Of a DNA stretch of 64,000 nucleotides, positions 1 to 64,000 are shown in pieces. The DNA is from Marixanthomonas sp. SCSIO 43207 (lineage in GTDB: Bacteria > Bacteroidota > Bacteroidia > Flavobacteriales > Flavobacteriaceae). The notes beneath the pieces are model-generated. The model ran no database searches and was not told the DNA's origin. It saw nothing but the letters and a program-made list of their open reading frames with translations. The position numbers were made by a program, and so were the translations under genes. The stretch spans positions 2,674,501-2,738,500 of the forward strand of contig NZ_CP063203.1 of assembly GCF_019904255.1 (NCBI RefSeq), written 5' to 3'. Positions within the stretch are counted from its first letter, which is position 1; each line of letters begins with the position of its first letter.

Positions 1-325
1 CCTATTTTTTTAAGTGTTAATTCCCCAGAAAAGTTAAAGGCATTTTCAATCAAGTTTAACTAATTTGAAAATTTAAAATAAAAAAGATGGCAAATATATG
101 TGGCTACCTCTGCCAACCGCACAAGGCTATAAAGGTCAAGCCCTACGGGTTTTGAATAAAACTTTTTTCAATACCTTTTTTTTTGATTTAGTCATTCAAT
201 AAAAAAACTTTTATCCAAAAACCTTGACAGCCTTACCCACGCCACAACAACTATGGCTATCTTTTTTCTTTTCAAAAAAAAATAATGGCGCGAAGCGTAG
301 CGAAGCAATTTTAAATTGGATAGCT
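1..325. other. AT-rich leader region without a supported gene
   Basis: No open frame reaches in convincingly from the left edge. The stretch is AT-rich with a short GC-richer block at about 100-150. At 290-306 the heptamer GCGAAGC occurs twice, separated by GTA, just before the first gene's preferred start. No promoter of the TAnnTTTG type or RNA gene could be assigned with confidence. Confidence 0.4.
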
Positions 326-766
326 ATGTCAACTTTTGAACTAAAAACACATCAAGTCGGAAAGACTTACTCGAACCCTCATTTTTTCATTTTAAACAAA
401 GGTCTAAACAGCGGAAAACCACTCTTAAAATCCTGTGCTAACTGTTTCGTTGTCACTACTACAACAGAAGAGGTAAAACACACACTTTTTCACTTATCTA
501 TGATGTTGCAAATAGGCGGGTTTTATGCTTACTATTTAAAAGGAAGTGTTATTCCATTTATTTCAAGAGATGATTGCAGAAATACTCTAAAAAATAGTTT
601 TATATCATTAATAAATAACGAATTTCAATTGCAAAAGCATATTAATATAGTGTCAGCGATTAGTAAAAAAGAAGACGAACTTCAAAAAGTCATTTCAAAA
701 ATGGCAGATTTGAAAGTATCATACATTCAAAGTTTATTTTCTAAAATGCAAAAAGAAGCAATCTAA
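326..766 (+). CDS. hypothetical protein, DUF6943-like
   Basis: Soluble protein of about 146 residues with no signal peptide. The frame is open from an ATG at 224, but residues 1-34 of that version are low-complexity and cross a repeat-rich GC block (290-306), so the ATG at 326 (MSTFELKTHQ) is preferred. The protein has two central cysteines in SCANCF, a hydrophobic stretch near GGFYAYYL, and a predicted helical C-terminus (KKEDELQKVISKMADL). It resembles the Bacteroidetes family DUF6943 from memory; the function of that family is unknown. It stands alone upstream of a DUF6266 gene, and members of both families are often seen in accessory regions. Confidence 0.55.
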   Translation: MSTFELKTHQVGKTYSNPHFFILNKGLNSGKPLLKSCANCFVVTTTTEEVKHTLFHLSMMLQIGGFYAYYLKGSVIPFISRDDCRNTLKNSFISLINNEFQLQKHINIVSAISKKEDELQKVISKMADLKVSYIQSLFSKMQKEAI

Positions 767-891
767 AGCAACAAAATCCATATCTAACGAATAGCATAAA
801 ACTTGCCATATATTCAGTCGGAAGGTACAACTTCGTGTTAAGTCCGTACCAAGTCCGAAGAAAAATAAGTTTCATTTAAATTATTTATGTT

Positions 892-1533
892 ATGGGTAAA
901 ATTTCCCAAGGTATTTTAGGAGGGCTTTCAGGTAAGGTTGGAAACGTTATCGGTGGAAGCTGGAAAGGAATTGATTACATTAGAATTAAACCCTCAAGTG
1001 TAGCCAATCCAAGAACTGTTGGTCAAGTAAACCAAAGAACAAAGTTTACTGCCACTTTAGAATTTTTACAGGCTGTAAAGCCTTTTATTAAGTTAGGGTA
1101 TAAAGGATTAGCAGTTAAGAAAACAGAATTTAATGCTGCAATGTCGTATGTGTTGAATAATGCGATTACAGGTACTGAACCTAACTTTGTTGTTGACTAT
1201 CCGAACGCTTTAGTAAGTCGAGGAGGTTTATCTGGTGCGTTAAACCCAACGACTGATTTAGCAACTGCTGGAGAAGTAACTTTTGGGTGGGATGATAACT
1301 CTGCCGAAGGTAACGCAAATGCAACTGATAAAGCGATGTTGTTGGTTTACAACCCCTCAAAAAAGGAATCTATTTCTTTACTTGATGGAGCCGACAGAAC
1401 TGTTGGTTCTCAAATTGTTCCAATCCCAACAACTTATGCAGGAGATACAGTAGAGCTATTTATGGCGTTTATTACTGCTGATGGTAGTCAAGTATCAAAC
1501 AGTATTTATTTAGGCTCTGGTACAGCTAATTAA
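892..1533 (+). CDS. DUF6266 family protein
   Basis: Protein of 213 residues with the typical DUF6266 opening: a glycine-rich start (MGKISQGILGGLSGKVGNV), then GSWKGIDYIR and the NPRTVGQVNQR block that marks the family. No signal peptide or membrane helix is seen. The C-terminal half (from about residue 100) is predicted to be beta-rich and reads like a beta-sandwich (MLLVYNPSKKES, VELFMAFITADG). The family is confined to Bacteroidetes and has no established function. The gene is followed by a strong rho-independent terminator at 1554-1581, so it is probably monocistronic. Assignment to the family is confident; any role is unknown. Confidence 0.8.
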   Translation: MGKISQGILGGLSGKVGNVIGGSWKGIDYIRIKPSSVANPRTVGQVNQRTKFTATLEFLQAVKPFIKLGYKGLAVKKTEFNAAMSYVLNNAITGTEPNFVVDYPNALVSRGGLSGALNPTTDLATAGEVTFGWDDNSAEGNANATDKAMLLVYNPSKKESISLLDGADRTVGSQIVPIPTTYAGDTVELFMAFITADGSQVSNSIYLGSGTAN

Positions 1534-1553
1534 TGCTTGGTGTTTTTATTTGG

Positions 1554-1581
1554 AAACCGCTCTAATCGAGCGGTTTTTTTT
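1554..1581 (+). terminator. rho-independent terminator after DUF6266 gene
   Basis: AAACCGCTC pairs with GAGCGGTTT across a five-base loop and runs into a tract of eight T. It ends the 892-1533 transcript. Confidence 0.85.
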
Positions 1582-1906
1582 GTGCTATATTAGTAGCTCA
1601 ATTTATTGATGTTTACTCTTTATTTATTCTTTTTATGTATTTTTTGCACCCTATTTGTTGCCCAAATGCCTTAACGTCAATAGACATAAGGATAGTTAAA
1701 TATTGTATTGGGAAGTAGGTTATAAAACCTTAGGTGTTAAAGAAGAGCTTACTAGTTTGTATTGCTATTCTAAAATCTTCATTTGAATAAAATTTTAGTA
1801 ATTTTAAAAGAATTAAGATAATATATGTCTTTTTAAAAAATCGTATTTATTAGGTACACATCTTCCGATTTTTTAATTTAAATAAGTTTTATAAGCCCTT
1901 TATTTT
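1582..1906. other. intergenic region, nothing recognised
   Basis: About 325 bases of AT-rich sequence between the DUF6266 terminator and the porin gene. I see no ORF, hairpin or clear TAnnTTTG box that I would defend; the porin promoter must lie in its right half. Confidence 0.4.
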
Positions 1907-3058
1907 ATGAAGTTATTTTTAATGTGTTTGCTAATATTTGTTCCGCTTTGGGGCTTTTCTCAAGTAAAAGACAGTTTGGCTAACCCTATAATTTCAATAG
2001 AAAATAGTAGGCTTTTAAATAACATAGATATTACCTTCGATATGCGGACAGAGCTACAAGCATACACCTATAGAGGCGGAGATCAATATTATAATGGGGT
2101 ACAATTTGAAAATGGTTTTACAGCACTAGGGTTTTCTGCAAAGCTTCATGAGCAAGTAAGTTTTTATTTCAGAAATCGATTTAACAGAGGTAGTGATATT
2201 CAAAGCCTTGATCAATTGGGTAGTAACATTGAATTGGCGTACGTAGATATTAAAGCTACTCCAAAACTTAATGTTTTGGTAGGAAAAACATACGCATTTT
2301 ATGGAGGTTATGAATATGAGTTTAGTGCACTAGATGTTTTGGAATATAACGACATTCAAAGCAATGCTCTAGCATACGTTACCGGAGCCGGAATAACGTA
2401 TCAATCTAGTCAAGATCACAAATTTGGTTTTCAGGTTTTGAATTCACGCACTATGCTTTATGAAGATATTTACGGTGATGACGTGGCAGCAAACATTGAA
2501 GAACCTATATGGCCGGTAGCGGTTGTTGGTAACTGGCGCGGTAACTTTTTTGACGGTAAATTTCAAACTATTTATAGCTTGAGTTATTCCAATCAAGTTA
2601 AAAATAAAGGAACTTATTTTTTTACTTTAGGTAATAAGTATCAAAATGATAACCTCACAATAATGTATGATTTTAATTTTAGTTATGAAGAGGTTGACAC
2701 CAAAGGTATTATAACTAGTATTTTTAATACCGATACAGTGGCTCAAGATGCTTTATATATTGAAAACTGGGTAAGAGCAGAATATCGCATTAATTCAAAA
2801 TTTAAAGGATTGGTTAGCCTTATGACTAGTAGTGCTTATGGTGAAGTTGAAAATGATCGTAACCGTTTGAGAACAAGTTACAGTGTTGTTCCCACCCTAT
2901 ATTACACTCCAATTAAAGACTTTGATATACGATTTTTCTTGGCCTTTATTGGTAGATATTATACATATTCAAACTATGCTATCGAAGAATTTAATGCAGC
3001 AGATTATAATAGAAACGAACTGAGAATAGGTATTATAGCTCCTCTTCTGTTATTGTAA
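1907..3058 (+). CDS. outer-membrane porin-like beta-barrel protein (OprP/OprO-like)
   Basis: Protein of 383 residues with a signal peptide (MKLFLMCLLIFVPLWGFSQ, cleavage after SQ). The mature part is made of alternating aromatic/polar strands (YFRNRFNRG, ELAYVDIKATPKLNVLVGKTYAFYGGYEYE), typical of a 14-18 strand outer-membrane barrel. The early strand describing a 'NGVQFENGFTALGFSAKLHE'-type segment and the VLVGKTYAF loop resemble phosphate-selective porin O/P family proteins of Bacteroidetes. It stands alone, with a convergent gene downstream. The substrate cannot be read from the sequence. Confidence 0.7.
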   Translation: MKLFLMCLLIFVPLWGFSQVKDSLANPIISIENSRLLNNIDITFDMRTELQAYTYRGGDQYYNGVQFENGFTALGFSAKLHEQVSFYFRNRFNRGSDIQSLDQLGSNIELAYVDIKATPKLNVLVGKTYAFYGGYEYEFSALDVLEYNDIQSNALAYVTGAGITYQSSQDHKFGFQVLNSRTMLYEDIYGDDVAANIEEPIWPVAVVGNWRGNFFDGKFQTIYSLSYSNQVKNKGTYFFTLGNKYQNDNLTIMYDFNFSYEEVDTKGIITSIFNTDTVAQDALYIENWVRAEYRINSKFKGLVSLMTSSAYGEVENDRNRLRTSYSVVPTLYYTPIKDFDIRFFLAFIGRYYTYSNYAIEEFNAADYNRNELRIGIIAPLLLL

Positions 3059-3243
3059 AATTACTTTTATTTCAGAATAATAAGCAGATAAACTACCACT
3101 AGAGTTTGATCATTAAAAGTAAATCAAGATTTGACAGAAAAAATAAATAAGGTTGATATTCAGATTCAGAAAACACCTATGAATCATTAATCAAGTTTTA
3201 ATTTCGATTGAAAAAAATATAGAGAAGCTCAGTAAGTAAATAT

Positions 3244-3963
3244 CTATAGTTTTGAAATTCCGATATTATAAAACTTAGCATTGATAGTTCCGGAACCGTC
3301 TAGTGTATATTTAATTTCTACAATATCGTTTGCTTGTAATAACAGCACCGAGTTACCGCTGGTGCCCCAGTAATCATTACGATCTAATGAAACATTCCCA
3401 CTAGTGAGATATGATTTTAATGCACCGTTTACAAAAACCAAAAGTTTATACTTTTTTGCACCCGTTGGAAGGTTTGTAGTTGACATACCTGCAGTCACCA
3501 AATAAAGCCCGTCTTGAAGAATTTTTACAGTACTATTTCTAGTTGACGATTGATCGCTTTCTACTAAATAATACTCTTCGGCATTATGTAAAATATGTGT
3601 AGCATTAAGAGGTAGCGGAATAGGCGGTTCTTCTTGAAGGGTAAGGCTTCCGCCATTTTTATTTAAAATAATAGATGGTGTATTATTAAATTGCTTATAC
3701 TTGGTCCATACTCCATTAATACGAATGTATAAACTAGCATCAGTTGTGTTAAAAACAATAGAACCATTGAGCGGTTGGTCAATAGCTTGCATTTGAGCTT
3801 CTGTCATTCTTGGTAATGCGACTGTACCGGTTGTACTTTCTACTTGAAGTGCACTTCCATCATCAAGGTTGGTCGTATTAATCCCTACTCCTTTTTGTGC
3901 ATAAACAACTGAAGATAAAACTATAAGAAACACACCTATTACTCGGTTAAGAAACAATTTCAT
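3244..3963 (-). CDS. secreted protein, paralogue of the next gene
   Basis: Protein of 239 residues with a clear signal peptide (ending VVYAQ). After cleavage it has the Bacteroidetes surface motif GVGINTT...ALQVESTTG...PRMTEAQMQAI...GSIVFNTTDASLYIRINGVW (about residues 25-90), seen in many secreted or fibre-like proteins. The C-terminal 120 residues look like a C1q/TNF-type beta-sandwich (HNAEEYYLV, GLYLVTAGMS, VLLLQANDIVEIKY). It starts only 6 bases after the stop of the paralogue at 3970-4710, so the two form an operon that arose by tandem duplication. No T9SS sorting domain is visible. The function is unknown. Confidence 0.65.
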   Translation of the reverse strand: MKLFLNRVIGVFLIVLSSVVYAQKGVGINTTNLDDGSALQVESTTGTVALPRMTEAQMQAIDQPLNGSIVFNTTDASLYIRINGVWTKYKQFNNTPSIILNKNGGSLTLQEEPPIPLPLNATHILHNAEEYYLVESDQSSTRNSTVKILQDGLYLVTAGMSTTNLPTGAKKYKLLVFVNGALKSYLTSGNVSLDRNDYWGTSGNSVLLLQANDIVEIKYTLDGSGTINAKFYNIGISKL

Positions 3964-3969
3964 ACGTAC

Positions 3970-4710
3970 CTATATTTTAATAATTCCTATCTTGAAAAAA
4001 CGTGCGTCAAGTGGTGTTCCTCCGTTATTAAGAACATAACGAAGAATTATTTTATCATTTGCCTTAAAAGGAAGTGTCATTACTCCGCTTGTACCAAACT
4101 CTTCATCAGATTCCATAACCACATTACCTCTTACAAGATAGCCTATAAGGTTTGCTGTACTATTTTTGTAAACACCAATAATATATTTGTGACCTCCTAT
4201 GGGTAAACTATTTACTGAAAAACCTGCGGTAATCATATAATTACCATCCTTTTTTACTTGTACAGTACCATTTGCAGTGACAGTAAAAAAATTCTCTTCA
4301 TTTGAAGCAACCTCGTCAACATTTAAAGGAAAGTTATAGTATTGGTTTAAATTGGTTTGAACCAAATTATTATCGTCATCTTCTCCCCAATCTTTTGATA
4401 AAACTATTGAAGGTAAATCCGGTCTTGTGATATTATTCCAAGTACCAGATGAGTATAAATATAATGCTGAGAAAGTAGTATTATAAACAATAGAACCCTC
4501 CAACGGTGTGGGTATTGCATTCATTTGTGCATTAGTCATTCGAGGTGGTACAAAACCACCTGTAGTACTATCTATTTGCAGTGCGCTACTTGGCTCGGGA
4601 TTGGTTGTGCCTATACCTACTTGTGCGAGTACTGGCGACGTACTTATTAAAAGTAAAAGAGCAATTTTATAGACTCCCAAAAGGGTGAGTCTTATTTTGG
4701 TATTTTTCAT
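3970..4710 (-). CDS. secreted protein, first of a tandem paralogous pair
   Basis: Protein of 246 residues with a signal peptide (ending SPVLAQ), followed by VGIGTTNPEPSSALQIDSTT and PPRMTNAQMNAIPTPLEGS, aligning throughout with the 3244-3963 product. The C-terminal half again resembles a C1q-like sandwich (NYMITAGFSV, MTLPFKANDKIILRYVL). It is the first gene of the pair; its promoter lies in the 4711-5083 gap. Role is unknown; adhesion or surface-layer functions are suggested only by the domain style. Confidence 0.65.
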   Translation of the reverse strand: MKNTKIRLTLLGVYKIALLLLISTSPVLAQVGIGTTNPEPSSALQIDSTTGGFVPPRMTNAQMNAIPTPLEGSIVYNTTFSALYLYSSGTWNNITRPDLPSIVLSKDWGEDDDNNLVQTNLNQYYNFPLNVDEVASNEENFFTVTANGTVQVKKDGNYMITAGFSVNSLPIGGHKYIIGVYKNSTANLIGYLVRGNVVMESDEEFGTSGVMTLPFKANDKIILRYVLNNGGTPLDARFFKIGIIKI

Positions 4711-5083
4711 CGGGGGCTAGATTTAAATACTTAAAAGGTTAGTAAGTTAACGGATAGCAAATTTATAAGAATTATTGAATTTACAAAGAAAATAAACATA
4801 TAATCCTTGTCTTTCAGCTTTTTATCGAAACTTTTTTTGAGAAAAGTAAGTTTTTTCTTATCAAATTATTGCCAATTAAATCAAGTTGAACTAGTCGAAG
4901 GAAATTGAAATAGTTTCTGCTCTTGAAATGACTAACTTCTCTACTTATGTAAATCTATTTTATAACGCTTGCTTCTTTTCAACCTTTCAACAAATCTATG
5001 ATTAAATAAAACAAAATTTTAAAACATATTTATGTAACTTGTTACGTTTATTTTATATATTTGTGTAACCAATTACATAAATT
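4711..5083. promoter_or_regulatory. divergent intergenic region with MarR promoter and twin operators
   Basis: The 373-base gap separates divergent genes. Close to the MarR gene there is a -7 box TATATTTG at 5056-5063. Two dyads flank it: GTAAC-tt-GTTAC at 5034-5045 and GTAAC-ca-ATTAC at 5065-5076. Such spaced inverted repeats fit MarR dimers and suggest autorepression. The rest holds nothing I can name. Confidence 0.6.
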
Positions 5084-5563
5084 ATGGATGATTACTTAGT
5101 TAAAATGGATATTTCTGGATTAACAGGAAGGCTAAAAAGGCTTAATGACCTCTTTGTTTATCAAACAAAAGAGTTTTATCAAGAATTTGATATAGACATT
5201 GAACCAAATTGGCACATGATTTTTTTGATGCTTGAAGAGAACGAAAACTTAACCGTTACCGAAATGGCCGAAGCAACAAAATTATCGCATCCAGCAATTA
5301 TAAAACTAACCAACAAGATGAAAAAAAGAGGGTACTTAGAATCATTTCAAGACCCAAATGACCTTAGAAAACAACAATTAAAATTATCTAAAAAAGCAAA
5401 AAACAAGATGGATCAACTTAAAAAGTATTGGGAAGCTGGAGAAAAATCATTGAATGATTTGGTCAATAATAGAAAAGAACTTTTAAAAGAAATGGAGCTC
5501 CTAGAAAACAATCTTATCGAAAAAAGCTTCAAAGAAAGAATGGTTGAATATTTACATACATAA
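5084..5563 (+). CDS. MarR family transcriptional regulator
   Basis: Protein of 159 residues with the MarR winged helix-turn-helix fold. The recognition region LTVTEMAEATKLSHPAIIKLTNKMKKRGYLE lies at about residues 64-95 (shown in parts: TVTEMAEATKLSHPAI, then TNKMKKRGYL), followed by the wing SFQDPNDLRKQQLKLSKKA and a helical dimerisation tail. MarR proteins are dimeric, usually autoregulated repressors that sense small aromatic or oxidising compounds. Two GTAAC-type dyads flank its own -7 box at 5034-5076, supporting autoregulation. The next gene, a small membrane protein, starts 3 bases after the stop and is probably co-transcribed. The effector is unknown. Confidence 0.85.
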   Translation: MDDYLVKMDISGLTGRLKRLNDLFVYQTKEFYQEFDIDIEPNWHMIFLMLEENENLTVTEMAEATKLSHPAIIKLTNKMKKRGYLESFQDPNDLRKQQLKLSKKAKNKMDQLKKYWEAGEKSLNDLVNNRKELLKEMELLENNLIEKSFKERMVEYLHT

Positions 5564-5566
5564 CTT

Positions 5567-5821
5567 ATGAAACTACTAATTGATATATTTGGCTGGGTAG
5601 GTTCTATATTAGTTGTTTTAGCCTATGCCCTATCTTTATCAAAAAAGCAGAAGTACACTCACTATGGAAAGTACCTTAATCTTTTCGGCGGCTTTCTTAT
5701 AGCCATTAACTGTTATTACTATAATGCATATCCTTCTTTTGTTACCAATGTTCTTTGGTGCACCATTGCTACGCTCACAATTTTCAGAACTAAGAGAAGC
5801 ACTCAACAATCTAGTTGTTAA
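5567..5821 (+). CDS. small membrane protein, CBU_0592-like family
   Basis: Protein of 84 residues with two to three hydrophobic helices: IDIFGWVGSILVVLAYALS (about 4-23), YLNLFGGFLIAINCYYY (about 37-53) and FVTNVLWCTIATLTIF (about 58-73). The pattern GWxGSxxVxxAYxL followed by a conserved NxxG helix resembles the family often named CBU_0592, whose function is not known. It follows the MarR gene by 3 bases and is likely part of its regulon. A long hairpin ends the convergent arrangement downstream. Confidence 0.7.
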   Translation: MKLLIDIFGWVGSILVVLAYALSLSKKQKYTHYGKYLNLFGGFLIAINCYYYNAYPSFVTNVLWCTIATLTIFRTKRSTQQSSC

Positions 5822-5918
5822 AAATCATTATTCTCACCATTAAAGGATATGTAGTTTAATTAATCAGAGATTTTATAACACTCTTTAAATTCAAATTTGA
5901 AATAACAATTTTAGGGTA

Positions 5919-5970
5919 AACCAGCTTAAGCATTTATTTATGGGGTATTAAATAAATGCTTAAGCTGGTT
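5919..5970. terminator. long bidirectional hairpin between convergent genes
   Basis: A perfect 22-bp inverted repeat with an 8-base loop: the arm starting AACCAGCTTAAGC at 5919 is repeated inverted at 5949-5970. It lies between the ends of convergent genes (5821 and 5977). It lacks a long T tract, so it may act as a bidirectional stop or as an mRNA 3' stabiliser. Confidence 0.6.
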
Positions 5971-5976
5971 ATTAAG

Positions 5977-6567
5977 TTAGCTTAAAACACTTTTCAAAAA
6001 GGTGTCATAATTTTTTAACTCCAAAGGTACATCTGCATTTTTCTCCATATCATGAAAATGATACGTGGCCAAGAGTTCCATTCCTGTAAACTTGTTCATT
6101 TTATGAAAACCAAACATAGCACCTTCATCTACACTTGTTTGATCAAAAAATTCACCTTCCATAGTAAAAGCAGCTTTGGGAGCATTCCAGCTAGTAGTAA
6201 GAATGTATTTTTTTCCGTGCATGAGTCCGCCGGTTCCATAATTGATATTTGGGTTGCTTCTGCTTCTGCCATCACTTCTGTAAATTCCATTTTGATGACC
6301 TTCTGTAAATACAACATCTAGATATTCTTTAAATCCGAAAGGAATTTGAAACCACCATACAGGCGTATGATAAATTATAATATCTGCCCACTTAAATTTT
6401 TCAACTTCTTCTTTTGCCTCATAAGGGTCGCCTACAAAAGTAGATTTTACCTTATAGTTGTCTAAAGACTCCAAATAATCAATGGTTGTATGGTAAAGGG
6501 TTTTATTAAATTTTCCACCAGAATGTGCAAAAGGATGACTTCCGTTTATAATAAAAATGTTTTTCAT
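5977..6567 (-). CDS. mdaB: NAD(P)H-dependent quinone oxidoreductase, MdaB type
   Basis: Flavodoxin-fold FAD/FMN enzyme of 196 residues from the preferred start at 6567 (MKNIFIINGSHPFAHSGGK); the open frame extends to 6630 but the extra 21 residues are AT-rich leader. Visible family features are the opening strand with its flavin-phosphate loop, ADIIIYHTPVWWFQIP at about 75-90, the KEYLDVVFTEG segment and the YGTGGLMHGKKYILTTSWNAP segment. MdaB enzymes reduce quinones by two electrons and protect against electrophiles. The gene is divergent from the LysR regulator at 6661, which probably controls it. A second MdaB is present at 11399-11992. Confidence 0.85.
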   Translation of the reverse strand: MKNIFIINGSHPFAHSGGKFNKTLYHTTIDYLESLDNYKVKSTFVGDPYEAKEEVEKFKWADIIIYHTPVWWFQIPFGFKEYLDVVFTEGHQNGIYRSDGRSRSNPNINYGTGGLMHGKKYILTTSWNAPKAAFTMEGEFFDQTSVDEGAMFGFHKMNKFTGMELLATYHFHDMEKNADVPLELKNYDTFLKSVLS

Positions 6568-6613
6568 CACTGCTGTTTTATATTTTTCAGCAAATTTAAA
6601 AGGCTTTTTACTA

Positions 6614-6646
6614 TTGTAAAAATAATACAAATCATATCTTTGTATT
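6614..6646 (+). promoter_or_regulatory. LysR gene promoter with 8-bp dyad
   Basis: A TTG at 6614-6616 is 18 bases before a -7 box TATCTTTG (6635-6642). A perfect inverted repeat AATACAAA-N7-TTTGTATT (6624-6646) overlaps the box and lies between the divergent mdaB and lysR-type genes. It is a plausible LysR operator. Confidence 0.6.
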
Positions 6647-6660
6647 AAAATAATAATAGT

Positions 6661-7569
6661 ATGGTAAACTTAGAATGGTACAGAACCTTTAAAGAAGTAT
6701 ATGAAAACGGCACTCTTACAAAAGCTGCCGTAGCTTTATACTCTTCTCAGCCCGGTGTGAGTGTGCATCTTAACGCTCTAGAGGCTTATGTGGGAAAAAA
6801 GTTATTTGAACGTACATCGAGAAAAATGATTCCTACCGAGGACGGAAAGTTTTTATACGAATATATTATCAACGCCATCACAAAGCTAGAAGTTGCAGAA
6901 CAACACTTTAAGAAAACAACTCAAGAAAAAAATCCTTCTCTTAATGTGGGTATGTGTTCAGAAATGTTTCAATTAATTATTGAACCTGAAATTCCGAAGC
7001 TTAATTTTGATTTGGTAGCGCGTTTTGGTGCGCATACAGATTTAATTAAAGATTTAAATAACGGTATTTTAGACCTTGTAATCACTCCCAAAAAAAAGTC
7101 TGAAAAAAAATCACTCGTAGAATATGTTCCTTTTTCTAAAGAACAAATCATTTTAGTTGCCGGAAATAAAACCGATACTACTCAACTAAAAAAACAAATA
7201 CAGAATGAAAAATGGAGCAGCTTAGAGAAGGAGTTACAAGAAAACATTTGGTATAGTGCATCCAATGAGATGGAACATTTTAGACGATTTTGGTATGAAA
7301 ATTTTAATAAAAAACCATCGTTTAAACCTAATTATATTTTGCCCAATCTCGCATCTATAATTCGCTGTCTAAGTAATGGTAAGGGACTTGCTGTAATCCC
7401 TGATTTTTTATGTGAGAAAGAAATTTTAAATAACGAAATACAACTCATCTGGAAAGGAAAACTCCCTACAGAAAACACACTATACTTTGCTTCAAGAACA
7501 GATTTAAAGCACAAGGAAGAGCTAGAATCTATTCAACGTATATTTAGGTCTAAAATGAAAAAATCTTAA
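6661..7569 (+). CDS. LysR family transcriptional regulator
   Basis: Protein of 302 residues. The N-terminal winged HTH is at residues 1-60 (WYRTFKEVYENGTLTKAAVALYSSQPGVSVHLNALE in parts, then VGKKLFERTSRKMIPTEDG). The co-inducer domain follows from about residue 90 (SLNVGMCSEMF) to the end. It is divergent from an MdaB-type quinone reductase, the classic LysR arrangement, with an inverted repeat in the shared promoter at 6624-6646. The likely job is redox or quinone-responsive control of mdaB. The effector is unknown. Confidence 0.88.
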   Translation: MVNLEWYRTFKEVYENGTLTKAAVALYSSQPGVSVHLNALEAYVGKKLFERTSRKMIPTEDGKFLYEYIINAITKLEVAEQHFKKTTQEKNPSLNVGMCSEMFQLIIEPEIPKLNFDLVARFGAHTDLIKDLNNGILDLVITPKKKSEKKSLVEYVPFSKEQIILVAGNKTDTTQLKKQIQNEKWSSLEKELQENIWYSASNEMEHFRRFWYENFNKKPSFKPNYILPNLASIIRCLSNGKGLAVIPDFLCEKEILNNEIQLIWKGKLPTENTLYFASRTDLKHKEELESIQRIFRSKMKKS

Positions 7570-7590
7570 ACAAATAAAAAAATAAATATA

Positions 7591-7950
7591 TCATTCATCT
7601 GAATGATTTTCTGAAACATAATCTCCCCAATCTGCTATAGACTTAACCAGCGGAATTAATGTTTTTCCGAAAGAAGTTAACGAGTATTCAACCTTTAAAG
7701 GAGGTTTAGATGTATATACCTTTCGATTAACCAAACCATCATCTTCAAGCGCTTTTAGCTGTAAACTTAGTGTGCGTTCAGTAACCATGGGCATTTCTTT
7801 TCGTAATTCATTATAACGAAGTTTTTTATCAATTAAATGATATAGAATTACCGTTTTCCACTTTCCTCCTATTATTCCCATTGTTAAACTAGTACAACAA
7901 GGGTATTCATTTCCTTTAAACTTCAACGTTTTATAAGCTTCTTTTTCCAT
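7591..7950 (-). CDS. HxlR family winged-helix regulator
   Basis: Protein of 119 residues with HxlR landmarks: CCTSLTMGIIGGKWKTVILYHL (a conserved cysteine pair and the GGKWK motif at about 18-40), RYNELRKEMPMVTERTLSLQLK (recognition helix), then the wing PPLKVEYSLTSFG and LIPLVKSIADWG. The N-terminal cysteine matches the thiol used by YodB/HypR-type HxlR proteins to sense diamide and quinones; here two adjacent cysteines are present. It is divergent from an NfsB nitroreductase operon, and repeats of TATACTAT lie between them, so it most probably represses that operon under non-stress conditions. Confidence 0.88.
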   Translation of the reverse strand: MEKEAYKTLKFKGNEYPCCTSLTMGIIGGKWKTVILYHLIDKKLRYNELRKEMPMVTERTLSLQLKALEDDGLVNRKVYTSKPPLKVEYSLTSFGKTLIPLVKSIADWGDYVSENHSDE

Positions 7951-7956
7951 AAAATC

Positions 7957-8030
7957 TATACTATCATGTTTGACCGTTATTGCAAAGATAGAATACTATA
8001 TTTAAGTTTGCAACTATAAAAAGTATAGTA
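7957..8030. promoter_or_regulatory. divergent promoters with HxlR-type operator repeats
   Basis: Leftward -7 box CAAAGATA on the plus strand at 7983-7990 (TATCTTTG when read on minus) serves the HxlR gene. Rightward -7 box TAAGTTTG at 8003-8010 has a TTG at 7980-7982, 20 bases upstream, and serves nfsB. TATACTAT-like elements occur at 7957-7964, 7993-8000 and 8023-8030; the last is part of the dyad ACTATA-N5-TATAGT at 8013-8029. Confidence 0.6.
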
Positions 8031-8050
8031 AAAACAAAAAAAATTGAAAA

Positions 8051-8737
8051 ATGAATTCAGAAACAGAACAAATTGAAACAACAGTTAACATTAAAGAAGT
8101 ACTTAATTGGAGATACACCACTAAAGCTTTTGATACTTCAAAAAAGATTTCTGCAGAAAATGTAGAAAACATAAAAGCTTTATTACAATTAAGCCCATCA
8201 TCAATCAACTCGCAACCTTGGCATTTCATTATTGCTGAAACGGAAGAAGGTAAAAAAAGATTGGCCAAAGGAACGGAGGGATTTTTCAGTTTTAATGAGC
8301 CTAAAGTTACCGGAGCGTCTCACGTAGTATTATTTTGTTCAAAAACTGAAATAGATGAAACGTTTTTAAATGATATAAATGAAAAAGAAGACCAAGACGG
8401 TCGCTACGCAAAAGAAGAGTTTAAAGAGCAAAGTTTAGGCGCAAAAAATCTTTTTACCAACATTCACAAATATGATCTTAAAGATGCACAACACTGGATG
8501 GAAAAACAAGTTTACTTAAATATAGGTAACTTTTTACTGGGAGTTGCAGCTTTAGGTATAGATGCGGTACCTATGGAAGGTATTGATATGAAAGCCCTAG
8601 ATGAAGAGTTTGGGCTACGTGAAAAAGGTTACACGGCATTAGTTATGGTTGGTTTAGGTTATAGAGCCGAAGACGATTTTAACGCTACTTTACCAAAGTC
8701 TAGATTAACCGAAGAAGAAATATTTACCATCATATAA
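8051..8737 (+). CDS. nfsB: NfsB-type oxygen-insensitive NAD(P)H nitroreductase
   Basis: FMN-dependent nitroreductase of 228 residues. The FMN-binding start RYTTKAFD (about 21-28), the SPSSINSQPWHFII segment (about 54-67), the central KDAQHWMEKQVYLNIGNFLLGVAALGIDAVP and the GLREKGYTALVMVGLGYR ending are characteristic. The family reduces nitroaromatics and quinones with NAD(P)H, two electrons at a time, in the cytoplasm. It leads an operon with the cupin lipoprotein (13-base gap) and an SDR. It is divergent from an HxlR regulator with operator-like repeats. A shorter paralogue is at 38965-39600. Confidence 0.88.
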   Translation: MNSETEQIETTVNIKEVLNWRYTTKAFDTSKKISAENVENIKALLQLSPSSINSQPWHFIIAETEEGKKRLAKGTEGFFSFNEPKVTGASHVVLFCSKTEIDETFLNDINEKEDQDGRYAKEEFKEQSLGAKNLFTNIHKYDLKDAQHWMEKQVYLNIGNFLLGVAALGIDAVPMEGIDMKALDEEFGLREKGYTALVMVGLGYRAEDDFNATLPKSRLTEEEIFTII

Positions 8738-8749
8738 AAACCAGAAACT

Positions 8750-9613
8750 ATGATTTCTATTAGAACGTATGCCATTATTTTTAGTGTTATTTTTTTATTT
8801 TTTTCCTGCAAGAAAGAAACAAAAAGCACAGAAGTAACAACTAATCCGGTTATAGATAGTATCACCAATCCTACAAACAGAGTAATTTTAAGTTCTGAAA
8901 TTAATTGGCAAAAACTCAATCCGGCAAGAGGTGATCAAAGTCCGCAAGCAGGAACCATTTGGGGTGATCGAAACGGAACTGAAGCAACCGGATTTCTTGC
9001 AAAATTTGCAGATGGTTTTTCATCTCCTCCACATATCCATAATGTAACATACCGTGCTGTAGTGATTGAAGGATTAATACATAATGATGACCCTGATGCA
9101 GAAAGTATGTGGATGAAACCAGGTAGTTTTTGGACACAACCACAAGGTGAATCACATATTACGGCATCTAAGGGTGAAAGCATCGCTTTGGTAGAAATAG
9201 ATCACGGTCCCTATTTAGTCAAACCCATTGATGAAGCATTTGATAATGGTGAGAGACCTATAAACATAGATGTTTCAAATGTGGTTTGGCAAAATATGGA
9301 AACTTCAAACCTTGTAGATAAAACAAGTAATGCTGAAGTTTCGTTTTTATGGCAAAGTGAAAAAGCCAGTGGGTATTTTGTAAAATTTCCGAAAGGTTAT
9401 AACGCTAAAATAGTAAGTGATGGTTCGGTTTTTCATTCAGTTGTTATTCAAGGTGAATTGCAATATATACTTCCGCAAAACGGAGATAAAAAAACACTTG
9501 ATCAAGGTAGCTATTTTGGCGCAACCGCTAAAGCCGTTCACAACCTTTCAACTATTTCAGATAATGAGGTGATACTTTATATAAGAACTAACGGAAACTT
9601 TCAAATTTTGTAA
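8750..9613 (+). CDS. DUF4437 double-cupin lipoprotein
   Basis: Protein of 287 residues with a lipoprotein signal (hydrophobic stretch then FFSCKK; lipidation at the cysteine about residue 20). Two cupin-like halves follow. The first has [16 protein letters not shown] and [12 protein letters not shown] (metal-binding histidines). The second is weaker, with [18 protein letters not shown] and [10 protein letters not shown]. This matches DUF4437, a cupin family of unknown substrate. It lies between nfsB and an SDR in what looks like one operon, so a role in detoxifying reactive organics at the cell envelope is possible but not shown. Confidence 0.8.
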
Positions 9614-9615
9614 GT

Positions 9616-10413
9616 ATGAAAACCATTTTAATTACCGGAAGCACTGATGGTATTGGTAAGTTGACCGCTATAAAATTGGCCAAGAAGGGTCATCAAGTTC
9701 TTTTACACGGAAGGAATGAAAAAAAACTTCGGCAAACAATTAATGAAATAAAAGAGCTTAGTGGAAATGACACTATTTTTGGGGTTATTTCAGATTTTTC
9801 AGATTTCAAAAGTATTGAAACCATGATACAGGAGATAAAGACCAACTACCAAAAAATTGATATTCTTATTAATAATGCCGGAGTTTACACTAGTAGAATT
9901 CAAAAAAATGAGCAAAATCTGGATATGCGTTTTGCTGTTAACTACTTTGCGCCCTATGTACTTACAGAAAATTTACTTCCTCTCTTAAAGCAAAGTGATG
10001 CTCCTAGAGTGATTAATTTAAGTTCGGCAGCGCAAGCTACGGTTTCAATACCTGCGTTAAAAGGAAACAAAAACGTAACTGAATCTAATGCCTATGCACA
10101 AAGCAAGTTAGCACTTACCATGTGGAGTTTTGTATTTGCCAAAAAACATCCAGAGATAAACACGATTGCTGTAAATCCAGGTTCGTTGTTAAATACAAAA
10201 ATGGCTAATGAAGCATTTGATAACCATTGGTCACCGGCAGATAAAGGTGCAACTATTTTATATGAACTAACACTTTCTAATGCGTTTGCTGAAAGTAACG
10301 GTAAGTATTTTGATAACGATAAAGGTGATTTTAATAAAGCACATGATGATGCTTATAACACAGAAAAAGTTGCTACACTTATTGACGTTACAAAAAACAT
10401 TTTAAGTGTTTAA
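9616..10413 (+). CDS. SDR family oxidoreductase
   Basis: Short-chain dehydrogenase of 265 residues. The Rossmann cofactor motif TGSTDGIGK (about 7-15) is followed by LHGRNEKKL, which suggests NADP(H) preference because of the arginine. NNAG is at about residue 90, SSAA supplies the catalytic serine region, and the catalytic YAQSK (Y and K) is at about 155-159. It starts 2 bases after the cupin gene stop, so it is the third gene of the nfsB operon. The sequence is closest in style to retinol dehydrogenase-like SDRs, which reduce aldehydes and ketones. Substrate unknown. Confidence 0.85.
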   Translation: MKTILITGSTDGIGKLTAIKLAKKGHQVLLHGRNEKKLRQTINEIKELSGNDTIFGVISDFSDFKSIETMIQEIKTNYQKIDILINNAGVYTSRIQKNEQNLDMRFAVNYFAPYVLTENLLPLLKQSDAPRVINLSSAAQATVSIPALKGNKNVTESNAYAQSKLALTMWSFVFAKKHPEINTIAVNPGSLLNTKMANEAFDNHWSPADKGATILYELTLSNAFAESNGKYFDNDKGDFNKAHDDAYNTEKVATLIDVTKNILSV

Positions 10414-10451
10414 ACAACTTTTTCTAGTCCAAGAATTCTTACAAACTATTA

Positions 10452-10874
10452 TTACTTGGCTCTAATAAAATTATAAACGCCTTTACCTTCTGCAACGAGT
10501 ATCTCTTCTTGAAAAGCTTTCATTTTGGTAACCATAATACGGTTTCCCATTCGTACTAGTTTGCCTTCAAAAATCAAATCTTTCCCTTCTGCAAAACGTA
10601 AGTAATCAATACGCAAATCGATTGTAGCGAGTTTATCTTCGGGTGATTTAAAGTTTGCAATACCTATAGCACCTCCCACCGAGTCCATAATGGTTGCCAT
10701 AACTCCACCGTGCCATCGATTGGTGCGAATATCACCTACCAAGTCTTCTCGAAATGGAACCTTTACACGTATAAACTCTTTTTCAATACGGTCTACTTTT
10801 AGCCCAAAATATTTATGGATGGGAATCTCTTCTTCGGCTAGGCGAATTAACCGTTTTTTTGTTTCTTCATTCAT
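10452..10874 (-). CDS. PaaI-type hotdog thioesterase
   Basis: Protein of 140 residues with the hotdog fold signature NRWHGGVMATIMDSVGGAIGI (catalytic region HGG...D...GG at about 53-70) and DLRIDYLRFAEGKDLIFEGKLVRMG. Members hydrolyse acyl- or phenylacyl-CoA thioesters. It is last in a leftward operon with a peroxiredoxin-like protein (9-base gap) and a second MdaB enzyme. Substrate cannot be read. Confidence 0.82.
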   Translation of the reverse strand: MNEETKKRLIRLAEEEIPIHKYFGLKVDRIEKEFIRVKVPFREDLVGDIRTNRWHGGVMATIMDSVGGAIGIANFKSPEDKLATIDLRIDYLRFAEGKDLIFEGKLVRMGNRIMVTKMKAFQEEILVAEGKGVYNFIRAK

Positions 10875-10883
10875 ATTTTAAAA

Positions 10884-11402
10884 TTACAACATTTCTCCGC
10901 GTGCAGGATAATCTTCAGAAACAATAAAATCAATTGCTTTTACAAAAGATGGTAAGTAAGGTCTTCCCCAAGGATTACTATTAATGGCGCTGTAATAAAT
11001 TTGGTTTGTAGAGTCAATAAGAAATAAACCCGGCTCACTAAATACATCTGGTTCGCCATCTTTTACTCCTTTACTAAGGTATAGTGCCCAGTTGCGCGCT
11101 GTTTCTTCGTCTAACTCGTAACCCAAATCGAGATTTGAAAGTTCCCACTTTTGGCGAGAAAGCCTTGCTCTTTTTTCTGAGTCCATACTTACAGCTACCA
11201 CTTGTACGCCTCGTTCCTTAAAATCTGGTTGTAAATCTTGTAATTGTTGTAAGTACTTTTTACATATTGGACAATGCAATCCTCTATAAAAAACCACTAA
11301 GGTAAAGTTTTTGGGATTTTGCTCAGTAAGAGAAAACTGGTCTCCGTTTACTAAATTAAATTTTAGGTCTGGTGCTGTCTGTTTTGGTGTTGGTCTTTTC
11401 AT
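10884..11402 (-). CDS. peroxiredoxin-like protein (AhpC/TSA family)
   Basis: Thioredoxin-fold protein of 172 residues. It has APDLKFNLVNGDQFSL, then VVFYRGLHCPICKKYLQQLQDL with a CPIC pair at about residues 44-47, and later GVQVVAVSMDSE. This is the peroxiredoxin-like layout, with the peroxidatic cysteine in a PxxxxC-like context replaced by the CxxC arrangement of thiol-disulfide proteins. It probably reduces peroxides or organic hydroperoxides. Its ATG overlaps the stop of the upstream MdaB gene by 4 bases (11399-11402), so translation is coupled. Confidence 0.82.
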   Translation of the reverse strand: MKRPTPKQTAPDLKFNLVNGDQFSLTEQNPKNFTLVVFYRGLHCPICKKYLQQLQDLQPDFKERGVQVVAVSMDSEKRARLSRQKWELSNLDLGYELDEETARNWALYLSKGVKDGEPDVFSEPGLFLIDSTNQIYYSAINSNPWGRPYLPSFVKAIDFIVSEDYPARGEML

Positions 11403-11992
11403 AGCGTAATAAAGTTATTTCTTAAATGTGTATCAAATCGTTTAAAATCTGTTTCAATTTCAGGATTTTTCATAACATCATAAGCCATAAATGTTGGCAT
11501 AGGTTCAAATCCAAACCACTTAAAGTTAAGATGCATTGGTTTGAGTAAATCATCTTCACTCATACCTCCAAAAAATGACTCCTCAGGGTTATTGAAAGCC
11601 TCTTTAGGAGCGTTTGCAGTAACTGACATCATATATTTTCCTTTCAGCTTTCCTCCTAAACCATAATTTTTTTTGGGAGAACTACTACTTCTACCATCTC
11701 CATCAGACATTTCGCCCATCATTCCTTGTGTAAATACTTGGTCTATATATTTTTTGAATGACCAGCTCTGCCCCATCCAGTTGATAGGTGTTTGAAAGAA
11801 GACTACATCTGCCCATTTCCATTTTTCTATTTCTTCTTCAACATTGTACGTTTCATCTTCGGTTTTTATGGTTTTTACGTTATAACCATTATCCTTAAAA
11901 AAAGTTTCAGCTTTTTCTGTAAAGCTTGCATTTAGCTTTCCTTGAGCAAAAGGATATTCTTGATGCCCATTAATTATAAATACGTTTTTCAT
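11399..11992 (-). CDS. second MdaB-type NAD(P)H oxidoreductase
   Basis: Flavodoxin-fold quinone reductase of 197 residues. It opens with MKNVFIINGHQEYPFAQGK, then ADVVFFQTPINWMGQSWSFKKYID and NYGLGGKLKGKYMMSVTANAPKEAF, aligning over its length with the product of 5977-6567 but clearly diverged. It leads a leftward operon with the peroxiredoxin-like and thioesterase genes. It is divergent from the HxlR regulator at 12096; a perfect palindrome sits in its promoter (12025-12036). Confidence 0.85.
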   Translation of the reverse strand: MKNVFIINGHQEYPFAQGKLNASFTEKAETFFKDNGYNVKTIKTEDETYNVEEEIEKWKWADVVFFQTPINWMGQSWSFKKYIDQVFTQGMMGEMSDGDGRSSSSPKKNYGLGGKLKGKYMMSVTANAPKEAFNNPEESFFGGMSEDDLLKPMHLNFKWFGFEPMPTFMAYDVMKNPEIETDFKRFDTHLRNNFITL

Positions 11993-12004
11993 TTTATATT
12001 TTAT

Positions 12005-12036
12005 TATATTTGTTTCAAAAATAAACTATTAATAGT
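12005..12036. promoter_or_regulatory. divergent mdaB/hxlR promoter with palindrome
   Basis: A perfect 12-bp palindrome ACTATTAATAGT at 12025-12036 lies just upstream of the leftward -7 box (CAAAAATA on plus, 12016-12023). A rightward TATATTTG is at 12005-12012. The ACTAT core resembles the repeats before the other HxlR gene, so this is a candidate HxlR operator. Confidence 0.55.
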
Positions 12037-12095
12037 ATATAAACGAAACTAATTAAGGAAACACTAACAAATTTGTGGTAACCAAAAAGTAACTA

Positions 12096-12491
12096 ATGGC
12101 TAGAAAGTATATAAATAATCCAAACGCTTGTACACTTGTACATACCATGAATATCATAGGTAATAAATGGAAACCTATTATTATTTACCTATTATCTAAT
12201 GGTGCAATGCGCTTTGGAAAGTTAAATACATTAATACCAAGTATTTCAAAAAAAGTATTAACAGATCAACTTAAAGAAATGGAAAGTGATGGTTTGCTAC
12301 TTAGAAAATCATTTGCTGAAACACCTCCAAGAGTTGAATATTCATTAACTGAAAAATCTATTGGTCTGCTACCTGTTTTAAAACTTTTAAGCGGATGGGC
12401 CGAAACGTACTATCCTGAAATAACTTTTGAACAGTGTAGAATTATTGAAAAAAATAATACTATCAAGGTTGAACAACCTACTTCAGAATAA
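12096..12491 (+). CDS. HxlR family winged-helix regulator
   Basis: Protein of 131 residues with NACTLVHTMNIIGNKWKPIIIYLL (single N-terminal cysteine at about residue 10, GNKWK motif), MRFGKLNTLIPSISKKVLTDQLKEME, the wing FAETPPRVEYSLTEKS and LLPVLKLLSGWAE. The lone N-terminal cysteine is the position used for redox sensing in YodB-type members. It is divergent from the mdaB-peroxiredoxin-thioesterase operon and is presumably its repressor. The stop codon runs into a short hairpin (ATAGTAAG/CTTACTAT, 12491-12510) that has no T tract. Confidence 0.87.
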   Translation: MARKYINNPNACTLVHTMNIIGNKWKPIIIYLLSNGAMRFGKLNTLIPSISKKVLTDQLKEMESDGLLLRKSFAETPPRVEYSLTEKSIGLLPVLKLLSGWAETYYPEITFEQCRIIEKNNTIKVEQPTSE

Positions 12492-12510
12492 TAGTAAGCT
12501 ACCTTACTAT

Positions 12511-12801
12511 AAAATGAATTCAACCTTTTTCCGCACCAAAAAGTATACACCTTATACCAAAATGTTTACGTAAACTATCTACTACCCTCTGTAATTTTGC
12601 ATTAGAATTTGTAATACAATAAAATATTGAAAGATGTAAAAGTAGGTTGTGTTGTATTAACACCTCCAAAATAAAGTCATATTTAAGGCTTGGTTGAAGA
12701 GAAATAACCTATTTATTACGAGCGTAATCAATACATCTTGGTTACAAAATTTGCGTTTAATAATGCAAATTATAATTCAATGAGATGTAAGAAATATAAT
12801 A
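12511..12801. other. intergenic region upstream of hydrolase gene
   Basis: About 290 AT-rich bases between the HxlR gene's hairpin and the metallo-hydrolase gene. No ORF, repeat or convincing TAnnTTTG box was found. Confidence 0.4.
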
Positions 12802-13938
12802 ATGAAAAAACTATTTAAACTATTAAAAAAGGTGCTACTAGGAATAGGAATTTTAATTGGACTACTTGTTATCGTGGGATTTGTTTTTGTTAATACGAGT
12901 CCGCAATTTGGTGGAAAAGCAACAACAGAACAAAAAGAAAAGTTTTCTAAATCAAAAAACTATGTTGATGGCAAGTTTGTGAATTTGGGTAATGTATCTA
13001 CCAATATGAGCGCCAAAAACATGATTAAAGCCATTGGCGGAATGTTTAAAACTATTCCTAATGCAAAACCTAATAATCCAATTGATGTTACAAGCGTAGA
13101 CGCTACATCACTGGCTAATTATAATTCGAAAACGAGAATTATATGGTTTGGCCATTCTACATTTTTACTACAAATAAATGGAAAAAACATTTTAATAGAC
13201 CCTATGTTTAGTGACGTGCCTGCTCCTCATCCGTTATTGGGTTCTAAGCGATTTAACGAAGACAAACCTATTACTATTGAACAATTACCACATATTGATG
13301 CCGTATTAATTTCACACGATCATTATGATCATTTAGATTATGAATCAATTAAAAAATTAAAGGAGAAAGTATCAACCTTTTATGTACCATTGGGCTTGGG
13401 CAATCATTTGATAGAATGGAATGTTGCAAAAGAACAAATTATAGAGTTGGATTGGTGGGAAAAAGCTTCTTTTCAAGATTTGACTTTTACTAGCGCTCCT
13501 GCTCAACATTTTTCAGGAAGAGGATTGACAGATAGAGACGCTACTTTGTGGTGTTCCTGGGTAGTACAATCTGATAATGAAAATATTTTTTTCAGTGGTG
13601 ATAGCGGATATGGCCCGCATTTTAAAACAATAGCCGAAAAATTTGGCGGTTTTGATTTTGCAATGATTGAATGTGGTCAATATAATGAGTTATGGTCTGA
13701 AATTCACATGTTTCCTGAACAAACCGCGCAAGCTGGTATTGATTTAAACGCAAAAGTAATTATGCCAATTCATTGGGGAGCTTTCAAACTGGCACAACAC
13801 TCGTGGACAGATCCTATAGAGCGAGTTTCAAAAAAGGCTATCGAATTAAATATTGAAATGGTCGCTCCAAAAATAGGTGAAGCATTACTTATTTCTGAAA
13901 CAAATGAGATTACCAAAAACTGGTGGAAAAACTATTAA
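12802..13938 (+). CDS. membrane-anchored MBL-fold metal-dependent hydrolase
   Basis: Protein of 378 residues with one N-terminal membrane anchor (hydrophobic run at about 13-33) and a metallo-beta-lactamase domain of the UlaG/NAPE-PLD type. Metal ligands are visible in IWFGHSTFLLQING (about 113-126), SHDHYDHLD (the HxHxDH motif at about 171-179), PAQHFSGRG (about 233), FSGDSGYG (about 262) and MPIHWGAF (about 320). Family members hydrolyse lactones or phosphodiesters, including N-acyl phosphatidylethanolamine in the NAPE-PLD branch. The next gene, an AraC regulator, begins near its stop. Substrate is not known. Confidence 0.82.
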   Translation: MKKLFKLLKKVLLGIGILIGLLVIVGFVFVNTSPQFGGKATTEQKEKFSKSKNYVDGKFVNLGNVSTNMSAKNMIKAIGGMFKTIPNAKPNNPIDVTSVDATSLANYNSKTRIIWFGHSTFLLQINGKNILIDPMFSDVPAPHPLLGSKRFNEDKPITIEQLPHIDAVLISHDHYDHLDYESIKKLKEKVSTFYVPLGLGNHLIEWNVAKEQIIELDWWEKASFQDLTFTSAPAQHFSGRGLTDRDATLWCSWVVQSDNENIFFSGDSGYGPHFKTIAEKFGGFDFAMIECGQYNELWSEIHMFPEQTAQAGIDLNAKVIMPIHWGAFKLAQHSWTDPIERVSKKAIELNIEMVAPKIGEALLISETNEITKNWWKNY

Positions 13939-13967
13939 AATTTCCTATTTTTATAACACCTAGCACC

Positions 13968-14900
13968 ATGCAAATGCCAGAATATAATTTTAAAACTATA
14001 CGTGATTTTCATAAGTATTTTGAACTTGCAGAACCTGAAAATCCCTTATTCAGTATTGCTCAAAATATCAATACAAAAAGCGACACTATGTGTTCTCTTT
14101 CACAGAAGAACGAGACAATTAGTGTTACCAATAATTTTTACTCAATTAGTATAAAAAATATTACTTCTGGTGAGATTATATATGGTCGCACCAAATATGA
14201 CTGCAGCAAAGGATCTATGTTGTTTATGGCTCCCAATCAAACTTTGTCATTTAGTAATTTGGTCGTGAGTTCAGAGAGTTTTCATCTTGCTTTTCATAAA
14301 GATTACTTAAACGGAAGCGCCTTATTTGATAAAATTAAACAATACAATTTTTTCAATTATCAAGTAAATGAAGCACTTCATCTATCGCCAAAAGAAGAAG
14401 AATTGGTTAAGTCTATTTTTAAAAGTATTCAAACAGAGTATACTAACAATCAAGATGAATTCAGTAAAGAAATTATCCTTTCACATTTGGAAACTTTATT
14501 GAAATATGCTGATAGGTTTTACAAAAGACAATTTTTAAACAGAAAAGAAATTAACCAAGCTTTATTCACTCGGTTTAAAAACACGCTTGAAGTTTATTAC
14601 AGTGAAAATAAACTTTCTGAAAATGGTATTCCTTCTGTAGAATGGCTTGCCAATCAACTCAATGTAAGCCACAGGTATATGAGTGATTCTATTAAAGCTG
14701 AAACTGGAAAAACGGCAGTAGATCAAATTAATTTATTTCTTGTAGAACAGGCAAAACATTTGTTGTTAATTCCTCACGTTTCTATTTCAGAAACTGCTTA
14801 TAAATTAGGTTTTGAATATCCTCAGTATTTTTCTAGGATATTTAAGAAGAAAGTTGGCGTAAGCCCAAAACAATATATAGAAAATATTTCTCAAAATTGA
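13968..14900 (+). CDS. AraC family transcriptional regulator
   Basis: Protein of about 310 residues with a C-terminal double HTH (about residues 215-305): PSVEWLANQLNVSHRYMSDSI, then HVSISETAYKLGFEYPQYFSRIFKKKVGVSPKQY, shown here in parts. The N-terminal sensor is cupin-like (GSMLFMAPNQTLSFSNL, FHLAFHKDYL). The frame is also open from an ATG at 13923, which would overlap the hydrolase gene by 16 bases; the ATG at 13968 is preferred because of MPEYNFKTIRDFHKYF, the usual start of this family in Flavobacteria. It may regulate the upstream hydrolase, a common pairing. Confidence 0.83.
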   Translation: MQMPEYNFKTIRDFHKYFELAEPENPLFSIAQNINTKSDTMCSLSQKNETISVTNNFYSISIKNITSGEIIYGRTKYDCSKGSMLFMAPNQTLSFSNLVVSSESFHLAFHKDYLNGSALFDKIKQYNFFNYQVNEALHLSPKEEELVKSIFKSIQTEYTNNQDEFSKEIILSHLETLLKYADRFYKRQFLNRKEINQALFTRFKNTLEVYYSENKLSENGIPSVEWLANQLNVSHRYMSDSIKAETGKTAVDQINLFLVEQAKHLLLIPHVSISETAYKLGFEYPQYFSRIFKKKVGVSPKQYIENISQN

Positions 14901-14943
14901 GTGTAACATTTTGAAGTATGAGTCGTCTATTGTTAAAACCCCT

Positions 14944-15771
14944 ATGCCAAAATACACATATTTTTTAGTCCTACTTTTTACCTTACACATTAATGCTCAA
15001 TCAAATAAAATAGAGGTTTTATCATTAGGTTCGTTTCATTTTAATTTTCCGAATAACGATTTTGTTCAAGTTGAATCTTCCAATCAAATTGATGTTTTAA
15101 AACCGAAGTATCAAGATGAGATAAAATTGATTGTAAAGAAGATTGAAAAATTTAATCCTACAAAAATTATAATTGAGTGCAAGTCATCAAAACAACGTGT
15201 TATAGATTCTCTTTTCACTTCATATTTACAAGGCAAGCATACATTGAGTAGAGATGAACATGAGCAAATAGGCTTTAGACTTGCAAAAAACTTAGGAATT
15301 AAAAAATTATACTGCGTTGATGAGTGGGGCGAATTTAATGAACAAGTTAATCAAGTGATATCGGGTAAGGATTCTTTAGGATTTAAAAAGTTTGATGCTT
15401 TTTATAAACAAAACCACGAAGCAGATTTAAAACACACACCAACTCACGTCTATAAAGATCGAGGCATTTTAGCCGAGCTTATTGCTCTAAATAAGCCTGA
15501 AAACATCAAAAAAAGTCTGGGTAATTACCTGATTGGCCCTTTTAAATATGAAGGTAAAGAAGGTGATTTTTTTGGTGTTAATTTTGAAACCGGTCGTTGG
15601 TTTAATAGAAATTTGAAAATTTTCAGAAATATTCAAAGAATTGATTTACAACCAAATGATAAGGTTTTGATTATTTACGGAGTAGGACATATGAATATTC
15701 TTAATATTTTATTTGATAGTTCGCCAGAGTTTGAGCTGGTACATACAAATAAGTATCTAGATAGTAATTAA
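14944..15771 (+). CDS. secreted DUF5694 protein (TraB/ChaN-like fold suspected)
   Basis: The preferred start at 14944 gives MPKYTYFLVLLFTLHINAQ, a good signal peptide; the frame is open from 14911. The mature part begins IEVLSLGSFHFNF, then KIEKFNPTKIIIECKSSKQ and later VLIIYGVGHMNIL. The GSFHF and GxGH histidines with the ECK glutamate match DUF5694 and resemble the metal-binding residues of TraB/PrgY-type or ChaN-type proteins. No experimental function is known to me. It stands after the AraC gene with a 43-base gap, so it could be its target. Confidence 0.75.
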   Translation: MPKYTYFLVLLFTLHINAQSNKIEVLSLGSFHFNFPNNDFVQVESSNQIDVLKPKYQDEIKLIVKKIEKFNPTKIIIECKSSKQRVIDSLFTSYLQGKHTLSRDEHEQIGFRLAKNLGIKKLYCVDEWGEFNEQVNQVISGKDSLGFKKFDAFYKQNHEADLKHTPTHVYKDRGILAELIALNKPENIKKSLGNYLIGPFKYEGKEGDFFGVNFETGRWFNRNLKIFRNIQRIDLQPNDKVLIIYGVGHMNILNILFDSSPEFELVHTNKYLDSN

Positions 15772-15888
15772 TAAGCAAAACCTAATTGTTATCTTTTTAG
15801 TGTATAAATCTGTAGTTTTGAAGTAAGAATTAAAACAGCTTTAAAATTTAATTTATAGCAAATCATAATATTTCAGAAAAAACTCAAA

Positions 15889-16518
15889 ATGAGTATTGAA
15901 AAAGCATATAATAGTTGGGCAACTCAGTATGATACCAATATCAATAAGACAAGAGATTTAGACAAAAAGGCAACTATAAAAACACTGCAACGTTTTGAAT
16001 TTTCACACGTTATTGAACTAGGTTGCGGAACCGGAAAAAACACCGCATTTCTATTAGAAAAAGCTGAACGAGTGATTGGCTTAGACTTTTCAGAAGAAAT
16101 GCTGAAAAAAGCAAAATTAAAATTTAATGATAGTAGGGTAACATTTCAGAAAACAGATTTGACAGCTTCGTGGCAAATTGATGATCAAATTGCAGATTTA
16201 ATTACTTGTAATCTAGTACTTGAGCACATTAAAGATTTAGACACTGTTTTTAATCAAGCTAGCAAAAAATTAAAAAAAGGGGGTTATTTATTTATTAGTG
16301 AACTTCATCCATTTAAACAGTATGCGGGTAGTAAGGCAAAATTTGAAACCGAAGCAGGGATTCAAGAATTAGAAACCTATATTCATCATATTTCAGAATA
16401 CTTAGATACTGCCTTTAATAATAAATTACAACTACTCGAGTTAAAAGAATGGTTTGATGAAGACGCTGAACATGAAATACCACGATTAATAGGACTTGTT
16501 TTTCAAAAACTTAAATAA
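15889..16518 (+). CDS. class I SAM-dependent methyltransferase
   Basis: Protein of 209 residues with motif I VIELGCGTGKNT (about 40-51), post-I VIGLDFSEEML, motif II ADLITCNLVLEHI (about 103-115) and motif III LKKGGYLFISELHP. It belongs to the broad UbiE/Methyltransf_25-type small-molecule group. The opening AYNSWATQYD is common among ubiquinone/menaquinone-type and biotin-synthesis methyltransferases, but the substrate cannot be read. It stands alone and ends 15 bases from a convergent gene. Confidence 0.82.
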   Translation: MSIEKAYNSWATQYDTNINKTRDLDKKATIKTLQRFEFSHVIELGCGTGKNTAFLLEKAERVIGLDFSEEMLKKAKLKFNDSRVTFQKTDLTASWQIDDQIADLITCNLVLEHIKDLDTVFNQASKKLKKGGYLFISELHPFKQYAGSKAKFETEAGIQELETYIHHISEYLDTAFNNKLQLLELKEWFDEDAEHEIPRLIGLVFQKLK

Positions 16519-16533
16519 TAAGCTATTTATTAT

Positions 16534-18738
16534 TTAATAGCAATCCATAAGTAGTCTTCCCTCTTGCTCTAGTTGATTTATTGTGATATTTGTAGAATGT
16601 TGCTCAAGTATGGTTTCAACTACTGTAAGTGTATCCTTTTGCATAGCAATACTTCCACAAATCATGACTACTCCATCGTTTAAAATTGAGGATACTAATA
16701 ATTGCTCTTGTGATTTTAAGCTGTCTTGCACATAAGTTTTTGAACCGCTTTCACGAGAATAAGCCAATTGAAATGAGGTAAGTTTTTTATTATCAAGAGC
16801 TTTTTCAATGTAGGGATTATAGAGTGTAAACGACTCTTTTGTACGTCCTCCCCAAAATAGATACATAGGTATCTTCTTTTTATTATTTGCTATCATACCC
16901 AAAAATGGGCCAATCCCGGTACCGTTTGAAATAAAAAGTACTTCTGAAGCTTTTTTAGGAATAGTAAAAGACGGATTTTTACTTATTCGTCCTTTAATGG
17001 TATTCCCTATTTTACACGTATTAAAATAAGAAGAACAAACTCCGTACTCATGTTTTTTTACACTTAGTAATACATCCTTTTCCATTTTTGCAATACTGTA
17101 CAAACGAGCTATCCGTTCACCTGGAGGAATCACCTCCAGCAAATCACCAGATATAAACTTTTTCTTCTTTTTAGGTCTAAGCTGAAGTAAAAACGTATCA
17201 TCACAATTAAGTTCTGTTTTATTAATTACTTTAAACTTACTTTGTTTTTTCTTCGTTTCTTTTTCTGAAAAAGGTTCTAACGCTAGGTGCAAGTTGTGTT
17301 GGGTAGCCCAACGTACGGCCCAATGTTCAAAATCTGTTGCATCTTGGTTATTAATTTTATAAAGCGGAATATCTTGATTAAATCTAGAATGACCTTGCAA
17401 TGCTTGATCTACATCAATTGCATATTGACAATAATCTTCATACAAGATTGAACCAAAGCCAACAACCGAAAACTGGATTATGTGAGGTTGATTAACAGTA
17501 GTGATTTTATTCAGAAATTTTGTAGCATTTGCAGGAGCTTCGCCTTGTCCATACGTTGCAGTAAATACAAATACATGCTTTGCATTGTTGTAAATGGTAT
17601 AATTGTTTAATTCAGAGACGAAAGCTTTTTTCCCTGCTTTAGTAAGTGCTTTTTGAAACTGCCAAGCAAAATCAAATGTGTTTCCGGTTTCAGAACCTAC
17701 AAGAATAATATATTCACTTTCATCTTTTGTGTATTTATTTTTAAAAGCTGTTGTTTTTTTGCGCCTTTTCAGTGTCATCGCAAAACCGGAATAAACAAAA
17801 AATAGAATTGAAATACTAGCTATTAAAAGTATGATGGACCACAAAATGCTACCTCTACCTGTATGTAGGGTTAGGCTAAAATTTGACATCCACGTTACCC
17901 AAGGATATTCATATTTGCTTAAAACATCTCCGGTAATTTGATTTACTAATATTTCTTTATTTGAGAGTTTTGCAATAAAATAATCTTCGGGCGCTGGAGA
18001 AAATGGAAATTCTAGTCTTTTTACTTCAGAAAGTGATACGTTTTTAAACGCTGAAAATTGAGTTGGTTTTTTTTGAGGTGATTCAGCTATAGCATCAAAA
18101 TCAACCGTATGTTCAACTGTATAATCTGGAAAAACATTAAATTTTTCTAGTGAAAGGTAGACACCTGTAAGGGTTATAATTATAATGGGAACTAAAAACA
18201 AACGACCTACATACACATGATAGTGTTGTGTAAACGATTCGTTAGAAATTTTTGAAAAAAACCGTTTTACACTTCCTTGTCTTTTAATGATTAAAAGTAC
18301 TCCGGTTACTGCTATTAAAAAAAGTAAAAAGGAAGCAACACCTACTAAAAACCGACCGGTTGATTTTAAAAACAACGACCTATGAAGATTGGTAGCAAAG
18401 CTGAATATAGGTCCTTGCTCTAGTAACTCACCTACTTTTTCACCAGTTTTTGGGTTTATATAAAACGTTTCACTTGCTCCCTCATTTGTAATTACCGAAG
18501 CCGAAACAAATTTGTTGTGATCAACCTCTACAAATAATACCTCATCATATTTTTTTTGAAGTGTTTCTATAGTTTCTCCTACAGTAATATCTTCAATTTC
18601 AGAAACTGCATAGGGTTTTACTTGTTCAGAAATAGGCTCAAAAGCCAAAATAATTCCTGTAACAGAAGCTAACACGACAAATAGAAAAGAAGATACAGCC
18701 AACGCAAGGTGACTGTATCTCCATATTGATAAGGTCAT
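16534..18738 (-). CDS. PepSY-flavodoxin-FAD/NAD(P)H reductase fusion protein
   Basis: Protein of 734 residues in three parts. Residues 1 to about 340 are a PepSY-associated membrane domain with four helices (near 11-33, 130-150, 180-200 and 300-320) and a periplasmic loop. Residues about 345-480 are a flavodoxin domain (IILVGSETGNTFDFAWQF for FMN, FTATYGQGEAP). Residues about 510-734 are a CysJ-like FAD/NAD(P)H reductase (RLYSIAKM, GTGIGPFLGMI, FWGGRTKESF, LAYSRESG). It should pass electrons from NADPH via FAD and FMN to a membrane haem or iron substrate. It is the last gene of the haem-uptake operon, so it probably reduces imported iron or haem. Confidence 0.88.
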   Translation of the reverse strand: MTLSIWRYSHLALAVSSFLFVVLASVTGIILAFEPISEQVKPYAVSEIEDITVGETIETLQKKYDEVLFVEVDHNKFVSASVITNEGASETFYINPKTGEKVGELLEQGPIFSFATNLHRSLFLKSTGRFLVGVASFLLFLIAVTGVLLIIKRQGSVKRFFSKISNESFTQHYHVYVGRLFLVPIIIITLTGVYLSLEKFNVFPDYTVEHTVDFDAIAESPQKKPTQFSAFKNVSLSEVKRLEFPFSPAPEDYFIAKLSNKEILVNQITGDVLSKYEYPWVTWMSNFSLTLHTGRGSILWSIILLIASISILFFVYSGFAMTLKRRKKTTAFKNKYTKDESEYIILVGSETGNTFDFAWQFQKALTKAGKKAFVSELNNYTIYNNAKHVFVFTATYGQGEAPANATKFLNKITTVNQPHIIQFSVVGFGSILYEDYCQYAIDVDQALQGHSRFNQDIPLYKINNQDATDFEHWAVRWATQHNLHLALEPFSEKETKKKQSKFKVINKTELNCDDTFLLQLRPKKKKKFISGDLLEVIPPGERIARLYSIAKMEKDVLLSVKKHEYGVCSSYFNTCKIGNTIKGRISKNPSFTIPKKASEVLFISNGTGIGPFLGMIANNKKKIPMYLFWGGRTKESFTLYNPYIEKALDNKKLTSFQLAYSRESGSKTYVQDSLKSQEQLLVSSILNDGVVMICGSIAMQKDTLTVVETILEQHSTNITINQLEQEGRLLMDCY

Positions 18739-18749
18739 CTTGTTTTACT

Positions 18750-19244
18750 TTATTGAGGCATCATACGGATGTATCTTATAAATCCGTTGCCATCTACTTT
18801 TCCTTTCACTGACGTTGATGTTAATTCAAACTCAACATCATCTTTATAGTATTCTTGATCTTCTACAGCAGTTTCAAAACGTATTTTATAGCCCGCATCA
18901 ATTTTACTATCGTCAATTTCAATTACGCTCACTGCGCGTTGTCCTCCTGCAATGGTAGCTCCAGTAATTGCATCAATGTTATTACGTTTTTTTCCGTAGA
19001 AATTCCACCATTCTGTAATGTCAAAATACCATTCATCATCATCGCCTTGAACATAAAGAGTCTCTTCATATTCTCCGTTAGGATTAAGCAATGAAATTAC
19101 TACGTATGCTGCTTCACCATTATAATTGGTCATTTGTATTAAGCATTTGTATTTACTAGCAGGTTTGGGTTTTGAAAAACCAAAAGCCAAAAATAGTACT
19201 AGTGCAAATAGGGGTAAAGATTTTAATATTTTAATACGTCTCAT
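18750..19244 (-). CDS. secreted DUF2271 protein
   Basis: Protein of 164 residues with a signal peptide (SLPLFALVLFLAFGFSKPKP). The mature part has NYNGEAAYVVISLLNPNGEYEETLYV and ITEWWNFYG, then DAITGATIAGGQRAVSVIEI, features of DUF2271. These periplasmic proteins are often next to PepSY and FMN-binding proteins, and the ITGAT sequence resembles the flavinylation-type motif (SGATxx), though the match is partial. It lies 11 bases before the reductase gene in the haem operon, so it may help reduce or hold the cargo. Function is not established. Confidence 0.78.
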   Translation of the reverse strand: MRRIKILKSLPLFALVLFLAFGFSKPKPASKYKCLIQMTNYNGEAAYVVISLLNPNGEYEETLYVQGDDDEWYFDITEWWNFYGKKRNNIDAITGATIAGGQRAVSVIEIDDSKIDAGYKIRFETAVEDQEYYKDDVEFELTSTSVKGKVDGNGFIRYIRMMPQ

Positions 19245-19245
19245 A

Positions 19246-20745
19246 TTACTTTAAAAAGGTTAAGTCTGTTTTATTTGCTTTTAGTTGCTCGTTTTCTTGA
19301 GCCAAATCAAAGGCTGTTTCGCCAAAATCTGTCGTTGTATTTTTATCTGCTCCCATCGAAATTAAAAATTTTAATATCGATTCATCTTTGGCATTCATAG
19401 CAGCTAAGTGTAAGGGTGTGAGACCATCGCTGTTTTTTTGTTGTAATTGATTTTTTGGAACCATTTTTACAACTCTTTTTAGCAATAATTTACTGTTTTT
19501 TGAAACTGCCAAATGATATAGCGTATTCTCTTTTTCTTGAACTTCAGAAAGTGATACACCGTTTTGTTTTAATATTTTAAGTTTTTTATCAAAGTCGGCT
19601 TCGTTTGATTGTGAGTAACTTTGTATGGTATAAAATAACAAGGTATTGTTGTTCTCATCTACTACGGATGCATCCGCTCCTTTTTTCAGAAGAAATGAAA
19701 CTACATCTGCCGTATTGTTTTCTACTGCCATTGTTAAAGCAGATTGACCTTTTTTATTGGTGTGATTGATATCCTTTGTTTTATTTGCCAAAAGAGTAAC
19801 AATTGATAGGTTGCTTGAAGCTGCAGCGTTTATCAAAGCAGTATTTCCGTCATCATTAACTTGATTTACGTCAACTCCTTTTTTAATGAAATAATTAAAA
19901 ATTGCTTCATCTTTATTTCGGTAAGCTAAAATATGTAAAGGAGTGTTTCCTTCTCTTGTGGTTACATTAGGGTTGACTCCTTTTGATTCTAAAAATTCAT
20001 ATATTTCTAGACCATTGCTTTGCCCACGTGTTCCTTGTGCTGCAAAAAGCATGGCATTGCCGTTATCTTTATTAAGACCGGTGGGAGTTGCTCCTTTTTC
20101 AATAAGTGCGTTAAGCATATCGATGTTTCCGGTACGTGCAGTGTAATTAAAAATTCCGTTACCGGCTTCATCTGTACTAGTAATGGAAAGTCCTTTATTA
20201 ATAAAATAATGCAACTCATCCATACTTGAAACATTTGGTGCTGCCAATAGTAAAATAGAGGCTCCTGCTCTATTTGTCTCGTTAATGGAAGCTCCGTTAT
20301 TCAATAGTAAATCGTATAGTTTTGGGTCTGTTTGACCGGTACTTGCAGCAAATGTTAGAACGGTATTTCCGTGATCATCAATGATGTTCATTTTGGCATC
20401 TTTGTCTATTAAGTACTGTACAAGTTCTTGGTTGTTTTTATAAGCTGCCCAAAAAATATAAGTTCTACCATCGTGAGTAAGTTTGTTCACATCATTTCCT
20501 TCCTTGGATAGCAAATGAATAATACTTTCTGAAGAAGCATTTTCAAGAATTGCATACACAACAGGATCAAACGCATAGGGGTTTAATTCACTTGCGTCGT
20601 TTCCTTCTGCTATTTTTTGATCAATAGTTTGAATACTAGGATTGGTTTTCCAAAACTCACGCTTTAGTAATACATTTTCTTGTGAAAATGCAATTGTAGC
20701 GTAACATACCATCAATAGTGTAATTATATTTTTTGAGCGAGCCAT
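19246..20745 (-). CDS. periplasmic ankyrin-repeat protein
   Basis: Protein of 499 residues with a signal peptide (ITLLMVCYATIAFSQ) and about ten ankyrin repeats filling residues 85-495, for example DGRTYIFWAAYKNNQELVQY, HGNTVLTFAAS, EGNTPLHILAY, KGQSALTMAVE and DGLTPLHLAAMNAKDES. Ankyrin repeats mediate protein binding; exported ankyrin proteins of Bacteroidetes and Proteobacteria have been linked to iron or peroxide handling. It lies 1 base from the DUF2271 gene and 6 from DUF6607, inside the haem operon, so it is likely a scaffold for the uptake or reduction machinery. Confidence 0.85.
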   Translation of the reverse strand: MARSKNIITLLMVCYATIAFSQENVLLKREFWKTNPSIQTIDQKIAEGNDASELNPYAFDPVVYAILENASSESIIHLLSKEGNDVNKLTHDGRTYIFWAAYKNNQELVQYLIDKDAKMNIIDDHGNTVLTFAASTGQTDPKLYDLLLNNGASINETNRAGASILLLAAPNVSSMDELHYFINKGLSITSTDEAGNGIFNYTARTGNIDMLNALIEKGATPTGLNKDNGNAMLFAAQGTRGQSNGLEIYEFLESKGVNPNVTTREGNTPLHILAYRNKDEAIFNYFIKKGVDVNQVNDDGNTALINAAASSNLSIVTLLANKTKDINHTNKKGQSALTMAVENNTADVVSFLLKKGADASVVDENNNTLLFYTIQSYSQSNEADFDKKLKILKQNGVSLSEVQEKENTLYHLAVSKNSKLLLKRVVKMVPKNQLQQKNSDGLTPLHLAAMNAKDESILKFLISMGADKNTTTDFGETAFDLAQENEQLKANKTDLTFLK

Positions 20746-20751
20746 AGGTGT

Positions 20752-21666
20752 TTATTTTTCTATTACAAAAGAATCAATGATTCTATTAATTTCTTTTTTA
20801 TCTTTCACTTCTTCATCAAACAAAAATTTGAATAGTACTTTATTATCTACTTTGTCTTTAAGAGCTAAATTTTCTTTTTTTGCAAAAACAGTATTCCATT
20901 TTTTTCTAACGGTTGCCCATTTATCTTCGTGTTCTTTCCACCAATCTTGAGCAGCTTTACATCTACTGTCTGCTACTTTTTTATAAACGTTGTAACCTTT
21001 TTCTTTTGCAATAATAATATCTTTTGCTCCTTCTTTACGCACTATTTTTTCATTGTCTTGGTCGTGAATCCATCCTGAGTCTACAATTTCATGACGGTTA
21101 CCTCGCATAGTTACGTTGTAATCACTGCGCTGAGTGTATTCTCGTCTTGGTAATGGTGCAGTGGTTGTGTTTTCCCAATAGTTTTTCCCGTCAACGTGAA
21201 CCCAAGTAGCAGATCCTTCATAACGCGGACTGTCATCTACCTGAAATACTTTTTGTGTCCATTGGCCTTTTACTTCGCTCTTAGGCAATTTGGTATAGGT
21301 CCATTGGTTGTCACCGTTGAATAGATACAGATCAGTGTTTTCATACTCCCAATCTTGACGCCAGTGTTTTACAATATAAGGTTGATCTGGTGGTCCTACA
21401 ATTAATAAATGCTGAATAGAAATCTTTTCATCTTCGTCTTCAATTAATTGAGCCCACTCAAGACCTCCAGCAATTTTAGTTTCTGAAGGTATGTAAGTAG
21501 AATCTTCTACATAATCAAACGTTTCGGTAAAGTTAAAAGTAACTTCATAACAACCACACATACTTTTTATGGCTTCTCTGTCCTTTTCAATTTTGTTTGT
21601 TTCTTGTGCTGTAAGAGTTGCTGTGAATGCAAACATCCCAATTAAAGCATATATACATTTTTTCAT
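20752..21666 (-). CDS. secreted DUF6607 protein
   Basis: Protein of 304 residues with a signal peptide (IGMFAFTATLTAQE). The conserved core of DUF6607 is visible: IKSMCGCYEVTFNFTETF, then GLEWAQL, QHLLIV, IVKHWRQDW and LYLFNGDNQWTY, and near the end SRCKAAQDWWKEHEDKW. The CGC pair near the mature N-terminus and the later cysteine could form a disulfide or bind haem, but this is only a suggestion. The gene follows the HmuY-like T9SS gene by 6 bases, in the haem-uptake operon. No direct function is known. Confidence 0.8.
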   Translation of the reverse strand: MKKCIYALIGMFAFTATLTAQETNKIEKDREAIKSMCGCYEVTFNFTETFDYVEDSTYIPSETKIAGGLEWAQLIEDEDEKISIQHLLIVGPPDQPYIVKHWRQDWEYENTDLYLFNGDNQWTYTKLPKSEVKGQWTQKVFQVDDSPRYEGSATWVHVDGKNYWENTTTAPLPRREYTQRSDYNVTMRGNRHEIVDSGWIHDQDNEKIVRKEGAKDIIIAKEKGYNVYKKVADSRCKAAQDWWKEHEDKWATVRKKWNTVFAKKENLALKDKVDNKVLFKFLFDEEVKDKKEINRIIDSFVIEK

Positions 21667-21672
21667 ATTATG

Positions 21673-22908
21673 TTATTTCAAAATTAATTTTTTAGTTATT
21701 GTGTTTTTCCCGGATGTAACATTAACCATATATACACCGCTTTGTAAGGCTGAAAGGTCTAAGGTTTTGTTATAAAAACCAGATGTACTAGACATGGTTT
21801 CTGAATACACTTTCGCTCCATTGATTGCAAATACTTCAATTGTGTTTTTTGCTGAAGCAGTGTTGGCAACATCATAAACAATTGATACTTGACCGTTAGT
21901 CGTTGGATTTGGATACATTCCAAAGCTTATATCTTCTGTTACGTCTTCAAAACCTAATAGACCAGATACATCTTGATAGTCTAATTCGATATTGCCTGTT
22001 GATGCTCCGTCAAATTCTGTAAACACCAATCTATAAATTGTGCTTTCGTCATATTTTACATAGTATGCCATATCGCTGTTTACGGTATATCCTGACCCAT
22101 CAAAGCTTTTCCAATCATAACCAATGGTATTGATATCTTCAGAATAGCTTAATCCATTTGGGTCGCCTTCTCCATCTAGTTCTTCATTTTGAGCTACAGT
22201 AACGTTTGGGTTGTGTAATACGCCTGTTACGTTATAATACGTACCCCCTCCTAGGTCTGTTACGTATTTTCTGAAAACCATATCCCAGTCACCAACTGCA
22301 GGCTCGGCAATGACAGTTTCATCATTTTGTAATGAGTAATAGTTATATCTATTTGCCGGGTTATCATTATTATCAACAGTTACCGTTTTTTCATTTACCC
22401 AATCATTACCGTCCCAAGTAGCAAACTTAAATGTGTACCCACCAAAAAAGTCTTCGTTTATAAACTTGCGGTAAGTACCATCTGCATATTTTAATACAAA
22501 GATGATGGTTCCTTCTACGTGATGTGTTACTGGGTTGTACTCTCCCCAACCATAACTTGCTGAACCTTGCATAAATGCACCATTGTCCCAGTTAGTATCA
22601 TCATTATATAAAGCTGTCCAAGAGCTTTCATTTGCTACGTTAATGTTATTCCATTCGGCTGGATCATCTGCAGCTTCAAACACCTGTATACCAATACCGT
22701 CATTTACACGTATTCCTATATTTTGAGGGCTGTTTCTTAAAAAAGCAATATCCCAACTGTTGGCCGCATAGGTGTTCTGTGTTTCGTTTGCTAGTTTTAG
22801 ATAAACTTCATTTTCATAATTGGCACCCATAGATAGCTCAACAGTTTCTTGAGCTGTGGTTGAGAAACCAACTGCTAAAAAAGCAGCAATATGTAATAGT
22901 TTTTTCAT
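21673..22908 (-). CDS. HmuY-like T9SS type A secreted protein
   Basis: Protein of 411 residues with a signal peptide (ending TTAQ), a HmuY-like beta-rich region (ANSWDIAFLRN, IGIRVNDGIGIQVFEA, VGDWDMVFRKYVTD and KFATWDG), and a C-terminal T9SS type A sorting domain from about residue 325 (FGMYPNPTTNGQVSIVY ... LQSGVYMVNV ... KKLILK). T9SS carries such proteins across the outer membrane to the surface. Sitting between HmuY and DUF6607 genes, it is probably a surface-exposed haemophore-like partner of the TonB receptor. Confidence 0.82.
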   Translation of the reverse strand: MKKLLHIAAFLAVGFSTTAQETVELSMGANYENEVYLKLANETQNTYAANSWDIAFLRNSPQNIGIRVNDGIGIQVFEAADDPAEWNNINVANESSWTALYNDDTNWDNGAFMQGSASYGWGEYNPVTHHVEGTIIFVLKYADGTYRKFINEDFFGGYTFKFATWDGNDWVNEKTVTVDNNDNPANRYNYYSLQNDETVIAEPAVGDWDMVFRKYVTDLGGGTYYNVTGVLHNPNVTVAQNEELDGEGDPNGLSYSEDINTIGYDWKSFDGSGYTVNSDMAYYVKYDESTIYRLVFTEFDGASTGNIELDYQDVSGLLGFEDVTEDISFGMYPNPTTNGQVSIVYDVANTASAKNTIEVFAINGAKVYSETMSSTSGFYNKTLDLSALQSGVYMVNVTSGKNTITKKLILK

Positions 22909-22946
22909 TTTAATATGTGTTGTAGTGTTTGTAATAGGTTTAGTTT

Positions 22947-24368
22947 TTATTGTACTAATTGATATTTAAATTCCGGGTATCCGCGTTCTCCCTGGTCGCT
23001 TAATAGCGCTGTAAATTTTAGTTTATAGGTATTTCCATTTAGGTCTTGAATGATATAAAACATATTGTCATACAATATTTTGTCTTCGCTAATTACCTCT
23101 CGCCAAGTACTACCTATAGCACGTTGGTCTTCTTGAAAATTAGCTGTATTTAGATCACTTAGTGAAAAGTCATCATAATTCGTGTTCACCTCATCGGTAT
23201 TGATGGCATAAGCCACAACGCCTCCTTTACGGTTGTGCAATACACCATCGGAATAACCATAAGAACCAGCCTCTTCTATTATATTGGTAAATACGGTAAA
23301 GTTGATATCCCATTGGTCTGCTTCAGGTTCTACCGAAACAACATTATTGGTGTTGAAACTGAAGAAGGTAAAATTATATCCCTTGTTTTTTGAGATGGTC
23401 ACTTCTTGGTGTGTGGTAGCATCTAGATTGGCGTATTGTAGTAAGTAATCATCCCCTCTTTTTAATACACGAATCTTTTTCCAGCCTCTAGCATCTCCTG
23501 CTACGGCTACACTTCCTTGTTCTGCTGTAGCAGTTCCTACTTCATATCCTAAATTCACTAAATATACGTTGTTCTCACCGTCGGTATCACTAATGGCATC
23601 TATCGCTGTTTTGGTAACATCTCCATCTGGATGGTCTATGTAAGCTACATTCGCAGGATCGAAGGTTCCCACCGCTACTTGGTCTTGTATACCTGCAACA
23701 TCGTCTTCGGTTACCGCATCAATATTGGTAGCGTCCAATTGTGCCGCCGCCATATAGATAGAACCGTTAATATCCACTCTAAACTCCTCTCCGGCATAAA
23801 ACCCAAGGTCCCAACTGTCGCGTTGTACCACGGTTGTCTTTTCAGAACTTAAATCAATATATACTTGATTTTGTTGATTAGGCCCACCTACTTCCGGTGC
23901 TAACGAACGTCCTAAGGAAGCTGAGTTATTCAGCGTAAAAGCAGTATTTCCTTGTATTTGTCCGCCAGGATATGAAACATTTGTAATGGTAAATGTAATG
24001 GCTACTGTTTCATCTAAGGTTGCATTCAGCTTATTGAATACAAAGGTATTATCTGCAGTTCCTTCTGTAATAGGCAGAGTAATGGTGTTTCCTTCCGCAG
24101 CAGGTTCGGTTGTATAGTCTTCACCGTACACTGCGTTTGTTGCTTCTACCAAAATAGTAATCTCCCCGTTTTCTGAAGCAGTTTCTGAATACACTAGTTT
24201 AATATCCTTATTGCCTTCTATTTCTCCTAAGTTGGCCGAAAGGTTTTCAAAGGCAGCTACAAAAGGCTCTCCTTGTACCGAAGTACTATTGTCATCACTA
24301 CACGACACCAAAGTGGTAGTGGCAATACAAGCAAGCAATAGGGTTTTAACTGATTTAAAGATTGACAT
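22947..24368 (-). CDS. hmuY: HmuY family haem-binding lipoprotein
   Basis: Lipoprotein of 473 residues with lipobox TTLVSC (acylated cysteine about residue 23). An N-terminal Calx-beta-like or adhesion-type region (about 30-150, FTITNVSYPGG) precedes a HmuY domain from about residue 165 (QVYIDLSSEKTTVV, then DSWDLGFYAGEEFRVDING, ISDTDGENNVYLVNLG, WDINFTVFTNI). In Porphyromonas HmuY takes haem from host haemoproteins and hands it to the TonB receptor HmuR. Here it is the second gene of the operon, 2 bases after the receptor gene stop. It is longer than classic HmuY (about 220 residues) because of the N-terminal extension. Confidence 0.85.
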   Translation of the reverse strand: MSIFKSVKTLLLACIATTTLVSCSDDNSTSVQGEPFVAAFENLSANLGEIEGNKDIKLVYSETASENGEITILVEATNAVYGEDYTTEPAAEGNTITLPITEGTADNTFVFNKLNATLDETVAITFTITNVSYPGGQIQGNTAFTLNNSASLGRSLAPEVGGPNQQNQVYIDLSSEKTTVVQRDSWDLGFYAGEEFRVDINGSIYMAAAQLDATNIDAVTEDDVAGIQDQVAVGTFDPANVAYIDHPDGDVTKTAIDAISDTDGENNVYLVNLGYEVGTATAEQGSVAVAGDARGWKKIRVLKRGDDYLLQYANLDATTHQEVTISKNKGYNFTFFSFNTNNVVSVEPEADQWDINFTVFTNIIEEAGSYGYSDGVLHNRKGGVVAYAINTDEVNTNYDDFSLSDLNTANFQEDQRAIGSTWREVISEDKILYDNMFYIIQDLNGNTYKLKFTALLSDQGERGYPEFKYQLVQ

Positions 24369-24370
24369 AA

Positions 24371-26503
24371 TTATAGGGTTAAATGATAGGTTAATTTTAA
24401 AAAGTATGAGCGGCCATAGCCCAACGGTATTTGTGTGGGCGGACCGTTATGGGTTCCACCTTCAAAAGCAGTGGTGTTTACTGCCGTGACATCAAATATG
24501 TTACGTGCACCTAGTGTGGTGATAAACGCACCATTGAAAAACGATTTGTTAATAGTGGTATCCAGCCAACTGTAGGCGTCGGTTTTACCTGCAACAAATT
24601 CTTGATTGCCTTCGGCGTTGGTTTTTTCTACTAATTGCTGTTGCTCGCCTATATGTTTAAAGAACAATGAAAAGGTCGTGTCCCATTTAGGCACGGTATA
24701 GGCAACATTGGCATTCAACTGAAAATTGTATAGAAAGTCGTCATTGCTATTGGTGCGGCTGTCCAATACCTTTGAAATTCCCTGTACCGAAGCGCCCAAT
24801 TGTGCTTTGATGTTTTGGTAGTACAATTCGTTTTCTGAAAACACCCCCATCGCCTTGTAGCTGTCAATATTATTGTACTGATACGCCAACGGACTCTGAT
24901 TCACCACAATCAATTCAATTCTATCTTGTAGATTCAAATAATTAAAACTGATCTTATTCTTTAACCGAAGCGCTCCATCGGCTAGACTACTTCGTTTTTT
25001 AATATGAAGAAAGGTAGAAACTCCTTGCTCTGGGGTTAAATCACCATTTCCTTGTACATCGTGATTTACATCTACAAAGTAGGTATATAGTTCATTGTAG
25101 TTAGGCGTACGGTTTGCCGAACCTACAATAGCACGCAACTCCCAATCGTCGCCTAACGTTTGCTTGGCACTTAACGAGCCAATGTACTGTGTATCAAATA
25201 AGTTGCTAAAGGAAACCCGAACGCCCGGACGTAAAGAAAACCGTTCTGTTAATTGCATTTCGGAAGCGGCAAAAAGGTCGTAATTATCTAAACTTTGTGT
25301 CACGCCCCCTTCTTCAGGATCGATCACAATCGCTACCGATGAGCCAGAACCTTCTTCCAGCGTGAATTCATAGCCCGCTTGTAATGACAGCCAATCGCTA
25401 TTGAGCAAATTACTGAACGTACCTCTAGAAAAGACTGCACTCCTACTCTGATACTCGCCTTGTTCTACATTTTCTTTAGCCCCTGACCGAATGCAATAGG
25501 TATAGCGTTCTAAATCTTTGGTCTGCTCTTGGTAGGAAAGCGATACATTGTAGTTCACTTTTCTGAATAATTTCCCGGTGCTGTTTAAGTGATGGTACCA
25601 ACGATTGTTGGTATATTGCTCATCCAATGCCGATGGGTTGGTGGTTCCCGTTGATGCGTTTTCGTTGAGATCTACCGTTTCGTTGTACTTGTAAATGTCT
25701 TCATGCAAGTACTCAAAGCGATAAAAAATGTTGAATCCCTCTGTTTCGTAGGATAATAAAGCCTTGCTGTTTTGTTGTAGTTTTGGTAACCATTCATGTC
25801 CGCGTTGGCCATCGTTAAATTCATAGTTTTCGCCTTCTCTATCGTTCCAGAAGCCTCCAAAGTCATTTCGGGTATACGTGGCATTGGCGTATAGTTTTTC
25901 TGAAATATTTCCGCCCACTTTAATTAATTGAATGTGCCTTCCTTTATCAAACCACTCATATTCGTCACCAATCGTTTCTTCTTGTATATAGGCTGTAATA
26001 TCGAGTTTGTTTCTAGAAGATTTCTTAGTGATAATATTGATGATGCCCGAAACAGCATTTGATCCGTACTGTACGCCCATTGCGCCTTCTACATACTCTA
26101 TGCGCTCCACATCATCCAGATTAATCAAGGTAAGGTCGGTGTTGTTGCCCACGCCCTCTTCATTGATCATGGGGATATTATCAATCAACACTTTAAAATA
26201 CTGACTGTCCAACCCAAACAAACTTACGCCGCTTTTCCCGGTAGATGTATTGGGCGTAATATTTAGGTTCAAGGTGTTGTTTAATACATCGGCGAGGTTG
26301 TTTCCTGCTTGACGTTCAATATCTTTTCTGGTAATCACCTTTACTTCTACTACCGATTTGTTAACCGATTGTGGATTAATCTGCCCGGTTACCACTACTT
26401 CATCCAAACTTTCAACATCAGTGGAATCGGTTACAGAGGTATTTTGAGCCAAGGAAATTGCGCTACAAAAAAGGAAATAGATGGAAAGAAATGTAAACTT
26501 CAT
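24371..26503 (-). CDS. hmuR: TonB-dependent outer-membrane haem receptor (HmuR-like)
   Basis: Protein of 710 residues with a signal peptide (SAISLAQ), a TonB box region (SLDEVVVTGQ, about 29-38), a plug domain (NNLADVLNNTLNLNI, VGVQYGSNAVSGIINI) and a beta-barrel ending in an aromatic-rich strand (YGRSYFLKLTYHLTL), the usual BamA signal. It imports a substrate across the outer membrane with TonB energy. Adjacent HmuY points to haem. The CarboxypepD N-terminal extension common in SusC-like receptors is absent. A -7 box and a Fur-like dyad lie upstream at 26526-26560. Confidence 0.88.
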   Translation of the reverse strand: MKFTFLSIYFLFCSAISLAQNTSVTDSTDVESLDEVVVTGQINPQSVNKSVVEVKVITRKDIERQAGNNLADVLNNTLNLNITPNTSTGKSGVSLFGLDSQYFKVLIDNIPMINEEGVGNNTDLTLINLDDVERIEYVEGAMGVQYGSNAVSGIINIITKKSSRNKLDITAYIQEETIGDEYEWFDKGRHIQLIKVGGNISEKLYANATYTRNDFGGFWNDREGENYEFNDGQRGHEWLPKLQQNSKALLSYETEGFNIFYRFEYLHEDIYKYNETVDLNENASTGTTNPSALDEQYTNNRWYHHLNSTGKLFRKVNYNVSLSYQEQTKDLERYTYCIRSGAKENVEQGEYQSRSAVFSRGTFSNLLNSDWLSLQAGYEFTLEEGSGSSVAIVIDPEEGGVTQSLDNYDLFAASEMQLTERFSLRPGVRVSFSNLFDTQYIGSLSAKQTLGDDWELRAIVGSANRTPNYNELYTYFVDVNHDVQGNGDLTPEQGVSTFLHIKKRSSLADGALRLKNKISFNYLNLQDRIELIVVNQSPLAYQYNNIDSYKAMGVFSENELYYQNIKAQLGASVQGISKVLDSRTNSNDDFLYNFQLNANVAYTVPKWDTTFSLFFKHIGEQQQLVEKTNAEGNQEFVAGKTDAYSWLDTTINKSFFNGAFITTLGARNIFDVTAVNTTAFEGGTHNGPPTQIPLGYGRSYFLKLTYHLTL

Positions 26504-26525
26504 TAAGTCGATTTGTTAGACGCCG

Positions 26526-26560
26526 CAAAGCTATACAATTATTCTTATTTAGAACAAATA
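26526..26560 (-). promoter_or_regulatory. haem operon promoter with Fur-like dyad
   Basis: Read on the minus strand: -7 box TAGCTTTG (26526-26533), a TTTG at 26555-26558 spaced 21 bases upstream, and a 7-1-7 element TATTTAG-A-ACAAATA (26546-26560) over the -33 region. The dyad matches inverted symmetry at five of seven pairs and contains TTTAGAA, as in Flavobacterium Fur sites. Confidence 0.5.
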
Positions 26561-26666
26561 AAAATAATATTTATGAAAAAAAAAATAATTACCACAGTCC
26601 CTCTTAGGATTTAAGATCTAAAAGAGATTTTAAAATTTTAAAGAAATATTGTTTGAGCTTTAGTAT

Positions 26667-27278
26667 TTATTCTACAGTAAGATTGGGTACTGCACCTATG
26701 TATTGCCATATATGCTTTATGTTATTTTTTGGCTCAATAGTATGGTTAAAAGGGTGGAAGTTTTTTAGCTTAAACTCCTGTGTAGTTTTGTTTGTTGTAA
26801 CTTTTTGAAGTTCGTCAATAATAATTTCTTCGGTTTCAAATTCTATTATGTAAAGAACACCATCTGTAGTTTGATTCTTTCTTATTTTTTGACCTATTAC
26901 AATTGTATTTTCTTTTACTATTGGGTGATAGGAGTGTTTAGTTTGAAATAAAGCAATGTTTCTATTGGTATTAACGAGTTTAAATTCATCAAAAAGTTTG
27001 GCTTCAGGTTTTATAGCCGAAGAAGATACTTGGTCAGCGGTGGTATTTGAGTGATTAACTTCGCTTGTTTTATCCCGCTCTTCAAAAAATATATAGTTTA
27101 AATCTAAATTTTTGTCTTTGCAAAGCGCGATTACTTTATTAAAGTCAAGTGTTTCTCTTTTCTTCCAGGTAGATAGCGTATTTGGCTTAATATCAAGTAA
27201 TTGACATAGATTTTTATCAGTTTTAATCGATAATTCTTCTTTTAATCGATTAATTATTTGAATCGCATTTTGTGACAT
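26667..27278 (-). CDS. phage CI-like helix-turn-helix regulator
   Basis: Protein of 203 residues. The N-terminal HTH (about 5-55: IINRLKEELSIKTDKNLCQLLDIKPNTLSTWKKRETLDF in parts) is the Bacteriophage CI repressor-type domain. A linker follows, and a C-terminal region (about 90-200) has GVLYIIEFETEEIIIDE and LKNFHPFNHTIEP, which fits a reduced LexA/S24-like fold without an obvious Ser-Lys dyad. It lies upstream of the haem operon, 163 bases away on the same strand, and may regulate it, but its target is not evident. Confidence 0.72.
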   Translation of the reverse strand: MSQNAIQIINRLKEELSIKTDKNLCQLLDIKPNTLSTWKKRETLDFNKVIALCKDKNLDLNYIFFEERDKTSEVNHSNTTADQVSSSAIKPEAKLFDEFKLVNTNRNIALFQTKHSYHPIVKENTIVIGQKIRKNQTTDGVLYIIEFETEEIIIDELQKVTTNKTTQEFKLKNFHPFNHTIEPKNNIKHIWQYIGAVPNLTVE

Positions 27279-27517
27279 TTAACATTTTTTTAAGAAAAAC
27301 TAATGCTTTTTAAAATAATTTTAAGGTAACAAAAAACTCAAAAAAACTTTTCAGCATACCCTTTCTGTAAGCGTCTATTTATAAATAGGATGGCTAAAAT
27401 TTTATGTGTTTTTTTCTCATTATTTAAAGTGAGTTAAAATAGTAAAATTTTAATAAACCCAAAATTTTAGACCTAAAAATTACCATTTGACATATTGTAT
27501 AATAAAACCAGACTCCA

Positions 27518-30500
27518 ATGAAATCTAAACTACTTAAAAAAAGTACACTGTGTTTTTTTTACTTGCTTTTTGTAGCAGGTATACTTACACTTGCCCCCAA
27601 CAAATTGACCGCACAAACTCAGGTTTTTGCTAATCAAGTCACTTTTGAAGACAACGTTGACAACGCAATTAATGCTACTCAAGAAAACGGAGATTTTGCC
27701 ACATTAAACTCATATGGCGGAGTGGCGGTAGGTATTGGTGCCTATTCTGGAGAACTAGAATTACAATTTCCTTCTACTGTTCCGGCAAATACTACAACGT
27801 TTATCAAAATCGATTTTGACAATGATGTTTTAAATAGCCTCTTGGGTGGTTCGCTTGGAGATTTATTAGCAGATGTATTAGGAAATGTAATCTTAGGAGA
27901 TCATTATTTTGATGTTGAAGCTCGTTTCTTTGATGGAAGTACTTCAAACACAGTATTTAATTCTACCTCCAGAATTCCACCATCAGATACACGATACCGA
28001 ATTGTAAAAGATGCTGAAGGAAACTTTTTTATAGCTATTACTCCAGATCAAGCCTATAACCGCATTTATATTGAAGATAATACAGATGCTTTATTAATTG
28101 GTTTGTTTAATAGTATGAACGTGTACAACGTTTCATATTATACCGATAATGAATGTGCTATAACACCATTATTTACAGATTTTGATGGTCAAGGTTTAAC
28201 GGTAGACCTTCTAGGTATAGGAAAAGCAGGGGTTACCAATCCTGAATTTGTAATTGATGAAAATCCTGATAATTTTTCTGAAATTAGCCTAGGAGCAATA
28301 AATATCATAGCTTCCATACGTCAAAATGTATATTTCCCAAATACATACCAACCTGATGAAGAGTTTTCGGTAACCTTAAAAACAGATCCTACATTGGTCA
28401 CACTTGGCCTTTTAAACAATGTACAAGTAATAGCGTATAATGATGGATCTTAAGTTTATGTTGAAAACATAAGTTCAGTTTTAAGTTTAGATTTATTAAC
28501 CCTTTTACAAAATGGTGAACGAGCAAAGATTGTATTTACACTAGATGCCCCTTTTGATCGTGTAAGTGTAAGACTTACGTCATTATTAAACGTAAATATA
28601 GCTCAAACGTTAGATGTTTATGAAATTGCTGTAGAGAGCCCCGACACCCCAACTACAGATGAAGAAAGTCAATTATTTTGTGCTGAAACTAATCCTACTG
28701 TAGAAGATTTAGAAGTTAATGAACCTTCCGTTATTTGGTATGACTAGCCCACAGGAGGTACAGCGTACGATGCTTCAGATCCGTTAATGGATAATACTTC
28801 ATATTACGGTGCTCAAATTATTGATGGTTGTGAAAGTGAAGGTCGATTAGAAGTAGAAGTCACAATAGGTGACGCCCCTACTCCAACAACAAATAACACC
28901 GAACAAGATTTCTGTGTAGTAGATAATCCTACCGTAGCAGATATTCAAGTGAACGAAACAAATGTTACTTGGTATGATCAACCTACAGAAGGAACTCCTT
29001 ATAACTCAACTGATCCGTTATCAGACAATACAACTTATTACGCTTCACTAACAGATGCAACTAGCGGTTGTGAGAGTTCGGTTCGATTGGCTGTTTTAGT
29101 AAACGTAGGTGATGCTCCTACTCCTACAACAGATAACACCGAACAAGATTTCTGTGTAGTAGATAATCCCACCATAGCAGATATTCAAGTGAATGAAACA
29201 AATGTAACTTGGTACGATCAACCTACCGGAGGAACTCCTTATAATTCAACTGATCCCTTATCAGACAACACAACTTATTATGCTTCACTAACAGATGCAA
29301 ACAGTGGTTGTGAGAGTTCGGTTCGATTGGCTGTTTTAGTAAACGTAGGTGATGCTCCTACTCCAACAACAAATAATACCGAACAAGATTTCTGTGTAAT
29401 AGATAATCCTACCGTAGCAGATATTCAAGTGAATGAAACAAATGTAACTTGGTATGATCAACCTACCGAAGGTACTCCTTATAACTCAACTGATCCGTTA
29501 TCAGACAATACAACTTATTACGCTTCCCTAACAGATGCAACCAGCGGTTGTGAGAGCTCGGTTCGATTGGCTGTTTTAGTAAACGTAGGTGACGCCCCTA
29601 CTCCAACAACCGATAACACCGAACAAGATTTCTGTGTAGTGGATAATCCTACCGTAGCAGATATTCAAGTGAATGAAACAAATGTAACTTGGTATGATCA
29701 ACCTACAGAAGGAACTCCTTATAACTCAACTGATCCGTTATCTGACAATACAACTTATTATGCTTCACTAACAGATGCAACCAGCGGTTGTGAGAGTTCG
29801 GTTCGATTGGCTGTTTTAGTAACGCTAAGTGTACCAGCAGATCCGATAATAACATCAAACGCTACTGGAGAGGTATGTTTAGAAACGCTAGTAACCTATA
29901 GTACTGAACCCGGTAATCAAAATTATATTTGGACTGCAACGGGTGGTAACATTCTAGATGGTGGAGGTACAACTGATAATACAGTTTCTATTCTATGGAC
30001 CGAAATGGAAAATACCTCAGTAAGTGTTTCATATGAAAGTAATACAAGCTGTGGGACAGGAAATACCACAACATTTGAGGAAATAGTAATGGTTTGTGCA
30101 GATTTAACAATCAATAAAACGGTAGATAACAAACAGCCAACTATAGGTGAAATTATAACATTTACCATTGCAGTCACCAATGAAGGACCTAATGATTTTA
30201 TGGATGTTCAAATTTCTGAAGACATGCCTTCCGGCTTTGAACTAGTTGATTTTACAACATCTCTCGGAACCTATAATCCGGTTACTTCAATTTGGCAAAT
30301 AGATGTTTTACCGGCAAATGTTACAGCGACATTAGAAATTAGATCCGAAGTATTAGGAGAAGGAAACCATACCAATGTAGCAAGCATAGTTACCTCTACA
30401 CCAACAGATATGGGTGTTCTCAATAATAGTTCAGAAATTGAAATAGAACCGTTGTGTTTAATTGTCTATAATGAGTTTTCGCCAAATGGAGATGGGGTTA

Positions 30501-30736
30501 ATGATCAGTTTGTGATTTCCTGTATAGAAAATTTCCCTAATAACACCTTGCAAATTTTTAACAGGTATGGTTCTTTAGTTTTTAAGGCAAATCAATACAG
30601 TAATGAGTGGGACGGAAGAGCTAATGTAAGCGGCATTACCAATACAGGTGATGTACTCCCTGCCGGAACCTATTTCTATATTCTTGAAATGGATAATGCA
30701 TCTTCAAAAAGTGGATGGGTATATCTGGCAAAATAA
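27518..30736 (+). pseudogene. T9SS type B cell-surface repeat protein, broken by two in-frame stops
   Basis: One reading frame of 1072 codons runs from ATG 27518 to 30736 and is interrupted by TAA at 28451-28453 and TAG at 28745-28747 without any frame change. Domains in order: signal peptide (ending LTAQ); an N-terminal region of about 300 residues; five Ig/PKD-like units of about 80 residues (four near-identical, 28868-29827); a DUF11 domain (about 865-950, DLTINKTVDNKQPTIGE); and a gliding-motility CHU_C sorting domain (NEFSPNGDGVNDQFVIS ... FNRYGSLVF ... GTYFYILEM). At the TAG, repeat units read WYD-Q-PT, so the ancestral codon was probably CAG. Separate translation products of 311 and 649 residues are possible, but neither alone has both export signals. 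Confidence 0.85.
28868..29827 (+). repeat. four tandem 240-bp coding repeats
   Basis: Four direct units starting at 28868, 29108, 29348 and 29588, each 80 codons long and differing only at scattered, mostly silent positions. Each encodes NTEQDFCVVDNPTVADIQV, then WYDQPTEGTPYNSTDPL and GCESSVRLAVLV. A more diverged fifth unit precedes them (about 28628-28867) and carries the TAG stop. Confidence 0.92.
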
Positions 30737-30779
30737 TAAGGAAACCAAAAAAGTATAAAAATTAAAATCCCAAATCATT

Positions 30780-31736
30780 ATGATATATAATTCAGCACCC
30801 CGAACAAAAAAGATAGTGCGCTTATTGCAATTCTTCCTCTTTGCAATGATAGGCTTAGTATCTTTTAAAATGACCGCACAACAAGAATCGCAATACACGC
30901 AGTATATGTATAATACAACTGCAATTAATCCAGCCTACGCAGGTTCGCTAGGTACGTTAGATGTTGTAGGAACCTACAGAGATCAATGGATTGGTCTAGA
31001 CGGAGCGCCAGTTACCCAAAATTTAGGCATACACGCTCCTCTTAGAAATGATAGAATTGGCCTAGGACTTAACATTCAAAACGAGACCATAGGACCTGCC
31101 AAAGAGTTTAATGCTGTAGCAAATTTTTCATACACCATTAGAGTAAGTCCTAATACCAAATTAGCATTTGGTTTGGGAGCTGGTGTAAATCTTTATGATC
31201 TTGATTTTTCAAAAGGTTTAATGCTAGATCCCAATGACAAGTTACTTATGAACAACATAGATCAAAGAGTTACACCTGTAATTGGAGCCGGAACCTACTT
31301 ATATGGTGATAAATGGTATTTAGGATTATCTGTTCCAGATTTTAAAACCGATGAATTGTATGATGATATTGAGCAATCTATAGCCGAAGAAGAAATTCAA
31401 TATTACTTAATGGGAGGTTATGTATTTGACCTCAACCCACGGTTTAAATTTAAACCTGCCTTTCTTGTAAAATATCAAACAGACTATCCTTTTGTTGTAG
31501 ATGTTTCAGCAAATTTCTTATACAATGAGCGTTTCACATTAGGCGTATCATACCGTTATGAAGATGCAGTGAGTGGTCTGGCCGGTATTGAAATTTTTCA
31601 AGGATTTTTTGTAGGCTACTCCTATGATTACACATTGACAGATTTAACAAATTATAACTCTGGAAGTCATGAGATTGTTTTACGATTTACATTACCTAGT
31701 AAACTAAAAAGAATTAACTCACCAAGATTTTTTTAA
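30780..31736 (+). CDS. PorP/SprF family type IX secretion membrane protein
   Basis: Protein of 318 residues with a signal peptide (SFKMTAQQ) and the family start SQYTQYMYNTTAINPAYAGS, followed by RDQWIGLDGAPVTQN and GLGLNIQNETIGP. The rest forms an outer-membrane barrel. PorP/SprF paralogues sit beside type-B T9SS substrates and hold them at the surface. Here it lies 43 bases after the broken repeat-protein gene and 9 bases before an OmpA-family gene, the typical three-gene set. Its intact state contrasts with the stops in its expected client. Confidence 0.9.
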   Translation: MIYNSAPRTKKIVRLLQFFLFAMIGLVSFKMTAQQESQYTQYMYNTTAINPAYAGSLGTLDVVGTYRDQWIGLDGAPVTQNLGIHAPLRNDRIGLGLNIQNETIGPAKEFNAVANFSYTIRVSPNTKLAFGLGAGVNLYDLDFSKGLMLDPNDKLLMNNIDQRVTPVIGAGTYLYGDKWYLGLSVPDFKTDELYDDIEQSIAEEEIQYYLMGGYVFDLNPRFKFKPAFLVKYQTDYPFVVDVSANFLYNERFTLGVSYRYEDAVSGLAGIEIFQGFFVGYSYDYTLTDLTNYNSGSHEIVLRFTLPSKLKRINSPRFF

Positions 31737-31745
31737 ACCCTCATT

Positions 31746-33683
31746 ATGAAACTACTTATACGTCTATATATACTATTTTTTGCAGCTACTTGTTTTGCAC
31801 AAGGAAGCTTAAGCAAAGCCGAACGATTATATAATAAAAATGCTTTCAAAGCAGCTGCTTCTGCTTACAATGAATACATTGATAATCATAGTTCAGTTTC
31901 AGAAGAAATACTATTAAAAGCAGCCACTGCCAATTATCATATTAATGAAAATAGAAAAGCTACAGAATTATACCGTCGAGCGTACAATCAAAATTCATCA
32001 TTAGAAAAAGAAAATTTATATCGCTACGTACAAAGTTTACGAAGTGTAAGAGAATATGAAAAAGCAGATGAAGTATATCTTCGGTTTTTAGAACAAAACA
32101 ATATGAACGCTGTAAAAGAGCGTTTTAGTAAAGAACGTGATTCCTTCTACGCTATTTTAAATTCTGAAAAACCATCAAGATACACACTTACCAATAGCAC
32201 AATCAATTCTGAATATTCAGACTTTGGCCCGGTGCTATACCAAGACAGTCTCCTGTTTTCATCTTCTAGACCCGGTGCTGCAAAAGAACTTTACCTTTGG
32301 AACGAGCAACCCTTTTTAAGCTTATTTGTAGCACAAAAAGCTGAAAACGGAACACTTGAAAACCCAAAACTGCTATCAAAACAAATAAAATCAGATTTTC
32401 ACGATGCAACCATAGCTTTTAACCCAACAAACAATGTGGTTTATTTTGCCTCGAGCAATACTGAAAAGCGCAAACTTATCTTAGATAATAATCGCAACAA
32501 TCAATTTGTTTTATACAAAGCAATCATGGAAGATGGCAAAATTAAAAACAAAGAAGAGCTCTTTTTTAACAGTAAAGAATACTCTGTTGGGCATCCGTCG
32601 GTAAGTCCTGATGGTAAGTATTTATTTTTTGCATCTGATATGCCCGGCGGATATGGAGAAGCAGACATTTATTATTCTGAAATATACAGCGACGGAATGC
32701 TTTCTGAACCCAAAAACGCAGGAGCTCAAATAAATACAGAAGGAAATGACTTTTTCCCTTTCTTAGCAACAGATGGTTCATTTTATTTTTCGTCAAATGG
32801 TCACGTAGGTTTTGGAGGTCTTGATATTTTTGAAGCAAAATTTGATAAAACCACCCAAAATTTTTCCGAAGTTAAAAATATTGGAAAAGTCGCTAATACA
32901 AGTTATGATGACTTTTCTATCATTTTTAATAAAGACAACACCTCTGGTTATCTAGCTTCAAACAGACCCGATGGAAAAGGCGATGACGATATTTACTTTT
33001 TCACGCGTAAACCACTTACATGCAATCAAACTGTAAGCGGTAACGTAAAAGATCTTAAAAACAATACCAATCTTTCTGAAGTTTCAATTACCATTCGTGA
33101 TAGTACCAACACCGTTATACAAACCGTATCTACAGATGCAACTGGTACCTTTAAGGTTACAATACCTTGTAATACTAAAGTTATTGTCACAGCCAATAAG
33201 CCTGATTATTTTGAACAAACTAAAGAAACAAAAACAGGAAACAAAGATGAAGGAACCACACCTCCGGTTAACTTCAAACTTGAGAAAGCCAAAGATATGA
33301 TTGTAAAAGATGAAGAAGGATTTGAAAAAATAAAAATGGATCCTATTTATTTTGAATATGACAAAGCAAATATTACTCCACAAGCTGCTCAAGCCCTTGA
33401 TGGAGCAGTAAAATTGATGAACTTTTATCCAGATATGATTATTAAAATTGAAGCTCATACAGATTCAAGAGGTTCAGACAAGTATAATCGATCACTTTCA
33501 GACAAAAGAGCAAAAGCTACTCAACAATATTTATATTCTCAAGGAATTGCTCAAAACCGAATTGTAAGCGCTATTGGTTATGGAGAATCACGTCTACTTA
33601 ATGCTTGTAAAAACGGAGTAAAATGTACCGATCAAGAGCATGAAAAAAACAGAAGGTCAAACTTTATAATTCTTAAAAAATAA
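31746..33683 (+). CDS. OmpA family protein with TPR, PD40 and carboxypeptidase-regulatory domains
   Basis: Protein of 645 residues with a signal peptide (FFAATCFAQG). TPR-like helices occupy about 25-130, WD40-like PD40 propeller blades about 155-420 (VGHPSVSPDGKYLFFASDMPGGYGEADIYY in parts, FSSNGHVGFGGLDIFE, YLASNRPDGKGDDDIYF), a CarboxypepD-regulatory-like sandwich about 430-505, and an OmpA peptidoglycan-binding domain about 530-645 (IKIEAHTDSRGSDKYNRSLSDKRA in parts). Such PorE-like proteins link the T9SS to the cell wall. It ends the PorP operon, with a terminator at 33736-33786. Confidence 0.9.
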   Translation: MKLLIRLYILFFAATCFAQGSLSKAERLYNKNAFKAAASAYNEYIDNHSSVSEEILLKAATANYHINENRKATELYRRAYNQNSSLEKENLYRYVQSLRSVREYEKADEVYLRFLEQNNMNAVKERFSKERDSFYAILNSEKPSRYTLTNSTINSEYSDFGPVLYQDSLLFSSSRPGAAKELYLWNEQPFLSLFVAQKAENGTLENPKLLSKQIKSDFHDATIAFNPTNNVVYFASSNTEKRKLILDNNRNNQFVLYKAIMEDGKIKNKEELFFNSKEYSVGHPSVSPDGKYLFFASDMPGGYGEADIYYSEIYSDGMLSEPKNAGAQINTEGNDFFPFLATDGSFYFSSNGHVGFGGLDIFEAKFDKTTQNFSEVKNIGKVANTSYDDFSIIFNKDNTSGYLASNRPDGKGDDDIYFFTRKPLTCNQTVSGNVKDLKNNTNLSEVSITIRDSTNTVIQTVSTDATGTFKVTIPCNTKVIVTANKPDYFEQTKETKTGNKDEGTTPPVNFKLEKAKDMIVKDEEGFEKIKMDPIYFEYDKANITPQAAQALDGAVKLMNFYPDMIIKIEAHTDSRGSDKYNRSLSDKRAKATQQYLYSQGIAQNRIVSAIGYGESRLLNACKNGVKCTDQEHEKNRRSNFIILKK

Positions 33684-33735
33684 TAGATACATAAACTTAC
33701 TATTTAAGATTTGGGGGTCAACAGTTTATGTATTT

Positions 33736-33786
33736 AGCAACAGGAAAATGTCGGTATTCTTTTAACGACTTCCTGTTGCTTTTTTT
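33736..33786 (+). terminator. rho-independent terminator of the PorP-OmpA operon
   Basis: AGCAACAGGAA (33736-33746) pairs with TTCCTGTTGCT (33770-33780), with a further inner GTCG/CGAC stem, then seven T. Confidence 0.88.
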
Positions 33787-33894
33787 AATAACTTTTTCTT
33801 GCATTTTATCGAATTTTTATGTAATTTAATCGATAATTAACTCCCTGTTAATTGGCATAACTAACATTATTTAACATTTAATGAAGGTTTGCGT

Positions 33895-34593
33895 ATGGAA
33901 AATAAAATTATTTTATCGGCTAGCCGGTATGTAGAATCTACTAATTTCGGAAATATTTCTCATCGTTTTAGTGGCAAAAACTATTCACTCCCCAAAGTGA
34001 ATCCTTTCAAATCACTATTGGCACTGCAAGAGTTTTTCTTAAAACCCGGCTTAGGTTTACTGCCCCATTCTCATGAGGGTATAACCTCTATTTTAATACC
34101 TTTAAGTGGTTCATTGGCACAACGAAACCTTAAAGAAGGACTCGTAACTATTTCAGAAGGAGAAGTACAATTGCTTTGTTATGAAAAAGGTAATATGCAT
34201 TTAGAATACAATCATGATAAAAAAAGAAATCTTGATTGCTTAGTAGTTTCTCTTTCATCTAAAAACAAAAAAAACTGTAATGAGTTATTTAAACTAAAAA
34301 GTGAACGTAACAGTGTACAAAAAGTGTTTGACAGTCCTATCATTAATGATGAGAAAGAACACCTACATATGTATGTAGGAAATTATGATGCTCAAAAAAA
34401 GCATTTTTGTAACCTACATCCCCAACGCAAAGGTGTTTTACTTTATATGGTTTACGGTGAAATGACAGTGCATAATCAAGAAAAATCACACACACTCAAT
34501 AAAAAAGATGTATTTGCATTGTGGAACAAAGACGACGTTTATTTTACAACTAGTAAAAAATCAAAATTTTTTATGTTTAAAATTACGTCTTGA
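33895..34593 (+). CDS. pirin-like bicupin protein
   Basis: Protein of 232 residues from the ATG at 33895; an in-frame TTG two codons upstream is less likely. It has the pirin layout: LLPHSHEGITSILIPLSGS (first cupin histidines, about 55-75) and, in the second half, a cupin that lacks the clear metal ligands (FCNLHPQRKGVLLYMVYGEM). Pirins bind Fe and some have quercetin 2,3-dioxygenase activity; others act as redox sensors. This one departs from the usual GFPxHPHRG metal motif, so catalysis is uncertain. It stands alone. Confidence 0.72.
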   Translation: MENKIILSASRYVESTNFGNISHRFSGKNYSLPKVNPFKSLLALQEFFLKPGLGLLPHSHEGITSILIPLSGSLAQRNLKEGLVTISEGEVQLLCYEKGNMHLEYNHDKKRNLDCLVVSLSSKNKKNCNELFKLKSERNSVQKVFDSPIINDEKEHLHMYVGNYDAQKKHFCNLHPQRKGVLLYMVYGEMTVHNQEKSHTLNKKDVFALWNKDDVYFTTSKKSKFFMFKITS

Positions 34594-34747
34594 AAAGGTG
34601 TAGATAAGATTAAAATTATTTCTGAAATAAGTAGTCCTACGCTGTAAAATCTTTAAAATTAAGCAACTTATCTGAAAACTTTAGTCCGTTTTTTTAGAAT
34701 TAATGTATATTGTCAGTTTTATAATTAACATCTAACTAACTTTCAAA

Positions 34748-35332
34748 ATGCATAAACTTACCTTTTTCGCAATCTTACTTTTTAGTGTTCAAGCCGCAAA
34801 TGCACAAGAAAATTATCTTGAAGAAATTGCCAATAAAGCTTGCTCTTGTATTCAAGAAAAAAAAGATAATCAAGAATCTGTTACAAAAGCAGAATTAGGG
34901 ATTTGTCTATTTAAATATGCCGGTGACTATCAAACCCAATTTAAAGAAGACCACGATATAGATTTAAATGATTTGGGTGGTAATAGCGGTGTGCGATTAG
35001 GTGAAGTTTTAGGAGCAAAAATGATGTTTGTTTGTCCAGATTTATTAGTAGAATTTTCAAGTGACGAAGAGGCAGAAAGCGCTATCACAGGTACCATTAC
35101 CAATATTTTTGACGAAACAAATGTACTTATAGAGATTACAACACCCGATGGGAAACGTCAAAAATTTTATTGGCTTACTTTTATTGAAACAGATTTTGAT
35201 ATTCAAAACTCTTATAATGAACTAAAGGGTAAAAACGTAACTATTAAATATGTGGAGCGTGATATATTTGATCCTAGAATTAATGAATATAGAACATTTG
35301 GCGTGATATCCTCATTAGAGTTACTTCAATAG
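34748..35332 (+). CDS. secreted hypothetical protein with cysteine motif
   Basis: Protein of 194 residues with a signal peptide (SVQAANAQE). The mature N-terminus has LEEIANKACSCIQEKKDNQES, then GICLFKYAG and MMFVCPDLL; the CSC...C...C pattern recurs in small Bacteroidetes secreted proteins of unknown role. The C-terminal half (about 105-190) is a beta-rich domain with ITGTITNIFDETNVLIEI and NVTIKYVERD, resembling an OB-like or Ig-like sandwich. It starts an apparent pair with the RDD gene 8 bases downstream. No function can be given. Confidence 0.6.
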   Translation: MHKLTFFAILLFSVQAANAQENYLEEIANKACSCIQEKKDNQESVTKAELGICLFKYAGDYQTQFKEDHDIDLNDLGGNSGVRLGEVLGAKMMFVCPDLLVEFSSDEEAESAITGTITNIFDETNVLIEITTPDGKRQKFYWLTFIETDFDIQNSYNELKGKNVTIKYVERDIFDPRINEYRTFGVISSLELLQ

Positions 35333-35340
35333 TCCAAATT

Positions 35341-35739
35341 ATGACAGTCACCTACGCTACCCTACCCGATAGAATTAAAGCTGCTTTGATAGATTCTGTT
35401 TTACTTATAATCGTAATGTTTATTTTAAGTGAAATGTTATCTCAGTTTGAAAATGTTCCTAGTTATATTCGTATACTAATCTTTGTCTTTTTGTTCATAC
35501 TTTATGATCCACTTTTTATAAGCCTTTTTGGCGCAACAATAGGTCATTCATATTGTAATATTTCAGTTAAAAAAGAAAATAATTTTAACAAAAACATTGC
35601 ATTTCCACAGGCTGTTATACGCTATATATTAAAAATTACTTTAGGGTGGATTTCCTTGCTAACAACCAATGGTAATGAAAAGAAAAAAGCTATACATGAT
35701 TATGCAGTTGGCTCAATTGTAATCGAAGACCAGAAGTAA
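35341..35739 (+). CDS. RDD family membrane protein
   Basis: Protein of 132 residues with three hydrophobic helices (LIDSVLLIIVMFILSEM, IRILIFVFLFILYDPLFISLFG and the segment near LKITLGWISLL). The family signature is present: DRIKAALIDSV near the start, FGATIGHSYCNISV in the middle and AIHDYAVGSIVI at the end. RDD proteins are poorly characterised; some act in ion transport or osmoprotection. It follows the secreted cysteine-motif gene by 8 bases. Confidence 0.83.
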   Translation: MTVTYATLPDRIKAALIDSVLLIIVMFILSEMLSQFENVPSYIRILIFVFLFILYDPLFISLFGATIGHSYCNISVKKENNFNKNIAFPQAVIRYILKITLGWISLLTTNGNEKKKAIHDYAVGSIVIEDQK

Positions 35740-35853
35740 ATACATACTTATTTTTGAAAGGTAAATTCAGTAATAAAATAAAACAGGTTACAACCTAAGT
35801 ATTAACCTAGAGCACATCAGCTCTTTTGTAAACTCATTGCAAAGCTAATTCCT

Positions 35854-35861
35854 TATCTTTG
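35854..35861 (+). promoter_or_regulatory. -7 box of the Fur-family gene
   Basis: TATCTTTG matches the Bacteroidetes -7 consensus TAnnTTTG and lies 39 bases before the ATG at 35901. No well-spaced -33 TTG could be assigned with confidence. Confidence 0.55.
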
Positions 35862-35900
35862 TGTAAGAAATGTATTTATTATACAGAAAAGGGTTAAAGT

Positions 35901-36311
35901 ATGAGTAATGTAGAAGAAAGATTACAAATTAAAGGCATAAGACCTACTGCAATGCGAACTTTGGTATACCAACAACTCGCAAAACAAAAAACTGCTGTAG
36001 CTCTTACAGATATAGAACTTGCGTTTACCAAAGCAGACCGTACTACCTTATACAGAACCATCAAAACGTTTGAAAAAAAAGGTGTTGTTCACCAAATAGA
36101 TGACGGCACCGGAATTTTAAAATATGCATTGTGTAAACCCGGATGCCAATGTGATATAGATAACGATTTGCATTTACACTTTCACTGCAATAATTGTGAA
36201 ACTACCGTGTGTTTAACTGAACATAAAATTCCACAAATTAGTCTGCCGCAAGGGTATGAGGCCGAGGATGTCAATCTAGTGATTAAAGGAACCTGTGCCA
36301 ATTGTACGTAA
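35901..36311 (+). CDS. Fur family transcriptional repressor
   Basis: Protein of 136 residues with the Fur winged helix (GIRPTAMRTLVYQQL, then ADRTTLYRTIKTFEKKGVVHQID), the HLHFHCNNCETTVCL metal/dimer region (two cysteine pairs here: CNNC and the final CANC), and extra cysteines in CKPGCQCDID. The histidine-rich HLHFH and the CxxC pairs fit the structural zinc of Fur/Zur. It is 63 bases upstream of a heavy-metal P-type ATPase, so it probably controls it and may sense zinc or another divalent metal. The extra CxxxCxC (about 76-82) is unusual and could be an additional metal site. Confidence 0.85.
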   Translation: MSNVEERLQIKGIRPTAMRTLVYQQLAKQKTAVALTDIELAFTKADRTTLYRTIKTFEKKGVVHQIDDGTGILKYALCKPGCQCDIDNDLHLHFHCNNCETTVCLTEHKIPQISLPQGYEAEDVNLVIKGTCANCT

Positions 36312-36374
36312 TGTTAATGCACTTCCATTGCACTATATTATTAGAGAACTTGCACACTATTAATTAAGTACTCT

Positions 36375-38339
36375 ATGAATAGTGTAAACCATACTACAAC
36401 TAGCTGCTGTTCTCATACAGGTTGCTGTGAGACTGAAAACTCATTTATTGATGACGCTCACCCTAATGAAAGTTTTGCAGAAAAATTTAAAACATACCTA
36501 CCGGCTCTATTTAGTTTTATTCTTTTAGCAATTGGTATCATTTTAGACTTTACCAATACCTCTTTTTTTTCAAATTGGGTTCGTATTGTTTGGTATGGTA
36601 TTGCTTATTTACCAGTTGGCTTACCTGTATTAAAGCAAGGTTTTGAGAGTATTAAAAATGGTGTCTTTTTTACAGAGTTTTTATTGATGTCAATCGCTAC
36701 TCTGGGGGCATTTATTATTGGCGAATATCCAGAAGGTGTTGCTGTAATGGTTTTTTATGCCGTAGGCGAATTATTTCAAGGAGAAGCTGTAAAAAAGGCT
36801 CGAAATAATATTAAAGCATTACTAGCTGTTCAACCCAACGAAGCATTGGTACTTAGAAAAGGTGATTTTGTGCCGGTATCTCCAGAAACGGTAGCTATTG
36901 GTGAAACAGTTCAAGTACGCGTTGGCGAAAAAATCCCTTTAGATGGAAAATTACTTTCCAGTAAAGCTTCGGTTAATACCGCAGCCTTAACAGGTGAAAG
37001 CAAACCAAACACTATAAGAAAAGGGCAAGATGTATACGCAGGTAGTATCAACCTAGAAAGTGTAATTGAAATTGAAACTACTAAAGAATTTAAAGATAGT
37101 TCCATAGCAAGAATTTTGAATCTAGTACAAAATGCTACTGAACGTAAATCTAAAACCGAACTTTTTATACGAAAGTTTGCACGTATATATACCCCAATCG
37201 TTGTTATGTTAGCGATAGGAGTCACCCTTCTCCCCTATTTTTTTGTTTCAAATTATGTTTTTGAACAATGGCTGTATCGCGCTCTCATCTTTTTGGTTAT
37301 CTCATGTCCTTGTGCTTTGGTTATTTCTATTCCTTTGGGATATTTTGGTGGATTAGGAAATGCATCTAGACACGGTATATTGTTTAAGGGCGCTTCATTT
37401 TTAGACACAGTTACAAAAATAAATACTGTTGTGATGGATAAAACAGGAACGGTTACCAAAGGTGTCTTTAAAGTAACCGAAATACACCCAATAAAAATTT
37501 CAGAAAACGAATTAATATCATATGTAATTGCCCTAGAAAAACAATCTACGCATCCTATTGCAAAAGCTATATTAGCTCACAAAACAGATGATTTTAAATA
37601 TATGGCTACAGATGTTTCTGAAATATCTGGAAAAGGCTTATCAGGAATAGTAAATGGAAAGCAGGTATTGGCCGGAAACATATCATTATTAAAATCAAAA
37701 AACATCTCGGTACCTTCAGAAATAGAAAATATAACTGAAACAACAGTTTTTGTTGCAATTGACGAAAAATTTGTAGGCTATCTAATTATTGCAGATGAAT
37801 TGAAAACCGATGCTGTTGAAGCTATTAATCAAATTAAAAAAAGCGGGGTTTCAAAAATCATCATGCTTTCTGGAGATACAGATGCTATTACTCAAAAAAT
37901 AGCAAACCATATAGGAATTGACGCAGCCAAAGGTGATTTATTACCTGAAGACAAATTAAATGAAGTTGAAAAGCTAAAGCAACAACCTAATACAAAAGTA
38001 GCCTTTGTTGGTGATGGTATAAATGATGCTCCGGTTCTTGCAACAAGCGACGTAGGCTTTGCTATGGGAGGATTGGGCAGTGACGTTGCTATAGAGACAG
38101 CAGATGTAATTATACAGACAGACCAGCCATCAAAGGTTGCTACCGCCATACAAATAGGTCGTTCTACTCGAAAGATAATTTGGCAAAACATAGCATTAGC
38201 ATTTGTTGTTAAAGGGCTTGTTATGGCACTTGGCACTGTAGGACTTGCAACAATGTGGGAAGCTGTTTTTGCAGATGTAGGGGTTGCTTTACTAGCTATT
38301 TTAAATGCGGTTAGGCTTCAAAAAATGAATTGGAACTAA
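36375..38339 (+). CDS. heavy-metal translocating P1B-type ATPase (Zn/Cd type)
   Basis: Protein of 654 residues with key P-type motifs: TGES at 206-209, the metal-site CPC at 311-313, the phosphorylated aspartate in DKTGT at 355-359, STHPIA (HP locus) near 392, and VGDGINDAP near 555. No HMA domain is present at the N-terminus; instead it has paired cysteines (TSCCSHTGCCE, about 9-19), which may bind metal. Eight membrane helices are expected. It exports divalent soft metals such as Zn, Cd or Pb, consistent with the CPC motif. It is controlled probably by the Fur-family gene just upstream. Confidence 0.9.
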   Translation: MNSVNHTTTSCCSHTGCCETENSFIDDAHPNESFAEKFKTYLPALFSFILLAIGIILDFTNTSFFSNWVRIVWYGIAYLPVGLPVLKQGFESIKNGVFFTEFLLMSIATLGAFIIGEYPEGVAVMVFYAVGELFQGEAVKKARNNIKALLAVQPNEALVLRKGDFVPVSPETVAIGETVQVRVGEKIPLDGKLLSSKASVNTAALTGESKPNTIRKGQDVYAGSINLESVIEIETTKEFKDSSIARILNLVQNATERKSKTELFIRKFARIYTPIVVMLAIGVTLLPYFFVSNYVFEQWLYRALIFLVISCPCALVISIPLGYFGGLGNASRHGILFKGASFLDTVTKINTVVMDKTGTVTKGVFKVTEIHPIKISENELISYVIALEKQSTHPIAKAILAHKTDDFKYMATDVSEISGKGLSGIVNGKQVLAGNISLLKSKNISVPSEIENITETTVFVAIDEKFVGYLIIADELKTDAVEAINQIKKSGVSKIIMLSGDTDAITQKIANHIGIDAAKGDLLPEDKLNEVEKLKQQPNTKVAFVGDGINDAPVLATSDVGFAMGGLGSDVAIETADVIIQTDQPSKVATAIQIGRSTRKIIWQNIALAFVVKGLVMALGTVGLATMWEAVFADVGVALLAILNAVRLQKMNWN

Positions 38340-38466
38340 TTTAAATTTTTAAAACTGTTAAGCTTATCCTAAATCATGGGATTAATTACGTATTCTTCTT
38401 TATTTCAACATATAACCCTTAGTTTTGCAGCTTGATAAACAATAGATAATAAAGTAAATCAAATTT

Positions 38467-38895
38467 ATGAGTACAGTAAAGGAAAATGACACAGTACGAG
38501 TGCATTACACAGGTAAATTGGAAAATGGACAAGTTTTTGACAGTTCATTGGAAAGAGAGCCTTTAGAAATTACCCTGGGACAAGGAATGTTGATCCCTGG
38601 TTTTGAAAAAGGACTTGTTGACATGAAAGTGAACGAAAAGAAAACAGTTAGCATCCCAAAAGAAGAAGCCTATGGTGATGTACAAAAAGAACTGTTTCAA
38701 GAAGTTTCCAAAGAAAACTTACCTAAAGAGATAAAGCCTGAAGTAGGTATGGGATTAATGGCTAAAAATCCTGATGGATCTGAACGTCAGTTACGTGTAG
38801 CTGAAGTAAAAGATGAAAGCATTGTAGTTGATGCTAATCACCCTCTTGCAGGAAAAGACTTGACATTTGAACTTGAAGTTGTTGAAATAAAATAA
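38467..38895 (+). CDS. SlyD-type FKBP peptidyl-prolyl cis-trans isomerase
   Basis: Protein of 142 residues beginning KENDTVRVHYTGKLENGQVFDSS, with LEITLGQGMLIPGFEKGLVDMKVNEKKTVSIPKEEAYG (in parts), an inserted chaperone flap (about 75-125) and DLTFELEVVEI closing the FKBP fold. This is the SlyD/FKBP arrangement; the histidine-rich metal tail of E. coli SlyD is missing. It assists proline isomerisation in folding proteins in the cytoplasm. Terminator at 38917-38947. Confidence 0.88.
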   Translation: MSTVKENDTVRVHYTGKLENGQVFDSSLEREPLEITLGQGMLIPGFEKGLVDMKVNEKKTVSIPKEEAYGDVQKELFQEVSKENLPKEIKPEVGMGLMAKNPDGSERQLRVAEVKDESIVVDANHPLAGKDLTFELEVVEIK

Positions 38896-38916
38896 CATTT
38901 CAAATACTATATAAAT

Positions 38917-38947
38917 AAACCCTCGAATAGTTAATTCGGGGGTTTTT
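38917..38947 (+). terminator. rho-independent terminator after FKBP gene
   Basis: AAACCCTCGAAT pairs with ATTCGGGGGTTT (one wobble pair), followed by a T run; it sits between convergent genes. Confidence 0.82.
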
Positions 38948-38964
38948 ACTTTTTATGCATTTGT

Positions 38965-39600
38965 TTATAATTCTATAATTACTTCATCCATAGTTTTTCT
39001 CACTTTTTTCTCGTTGGCCATAAAGTCACTTTTATCTCGATATCCAACAGGCAGTAACAGTACAGATGTAAGTCCCTTTTTATTTAAGCCCAAAATACGA
39101 TCATATTCTTTTGGGTTGAAACCTTCCATTGGGCAAGCATCAATATTTTTGGCTGCACATACCGTTAGCAAGTTGCCAAGAGCCAAATACGCTTGATTTG
39201 TTGCCCAAGTGCGTATCTCTGCAGAGGACTGTTCTTCAAAAGAGTTTAAAAGAAACTCTTCAAATGGTTTTAATATAGTATCTGGTGTATTTCGAATAGT
39301 TTTTACGCGTTTAAAGTAGTTTTGAATATATTCGGGGTTTAACTTTTCTTCTACGCAAAATATAAGTAAATGAGAAGCATCTACTACTTGTTGTTGGTTC
39401 CAACTGTGTGGCAATAAATCTTTACGTTGTTCTTTATCTTTTACAATAACAAGAGTAACTGGTTGCAATCCATATGAGGTTGCTGTTAAGTTAAACGCTT
39501 CTTTAAGTTGTTCAATTGATTGCTTAGTAAGTATTTTATTAGAATCAAACTTTTTTGTAGCGTAACGCCATTTTAATTGTTCAATGATATTTGTTGCCAT
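38965..39600 (-). CDS. NAD(P)H-dependent nitroreductase (NfsB-like)
   Basis: FMN nitroreductase of 211 residues: WRYATKKFD (about 11-19), NLTATSYGLQPVTLVIV, DASHLLIFCVEE, then RTWATNQAYLALGNLLTVCAAKNIDACPMEGF and GLNKKGLTSVLLLPVGYRD. It aligns with the product of 8051-8737, so the window holds two such enzymes. Its promoter has a leftward -7 box (CAAAAATA on plus, 39624-39631) overlapping a palindrome TTTGT-TAT-ACAAA. Likely substrates are quinones or nitro compounds. Confidence 0.85.
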   Translation of the reverse strand: MATNIIEQLKWRYATKKFDSNKILTKQSIEQLKEAFNLTATSYGLQPVTLVIVKDKEQRKDLLPHSWNQQQVVDASHLLIFCVEEKLNPEYIQNYFKRVKTIRNTPDTILKPFEEFLLNSFEEQSSAEIRTWATNQAYLALGNLLTVCAAKNIDACPMEGFNPKEYDRILGLNKKGLTSVLLLPVGYRDKSDFMANEKKVRKTMDEVIIEL

Positions 39601-39697
39601 AAAATGAGAGTATCTTTGTTATACAAAAATAACAATAGCTTTAGAATATAGTAAAAGCCTTTGATAAGTAAAACTAATACACTTAAAAATCAATTTT

Positions 39698-40090
39698 ATG
39701 CCAGAATTACAAACATTACTAGACAACAGTGAAACTCGCATCTGTAAGGCTGTTTTTCCAAACACAACCAATCATTATGATACATTGTTTGGTGGTACTG
39801 CATTGCAGCTAATGGACGAAGCTTCTTTTATATGTGCTACGCGATTTTCACGAAAGCGTGTTGTAACGGTTTCAACAGATAAAATTGACTTTACTACACC
39901 TATTCCTCAAGGTACCATTGTAGAATTAATTGCTAGAGTAGATTCTGTAGGAAAAACAAGCTGTGTAGTAAAAGTAGATATTTTTATGGAAGATATGTAT
40001 AGTTATCAACGTGATAAGGCCGTGACAGGCTTTTTTACATTTGTAGCTGTGGGGTCTGATAAAAAACCAATTGCAATAATTGACAATTAA
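39698..40090 (+). CDS. acyl-CoA thioesterase (YciA/hotdog type)
   Basis: Protein of 130 residues with the acyl-CoA thioesterase hotdog core: NHYDTLFGGTALQLMDEASFICATRFS (in parts; N...FGG...MDE at about 26-42), VVTVSTDKIDFTTPIPQGTIVEL and GFFTFVAVGSDKKP. The family cleaves medium- and long-chain acyl-CoA. It stands alone, divergent from a nitroreductase and just upstream of tRNA-Ser. Confidence 0.84.
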   Translation: MPELQTLLDNSETRICKAVFPNTTNHYDTLFGGTALQLMDEASFICATRFSRKRVVTVSTDKIDFTTPIPQGTIVELIARVDSVGKTSCVVKVDIFMEDMYSYQRDKAVTGFFTFVAVGSDKKPIAIIDN

Positions 40091-40126
40091 TTTTAAAAAA
40101 GGCTTTTCAGAATAAAAAAAGGATGT

Positions 40127-40134
40127 TATATTTG
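40127..40134 (+). promoter_or_regulatory. -7 box of tRNA-Ser
   Basis: TATATTTG, a perfect TAnnTTTG box, 35 bases upstream of the tRNA gene. Confidence 0.6.
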
Positions 40135-40169
40135 CACTCGCATTTGGGAAATACCCAATGAGATTCACT

Positions 40170-40254
40170 GGAGAAATGGCAGAGTGGTCGAATGCGGCAG
40201 TCTTGAAAACTGTTGAGGGTCACACCTCCGGGGGTTCGAATCCCTCTTTCTCCG
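40170..40254 (+). tRNA. tRNA-Ser (anticodon TGA)
   Basis: 85-base class II tRNA. The acceptor stem GGAGAAA/TTTCTCC closes with discriminator G, the anticodon loop CTTGAAA gives TGA, a long variable arm follows, and the T-loop contains GTTCGAATC. The 3' CCA is not encoded. The gene is the attachment site of the genomic island; its 3' end is repeated at 56228-56250. Confidence 0.95.
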
Positions 40255-40256
40255 CT
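40234..40256 (+). other. attL: 23-bp core in tRNA-Ser 3' end
   Basis: The sequence from GTTCGAATCC to CTCCGCT is identical to 56228-56250. Between the two copies lie the integrase and cargo, so this is the left junction of an integrated element of about 15,994 bp (one core counted). Confidence 0.92.
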
Positions 40257-40257
40257 G

Positions 40258-40291
40258 AAAAGCCCGTAAACGTAATGTTTATGGGCTTTTT
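40258..40291 (+). terminator. element-borne terminator after tRNA-Ser
   Basis: AAAAGCCCGTAAAC pairs with GTTTATGGGCTTTT around GTAAT, followed by T. It stands immediately behind attL and so serves the interrupted tRNA gene. A sequence-related hairpin follows attR. Confidence 0.85.
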
Positions 40292-40299
40292 CAATTTTG

Positions 40300-40320
40300 G
40301 GGGCATATTGAGGGGCATAA
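40300..40320 (+). repeat. left arm-type repeats of the integrase
   Basis: GGGGCATA occurs at 40300-40307 and 40312-40319, 12 bases apart. The same pair and spacing is found inside the right end (56097-56119), so these are candidate arm sites for the recombinase. Confidence 0.6.
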
Positions 40321-40325
40321 TTATT

Positions 40326-40586
40326 CTAAACTTTCACATAAACTTTCCAACCACTTAGAGGTAATTCTAAAGGATCTAAATCCATAATTACTGTTGGGTT
40401 TTTATAATACCGGTAACAAAGTTTATATCCTTTTACAGATATAACAATTAAAAATTTATTTGCATTAGTTGGTTCTGGATAACCTTTGATAGAGCAGTTT
40501 TTAAGTATTCTATTCTTTGAAACTCTCTTAATAGTTTCTCTTATATAAACTGGGTGTTCATTGACAACATATACTTTTTTGGACAT
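40326..40586 (-). CDS. hypothetical protein (island)
   Basis: Basic protein of 86 residues with no signal or membrane helix (KVYVVNEHPVYIRETIKRVSKNRILKN). A central beta pattern (KFLIVISVKGYKLCYRY) is visible. Not recognised. It is the outermost island gene on the left, reading towards attL. Confidence 0.45.
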   Translation of the reverse strand: MSKKVYVVNEHPVYIRETIKRVSKNRILKNCSIKGYPEPTNANKFLIVISVKGYKLCYRYYKNPTVIMDLDPLELPLSGWKVYVKV

Positions 40587-40631
40587 ATTCCAAAAATAGG
40601 AATATTTCCTATATATTAAATAGAAAAATTA

Positions 40632-40853
40632 TTAATTAAATTCGGTATATCTGTTAATGGCATTGTTTATTCTATCATCATCTTCTATATTATTTTGCCG
40701 TGCCATTTCTCTAACAACTCGATCCCAATAATTGATTGAGCACACTTTACTGTTTCTAGGCATTGTTTCATTTAATTCTAAAGCAAATCTTACTTTAGAA
40801 CATATACAAGGAGATAACTGATTACCATTTTGATCAAAAAAAGCCATATGCAT
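40632..40853 (-). CDS. hypothetical protein next to PLD gene
   Basis: Protein of 73 residues, directly abutting the PLD gene (TAA followed at once by ATG on the minus strand). It has two cysteines in CICSKVRFALELNE and a helical C-terminus. An ATG two codons later (40847) is an alternative start. Co-translation with the PLD protein is likely. Not recognised. Confidence 0.5.
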   Translation of the reverse strand: MHMAFFDQNGNQLSPCICSKVRFALELNETMPRNSKVCSINYWDRVVREMARQNNIEDDDRINNAINRYTEFN

Positions 40854-41768
40854 TTATTTACCTGTTAATTTACGGTATTTTTTAATAATTAGATCTATAC
40901 CTTTTTTAAAATGTTTTATGCGTTCTTGTTTACTCATTTCTTCTGCTTCTTTTCTGTTATTAGAATACAAAAGTAAATCACTCTTAAAATAATTCCAGTA
41001 ATACTTATAGCCGTCAAAATTTATTTCATCTTTACCTGCATCCCATATCTCATAAAGCTCTTTACGTTGTGCAGTTGATAAATCAAATTCTATTTTAATT
41101 CTCATATACTCAAATACTATATGGATATTATCATAGTAATTTTCACAATAACAAGTGTAATCGTAGTCACTTACCTTTAAAGGAATAAATTTTTTGTTCA
41201 GAAAATAATTGTTTAACAATCTGCAATTTTCCTCGGTTAGTTCTTTGTTAGTTTTTAAAATATCAATTTCGAAACCATTGGTTTTATAATAAGAGTTTAC
41301 ACGTTCTAAAGTTCCGCTTTTTACAATATCACATAACTCGAAAATAGTATCATAAAAAACTTCTGGATCATCGTAATCTAATTGAAAAGAATTTTCTGGA
41401 GATTCAAAATATTCATTGTAGAACAGAACGCCCATTTCTCGGTTATTTTCTTCGGAATATTCGTATAAATTCATTGATCCGATGATTAGAAGTGTACCGT
41501 TATAATAGCATTTACAATGAATATTTGGATGGTGTAATAAATTCAACTTGTTTAATTCAAGTATTTTTTCCTTTTGAACATTAGATAATTTATTTTCTCT
41601 ATATACAATGGTTATTGCCACTCCGTTTTTATCTGCTTTTTTAAGTGCTTTAAATATAGGTTTGGATATTTTAATGTAAGGAACCACTAAAACTAGTTCT
41701 TTTTCACTTGTTGCGATTAATTTGGGCAACCATTCGTTTAACTTGGGGGTGTTTAAAAATAGGGGCAT
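40854..41768 (-). CDS. PLD-like (HKD) nuclease-domain protein
   Basis: Protein of 304 residues. Its N-terminal 130 residues form one phospholipase-D-type domain: LVLVVPYIKISKPIFKALKK, then the HKD variant HCKCYYNGTLLIIGSMNLYEYS (H and K at about 85-87, with a serine/asparagine pair) and NREMGVLFYN. The C-terminal half has no obvious family. A single HKD domain normally works as a dimer and can be a nuclease, as in the restriction enzyme BfiI. It ends only 13 bases after the restriction-modification gene upstream, so it may be a partner nuclease or helper. Confidence 0.75.
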   Translation of the reverse strand: MPLFLNTPKLNEWLPKLIATSEKELVLVVPYIKISKPIFKALKKADKNGVAITIVYRENKLSNVQKEKILELNKLNLLHHPNIHCKCYYNGTLLIIGSMNLYEYSEENNREMGVLFYNEYFESPENSFQLDYDDPEVFYDTIFELCDIVKSGTLERVNSYYKTNGFEIDILKTNKELTEENCRLLNNYFLNKKFIPLKVSDYDYTCYCENYYDNIHIVFEYMRIKIEFDLSTAQRKELYEIWDAGKDEINFDGYKYYWNYFKSDLLLYSNNRKEAEEMSKQERIKHFKKGIDLIIKKYRKLTGK

Positions 41769-41781
41769 TCAGTATTCTGTT

Positions 41782-44700
41782 TTATATAAGTTCAATTTTA
41801 TCAATTTCTTTCATAATGCGATCGGTCTCTGTGAGGGCGACAATTATTTTTTGATAGTGTAGAATATCATCATAGCTCAACTCTCGATCCCTTCTATCTT
41901 TTAACCATTTTTGAGCGGGTTGGTAGCCACCTATGTAAAACTCCCAAGCTTTTAAGGGTACATTGTCAAAATATTGTTGGTCGTTGATCCAAACCTTGCC
42001 GGTTGTTTCGGTGGTTCCTTCATATCCTATGGAGGTTTTTGTAAGCTTTCTTGTAACCATATTATCACCATCTTCGGGGTAACTGGTTATAAACTCTTCT
42101 ACTTTTGGGCTTTCTAATAGGTGTATTTCACGCAACTCACCGCCCAACCTAACTAGTTGCCAAAAGGTTGTTTTATCATCTGGGTATGGTACTCTTGGGA
42201 AATCTATTTTTAAAAACTCTTTATAGGTTTCCCGGTAGGTTGGTGAATGTAACACGCCATAAATATAATCGAGCAAATCCAGCGGAGTAAAAAACGGGTC
42301 GCCTTCTTTTTCCAGACGTTCTCTTGCTTTTTCAATAGTTTCGCCTTTTTTTGGTAACTCTGGCGGGGTAAGTAAACCTTCCGGGGCAAAAGGTAGTTCG
42401 AGTTGTTCTTCAATCTTTTTTACGATATCCATATCGAGATTGGGAACACGTTCTTTTATATCGCCATCTGAGGTTTTAAAAATATCTTGGGTTTCGTTTT
42501 CCTTAGAATAAAGATATAATGGAGCGATACTTTCGGCTCCCTGCATACCAGATCGAGTCCACCCTCTGCGGTCTGATAATTTATTTACTATGAAAGTTGG
42601 TGGTGTATCACTTTGACTAAACCCTCTTTTTATTATTAACCCCATACTTCCAGATAATATATGTTCAAATGTGTTATAACTTGGTCTTCGTAAAATATTC
42701 GTGTCGTAATAAGAATACCTTATATCAAATGGACTATAACTAATTCTTTTTATTTTAATAGGATCATATATAGCCTTTTCTAATTCTGTCTTTAATTTAA
42801 AGCTTTTTGTGTCTTTTATTTTATATTCCCTATATACCTTTTCTCTTTCCAATAAGTCTGAATTTAAAACGTCTTTTATTTTATGTTCTAGTTTACTGGA
42901 AGAGTAATCAAGGAATAAACTATCACGCCCACTTTCAACTCCCGGGTTAAATTCTAGAAAAAGGTTAGACAGCAAAAAACCTTCTTCATAAATATCTTTA
43001 TTATCAAAGTTTTTTGGTTTAAAATAGTAGTGAGGTTTAACATTTTTAACTTCTATCCAAGAAAAATCTATAATTTTCGTTTCTCTTAAAATATTATATT
43101 TGTATTCTCTTTTACCATAAATTTCTTTATAAAAAACTGATCCCAAATCTGATCCTTTTTTATTTCCGTTTTTTACAAAAATATTAATCGAAACACCTTG
43201 CCTAATATCAAATACATTTTCATCTTTAATGTTTGATGGTATTGCTTCTTGTGTTCGACTATTACCGTGTAAATTAATTATATAGATTTTGTCAAAAGTG
43301 TTTAGTAGACTTTTACGCATTTGGCGATGTATAAGTCCATCGATAAAACTATTATTTGAAATATATGCTAAAATTCCACTTCCATTTTTATCTATATAAT
43401 GTTGTCCATATCTTATAAATTTCACATAATCATCTGACAAGGAGTTATAACTTCTTTCCTTTAAGCCTCGTTTATAATCGTCAATTAAAGATTCAATCCA
43501 CTGACCTTTATTTGTACTACTAACAGAGTAAGGTGGATTCCCCATCACCACCATCACGGGTGAATCCCGTTTAATATGGTTAGCTTCATTTGCTTCACTA
43601 CTTAACCAACCACTAAATAAGGTGCCGGTATCGGGATGATATTCTTCTAGGCTATTAGTAAGATATACTTTAAAGCGTTGGTCTATGGTGGGTTTATAAC
43701 CAGTTTCAGTAAGCAACAAATCTAATTTTAAATGTGCCATGGCATAACTAGCCATCAATATTTCAAAACCATTTAAGCGAGGGATCAAGTCTTTTTCTAC
43801 ATAGCCACTCCAAGCTCCTTGCATTTTTTTAAAGCGGTTGTTGTAAATATGGGTTATAACTTGCGCCAAAAAAGTACCGGTGCCGGTCGCTGGATCGAGT
43901 ATTTGTACCTTATGTACTTCTTGATCCACTTCTTTATAACCACTTTTATAATTTTTATTGGGAATATCGGTTTTAATCTTAACGGTTGTTTTACGGTTAT
44001 CAGCCAATCCGTTGGGAAGATCAAATTCGGTTTTTAAAATATCATCTACAGCACGTACTATAAAATCTACTACTGGTTCCGGTGTGTACCAAACGCCACG
44101 GGATTTTCGCAACTTGGGATCGTATTCTGCCAAGAAATCTTCGTAAAAGTGAATAATTGGATCTTGGCTTTGCCTTGCTTCACCATAATTAGTGAGCATT
44201 TTATTTACATCGGTTGCTCTAAATATATCAGCAAGATCACTAACTATCCATTCAATACGTTCGTCAATATCATAACCGGAAATATACTGAAACAACTTCC
44301 GTAGAAATGGGTTTGTTTTAGGTATCAAGCTTGCAGCTTCGTGTCTGGAAAAATTTTCTGGTGTTGGATCGTGCAAGCGAGCTGCAAACATTCCGTAGGC
44401 AATGGTTTGGGCATAAATGTCTGCAAATTCCTTAGGCGTAATATCGTGGATCAATATTTCCTTAAAGGCTAACATCTGTTCTTTTAAAGAACTGTTTTGT
44501 TTGGTTTCTTCATCGCTGTTTAAGGCATTTTCAATTACTTGTGCTAACATTCGGGCTTTTCCAGCCATCATTTTAGATAGTTTGGACGAAGATTTAATGC
44601 TTTGCCCTATGTAGGTTGTAAAATCAACTATAAGGGCTGTAAAGTGTTCAAAGTTTTCTGTTTTAGGGACTATCTTGCCATCAACAATTTCTGCCAATTG

Positions 44701-45048
44701 TATCGTGGTCGTTAATTCGCCTTGGTTGTAAAAATGAAAGTCTAAATAATCGGTGAATATTAAATTATCCAAAGAATCTTTATAGCGATTAAATTGCCTT
44801 TTATTTTTCTTTTTACCGTCCAGATCGGGATCACCTACATCTTTTGCTTCAATATAGCCAACTGGAATTTGCCCTTTTGTTATTACATAATCGGGCGCAC
44901 CGCAAGCTTGTCTTTTAGGCTCGTTGGTTGCTGAAATTTTAGGATTGATTTGTTCTATTAATAGTTGTAGATCACCTCGAAAGGTATGCTCGGTTGCGTT
45001 CCCCAACTTGTAGCGTTGGTTTACTTTTTCGATATACTCCCTAATCAT
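41782..45048 (-). CDS. type IIG/ISP-like restriction-modification enzyme
   Basis: Protein of 1088 residues combining nuclease, methyltransferase and target recognition. The N-terminal PD-(D/E)XK site is at D53 and EAK at 67-69 (GAPDYVITKGQIPVGYIEAK). A helical spacer (about 150-300) leads to YTPEPVVDF. The gamma-type N6-adenine methylase has motif I DPATGTGTF at 385-393 and the catalytic NPPY at 504-507. The C-terminal part, about 700-1088, is the likely target-recognition region. No helicase motifs are seen, so it resembles type IIG enzymes or the methylase half of type ISP. It is the leading gene of a leftward cluster with the PLD protein. Confidence 0.85.
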   Translation of the reverse strand: MIREYIEKVNQRYKLGNATEHTFRGDLQLLIEQINPKISATNEPKRQACGAPDYVITKGQIPVGYIEAKDVGDPDLDGKKKNKRQFNRYKDSLDNLIFTDYLDFHFYNQGELTTTIQLAEIVDGKIVPKTENFEHFTALIVDFTTYIGQSIKSSSKLSKMMAGKARMLAQVIENALNSDEETKQNSSLKEQMLAFKEILIHDITPKEFADIYAQTIAYGMFAARLHDPTPENFSRHEAASLIPKTNPFLRKLFQYISGYDIDERIEWIVSDLADIFRATDVNKMLTNYGEARQSQDPIIHFYEDFLAEYDPKLRKSRGVWYTPEPVVDFIVRAVDDILKTEFDLPNGLADNRKTTVKIKTDIPNKNYKSGYKEVDQEVHKVQILDPATGTGTFLAQVITHIYNNRFKKMQGAWSGYVEKDLIPRLNGFEILMASYAMAHLKLDLLLTETGYKPTIDQRFKVYLTNSLEEYHPDTGTLFSGWLSSEANEANHIKRDSPVMVVMGNPPYSVSSTNKGQWIESLIDDYKRGLKERSYNSLSDDYVKFIRYGQHYIDKNGSGILAYISNNSFIDGLIHRQMRKSLLNTFDKIYIINLHGNSRTQEAIPSNIKDENVFDIRQGVSINIFVKNGNKKGSDLGSVFYKEIYGKREYKYNILRETKIIDFSWIEVKNVKPHYYFKPKNFDNKDIYEEGFLLSNLFLEFNPGVESGRDSLFLDYSSSKLEHKIKDVLNSDLLEREKVYREYKIKDTKSFKLKTELEKAIYDPIKIKRISYSPFDIRYSYYDTNILRRPSYNTFEHILSGSMGLIIKRGFSQSDTPPTFIVNKLSDRRGWTRSGMQGAESIAPLYLYSKENETQDIFKTSDGDIKERVPNLDMDIVKKIEEQLELPFAPEGLLTPPELPKKGETIEKARERLEKEGDPFFTPLDLLDYIYGVLHSPTYRETYKEFLKIDFPRVPYPDDKTTFWQLVRLGGELREIHLLESPKVEEFITSYPEDGDNMVTRKLTKTSIGYEGTTETTGKVWINDQQYFDNVPLKAWEFYIGGYQPAQKWLKDRRDRELSYDDILHYQKIIVALTETDRIMKEIDKIELI

Positions 45049-45408
45049 ATTTTGCTAGTAGTTGAATTAGGGAAAAAAGATACGTTATTTAGGTGTAACC
45101 ATTAAACCTATGTAAGAAAATCATAGCGCAACTAGTTAAGTTGGCTGTTTGCAACTAAGTAAATTGTCGAATTGCAACTGTTAAGGTTCTTTGTTGCAAC
45201 TTGGGTGGTTTTTTTGAGATTTTGTTTAAAACAATCTTAATAGAATAATTTTCATATATTTGAAAACATACTCCCCTATTTTTATTTTAGCCTTAAATAA
45301 ATAATATATAAACGCAATTGTGTTTATATAGACGTTGTGGGTAATGTAAGGACACAATCAACATTTGAACAAAAATTAAAGTAATATCTTTATAAGTAAA
45401 AAAATAAA
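45049..45408. promoter_or_regulatory. divergent region with GCAACT iterons and cassette-like hairpin
   Basis: The 360-base gap holds two structures. Four GCAACT direct repeats start at 45128, 45151, 45174 and 45196 (about 23-base period), just upstream of the restriction gene. Nearer the ABC operon there is a near-palindrome TATATAAAC-N8-GTTTATATA (45305-45330) followed by GACGTTGTGGG, resembling the right end of the 49637 and 51033 repeats. Confidence 0.6.
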
Positions 45409-46263
45409 ATGACCAAATACACAAAATTTTTAGGACTAATAGCTATAGCATTATTTCTAATAGCCTGTAACGGAAATAAAACCGAAACAAATACTACCGA
45501 ATCCAAGTATGACAAAATCATAGAAAGCGGAAAAATAAAGGTTGGTTACATTTCTTATCCACCAAGTTTTATAGTTGGTGCAGACGGAAATAAATCTGGA
45601 ATATTCTATGAGGTTATGGAAAAAATTGGAGAGAATTTGGGTCTTGAAATTGTCTATCAAGAAGAAGTAACTTGGGATGGAATGATAGAATCTGTAAAGC
45701 AAGGGAAAATTGATATGGTTGTTACAGGTATTTGGCCTACAAGTCAAAGAGGTAAACACGTAGATTTTGCAAAACCTCTTTTTTATAGTGTTGTGAAAGC
45801 ATATACTGCATATGGAAATGATAAGTTTGATAACAACCTTGACGCAATTAACTCTTCTGATGTTATAATCTCTACAATTGATGGAGAAATGACCTCAATA
45901 ATCGCAAATTTTGATTTTCCAAAAGCAAAACAACAAGCAGTAACACAACTTACAGGCGTTTCTCAAACATTGTTGGAGATTAAATCTAAAAAAGCAGATG
46001 TTACTTTTGTCGAACCTGCAATTGCATTAGAGTTTGCGAGTAAAAATCCAAATTCAATTCAAGAAGTTAAAGGAGTCGAACCGTTAAGAGTATTTCCAAA
46101 TTCAATGCTATTGCCTAAAGGTTCAGTTAAATTAAGAACTACACTTAATATTGCAATTGAAGAACTTCAAAATAATGGGTTTGTAGATAAGGTAATTGCC
46201 AAATATGAAAAATATCCAAATTCTTATTATAAAGTACAATCACCTTATAAATCTAACAATTAA
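45409..46263 (+). CDS. ABC amino-acid-type substrate-binding lipoprotein
   Basis: Protein of 284 residues with a lipobox (FLIACNGN; cysteine about residue 20) and a bacterial extracellular solute-binding family 3 fold: KIIESGKIKVGYISYPPSF, GIFYEVMEKIGENLGLEI, then GKIDMVVTGIWPTSQRGKHVDFAKPLF, IEELQNNGFVDKVIAKYEKYP. Members bind polar amino acids or similar small molecules. Its stop overlaps the permease start as TAATG, so the four genes that follow are translationally coupled. It is the only lipoprotein of the island, probably anchored outside the inner membrane. Confidence 0.85.
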   Translation: MTKYTKFLGLIAIALFLIACNGNKTETNTTESKYDKIIESGKIKVGYISYPPSFIVGADGNKSGIFYEVMEKIGENLGLEIVYQEEVTWDGMIESVKQGKIDMVVTGIWPTSQRGKHVDFAKPLFYSVVKAYTAYGNDKFDNNLDAINSSDVIISTIDGEMTSIIANFDFPKAKQQAVTQLTGVSQTLLEIKSKKADVTFVEPAIALEFASKNPNSIQEVKGVEPLRVFPNSMLLPKGSVKLRTTLNIAIEELQNNGFVDKVIAKYEKYPNSYYKVQSPYKSNN

Positions 46264-46934
46264 TGTTTGAAACTACTTTTGACTTAATTGTTAAATATAA
46301 AGAAGCATTTGCAGGCGGACTATTAGTTACTACTAAACTTGCCTTAATCTCTTGGTTTTTAGGAATTACTATTGGTGCTTTTATTGGTGTGGTATCTTCT
46401 AAAAACAAAAAAATCATAGGAATACCATTTCAAATTATTTCAATTGTAATTACAAGTGTACCAATATTAGTATTTCTCTTTTGGTTACATTATCCCGCAC
46501 AAAGTATTTTAAATGTTGGCGTTCAACCATTTTATACGGCAACTTTTATGCTGACAATAATTAATATTATCGCAGTTTCTGAAATTGTGAAAAATGGCAT
46601 TTTGAATTTACCAAAACAATATTTAGAAGTTGCAAAATTATCTGGTTTGAGTAAAAAAAAGCAGATATTAAAAATTGAGTTTCCGCTAATTATTCGTCAT
46701 ATTTTACCTTCAATTTTAATGGCACAAGTAAACATTTTGCATATGTCATTATTCGCAAGTTTGATTTCAGTAAATGAGATATTTAGAGTTTCTCAAAGAG
46801 TAATTTCATTGGAGTATAAACCAGTAGAAATTTATATGGCACTTGGCATTTTCTTTTTGCTGATTTCCTTACCAATCAATTTAATCGCATTGTACTTCAA
46901 GAAAAAATATATTAGAGACATTTCCGAAAGATGA
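46263..46934 (+). CDS. ABC transporter permease, polar amino acid type
   Basis: Protein of 223 residues with about five membrane helices (LLVTTKLALISWFLGITIGA, IISIVITSVPILVFLFWL, TATFMLTIINIIAV, ILPSILMAQVNILHM and ALGIFFLLISLPINLIALYF). The EAA-type cytoplasmic loop is AKLSGLSKKKQILKIEFPLI, with the glycine and the I-LP pattern. It belongs to the His/Glu/Gln/Arg/opine (HEQRo) permease group. The single permease gene implies a homodimer with the ATPase. The stop overlaps the ATPase ATG by four bases (ATGA). Confidence 0.86.
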   Translation: MFETTFDLIVKYKEAFAGGLLVTTKLALISWFLGITIGAFIGVVSSKNKKIIGIPFQIISIVITSVPILVFLFWLHYPAQSILNVGVQPFYTATFMLTIINIIAVSEIVKNGILNLPKQYLEVAKLSGLSKKKQILKIEFPLIIRHILPSILMAQVNILHMSLFASLISVNEIFRVSQRVISLEYKPVEIYMALGIFFLLISLPINLIALYFKKKYIRDISER

Positions 46935-47635
46935 TAGTGGCCAAGAACATATCAAAGTATTATAGTCATAAAGAAGTCCTTAAAAACCTAAGCTTTAATT
47001 TAGACACCAATTCCATTACAGTTTTGTTTGGTCCAAGTGGAAGTGGAAAAACAACTTTATTACGGTGCTTATCTTTGTTGGACTATCCAGAGAGTGGAAA
47101 ATTAAACATTTTTAATAGTACTTACGATTTTAACAGCAAGCTAACTAAAAACATCAAACCAAATTCAAAAATCAATCTTGTATATCAACAATTGTTTCTC
47201 TATCCACATTTAACTAATCGTGAAAACATTTTGATTGCAATTGATGATTTCAATTCTTCTAAAAAAGAACTCTTTAAAAATTTAACAAAACTTCTTGAAA
47301 TAGAAGATGTTTTAGAAAATTACCCAAATCAATCTTCGTTAGGTCAAAAACAAAGAATTGCAATAGCAAGAGTGCTAATTCTTGAACCTGATTATATTCT
47401 TTTTGATGAAATAACAAGTGCGCTGGATATTGTTCAAACCAATAATATAATTCGTTTGATAAAGGATTTAAAAAACAAAGGTATTGGCTCGTTAATAGTA
47501 ACACACAATATGTACGTAATAAAAAAATTAGCTGATAAACTTGTTTTTATGCAGAACGGAAAAATAATTGAAGAAGGAGGTTCTGAAATTTTAAAAACAC
47601 CCACAACAGTAGAACTTAAATCCTTTCTAAAATGA
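46931..47635 (+). CDS. ABC transporter ATP-binding protein with variant signature
   Basis: Protein of 234 residues. Walker A GPSGSGKTT at 34-42, Q-loop YQQLFL about 85-90, signature SSLGQ (135-139) in place of the usual LSGGQ, Walker B ILFDEI (156-161) with isoleucine where proline is normal, and the H-loop in VTHN (about 190-193). It should drive the permease. The two changes in the signature and Walker B are unusual and may lower turnover. Its stop overlaps the next ATG (ATGA), so the methyltransferase fusion is co-translated. Confidence 0.85.
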   Translation: MIVAKNISKYYSHKEVLKNLSFNLDTNSITVLFGPSGSGKTTLLRCLSLLDYPESGKLNIFNSTYDFNSKLTKNIKPNSKINLVYQQLFLYPHLTNRENILIAIDDFNSSKKELFKNLTKLLEIEDVLENYPNQSSLGQKQRIAIARVLILEPDYILFDEITSALDIVQTNNIIRLIKDLKNKGIGSLIVTHNMYVIKKLADKLVFMQNGKIIEEGGSEILKTPTTVELKSFLK

Positions 47636-49629
47636 TTAAAGCATTTTTTAAAAGCCCAGAATTTAAAATAGCTGGTCTGATATTAGCTATCTTGATTGCA
47701 ACTTCATACTTTATAATTAAAGAAACGAGTTTTATAACCAATACTTTCAGCTATAATGAGTTAAGCCCGAATGACATAAACTCACTTGAAAATGTTTTAT
47801 CGTACATTGCCTATTTAACAATTACAGTTATTGGTATTTCTGTTGCTTATTACGTTTATTATATAACAGCTAAAATAGATAAGAATAAAGAACTTGTTAA
47901 AATTATAGACAAATCGGAAGTACCAGATTTAAAAAAAGAGATTTCGTCTCTTAAAAAAGACCTTAAAAAATTTGAAAAACCTAATCATATAATTCATAAA
48001 CGGTTTGAAAAAATTGTTAAAAAGAGATTGAAATATGTAGCCATAGACTACAAACCTTTCTTTTGGATAAAAGATGACGCAAAAAAAGAAACACCGAGTG
48101 GTATTGGTTACGAATTAATGAATAAAATTTTTGAACCTTTTAATGTAGAACTAATCAATGAAACACCATCAAGTGGTTACAGCTGGAAGTCTATTTTTGA
48201 AGACTTTTCAGGTGCAAAAAGACAAGAAATTGACTTCATTATGACACCAATGTATGAAACAAGAAGTCGGTTATATGATTATGATGTAATTTATAGCATT
48301 CCTTTATTTTACAGCGATATAGGCATATATGTGAAAGAAAATACAGAAACAGAGAACTTGAAGTTATCTTATGATGACGCAATAACCTTTTTGAAATCGA
48401 AAAGAGATAGTAGTGAAAAGTGGGAGATTGAGTTTTTGGAAGGAGAAATATCGGAAATAGTTGGCAAAAAATCTATGTATGAAAAAGGAGATGAAAGAAG
48501 AAAACTTTCAGAGGACATTGCTAAAAGGTACAAATACAGAGATTTTTCAGAAAAATTAAATAATGTGTCGTCTGAAGATAAGACTACTGGAGACGTTATA
48601 TTAATGGAGATATTTAAAGCTCAATCAATTATTGACGAAGAGAATCTAAATATCGTCAATATTCTTAAAGACAATCAACTCGTATATCCTGTTTCATTTG
48701 TTATCCACAAGGAAGAAACTGTTTTGAGAAATTTTATAAATCTTCGTATTTCAGAATTAAAGTTTAATGGAGAACTACAAAGAATAATCAAAACCAATGC
48801 TCTTCAAATAGATTTAACTGATGAAAAAGTGATAGACAAGGTGTTTTTGCAAAATTATGACTTCACATTAATTGATAACAATTACATTAAAAAACGTTCT
48901 CGTTTTTCGGACAGAATGAGAGAGAAATTTGACTTGTTAGACAAGTTCTATGGCAATTATGGTTCCTTTCAAAAAAGTATAAAAAACACAATAGAGAACT
49001 TTAGAAAAGATGAGCCTTTAAATATTTTAGAAATTGGGTTTGGCTCTGGTCTAACAACAGAAGTTATTTTAGAAGCAAGAAAGAATAACAACGACAAAAT
49101 TACTGTTATTGATGACGATGTTTTTATGCAAGAGCAAATTAGAAAAAACAAAAACGTAAATCCCAAAAAGGTTTCAATAATAATAATTGATGTCATAAAA
49201 TATTTAGAAAGTGATGACCTCAAACCTTTTGATATGGTTGTTTCTGGCTATACTATTCATAATTTAACGAAACAACAAAGGGAAAAACTGTACGAATTAC
49301 TGTATAAAAATATGAGTGCTAATTCGATTTTTATCAATGCAGACAAAATTGCTCAAGACAAAGATGAAGAAAGAATTGAGGCTCTCAAATACAGGGTAAA
49401 TAAATACATTGATTATTTGAAAACAAATCCGGAAAAATACTTACTAATTGAGGAATGGGTTTCGCATTATATTGACGACCAAAGTGAGAATATTGTAATG
49501 AAAAGAACAGAAACTATTAATGCTTTAGCGGACAAAGGCTTTAAAAAAGAAAATATATCAATAGAAACACCAACTGATTTTGAAGAAAAAGAAATGATGG
49601 CGATATTAACCGCAAAGAAAACAGAATAA
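47632..49629 (+). CDS. membrane fusion of binding-protein-like domain and SAM methyltransferase
   Basis: Protein of 665 residues. Two membrane helices (about 11-30 and 55-80) are followed by a charged coiled-coil (about 84-128), a type-3 solute-binding-like domain (about 132-390: YVAIDYKPFFWI, IGYELMNKIFEPF, IDFIMTPMYETRSRLYDYDV, GELQRIIKTN) and a class I methyltransferase domain (about 455-665, motif I LEIGFGSG at 466-473, acidic VIDDD, then DMVVSGYTIHNL). The positive residues flanking the helices put both large domains in the cytoplasm. This order of domains is not one I recognise. Its start overlaps the ABC ATPase stop, so it works with the transporter, perhaps modifying or sensing the imported compound. 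Confidence 0.78.
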   Translation: MIKAFFKSPEFKIAGLILAILIATSYFIIKETSFITNTFSYNELSPNDINSLENVLSYIAYLTITVIGISVAYYVYYITAKIDKNKELVKIIDKSEVPDLKKEISSLKKDLKKFEKPNHIIHKRFEKIVKKRLKYVAIDYKPFFWIKDDAKKETPSGIGYELMNKIFEPFNVELINETPSSGYSWKSIFEDFSGAKRQEIDFIMTPMYETRSRLYDYDVIYSIPLFYSDIGIYVKENTETENLKLSYDDAITFLKSKRDSSEKWEIEFLEGEISEIVGKKSMYEKGDERRKLSEDIAKRYKYRDFSEKLNNVSSEDKTTGDVILMEIFKAQSIIDEENLNIVNILKDNQLVYPVSFVIHKEETVLRNFINLRISELKFNGELQRIIKTNALQIDLTDEKVIDKVFLQNYDFTLIDNNYIKKRSRFSDRMREKFDLLDKFYGNYGSFQKSIKNTIENFRKDEPLNILEIGFGSGLTTEVILEARKNNNDKITVIDDDVFMQEQIRKNKNVNPKKVSIIIIDVIKYLESDDLKPFDMVVSGYTIHNLTKQQREKLYELLYKNMSANSIFINADKIAQDKDEERIEALKYRVNKYIDYLKTNPEKYLLIEEWVSHYIDDQSENIVMKRTETINALADKGFKKENISIETPTDFEEKEMMAILTAKKTE

Positions 49630-49636
49630 AACACTT

Positions 49637-49768
49637 CCCACAACAATGGCTATAAGTAATTGCTTCTACTCGCCTACTTTGGAAATTCCTGCGGAATTTC
49701 CAACTCGGTGTGTACTTGCAAAGTTAAATGCTAAACCACGCAACTACTCATAGCCGAAACCGTTGGGT
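49637..49768 (+). repeat. attC-like double-hairpin repeat A (132 bp)
   Basis: Outer arms GGCTATAAGTAATTGC and GCAACTACTCATAGCC pair with two mismatches; the left flank is CCCACAAC and the right flank is GTTGGGT. Inside is a perfect hairpin GGAAATTCC-tgc-GGAATTTCC at 49681-49701. Repeat B at 51033 has the same plan with different stem bases. Confidence 0.75.
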
Positions 49769-49793
49769 GTAAGCTAAATCGAACTGCTGAAAA

Positions 49794-51026
49794 ATGAATA
49801 AAAATTCGATTAATGAAATTCTAACTCTAAACAATTCTTATAAAAATTGGAGAATCAAAGAAACAAAAAAGAAATTTTTACTTTCTATGAATCTATTGGA
49901 GAATTTTTCTTCGGTTTATGAAATTGAATTGAACAAATTACCTTACAGATTAAATCTTCTTGACGATTTATCAACTAATGAAAATGCACATAGTAAATTC
50001 TTAATAAGACTTTTACAATATCAACCTGCTCTAATAAATTTTTTAAAATTTATTAATACTAAAAATAAACATCATTTTTCATTCGACATTAATATTATAA
50101 ATAAACCAATATTAACTTATGAAAAAATGAGAATTGACGGTTTAATTAAAGAGAATAATAAATATGCAATTATTATAGAAAACAAAATACATAATGCAGT
50201 TGAACAAGAACATCAAATTGGAAGATATATAGAAAAATGTAAGTCAATAGGATTTAAAAAAGAACAAATATTTGTTCTTTATTTAACAAAAACTGAAAAA
50301 GATAATCATTCAGAGCAAACTTGGGGAGAAGAATATAATTTATCAGATTTTAAAACAAGATATTCTAAAATATCATACAAATCAACAATACTTCCTTGGC
50401 TTGAAAGCTACTTGAAAGTTTTGTCTAAAAAAGAAGAATTAATAAAAAGTGCTATTATACAATACATTGACCATTTAAAACATTTTTTTAATAAGAAAGA
50501 AATATACTTAAATATGAACAAAGAACTACAATCTTTTTTATCTACAGAGTTAGAACTGAATACAGATAATATTGAGAATATTGCAGTTATTAGTAAGAAA
50601 ATTGATGAAATTAGCGAACTAAAAGAGCAACTTGAAAAACTGGAAAGAACTTCAAAGGAAATGTTATTTAAAGAGTGGAAAAATAATTTAGATGAACGTT
50701 TTAATTTTGAGGAAAATCAGAAATTTAACCAATCTAAAGATTCATTTATAAAAACAGGAGTTATTTTACATTACAAAGACAAACCTTTCTCTGTTTTAAT
50801 CGAACATAATTTTAAATCAACATACATTGGCATTGGAAGGCATTTTGCAAGTGAAACTTTGGATTCTGAAATTAAAGAACTTTTAGACCTTATTGTTAGT
50901 AAAGAATCTTTGAAAGAAGAATATCCTTGGTGGTATGGCTGGAAATACAGTTCACTTAATGATGGTTATTCAGATTTTGAAAACTTATTAAAGTTAATAA
51001 TTGAAAAAATAAATTCGGAAAAATAA
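49794..51026 (+). CDS. PD-(D/E)XK nuclease family protein (PDDEXK_4-like)
   Basis: Protein of 410 residues. After NENAHSKFLIRLLQYQPAL, typical of the PDDEXK_4 group (Pfam PF14281), the nuclease site is in MRIDGLIKENNKYAIIIENK (aspartate about residue 114 and ENK about 126-128), then EQEHQIGRYIEKC. The helical middle (about 250-300) precedes a domain with GWKYSSLNDGYSDFENLL. Such proteins are frequent in defence islands, with unknown biochemistry. It is flanked on both sides by attC-like repeats, so it resembles a single-gene cassette. Confidence 0.82.
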   Translation: MNKNSINEILTLNNSYKNWRIKETKKKFLLSMNLLENFSSVYEIELNKLPYRLNLLDDLSTNENAHSKFLIRLLQYQPALINFLKFINTKNKHHFSFDINIINKPILTYEKMRIDGLIKENNKYAIIIENKIHNAVEQEHQIGRYIEKCKSIGFKKEQIFVLYLTKTEKDNHSEQTWGEEYNLSDFKTRYSKISYKSTILPWLESYLKVLSKKEELIKSAIIQYIDHLKHFFNKKEIYLNMNKELQSFLSTELELNTDNIENIAVISKKIDEISELKEQLEKLERTSKEMLFKEWKNNLDERFNFEENQKFNQSKDSFIKTGVILHYKDKPFSVLIEHNFKSTYIGIGRHFASETLDSEIKELLDLIVSKESLKEEYPWWYGWKYSSLNDGYSDFENLLKLIIEKINSEK

Positions 51027-51032
51027 GCCTAC

Positions 51033-51165
51033 ACCCAACACTGTATATAATTTATTGCTAGTTCTAGCCTACTTGCGAAAATCCTTGCGGATTTTCTATT
51101 CGGTTTTCATTTGCTAAATTAGGTGCTTAAAACACGCAACAAATCATATACAAACACGTTGGTTG
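51033..51165 (+). repeat. attC-like double-hairpin repeat B (133 bp)
   Basis: Arms TGTATATAATTTATTGC and GCAACAAATCATATACA pair with two mismatches; outer flanks are ACCCAAC and GTTGGTT. The inner hairpin is GAAAATCC-ttgc-GGATTTTC at 51077-51096. It shares CACGCAAC and the architecture and size of repeat A. Confidence 0.75.
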
Positions 51166-51194
51166 TAATATTGGAGCAAAAACGAAAATAATAA

Positions 51195-51761
51195 ATGATA
51201 AAGTTTTATTTAAAAGCAAAACATTGGCAATTATTTCTTCTAATGTTAGGTATACCGCTATTTTTTGAATTTCTAGTAATACTCGATATTGGTATTTTCA
51301 ATGTTTTTCCGATAATAATGCTTCTTTTTATTGGAGTTCTGTTTGGATGGTTTTGGTCAATTGCAATTGGGCTTCAAAAATACGTCCCGCAAGAAATAAG
51401 GATGAAAGTTAAAAAATTCAAGGTCTTTTTTTTTATTCCGTTAATTTACATGGTTTTCCTGACAATTTATATGAGTGGAATTTTTTCCGAAATTGGAATT
51501 AATGGATTCTCTAAAAGTGGTTGGATTGTAGCGATTATATTACCACTTCACCTATTCTCTATGTTTTCCATTTTTTATTCAATCTATTTTGTTGCGAGAA
51601 CATTAAAGACAGTCGAATTACAGAGAAAAGTTGGATTCGGAGATTATGTAGGTGAATTTTTTATGATTTGGTTCTATTTCATTGGAATGTGGATTATTCA
51701 ACCAAAAGTGAATAAGCTATATCGAAATGGAAACACTACAGCCAACAAAGAACTAAAATAA
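51195..51761 (+). CDS. four-helix membrane protein (cassette-like gene)
   Basis: Protein of 188 residues with four hydrophobic helices (LFLLMLGIPLFFEFLVIL, MLLFIGVLFGWFWSIAI, KVFFFIPLIYMVFLTIYM and IVAIILPLHLFSMFSIFYSIYF) and a final FMIWFYFIGMWIIQPKVN. Its last turn ends in a hydrophilic tail. I have seen similar short membrane proteins in Flavobacteriaceae without assigned function. It starts 29 bases after repeat B, as in a cassette. Confidence 0.65.
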   Translation: MIKFYLKAKHWQLFLLMLGIPLFFEFLVILDIGIFNVFPIIMLLFIGVLFGWFWSIAIGLQKYVPQEIRMKVKKFKVFFFIPLIYMVFLTIYMSGIFSEIGINGFSKSGWIVAIILPLHLFSMFSIFYSIYFVARTLKTVELQRKVGFGDYVGEFFMIWFYFIGMWIIQPKVNKLYRNGNTTANKELK

Positions 51762-51812
51762 AAATCACCCTTAAGATGTATAAATAAAACTTGATAATAA
51801 AAGTTAGAATAT

Positions 51813-51979
51813 TTGTTGATTTGTTGAAATGTCTCATAAACCCTAACCAATAAGGTTATATACGTTCAACAGAATGTCAACAAGAATCATATTTTGTTTT
51901 GTTGAATGTTTGTTGATTTTAAAAAGCTTGTAAAATACCAAATACGCAAGCGTGCTTTTTAATTTCAACAATTCAACAT
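51813..51979. repeat. paired TTGTTGA iterons, possible origin
   Basis: TTGTTGA-type heptamers (with at most one change) lie in four pairs: 51813 and 51821; 51866 and 51877 (inverted); 51899 and 51910; 51965 and 51973 (inverted). The last pair overlaps the end of the primase-helicase gene. Confidence 0.6.
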
Positions 51980-53173
51980 ATTTTTAATGAATTGCTTCTC
52001 GAAACTAAAATACCTACCTTTTTTATTTTGAACAGATACTTGCCACGTATTTGTTGATGGATCAATTGATTTATAATAATGATTATAACTACTGTTTTTG
52101 TGTTCAATTTTCCATTTATCTATTACTACATTGGCAATTTCTCTTCTCGAGACTTTATGTCTAGCATCGTTAAAAAGGTTAATAATATCTGAATAAGAAA
52201 GATCAAGTGTTTCAACTTCAAAATCCTCAAACATTTCATCTAACAAGAGAATCAATTCTTTTTCGAAGAAAAACTTAGTACCTCGTTTTATAATTTCTAA
52301 GGCTTCAGTATGTATTTGTTCCTTCGTAAACCACATTCGGGTTTTTCTATTCGTTGAATAACTTCTGTTTGACATAAAGTCTAAAAAATAAGGTAACTCA
52401 TCTTTTAAAATTTCTTCTAGGTCTGGATCTGGCTTATCGATTTGTGGTATTTTCCGTACCCAAAATCTAATTTCCTTATCATCAACCAATATAAAGTTGC
52501 GTTCGTGGTTTGAACAAAGAATAAACTTTCCAAAAAAGTTTGTTTCTACTTTGTCTTTGCCTTTTGCTTCAGTTTTATAGGTTTTAGCAGTAGATAGATT
52601 CTTTATTCGTTCACTATCTTCCCTTTTTTCTAATAAAACTTCTTCAATTGCAACAATCAGTTTTTCTGACCAATCAGCATTAAACCGGCTCCTGAAATCT
52701 TCATTTTTATTGATTGTCATATTATCTTGAAAAATAAGTTTTAACCAATTTAAGAAGGTGGTTTTACCGGTGTTTCGCTCCTCGCTTACCAAACAAAGTA
52801 TTGGCAATATTTGAGTAGGCTTATTCCATAAAATTGAAATATAATCTAATCCTAGTTGTAGTTGATCTCCAAATATATGTTCTAAAAAACCCAATGTTTT
52901 AGGTATAGAACCATCTGTATATGTGGCATCAAAGCTATGGGTTAACGGCATATATCGATTGTAAAATCCTTTTACAGTTTTTTTATAATCAATATGTGCG
53001 GGTTGAACGGTAAAGCCTTCGTATTTGGGAATTTCCCTAATATAGTCTTTACTGTGGTCGTCAATTATGGTGTGCCGTTTCCATTTCACAATTGATGGAG
53101 CTACACTCCCATCGATTAAAGGTCGTTTTACTATTTTGTAATACTCTGTTCCTATTCTTAAATACTCCATCAT
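51965..53173 (-). CDS. primase-helicase (superfamily 3, DUF5906-like)
   Basis: Protein of 402 residues. Walker A-type motif SEERNTGKTTF at about 130-140, Walker B-like VAIEEV about 183-188, and motif C FILCSNHERN about 220-230 (asparagine of SF3 helicases). A C-terminal winged-helix-like region (about 320-402) contains SRREIANVVIDKWK. It resembles mobile-element replicative helicases. TTGTTGA repeats at its 3' end are candidate binding sites. It overlaps the next gene by 4 bases (ATGA). Confidence 0.83.
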   Translation of the reverse strand: MMEYLRIGTEYYKIVKRPLIDGSVAPSIVKWKRHTIIDDHSKDYIREIPKYEGFTVQPAHIDYKKTVKGFYNRYMPLTHSFDATYTDGSIPKTLGFLEHIFGDQLQLGLDYISILWNKPTQILPILCLVSEERNTGKTTFLNWLKLIFQDNMTINKNEDFRSRFNADWSEKLIVAIEEVLLEKREDSERIKNLSTAKTYKTEAKGKDKVETNFFGKFILCSNHERNFILVDDKEIRFWVRKIPQIDKPDPDLEEILKDELPYFLDFMSNRSYSTNRKTRMWFTKEQIHTEALEIIKRGTKFFFEKELILLLDEMFEDFEVETLDLSYSDIINLFNDARHKVSRREIANVVIDKWKIEHKNSSYNHYYKSIDPSTNTWQVSVQNKKGRYFSFEKQFIKNMLNC

Positions 53174-53484
53174 TTCGCAATATTTAAGTGAATCTTAGAA
53201 AATCTTCCCATATCAGGATTTTTCTTAATAGAAACTTGTAAAGTAACCCCGTGCATAGTCGGGTCCTTTTTATACATTTCATTTATTAACCACTCCATAT
53301 TGGCATTGCTCAATGAGGGTTTCTTTTCAAGTTGGGATTTAAAGTATTGTAATAATTCTATTTGCTCAACTTGATAAGTTTTTTCATTCTTTCGAAGATT
53401 AACTAATTCTAGCCTTCTATATGCATTGATTAATAACCTATCAATTAGGTGTTCAAAAAACGGGTAAACTGTTTGGTAGCTCAT
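53170..53484 (-). CDS. hypothetical island protein, primase-region partner
   Basis: Protein of 104 residues, mostly helical, with a repeated charged pattern (HLIDRLLINAYRRLELVNLRKNEKTY in parts). Its 5' end touches the HTH gene stop and its 3' end overlaps the helicase start, so the three form a coupled unit. A counterpart with primase-associated function is possible but not shown. Not recognised. Confidence 0.55.
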   Translation of the reverse strand: MSYQTVYPFFEHLIDRLLINAYRRLELVNLRKNEKTYQVEQIELLQYFKSQLEKKPSLSNANMEWLINEMYKKDPTMHGVTLQVSIKKNPDMGRFSKIHLNIAK

Positions 53485-53771
53485 TATCTTTTATACTTTA
53501 AAGATTTAACTTCCTTTAAAGTAGCTTCGAGTTTTTTCCGGTTTATTAAAACCCGATTACCGATTTTATCAGCTTTAATAAGCCCGCGCTTAATGTAGTT
53601 ACGAACTGTGAGTTCAGAAACATTTAAAAATGTTGCTGTTTCACGAACGGAAAGGTTCTGATTCAGTTTTTCTTTTTCTCTTTTAGTAGAGTAAAACTGT
53701 TTTAGTGATTTTTGGACAGAGGTCTGTACTAACTCTTCGAGATCCTCTTGTTTGGTTATGATTATTTTCAT
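53484..53771 (-). CDS. excisionase-like helix-turn-helix protein
   Basis: Protein of 95 residues. After a helical N-terminus, NLSVRETATFLNVSELTVRNYIKRGLIKADKIGNRVLINRK (in parts) is a MerR/excisionase-type HTH with a wing, matching the helix_turn_helix_17 family. Such proteins steer integrase towards excision in Bacteroidetes elements. It sits between the unknown gene and the helicase unit. Confidence 0.82.
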   Translation of the reverse strand: MKIIITKQEDLEELVQTSVQKSLKQFYSTKREKEKLNQNLSVRETATFLNVSELTVRNYIKRGLIKADKIGNRVLINRKKLEATLKEVKSLKYKR

Positions 53772-53882
53772 ACTACAAATCTCAAGAAGATTGATTTTAG
53801 AACAATTTGGTAAAATTGTTAAAAAATAAAATAATAAACCGCTGTAAGCCAGTTTAATACATATAGCTTAAAGTCTTTGTGT

Positions 53883-54860
53883 TTAAGTTTTGTTTAGGTA
53901 AGAAGTAATAATTTGTGTGTTATTTAATAATTCAATAGTATTTTTTATGTCATTGTGTATTTTGTTATGCTTATCTAATGCTTGTTTTATAGTATTTAGT
54001 TTCTTGATTTCAATACTATCTCCATATCTAGTTTTACCTTGTTTCGAAATATATCTTATTTTATGTTTAACCCATTCGATATATTCATCTCTGAATCCTT
54101 GATAAAATTTTTGCAACAATCCTAAAAATAAATCTAAATCAGGTTTGGTAAATTCAGTGTTTTTCAAATCAAAAATTATAACTTCACTAGATCCTAAAAA
54201 ATTTAAAAAGAAATTTAAATCATCTGAGGGTTTTAATAATTTATGAGAGTTTAAAAAATGATATAAATACATTATTGAAATGATATTTAAATCAAAATCA
54301 TTAGGGTGAAATGTATTATCAATATCTACATTTTGATTTTCCAATTTTACTATTCTTTCTCTTAGTAATCTAATAAAAGTTTGCTCAAAAAATGGATGTT
54401 CAATAATTTCATTAGAGGGCATTCCTTTCGGCAAAGCTTTTTTATTATAATCTGGATAATGAATTACTTCATTATAGTAGAATATTTTAAAAAGAATATT
54501 TTCTATCTCATTGAGAAGGTCATCGAGACTAGAATTATCAATATTTCGAATCAAATAACAACTAAGATTCTGAATATATTCATCATCGAAAGGTTCAAGA
54601 GCAAACCAAAAAATTGGATGCCTAGATAATTTAAGCAATTCGTTTTTAGAATTTATATAGAAATCTAAAGTGGCTAAATTGTAATCTTCAATAGTCGTGC
54701 TTACAGAGTAGTTTAATTCAAAATATGGATCTAATCGATCTTTTATATTGTTTGTTTTTTGTATTTCGGCAAGCTTTTTAGCTTTGGAATATTTTTCAAA
54801 AAATTTATCTTTCAGGTTTTTACACGAAAATTCAGTTTGGGCTATTTTATAAAAATCCAT
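53883..54860 (-). CDS. unrecognised protein beside the integrase
   Basis: Protein of 325 residues, soluble and largely helical, with leucine-rich stretches (LLNEIENILFKIFYYN, LNFFLNFLGSSEVIIFDLK, LFLGLLQKFYQGFRDEYIEWVKH). The C-terminus is a helical tail (KLNTIKQALDKHNKIHNDIKN). No nuclease, methylase or helicase motif is visible. Its start ATG overlaps the integrase stop by one base, so it is co-transcribed with the recombinase. It may be a recombination helper or cargo. Function unknown. Confidence 0.55.
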   Translation of the reverse strand: MDFYKIAQTEFSCKNLKDKFFEKYSKAKKLAEIQKTNNIKDRLDPYFELNYSVSTTIEDYNLATLDFYINSKNELLKLSRHPIFWFALEPFDDEYIQNLSCYLIRNIDNSSLDDLLNEIENILFKIFYYNEVIHYPDYNKKALPKGMPSNEIIEHPFFEQTFIRLLRERIVKLENQNVDIDNTFHPNDFDLNIISIMYLYHFLNSHKLLKPSDDLNFFLNFLGSSEVIIFDLKNTEFTKPDLDLFLGLLQKFYQGFRDEYIEWVKHKIRYISKQGKTRYGDSIEIKKLNTIKQALDKHNKIHNDIKNTIELLNNTQIITSYLNKT

Positions 54861-56092
54861 TAACTCCAGGCTTTATTCATTTCTTCTTCCCTTATTTTTT
54901 TGGAAAGCTTAATATACTTTTTAAAACTGCTATAACTTTTATGTCCAGTAATACTCATAACAATATCTGGGCGCATTCCTTTTTCAAGTGAAAGAGTAAT
55001 AAAAGTTCGTCTAGCAGTATGTGTGCTAATCATTTTATATTTCGGGATCACTTCTTCTATTCTTTCATTTCCAATAAAAGACGTTTTTACAATATCCTCA
55101 TTAAAATCAACTACTTTACAAGCTTCTTTTATATATTCTCTAAATTTTTGTGGGCTTATTATAGGTAGGTTGTAATCATACTTTTCAAGTATTTCTTTTG
55201 AATACTTGTTTAAAGGAATACCCAAATTACTTTTTTGCTTTGTAGTATTGATGAATATTTGACCATCTCTTATATTTCTTTTACTTATTCTAGAGTAATC
55301 TGAGTACCGCATTCCTGTTGAACATCCAAAAATAAAAACATCAACCACTTTCCGTAATCTATTTGTTTTAAATTTATGAGTGTATAATTTTTCTAGTTCA
55401 GTGAATGAAAGTGCTACTTCATCCGTATCGCTGGAAACCTTTTCAAAATTCTTAAAATCTAAATTTCTGTGGTACTTTTTCATTACCGCCCAATTCATAA
55501 AAGTTTTTATAAAACCAATATTCCTTCCAAGAGTATTATTCTTATGTCTTAATGTCTTTCTACTATACTTCACAAATTTGATGTAAAAGTCATTATTGAT
55601 TCTATTGAAAGTTAAATTATACTTTTCTGCAATAGAAAAATCTTCAAGTACCGATTTAATGTTTTCGTATCGACCAATCGTGCCCGTTGTTATTTTTCCT
55701 AAATCTTTTTTCTCTTGAATAAATTCATTGAATACATTAAAAAACGATTTTGGAGCCGTAGTAAATTTTTTGAATTGATAATCTAATTCTGCTTTAATTA
55801 GATTTACGGTTAATTCTGTTCCTTCTGCTTCAATCTTCGAACAAATCAACTGAAAAGCTTCCCCATATCTTGACAATTGATTTATAATTGAATTAACTTG
55901 AATTGCTTTGGTTGTACGACCTTTTATTTTTTTCGGAAATTGTAATTCTTTGTCCCAGTTCTTTGGCTCAATCTTTTCACCAGTAGAATATTTCAAATAT
56001 TTATTTTCGGCTTTTATTCTTGCCCTTAAATAAATAAGAGTTGGTTTAGTACTGTTCGGGTCCTTGAGATTAAAAGTGTAGGAGTAATTCAT
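54860..56092 (-). CDS. tyrosine recombinase (site-specific integrase)
   Basis: Protein of 410 residues with an N-terminal SAM-like arm domain (about 100-210) and a C-terminal catalytic domain. Catalytic residues visible are R262 (STGMRYSDYSR), H358 and R361 (THTARRTF), H384 (GHKSYSSF) and Y393 (KKYIKL). It carries out integration into the tRNA-Ser gene, since it lies next to attR. Direct repeats flanking the element ends are candidate arm sites. Confidence 0.92.
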   Translation of the reverse strand: MNYSYTFNLKDPNSTKPTLIYLRARIKAENKYLKYSTGEKIEPKNWDKELQFPKKIKGRTTKAIQVNSIINQLSRYGEAFQLICSKIEAEGTELTVNLIKAELDYQFKKFTTAPKSFFNVFNEFIQEKKDLGKITTGTIGRYENIKSVLEDFSIAEKYNLTFNRINNDFYIKFVKYSRKTLRHKNNTLGRNIGFIKTFMNWAVMKKYHRNLDFKNFEKVSSDTDEVALSFTELEKLYTHKFKTNRLRKVVDVFIFGCSTGMRYSDYSRISKRNIRDGQIFINTTKQKSNLGIPLNKYSKEILEKYDYNLPIISPQKFREYIKEACKVVDFNEDIVKTSFIGNERIEEVIPKYKMISTHTARRTFITLSLEKGMRPDIVMSITGHKSYSSFKKYIKLSKKIREEEMNKAWS

Positions 56093-56096
56093 TACA

Positions 56097-56119
56097 GGGG
56101 CATAATTAGGGGCATAATT
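56097..56119 (+). repeat. right arm-type repeats of the integrase
   Basis: GGGGCATAATT occurs at 56097-56107 and again at 56109-56119, 12 bases apart, matching the spacing and orientation of the left pair at 40300-40319. Confidence 0.6.
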
Positions 56120-56227
56120 TTGTTATAACTGCTATATATTCGAAATATACACAAACATAACAAAACCTTTATTAATAGGCAATAACATCACTAATTATAA
56201 GGTTTAAGATAAATATAAATATAAAAA

Positions 56228-56250
56228 GTTCGAATCCCTCTTTCTCCGCT
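56228..56250 (+). other. attR: 23-bp core, tRNA-Ser 3' fragment
   Basis: Identical to 40234-40256. It is a fragment of the tRNA 3' half without the rest of the gene, and marks the right boundary of the island. Confidence 0.92.
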
Positions 56251-56284
56251 AAAACCTGTAAACCAATTGTTTACAGGTTTTTTT
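56251..56284 (+). terminator. ancestral tRNA-Ser terminator
   Basis: AAAACCTGTAAAC pairs with GTTTACAGGTTTT around CAATT with a T tract. It is probably the original terminator of the tRNA gene, displaced by the insertion. Confidence 0.85.
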
Positions 56285-56371
56285 GTTTTATCTGCTATCT
56301 TTTCAAGTCAAGAACAACACCTAAATAATTAATAGCAATAAATTAATTTATAGTTTACTATAGTTTTAATC

Positions 56372-56410
56372 AAAAAAAAAACCCTTAAAGCATTATCTGC
56401 CTTAAGGGTT
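56372..56410 (-). terminator. terminator of the FKBP lipoprotein gene
   Basis: On the minus strand AACCCTTAA (read from 56410) pairs with TTAAGGGTT and is followed by a run of eight or more T. It ends the leftward 56435-57361 gene. Confidence 0.8.
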
Positions 56411-56434
56411 TGTTATGTAGAAAAATAATTTTAA

Positions 56435-57361
56435 TTAACTATCTGCATCTAGATAATTGGGTACTCCATCGCCATCGCTATCAAGGAAAATAATATTGCC
56501 TTCGTCATCAAATTCAATTTCAACACTCGTTGGAACACCATCACCATCATCATCACTATCAATAAAGTTTGGCACTCCATCTCCGTCTGTATCATCATCT
56601 TCTTCAAAACCATTTTCATTTCTGTCTTCTAGAACAGAGGGAACACCATCACCATCTTGATCCCCTACTTCCATCTCATATAATTGAAACGTAAAAATAA
56701 GCTGATCATAACTACTTATTCCTGAAGCAATAGGAGGCTGATTAAAATATCCTAAACCACTAGGTATAAAAACGGCGCCTATTCCAAAATCTTTAAAGGT
56801 TACGGTACCATCTGGATTTTGAACAGTTAATTCTGGATCTGCTGTATTAAACTCTATAACTGCATCTTGCAATCCATTAATAACTTGTGTTAAATCAAAC
56901 TTTACGGGTGATACAGAACCATCAAAAACTACGTTGTCTAGAAGTGTTTGTCCTTCATATGAAAGAATAGCCAAGTCTGGAAAACTTGGAGAATTTTCAC
57001 CACCACCTTGATTCACATTTAAATAATACAAAGTATATTCTAGATCGGTTTCAAATCTATCTCTTACTTTTTTAGATTTTACTTGATTGATTAAAGGTTC
57101 TTTATCTGCATTATCTCCTGCAATGGTGTCAAATTTTATTCTGAAATCAAAATTTTCAGGAGGGTTATTAAACTCTTCATAGTTATAAAAGTGAGTCTCT
57201 AGATAGGAAACAATTTCAGCTTCTGCGGCAGCGGCTTCTTCGCCTCTATCACGAGCAGGAATCGTGGTTCCTCCATTATCATCATCATTTTTACAAGACG
57301 TTAAAATTACACTACAAACAAGTGTGGTAAGAAATATAAATTTGTATTTATTCATCATCAT
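56435..57361 (-). CDS. FKBP-type peptidyl-prolyl isomerase lipoprotein with calcium repeats
   Basis: Lipoprotein of about 308 residues; the start at 57361 (MMMNKYK) is preferred over 57385. The lipobox is VILTSC. Two FKBP-like halves are suggested: [12 protein letters not shown]... and, from about 145, [33 protein letters not shown] and FTFQLYEME. The end (about 250-308) is a run of aspartate-rich calcium repeats ([29 protein letters not shown]). Similar lipoproteins of Flavobacteriia belong to the GldI neighbourhood. It probably assists folding of surface proteins in the periplasm. Confidence 0.82.
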
Positions 57362-57435
57362 TTTTTTCGGGGCGGAAAGATACAATTTTCCATTATTTTT
57401 GCAGTATCAATTAACGTAGATTTTTAAATAGTAGT

Positions 57436-57810
57436 ATGAGAGTAGACAAATATTTGTGGAGTGTTCGCTATTTTAAAACTAGAAGTATTGCAACCAAAGC
57501 CTGTAAAAAAGGTGCCGTAAAGGTTAATCAAGATGTTGTTAAACCTTCTAGAGATGTATATCCCGGCGATCAAATACACGTGCGCAAAAACCAAATTAAC
57601 TACAGTCTTGAAGTTTTAAATTTGCCAAAAAACAGACTTGGAGCAAAGTTGGTCGATATTTATAGAAAAGATACTACCCCAAAAGAAGCGTTTGAAAGTC
57701 AAGAAATACTTCAATATGCCAAAAAATATTATCGTAAAAAAGGTACTGGTAGACCAACCAAAAAGGATAGAAGAGATTTAGAAGATTTTACCAATAATCA
57801 AGAAGAATAA
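57436..57810 (+). CDS. S4 RNA-binding protein (Hsp15-like)
   Basis: Protein of 124 residues. The S4 domain is at about 1-65: MRVDKYLWSVRYFKTRSIATKACKKGAVKVNQ and SRDVYPGDQIHVRK (in parts). A positively charged tail (RKKGTGRPTKKDRRDL) follows. Hsp15-type proteins bind 50S ribosomal subunits carrying nascent chains and help rescue them. It is the first of a pair with a phosphoribosyltransferase 43 bases downstream. Confidence 0.85.
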   Translation: MRVDKYLWSVRYFKTRSIATKACKKGAVKVNQDVVKPSRDVYPGDQIHVRKNQINYSLEVLNLPKNRLGAKLVDIYRKDTTPKEAFESQEILQYAKKYYRKKGTGRPTKKDRRDLEDFTNNQEE

Positions 57811-57853
57811 TACGAGTCGCTTTTACTATCTTTGATAAAAAGAGAATCATAAT

Positions 57854-58354
57854 ATGCCAGAAGAAGTTACCATCCTTGATAAAAAACAAATTGATTATAA
57901 AATAAGAAGAATTGCGTTTCAAATTTATGAAGCAAATGTTTCTGAAAAAGAAGTGATCATTGCCGGTATCAAAACAAATGGCTATGTTTTTGCTGAAAAA
58001 TTAAAAAAAGCGGTTGAAAAAATTTCACCTTTAAAAGTAACGTTGTGCGAGGTAATTATTAATAAAAAAGAACCTACTTCAGCTATACAAACCTCAATAC
58101 CACAAACAGACTATAAAAATAAATCACTTTTACTGGTAGATGATGTACTACACTCTGGAACTACATTAATCTATGGCGTAAAGCATTTTCTAGAAGTTCC
58201 GCTAAAGCAATTTAAAACAGCTGTTCTCGTGGACCGAAATCACAAAAAATATCCTATAAAAGCAGATTTTAAAGGAATATCCCTATCAACCTCTTTAAAC
58301 GAAAATGTAGCTGTTATTTTTGAAAAAAATAAAGATCGCGCTATTTTAGAATAG
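57854..58354 (+). CDS. phosphoribosyltransferase family protein (PyrR-like)
   Basis: Protein of 166 residues with the PRPP loop LLLVDDVLHSGTTLIYGV (about 96-113) and a Rossmann-like core (EVIIAGIKTNGYVFAEKL, then LKVTLCEVIINKK). It could convert a base to its nucleotide or act as a PyrR-type regulator; the flexible arm that would decide is not diagnostic. Its last 9 bases overlap the end of the convergent shikimate kinase gene. Confidence 0.82.
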   Translation: MPEEVTILDKKQIDYKIRRIAFQIYEANVSEKEVIIAGIKTNGYVFAEKLKKAVEKISPLKVTLCEVIINKKEPTSAIQTSIPQTDYKNKSLLLVDDVLHSGTTLIYGVKHFLEVPLKQFKTAVLVDRNHKKYPIKADFKGISLSTSLNENVAVIFEKNKDRAILE

Positions 58355-58867
58355 TTTGGCAATAATTTCCTCAACAATTTCTGAAGTATCTTTATTATCT
58401 ACCGTAACTGTTACATCTGCTTGACTGTATACGTGTGATCTTTCAAAAAGGTGTTTTCTTATAAAGTCTGTCAACTCTTCTTTATTGGGTAGATGAGAAA
58501 TAAGTGGTCGTTGCTCTTTTTCTAAAAATAATCGATCTGTTAAAACTGGCAAAGAAGCCTTTAAATATACCGTTACTACTTGTTCAGACTCAGATAAAAA
58601 ACGCATTGCATCACCATAACAAGGTGTACCACCGCCGGTGGCTAAAACTAGTTCATGATTTGTATTGACAACTTCCTTTAATATATCACCTTCTTTTTTT
58701 CTGAAATAAATTTCTCCTTTTTCTGAAAAAATGTTTGATATTGTTTTTTCTTCTTTTTGTTCAATTTCGGTATCTAAATCTTTAAAATTGTAATTTAAAA
58801 TCTTGGAAAGCTGATTTCCTACTGTAGATTTTCCACTTCCCATATATCCTATTAGTATAATTTTCAT
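58346..58867 (-). CDS. aroK: shikimate kinase
   Basis: Protein of 173 residues with the P-loop GYMGSGKSTVG (about 7-17), DLDTEIE for shikimate and magnesium binding, ATGGGTPCYG (about 76-85) and ERSHVYSQADVTV. The LID segment includes EKEQRPLIS. It phosphorylates shikimate at the 3-hydroxyl with ATP, step five of the aromatic amino acid pathway. No other aro gene is nearby. Confidence 0.92.
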   Translation of the reverse strand: MKIILIGYMGSGKSTVGNQLSKILNYNFKDLDTEIEQKEEKTISNIFSEKGEIYFRKKEGDILKEVVNTNHELVLATGGGTPCYGDAMRFLSESEQVVTVYLKASLPVLTDRLFLEKEQRPLISHLPNKEELTDFIRKHLFERSHVYSQADVTVTVDNKDTSEIVEEIIAKLF

Positions 58868-58936
58868 AAAATTTATTTCGGTATTTACTGATTGTCACGC
58901 ACTTTAAAAATTCCTTCAAATTTAATTGAAATTCTT

Positions 58937-58968
58937 TTGGATAAATCGAATAAATGATAGTATATTTG
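58937..58968 (+). promoter_or_regulatory. promoter of tRNA-Lys
   Basis: A TTG (58937-58939, within TTTTGG) is 21 bases before the -7 box TATATTTG at 58961-58968. Confidence 0.65.
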
Positions 58969-59028
58969 CACCCGCTATTGCAAACAAAAGCAATCGCACT
59001 TTAAAAGTAAAATTTTAAAGCACTTATT

Positions 59029-59101
59029 GACCTGGTAGCTCAGTTGGTAGAGCATCTCCCTTTTAAGGAGAGGGTCCTGGGTTCGAGCCCCAGCCAGGTC
59101 A
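59029..59101 (+). tRNA. tRNA-Lys (anticodon TTT)
   Basis: 73-base tRNA. Acceptor GACCTGG/CCAGGTC with discriminator A, D-loop AGCTCAGTTGGTAGAGC, anticodon loop CTTTTAA giving TTT, and T-loop GTTCGAGCC. CCA is not encoded. Confidence 0.95.
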
Positions 59102-59110
59102 CAAAATGAT

Positions 59111-59148
59111 AAAATCCTTGTTACTTTATAACAAGGATTTTTTTTTAT
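59111..59148 (+). terminator. terminator after tRNA-Lys
   Basis: AAATCCTTGTTA pairs with TAACAAGGATTT around CTTTA, followed by a T tract. Convergent with the thioredoxin-like gene end. Confidence 0.85.
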
Positions 59149-59159
59149 TGTAATATTTA

Positions 59160-59801
59160 TTAAAAGTATTTCTCCACTTTCTCCAAACAAAGATTTTTTG
59201 ATATAGTTGCTAGTTCGGCAACAATGTTATTTCCTTTGTCTTTATTGTACCAGATTTGCAATTGTTTTTTAAAAGCATCATCTAGTTTACCGTGTTCAGT
59301 TTTATAATCATTTACTAGGTTTGTAGCTGCCTGCGAGCGTGGCCCCCACTCTGCTAATACTTCAAAATCTGAATCTAATATTATTACCTTCGGAATACTT
59401 TTAGAACCGTTGGTAAGAAACAGATTCATCAACTCAGGATGCTCATCACGAAATACAATTTTTAAATCTATATTTTCTGAAAGTTCTGATGCTTTATTAA
59501 TAAATGGAAGTGCTTGTACGGCATCGCCACACCAAGTTTCAGTAATAACCAACCAAGTTTGTTTTTCACAGGTTTCTTTAAAATAATGCCGATAAGCCTC
59601 TGGAATTGTAGCCGTTTTATCAAGTCGTTTATTGCGGCTGTAATTAAGTTTGGTATACATAACCTTTTGTTGCCATTGTTCTTCGGTATTTTCGGCTCGT
59701 ATTCCGGTGCTGCTTTCTTTTTCAACAAGTTGTTGAGTTAGTGATTTATACTCAGCATATGAGATCCCGTTTAAAACAGAATTTTTTAAAAGTGTTTTCA
59801 T
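59160..59801 (-). CDS. thioredoxin-fold family protein with WCGDA site
   Basis: Protein of 213 residues. The central domain has WLVITETWCGDAVQALPFINKASE (in parts); the normal CGPC active site reads TWCGDA, with only one cysteine. It continues IDLKIVFRDEHPELMNLFLTNGSKSIPKVIIL, where SIP carries the cis-proline. The family belongs to the Bacteroidetes thioredoxin-like group. A single active cysteine means it cannot be a normal disulfide reductase; it may be a thiol-based sensor or bacillithiol-like partner. Confidence 0.8.
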   Translation of the reverse strand: MKTLLKNSVLNGISYAEYKSLTQQLVEKESSTGIRAENTEEQWQQKVMYTKLNYSRNKRLDKTATIPEAYRHYFKETCEKQTWLVITETWCGDAVQALPFINKASELSENIDLKIVFRDEHPELMNLFLTNGSKSIPKVIILDSDFEVLAEWGPRSQAATNLVNDYKTEHGKLDDAFKKQLQIWYNKDKGNNIVAELATISKNLCLEKVEKYF

Positions 59802-59996
59802 ATCAATTTATTTTTCAAAAATGTAAATCCTTATTTGTAAGCTACCTTTTTCTGAAAGTATACTACTTAAAAGATATCTTTCAATTATAGTATTTGTTTC
59901 AGAAAAGAAGAAAAACTTACAATAAAGTTAGTACAAGTTTATTGTAATAAAAATGACTTATATCAACCCTAAAAAAAAGTTGAAATACAGCGTTTT

Positions 59997-61280
59997 TTAA
60001 TGCTTAAAGCGTTCATATGCTGCTTTTTCAAGAGCTTCTTGGTGATCTGGGTGTGCAATGCTTATAAGAGCTTTGGCACGCTCACGCAATCCTTTACCAA
60101 ATAGGTTCACCACGCCGTGTTCTGTTGCAACATAGTGAACGTGAGCACGTGTTGTTGTTACGCTTGCTCCTTCTTTTAAAAACGGTGTTATTTTTGAAAT
60201 ACCTTTATTGGTGACTGATGGCATTGCAATAATAGGTTTTCCGCCGGGTGATAATGAGGCTCCTCGAATAAAATCCATTTGACCTCCTACTCCAGAATAT
60301 TGATACATACCTATTGAATCTGCGCAGACTTGACCTGTTAAATCAATCTCAATGGCGCTGTTTATTGCTGTTACTTTGGGATTTCTACGTATAATCGCCG
60401 TATCATTAGTATATCCAGCTTCTTTAAAATGAACTAAAGGATTGTCATCTATAAAATCATAAAGTTTTTGAGTTCCCATCGCAAAACAAGTAACAATTTT
60501 ATTGGTTTTTACTTCTTTCTTTTCACCGGTTATAACTCCTTTTTCAACCAACGGTAAAATACCATCGCTAAACAACTCTGTATGTATACCCAAGTGTTTA
60601 TGGTTAGTCAGGTTATTTAAAACAGCATTGGGTATATTACCAATACCCATTTGCAACGTAGCACCGTCTTCAACCAATCCTGCTACATGCCTACCTATTG
60701 TTTTTTCAATCTCTGTTGGTATAGAAGCAGCAGCAGCATAAATGGGTTCATCTACTTCTATAGCCATGTCTATATTCTTCACATGAATAATACCATCTCC
60801 GTGAGTTCTAGGCACACGTGGATTTATTTGTGCTATGACCTTTTTAGCAGTCAAAATTGCAGGTAATGTAATATCTACTGAAGCTCCTAGAGAGCAAAAG
60901 CCATGTTTGTCCGGTGGTGAAACTTGAATAAACGCTGCATCTAGCGGCAAGATATTTCGACGAAATAACCAATGTATTTCACTTAAAAAAACCGGTACAT
61001 AGTCACCCTGTGGTGTATGAACACCTTTTCTCACGTTTCCACCTACAAAAAATGTGTTAAGATGGAAAGCCTTGTTATAAGGTTCATCCAAATATTTTGC
61101 TTCACCATGTGTGTGAATTTGTACTATCTCGACATTTTTTAACTCTTCATAACGTTTGCATAAAGTATCTATTAGAACATTGGGAGTCATTGCGGCTCCT
61201 TGAAAAAACACTCTACTATCTGATGGTATTATTGAAACAGCTTCTTCTGGAGAAACAATTTTTATATTTTGTTGATTCAT
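59997..61280 (-). CDS. acetyl-CoA hydrolase/CoA-transferase family protein
   Basis: Protein of 427 residues with FFQGAAMTPNVLIDTLCKRY, IQVSPPDKHGFCSLG, VLNNLTNHKHLGIHTELFSDG (the catalytic glutamate region), SIGMYQYSGVGGQMDFIRGA and a long C-terminal CoA-binding part. Members transfer CoA between acetate and other acids such as 4-hydroxybutyrate or succinate. It is divergent from hemN, across a region with FNR-like dyads. Confidence 0.86.
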   Translation of the reverse strand: MNQQNIKIVSPEEAVSIIPSDSRVFFQGAAMTPNVLIDTLCKRYEELKNVEIVQIHTHGEAKYLDEPYNKAFHLNTFFVGGNVRKGVHTPQGDYVPVFLSEIHWLFRRNILPLDAAFIQVSPPDKHGFCSLGASVDITLPAILTAKKVIAQINPRVPRTHGDGIIHVKNIDMAIEVDEPIYAAAASIPTEIEKTIGRHVAGLVEDGATLQMGIGNIPNAVLNNLTNHKHLGIHTELFSDGILPLVEKGVITGEKKEVKTNKIVTCFAMGTQKLYDFIDDNPLVHFKEAGYTNDTAIIRRNPKVTAINSAIEIDLTGQVCADSIGMYQYSGVGGQMDFIRGASLSPGGKPIIAMPSVTNKGISKITPFLKEGASVTTTRAHVHYVATEHGVVNLFGKGLRERAKALISIAHPDHQEALEKAAYERFKH

Positions 61281-61331
61281 TTTTAATCGATTTTATGACT
61301 GCAAAGGTCTTGTTTGCAACTTGCATTTAGA

Positions 61332-61432
61332 ATGATTTTTATCATTTAAAATACATTTTTTTAAATAAAGCTACTAGCTGATTTATATCATTTTCTGAAA
61401 TCTAAGATGGTGATACTTTTGACCCGTATTAA
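61332..61432. promoter_or_regulatory. FNR-like dyads between CoA-transferase and hemN
   Basis: Two TGAT-N4-ATCA elements lie at 61333-61344 (within AATGATTTTTATCATT) and 61379-61390; centres are 46 bases apart. A weaker TTGAC-CCGT-ATTAA is at 61419-61432. This matches CRP/FNR-type half-sites. A TAnnTTTG box for hemN was not found. Confidence 0.5.
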
Positions 61433-61489
61433 CATCCTAAATCATTTACTTAAAATAGTATATAGGAGCTTTAAAATGAATGTATACAT

Positions 61490-62851
61490 ATGTCATCATT
61501 ATTAAACAAGTACAACGTAGCCGGTCCTCGGTATACGAGTTACCCAACAGTGCCTTATTGGAACGATAAAACATTTTCCGCAAATGCTTGGATACATACA
61601 CTTCAACAAAGTATTAATGAAAGCAATCAAAAAGAAGGAATAAGTTTATACATACACCTTCCTTTTTGTGAAAGTCTATGTACATTTTGTGGTTGCAATA
61701 AACGAATCACAAAAAACCATGGTGTGGAAACTCCCTATCTACAATCGGTTTTAAAAGAGTGGCAACTGTATTGTAATTTTTTTTCTGAAAAACCAATTAT
61801 TAAAGAATTACACTTAGGTGGTGGTACTCCTACATTTTTTTCGGTGCAAAATTTAGAATTATTAATTAATGGCATTTTTGACCTTGCTATAAAAGCCGAA
61901 AATGCCGAGTTAAGTTTTGAAGGACATCCTAATAATACTACACAAAATCACTTACAATCACTAGCATCATTAGGTTTTAACAGGATAAGTTTTGGTGTTC
62001 AAGACTATAATGAAACTGTTCAAAGAGCTATTAATCGCATGCAACCTTTTGAGCACGTTAAAGTCGCTACTGAAAATGCAAGAAACTCAGGGTTTACTTC
62101 GGTGGGTCATGACATTATTTTTGGATTGCCTTTTCAGAAAAAAGAACATATTATTCATACTATTAATCGTACAAAAGAGCTTTTGCCAGATCGTATTGCT
62201 TTTTATAGCTATGCACACGTACCATGGATAAAAGGAAATGGTCAACGAGGGTTTAAGGACTCTGATCTACCAACCGCTGAAGAAAAAAGAGAACAATACG
62301 AGATAGGTAAAAAAATGCTACTGGAAGCCGGTTATATTGAAATAGGTATGGACCACTTTGCTTTACCTACTGATAGCCTTTATAAAGCCGTAGAAAATAA
62401 AACCATACATCGTAATTTTATGGGATATACAGCTTCAAAAACGCAAGCTATGATAGGTTTGGGTGTTTCAGCTATTAGCGACAGTTGGTATAGCTTTGCT
62501 CAAAATGTGAAAACAGTAGAAACGTATCAACAATTAATTGAAGAAAACACCATACCGGTATTTAGAGGACACATACTTAATGAAGAAGATTTAATTATAC
62601 GCAATCATATTTTAAATCTTATGTGTAAATTAAAAACCACTTGGGATAAAGAAAATGGATGGTTTGATGAACTTCCAGATTGTTTAATAAGTCTTCAAGA
62701 AATGGAACTAGACGGTTTAATAATCATTGAAAAAAATGAATTGTCTATTACCGAAAAAGGACGCCCTTTTGTCCGCAACGTGTGTATGGCTTTTGATTTA
62801 CTTCTGAAAAGAAAACAACCACATCATCAATTGTTTTCTATGACAATTTAA
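61490..62851 (+). CDS. hemN: oxygen-independent coproporphyrinogen III oxidase
   Basis: Radical SAM protein of 453 residues. The cluster motif CESLCTFCGCNKRIT (three cysteines as CxxxCxxC, with a further cysteine after) is at about 60-70. Then LHLGGGTPTFF and FNRISFGVQDYNETVQRAINRMQP (in parts) complete the HemN pattern, followed by the HemN C-terminal domain. It oxidises coproporphyrinogen III to protoporphyrinogen IX without oxygen, in haem synthesis. The FNR-like dyads upstream and the nearby cbb3 assembly genes suggest low-oxygen control. Terminator at 62886-62914. Confidence 0.93.
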   Translation: MSSLLNKYNVAGPRYTSYPTVPYWNDKTFSANAWIHTLQQSINESNQKEGISLYIHLPFCESLCTFCGCNKRITKNHGVETPYLQSVLKEWQLYCNFFSEKPIIKELHLGGGTPTFFSVQNLELLINGIFDLAIKAENAELSFEGHPNNTTQNHLQSLASLGFNRISFGVQDYNETVQRAINRMQPFEHVKVATENARNSGFTSVGHDIIFGLPFQKKEHIIHTINRTKELLPDRIAFYSYAHVPWIKGNGQRGFKDSDLPTAEEKREQYEIGKKMLLEAGYIEIGMDHFALPTDSLYKAVENKTIHRNFMGYTASKTQAMIGLGVSAISDSWYSFAQNVKTVETYQQLIEENTIPVFRGHILNEEDLIIRNHILNLMCKLKTTWDKENGWFDELPDCLISLQEMELDGLIIIEKNELSITEKGRPFVRNVCMAFDLLLKRKQPHHQLFSMTI

Positions 62852-62885
62852 TTAGTGTAGATATATTTAAATTTTGATAAAAAAG

Positions 62886-62914
62886 GTCACTTATATTAGT
62901 AGTGACCTTTTTTA
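62886..62914 (+). terminator. terminator after hemN
   Basis: GGTCACT pairs with AGTGACC around TATATTAGT, inside flanking A and T runs; it also serves the convergent small-peptide gene. Confidence 0.8.
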
Positions 62915-62919
62915 TGCAA

Positions 62920-63051
62920 TTATTTCTTTTTTCCGCCACTAACCATTGCATACACAACGGCAAATAATACCACACAAACAACAGCAAAAACGATTATCAT
63001 AGCTGTGCCCATTCCCCAGTCTACCAAAGGCAATATAATAGTAGTAAGCAT
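62920..63051 (-). CDS. 43-residue single-helix membrane peptide
   Basis: A small frame of 43 codons reads MLTTIILPLVDWGMGTAM, then IIVFAVVCVVLFAVVYAMVSGGKKK. It has one strongly hydrophobic helix (about 18-38) and a lysine-rich end, so the C-terminus is likely cytoplasmic. It lies 18 bases after the SafE-type gene, in the same direction, in the cbb3 assembly cluster. It may be a small oxidase-assembly peptide, but no family was recognised. Confidence 0.65.
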   Translation of the reverse strand: MLTTIILPLVDWGMGTAMIIVFAVVCVVLFAVVYAMVSGGKKK

Positions 63052-63069
63052 AATTAAAATTTTTATTGG

Positions 63070-63807
63070 TTAATATGTATTTTGAATTGTACTTTTTTCT
63101 GAAACTGTATGACAGTTGTAATTTGCTCCCACAACTTCTACAGCAGGTTTTGGCGAAATATAAGGAATACCCAGTCCCAGCCCGCGAACAATAAACAAAC
63201 AACCTACTATCACCACAAATACAGGGATAGTTTTACGTATACGTTGTCTCATATGACCGGTTAAAAAGTTTCCTAAATAAATTGCAGTAGTCATTAAAGG
63301 AATGGTTCCTAAACCAAACAAAGCCATATACAAGCTTCCTTGTAACGCATTACCAGATGCTATAGCGCCAAATACTGCCATGTAAACTAAGCCACAAGGA
63401 AGAAAGCCATTTAAAAAACCAATACTTAAAAAAGTATCTGGAGATTTCTTTTTTAATGCTTTCCCTAATTCGTTTTTAACTTTTGATACAACTTTGTAAA
63501 TAGGTTTTGAAAAATTATATTTCTGAAAAACTTTATAAGGAAGTAAAATTGTAATCACCATAATCACTCCTATTGCAATTGTTAATTGCTGCTGCATCCC
63601 GAACAAATAAAAGCTTTTACCTAATAGACCAAAAAGTAACCCAATAATTGAGTATGCTAGTATTCTACCGAAATGATATAAAAATAACTGCCCTACTTTT
63701 TTAAAAGAGTTGGTACGGTCTACCGGTAGTAAAAAAGCAATAGGACCGCACATACCTACGCAGTGAAAACTTCCTAGTAAACCAAATAATAAAGCAGATA
63801 GTATCAT
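63070..63807 (-). CDS. sulfite exporter TauE/SafE family protein (cbb3 locus)
   Basis: Membrane protein of 245 residues with about six helices. The first has GLLGSFHCVGMCGPIAFLL (His-Cys-x-x-x-Cys), the pattern of SafE-type copper/cytochrome assembly proteins; another has FLNGFLPCGLVYMAVFG. It follows FixH by 24 bases, as in Bacteroidetes cco clusters, where it is thought to help mature the copper centre. It is not a proven sulfite exporter. Confidence 0.82.
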   Translation of the reverse strand: MILSALLFGLLGSFHCVGMCGPIAFLLPVDRTNSFKKVGQLFLYHFGRILAYSIIGLLFGLLGKSFYLFGMQQQLTIAIGVIMVITILLPYKVFQKYNFSKPIYKVVSKVKNELGKALKKKSPDTFLSIGFLNGFLPCGLVYMAVFGAIASGNALQGSLYMALFGLGTIPLMTTAIYLGNFLTGHMRQRIRKTIPVFVVIVGCLFIVRGLGLGIPYISPKPAVEVVGANYNCHTVSEKSTIQNTY

Positions 63808-63831
63808 CTTTAAAAGTACTCAGGGTTTTGA

Positions 63832-64000
63832 TTAATACAGTATTTGATCTTTGTATAAGTATTTTTTTCCTTTGTATTGCCAGTCAATAGTAATGTTCCA
63901 GCGACCATCTAGCAAGCTTTTGTCAGGTATGAGCAAATTGGATCCGGATATTTTCAAAGGGAATTGAAAGTCCAGTTTCTTGTTAGATGGTCTATATAGG
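63832..64000 (-). CDS. fixH: FixH family protein, C-terminal fragment
   Basis: The last 55 codons of a gene that enters from the right edge: LYRPSNKKLDFQFPLKISGS, then PDKSLLDGRWNITIDWQY and a lysine-rich end. The GRWNxxIDW pattern is typical of FixH-type proteins of the cbb3 oxidase locus, which act in cation transport or oxidase assembly. The rest of the locus lies outside the window. Confidence 0.75.
   Translation of the reverse strand, partial: LYRPSNKKLDFQFPLKISGSNLLIPDKSLLDGRWNITIDWQYKGKKYLYKDQILY

Follow-up and report, generated by a model that had tools for sequence, protein, structure and literature searches.

A candidate import-and-sense operon pairing an amino-acid-type ABC importer with a membrane-tethered binding protein–methyltransferase fusion in Marixanthomonas sp. 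SCSIO 43207

Introduction

ABC importers for polar amino acids, with a GlnQ/ArtP/HisP-like ATPase, consist of a lipoprotein solute-binding protein (SBP), a permease encoded by a single gene and an ATPase. Solved amino-acid SBPs carry an arginine and an acidic residue that align with those of the lipoproteins described here. The permease family reported below also occurs (about 43–55% identity) in Micavibrio, Obscuribacterales and alphaproteobacterial metagenome-assembled genomes, in plain SBP-permease-ATPase operons that encode tandem lipoproteins and in which neither an inner SBP nor a TIR was found; the flanks of nine such loci were not defence-like, and a methyltransferase-like gene lies near plain operons at L031 and possibly L071. 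Among immune systems, the closest are CBASS and Pycsar with a CAP12-type TIR protein. Class I methyltransferases like CmoA and MM_2633 rank high in profile searches with the methyltransferases reported below; in the window, such a domain is fused to an SBP domain.

Here, we analysed a window of 64,000 nucleotides from Marixanthomonas sp. SCSIO 43207 (NZ_CP063203.1, positions 2,674,501 to 2,738,500), in which an importer of the polar amino-acid type is accompanied by an additional, inner SBP domain. No description of such an importer and inner SBP system was found in the literature searched.

An amino-acid-type importer operon

The features of the locus are listed in Table 1. Four genes overlap by 1, 4 and 4 bases (TAATG, ATGA, ATGA), and the gene coordinates and junctions confirmed the tight coupling described in the first-pass annotation. 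SBP_bac_3, BPD_transp_1 and ABC_tran domains are united in this one operon, which supports the amino-acid-type importer proposed there, and the cargo is probably an amino-acid-like compound. The lipobox cysteine of the lipoprotein is Cys20 (by eye). Against NCBIfam, every match listed for the importer proteins (for the ATPase, the best 25 of 193) scored under its family cut-off; the top match of the ATPase among those listed was ArtP, with 195.5 bits against a cut-off of 369. The nearest solved structure to the lipoprotein family profile was AncCDT-1 (5t0w), which has Thr and Gly-Thr-Thr where the window family has Trp, Tyr or Phe (Arg minus four) and Gly-Glu. What we take to be a Bacteroidota-type promoter pattern lies ahead of the operon at 45364–45391, but was given no weight because the window holds 6 matches and 6.05 are expected by chance.

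Table 1 Features of the operon and the surrounding island
Feature	Position	Strand	Basis
attL-like direct repeat	40234..40260	+	matches 56228-56254 in 26 of 27 bases; lies at the end of the tRNA-Ser(tga) gene (40170-40255, ARAGORN)
PLD-like protein, island cargo	40854..41768	-	PLDc_2 4.4e-12; DrmC weak 1.6e-8
Restriction-modification protein of type IIG (ISP-like), cargo of the island	41782..45048	-	Type_ISP_C 1.4e-78; PADLOC REase_MTase_IIG 1089 bits
Short hairpin, possibly a reduced attC-like site (weak)	45304..45338	+	fold of 45280-45345 z -2.4; nhmmer 0.3 and 1.9 bits
SBP_bac_3 lipoprotein, outside binding protein	45409..46263	+	Pfam SBP_bac_3 2.2e-23
ABC importer permease	46263..46934	+	BPD_transp_1 3e-16
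ABC importer ATPase, amino-acid type	46931..47635	+	ABC_tran 2.1e-27
Membrane-tethered SBP–methyltransferase fusion, 665 residues	47632..49629	+	Pfam, hydropathy, charge
Two membrane helices and charged coil, to residue 118	47662..47985	+	hydropathy, charge
Inner SBP_bac_3 domain, residues 119-416	47986..48879	+	Pfam 2.3e-10 at residues 137-387; model; Foldseek
Class I SAM methyltransferase domain	48874..49626	+	Methyltransf_25 3.1e-6
attC-like site closing the candidate operon cassette	49640..49765	+	nhmmer 85.2 bits, 1.5e-25 (model built with this site and the genome's own array); DNA fold z -3.1
PDDEXK_4 nuclease (PDC-S26-like), next candidate cassette	49794..51026	+	PDC-S26 2.2e-31
Second attC-like site	51036..51161	+	nhmmer 71.7 bits, 2.4e-21 (same model)
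DUF5906 protein	51965..53173	-	DUF5906 5.7e-21
HTH_17 protein	53484-53771		HTH_17 2.1e-10
Island tyrosine recombinase	54860..56092	-	Phage_integrase 4.7e-11, Phage_int_SAM_5 2e-9
attR-like direct repeat	56228..56254	+	pairs with 40234-40260; island about 16.0 kb

By charge, the fourth protein is predicted to place a binding domain and a methyltransferase inside the cell

Pfam and hydropathy bore out the earlier layout of two helices, a coil, a second SBP-like domain and a class I methyltransferase in the fourth protein. The helices span residues 11–29 and 55–73. Lysines and arginines against aspartates and glutamates count 3/1 ahead of helix 1, 1/4 between the helices and 12/8 past helix 2 (residues 79–120). 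Because positive charges mark the inner side of membrane proteins, both ends of the protein, and hence the SBP domain and the methyltransferase, face the cytoplasm as judged by charge, in agreement with the first reading. The full-length AlphaFold model, made from a three-row alignment, reached a pLDDT of only 36.6 and was set aside.

The inner SBP domain aligns with that of the lipoprotein (E 1e-6, 29%). Modelled by itself, the inner domain gave a pLDDT of 84.5 and a pTM of 0.82, and Foldseek placed it nearest to amino-acid SBPs, again with 5t0w on top (E 3.4e-14), so that the fold suspected in the first-pass annotation was recovered. It carries Y208, R213, G271-E272, D321 and E326. The corresponding aromatic-x4-Arg, Gly-Glu, Asp and Glu/Asp positions of the lipoproteins are retained in all four inner SBP domains compared (window, L024, L028 and L081), and in solved amino-acid SBPs an Arg and an Asp occupy the places of the Arg and Glu of the lipoprotein; the lipoprotein positions Y47 and D158 are not conserved across all inner domains. 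Judged from its letters, the inner domain thus keeps a ligand signature, and it may bind the same compound that the importer brings in.

The methyltransferase domain was assigned to class I by its glycine-rich motif ILEIGFGSG at residue 465 and by its family profile (Methyltransf_25 at residues 465–558, 28.2 bits against a cut-off of 27). It is 27% identical to the methyltransferase of L024 (7e-29, pairwise BLAST); pairwise values alone were used from this search because its profile had been built from genes that it later retrieved. A profile of the methyltransferase group was closest to 3dtn, 9fcs and CmoA (4gek), and DNA methylases were not among the nearest. Methyltransferase genes lie close to the importer in the window and at L024, L031, L075, L082, L083 and L084.

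Relatives keep the importer and the inner domain and exchange the partner

The exact fusion, part of what was earlier named the best candidate for an undescribed system, did not recur in the collections searched. Among 397 genomes of the family and 395 of the phylum, all matches apart from the protein itself were to single domains; full-length relatives were likewise absent from genome contigs, viral contigs, phages and plasmids, where two plasmid records matched the methyltransferase domain only. One hit from the phylum set, in G608, was rejected as a histidine kinase by eye.

Inner SBP domains adjoin this importer family at four loci: the window, L024, L028 and L081. The window permease is 56% identical to that of L028, 50% to that of L024 and 42% to that of L081, and it shares the stretches PILVFLFWLHYP and LFASLISVNEIFRVSQ with that of L024. 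L028 and L081 encode related importers and helix-coil-SBP proteins in the layout of the window protein but without a methyltransferase; the contig of L028 ends 44 bases past this gene, so a methyltransferase could follow there, and at L081 the gene that follows runs in the opposite direction. Net charges ahead of helix 1, in the loop and past helix 2 (0/+2/+1 for L028, +2/0/0 for L081) leave the topology undecided, and an inside location of these two domains is suggested by homology.

At L024, a related importer is accompanied by a methyltransferase encoded on its own, a TIR protein of the CAP12 type (PF10137, 1.9e-23; this family is absent from the window) and, adjoining the latter, a TIR-like/SBP fusion of which both parts score under the Pfam cut-offs. 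The letters FELG, which we take to be catalytic, are retained in both TIR-type proteins. The TIR-SBP fusion was present in 1 of 335 genomes. In this, L024 resembles CBASS and Pycsar systems with a CAP12-type TIR and a ligand-binding-type fusion; unlike these, the window and L024 have an SBP-fold sensor and an attached importer, and no nucleotide cyclase family was found among their scanned operon proteins. At L084, the methyltransferase also stands alone.

The first-pass annotation had named homologues with a single domain as grounds for refutation, and for the exact fusion such homologues exist. What recurs in these comparisons is an importer in company with an inner SBP domain and an enzyme, not the exact fusion. 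Of the earlier proposal of uptake followed by sensing and methylation, import, the inner binding domain and a likely sensing role stood; methylation as a constant output did not, since L028 and L081 lack the methyltransferase and at L024 and L084 it is a stand-alone protein.

In the permease tree, loci with extra genes were clustered (5 changes against a shuffled mean of 9.6; 0 of 500 shuffles as low) and formed more than one clade, with placements unsure because of long branches. Permease and helix-coil-SBP alignments and the TIR-SBP protein had no match in viral contigs, and plasmids gave none for the permease (1e-20), TIR-SBP (1e-8) or two helix-coil-SBP proteins (1e-5).

The neighbourhood is rich in defence genes

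The restriction enzyme and PDDEXK nuclease noted earlier beside the operon were found as type IIG and PDC-S26, and PADLOC matches at other loci favoured the idea of a defence or signalling setting. At E ≤ 1e-20, at least 10 of 62 flanking proteins at eight system loci matched PADLOC, against 1 of 89 at nine plain importer loci (89 of 193 control proteins and 9 of 19 control loci were scanned). The enrichment had a Fisher value of 0.0006 per protein and 0.11 per locus (4/8 against 1/9, not significant), for proteins that are non-independent within a locus and sets that are unlike in taxonomy. Avs2 and AbiE were named at L080, AbiE at L081 and HEC-05 at L082; HEC-01A, HEC-01B and type III MTase also matched, pooled over loci. 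The flanks of L024 resemble housekeeping genes (by eye). PADLOC gave no match for the SBP, permease or fusion protein of the operon nor, at 0.001, for the L083 GAP1 protein and the 642- and 637-aa proteins of L075 and L080. The defence link is one of neighbourhood. MADS was rejected as an identity for lack of the mad gene set: mad3 was matched by the ATPase (2.7e-32) and mad2 by the L024 methyltransferase (5.3e-11), in both cases over part of the model, and nothing else matched.

A model for import and sensing

We propose, with a probability of roughly 0.43, that the operon is the import-and-sense module of a conflict system, probably anti-phage or anti-competitor, with methylation as its output in the window. 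The lipoprotein would capture an amino-acid-like compound outside the cell, and the permease and ATPase would bring it inside. The second SBP-fold domain, anchored to that membrane through its two helices and the coil, would bind it in the cytoplasm, and its closure would switch an attached or adjacent output: the class I methyltransferase in the window, the TIR-like domain (a putative NADase) at L024. The operon and its domains, the charge-based topology of the window protein, the ligand signature, the swapping of partners and the mobile, defence-rich setting are read from the sequence; the ligand and its binding by the inner domain, the control of the output by binding, the output's substrate and a protective effect are inferred. 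That the system is an undescribed one is pointed to by the relative in which an inner SBP is joined to an immune-type domain.

A compound trapped by modification is a distinctly less probable account. The inner SBP would pass the imported compound to the methyltransferase, whose modification stops its exit, in a nutrient or detoxification pathway; the two domains share one chain, the methyltransferase profile lies nearest to 3dtn, 9fcs and CmoA rather than DNA methylases, and methyltransferase genes recur near the importer. However, L028 and L081 retain the tethered SBP with no methyltransferase in view, and the SBP of L024 sits on a TIR-like protein instead.

Those two enzyme-free loci also allow a mere transport regulator, in which the tethered SBP gauges the internal ligand and closes the importer (trans-inhibition), the methyltransferase being incidental. 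The overlap of the fusion gene with the ATPase gene and the membrane tether are consistent with this, but the TIR and methyltransferase partners and the defence neighbours are left unexplained, and we consider it rather improbable. Least probable is an ordinary amino-acid importer that acquired a second SBP, a duplicate now in decay, together with a methyltransferase, the two having no joint function: the fusion is unique within the collections searched and, on inspection, the majority of the 64 permease loci resemble plain operons, many with tandem SBPs (their remaining genes being without annotation), yet the helix-coil-SBP layout is repeated at separate loci and the ligand residues persist in all four inner domains.

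If the import-and-sense reading is true, defence would be coupled to the uptake of an outside compound, and cells would respond to a chemical cue, not to the phage itself. The SBP sensor fold would stand behind TIR-type or methyltransferase outputs; we know of no such system with this sensor. A further, more speculative version, which we regard as somewhat unlikely, is a new type of immune or communal-alarm system in prokaryotes: a small amino-acid-like cue, for example from dying neighbours, would enter through the dedicated ABC importer, be read by an SBP receptor relocated from the periplasm to the membrane's cytoplasmic face and be relayed to swappable effectors, either a TIR NADase or a methyltransferase, with the unit moving as a multi-gene integron-like cassette. 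The four loci would form a compact set for tests: their inner SBPs are related, and the partner is a methyltransferase at one, a TIR-like domain at another and no enzyme in view at the rest.

The operon lies in a tRNA-Ser island

The direct repeats bound an island with its own recombinase and a DUF5906 protein that is presumably primase/helicase-like. The 23-base core of the repeat has two copies in the genome itself and one in three of six congeners; an exact copy is absent from the other three. Palindromic attC-like sites with AAC/GTT ends close both the operon and the adjacent nuclease gene, and the first of them has 10 further copies in the genome (BLASTN-type search). The recombinase of the genome's array is encoded at genome positions 1,304,217–1,305,410. 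Given its place in this island and the attC-like site that closes it, the operon may be a gene cassette. A short hairpin ahead of the operon is a weak candidate for a reduced site of the same kind.

The importer operon and its fusion protein

The first-pass annotation had described four overlapping genes, and their positions and the overlaps of 1, 4, and 4 bases were borne out on checking. According to Pfam, the lipoprotein, permease, and ATPase are SBP_bac_3, BPD_transp_1, and ABC_tran proteins, respectively. The 665-residue fusion protein begins with two membrane helices (residues 11-29 and 55-73), followed by an SBP_bac_3 domain (137-387, 2.3e-10) and, C-terminal to it, a class I methyltransferase domain (465-558, 3.1e-6). 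Charge counts placed both termini inside, so that the coil, binding domain, and methyltransferase lie on the cytoplasmic side, as had been proposed from the sequence for the latter two. The component parts are known families; among the matches listed, the four proteins fell below the cut-off of every NCBIfam family, and PADLOC matched the ATPase only. A literature search by listings, with subscription journals and preprints mostly outside its scope, found no such system.

The outer (lipoprotein) and inner binding domains are related (29%, 1e-6). We aligned 112 SBP ORFs from importer loci, including four inner domains, using the lipoprotein numbering. The W109 position was aromatic in 98 of the 112, R114 was Arg in 84, G159 was Gly in 105, D197 was Asp in 111, and 83 had Glu or Asp at E202. 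At these positions, each of the four inner domains retained an aromatic residue, Arg, Gly-Glu, Asp, and Glu/Asp; Y47 and D158 of the lipoprotein were not retained in every one. In a profile alignment, R114 and E202 corresponded to an Arg and an Asp of AncCDT-1 (5t0w), which we take to bind the amino acid backbone. The window inner domain, modeled from an input alignment of only the window and related-locus proteins, gave pLDDT 84.5 and pTM 0.82, and Foldseek matched it best to amino-acid SBPs (5t0w, E 3.4e-14, then the tryptophan-bound SBP 9e2b). Because the ligand residues are retained at approximately 15-27% overall identity, the alignment argues for inner domains that bind ligand rather than decay.

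Related loci with exchanged partners

The fusion protein matched 36 of the 395 genomes of the phylum sample. In nearly every case, just its methyltransferase domain was matched, at no better than 5.6e-10; in one genome, G637, the methyltransferase matched at 1.4e-24 with an SBP nearby. Permease counts show that the system is rare. At 1e-40, the permease was found in 2/395 genomes of the phylum (G637 and the genome of the window) and in 2/341 genomes of the class of G637 (G637 and G802). A permease scan of genome contigs yielded 64 loci, the majority of which were, by inspection, plain importer operons, often with multiple lipoproteins.

In L024, the locus of G637, the genes encode a methyltransferase (242 aa), a CAP12/Pycsar TIR protein (148 aa, 1.9e-23), a 437-aa protein, a lipoprotein, a permease, and an ATPase, the last three being 43%, 50%, and 43% identical to those of the window. 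The 437-aa protein, in which hydropathy indicated no membrane helix, has a TIR-like N-terminus (PF10137, 0.0013) and an SBP_bac_3 C-terminus (0.0036), both below cut-off; the latter matched the adjoining lipoprotein at 1.3e-7. L028 (Chlorobiota MAG) and L081 (proteobacterial MAG) carry the importer with helix-coil-SBP proteins of 421 and 464 aa lacking the methyltransferase (each 26% identical to the fusion protein; 2e-20 and 3e-14), and the permeases of L028 and the window are sisters (100/95). Charge did not settle the topology of these two proteins; homology to the window protein would place their binding domains inside.

In L082 (Ignavibacteriales MAG; the same locus as G802 and L027) and L083, two methyltransferase genes with a membrane protein gene between them follow the importer. 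The second of the two is on the opposite strand in L083; comparison of L082 with L083 gave identities of 50% and 60% for the methyltransferases. The methyltransferase of L084 belongs to the window's group (1e-15). L075 has another methyltransferase together with Xan_ur_permease; its 642-aa protein and a 637-aa protein of L080 have a segment of approximately 100 residues in common (1e-7), and these two proteins are possibly a further type of partner. L031 has an otherwise plain operon in which a methyltransferase-like gene (10671-11528) separates the permease from the tandem lipoproteins.

We prefer import-coupled sensing as the mechanism: the importer would bring the ligand in, the inner domain would bind it inside the cell, and this binding would control the output, possibly with a protective effect. 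Trapping ranks lower because the inner domain also occurs without the methyltransferase and with a TIR-like partner; feedback gating also ranks lower, as it leaves the TIR, methyltransferase, and neighbors unexplained.

Mobile and defense-rich setting

In its genome (a single 2.96 Mb contig), the operon lies in a tRNA-Ser island. The restriction enzyme and PDDEXK nuclease named as neighbors in the first-pass annotation proved to be a type IIG enzyme and a PDDEXK_4 protein; the island also carries a tyrosine recombinase and HTH_17, DUF5906, and PLD-like proteins. This genome has two copies of the core of the island's direct repeat; three of six congeners have one, with no exact copy in the remaining three. 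In three congeners, the island-flanking genes are separated by approximately 62, 81, and 138 kb, indicating that the region varies much within the genus.

Surroundings of the relatives include Avs2 (1226 bits) and AbiEi/AbiEii (L080), a relaxase and AbiEi/AbiEii (L081), HEC-05/GmrSD and a DNA methylase (L082), GAP1 and double GTPases (L083), and an 1877-aa N6-methylase/helicase (L075). We compared the flanks of eight system loci (62 proteins) and nine plain loci (89 proteins) using PADLOC at 1e-20. Counting from the best 25 of 65 families matched, each by one protein, together with further PADLOC scans of the window and related loci, at least 10 of the 62 system-flank proteins had a match (the window type IIG enzyme and PDC-S26, Avs2, two AbiEi, two AbiEii, HEC-05, type III MTase, and HEC-01A), whereas only GlgB matched in the plain flanks (1/89). 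Fisher's test gave 0.0006 per protein, a unit that is not independent within a locus, and 0.11 per locus (4/8 versus 1/9); in both tests, the locus sets differ taxonomically.

Features of the window, related loci, and own genome (G000)
Feature	Location	Remarks
SBP lipoprotein gene	window 45409-46263	+
Permease gene	window 46263-46934	+
ATPase gene	window 46931-47635	+
Fusion gene	window 47632-49629	+
tRNA-Ser island	window 40170-56254	~16.0 kb; tRNA-Ser(tga) 3' end to direct repeat
Direct repeat	window 56228-56254	26/27 match to tRNA-Ser(tga) 3' end; other island border
attC-like imperfect palindrome	window 49640-49765	~126 bases; directly after operon; CAAC...GTTG ends
attC-like imperfect palindrome	window 51036-51161	~126 bases; after PDDEXK gene; CAAC...GTTG ends
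Importer with two methyltransferases	L082:11404-13672	
Importer with two methyltransferases	L083:6352-8919	
642-aa protein after importer	L075:13426-15354	no Pfam domain over cut-off
637-aa protein after importer	L080:10796-12709	no Pfam domain over cut-off
Integron-like array	G000:C1 1,220,514-1,303,457	L123, L130, L124, L125, L126
Tyrosine recombinase	G000:C1 1,304,217-1,305,410	same strand as sites; just past array end

attC-like sites and a chromosomal array

The first attC-like site, used as a query against its own genome, gave 10 further copies. A model built from both window sites and their relatives detected an integron-like array of 74 sites of approximately 126 bases (70 full length), and 0 sites in the reversed sequence. 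Every array site is on the same strand, the median spacing is 753 bases, and in 69 of the 71 intervals counted the longest inter-site ORF has the same orientation as the sites. In phmmer searches, the adjoining recombinase matched XerA at 1.3e-38 and IntI4 at 4e-32 in two stretches; in classical integrons, the integrase gene is usually in the opposite orientation. Both window sites are thus attC-like, which makes the operon a candidate cassette of approximately 4.4 kb, whose upstream boundary has just a short hairpin.

The IntegronFinder 2.0 survey (PMC9024848) reports very few integrons from Bacteroidetes: just In0 elements had been seen before, and a single complete integron is given, that of Salinibacter ruber. 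A review includes Bacteroidota among integron-bearing phyla (PMC8618304). A literature search of titles and abstract openings found no publication naming such an array in Bacteroidota. Two further attC-like copies, more diverged and one of them partial, lie outside the array (G000:C1:2318167-2320450, L127).
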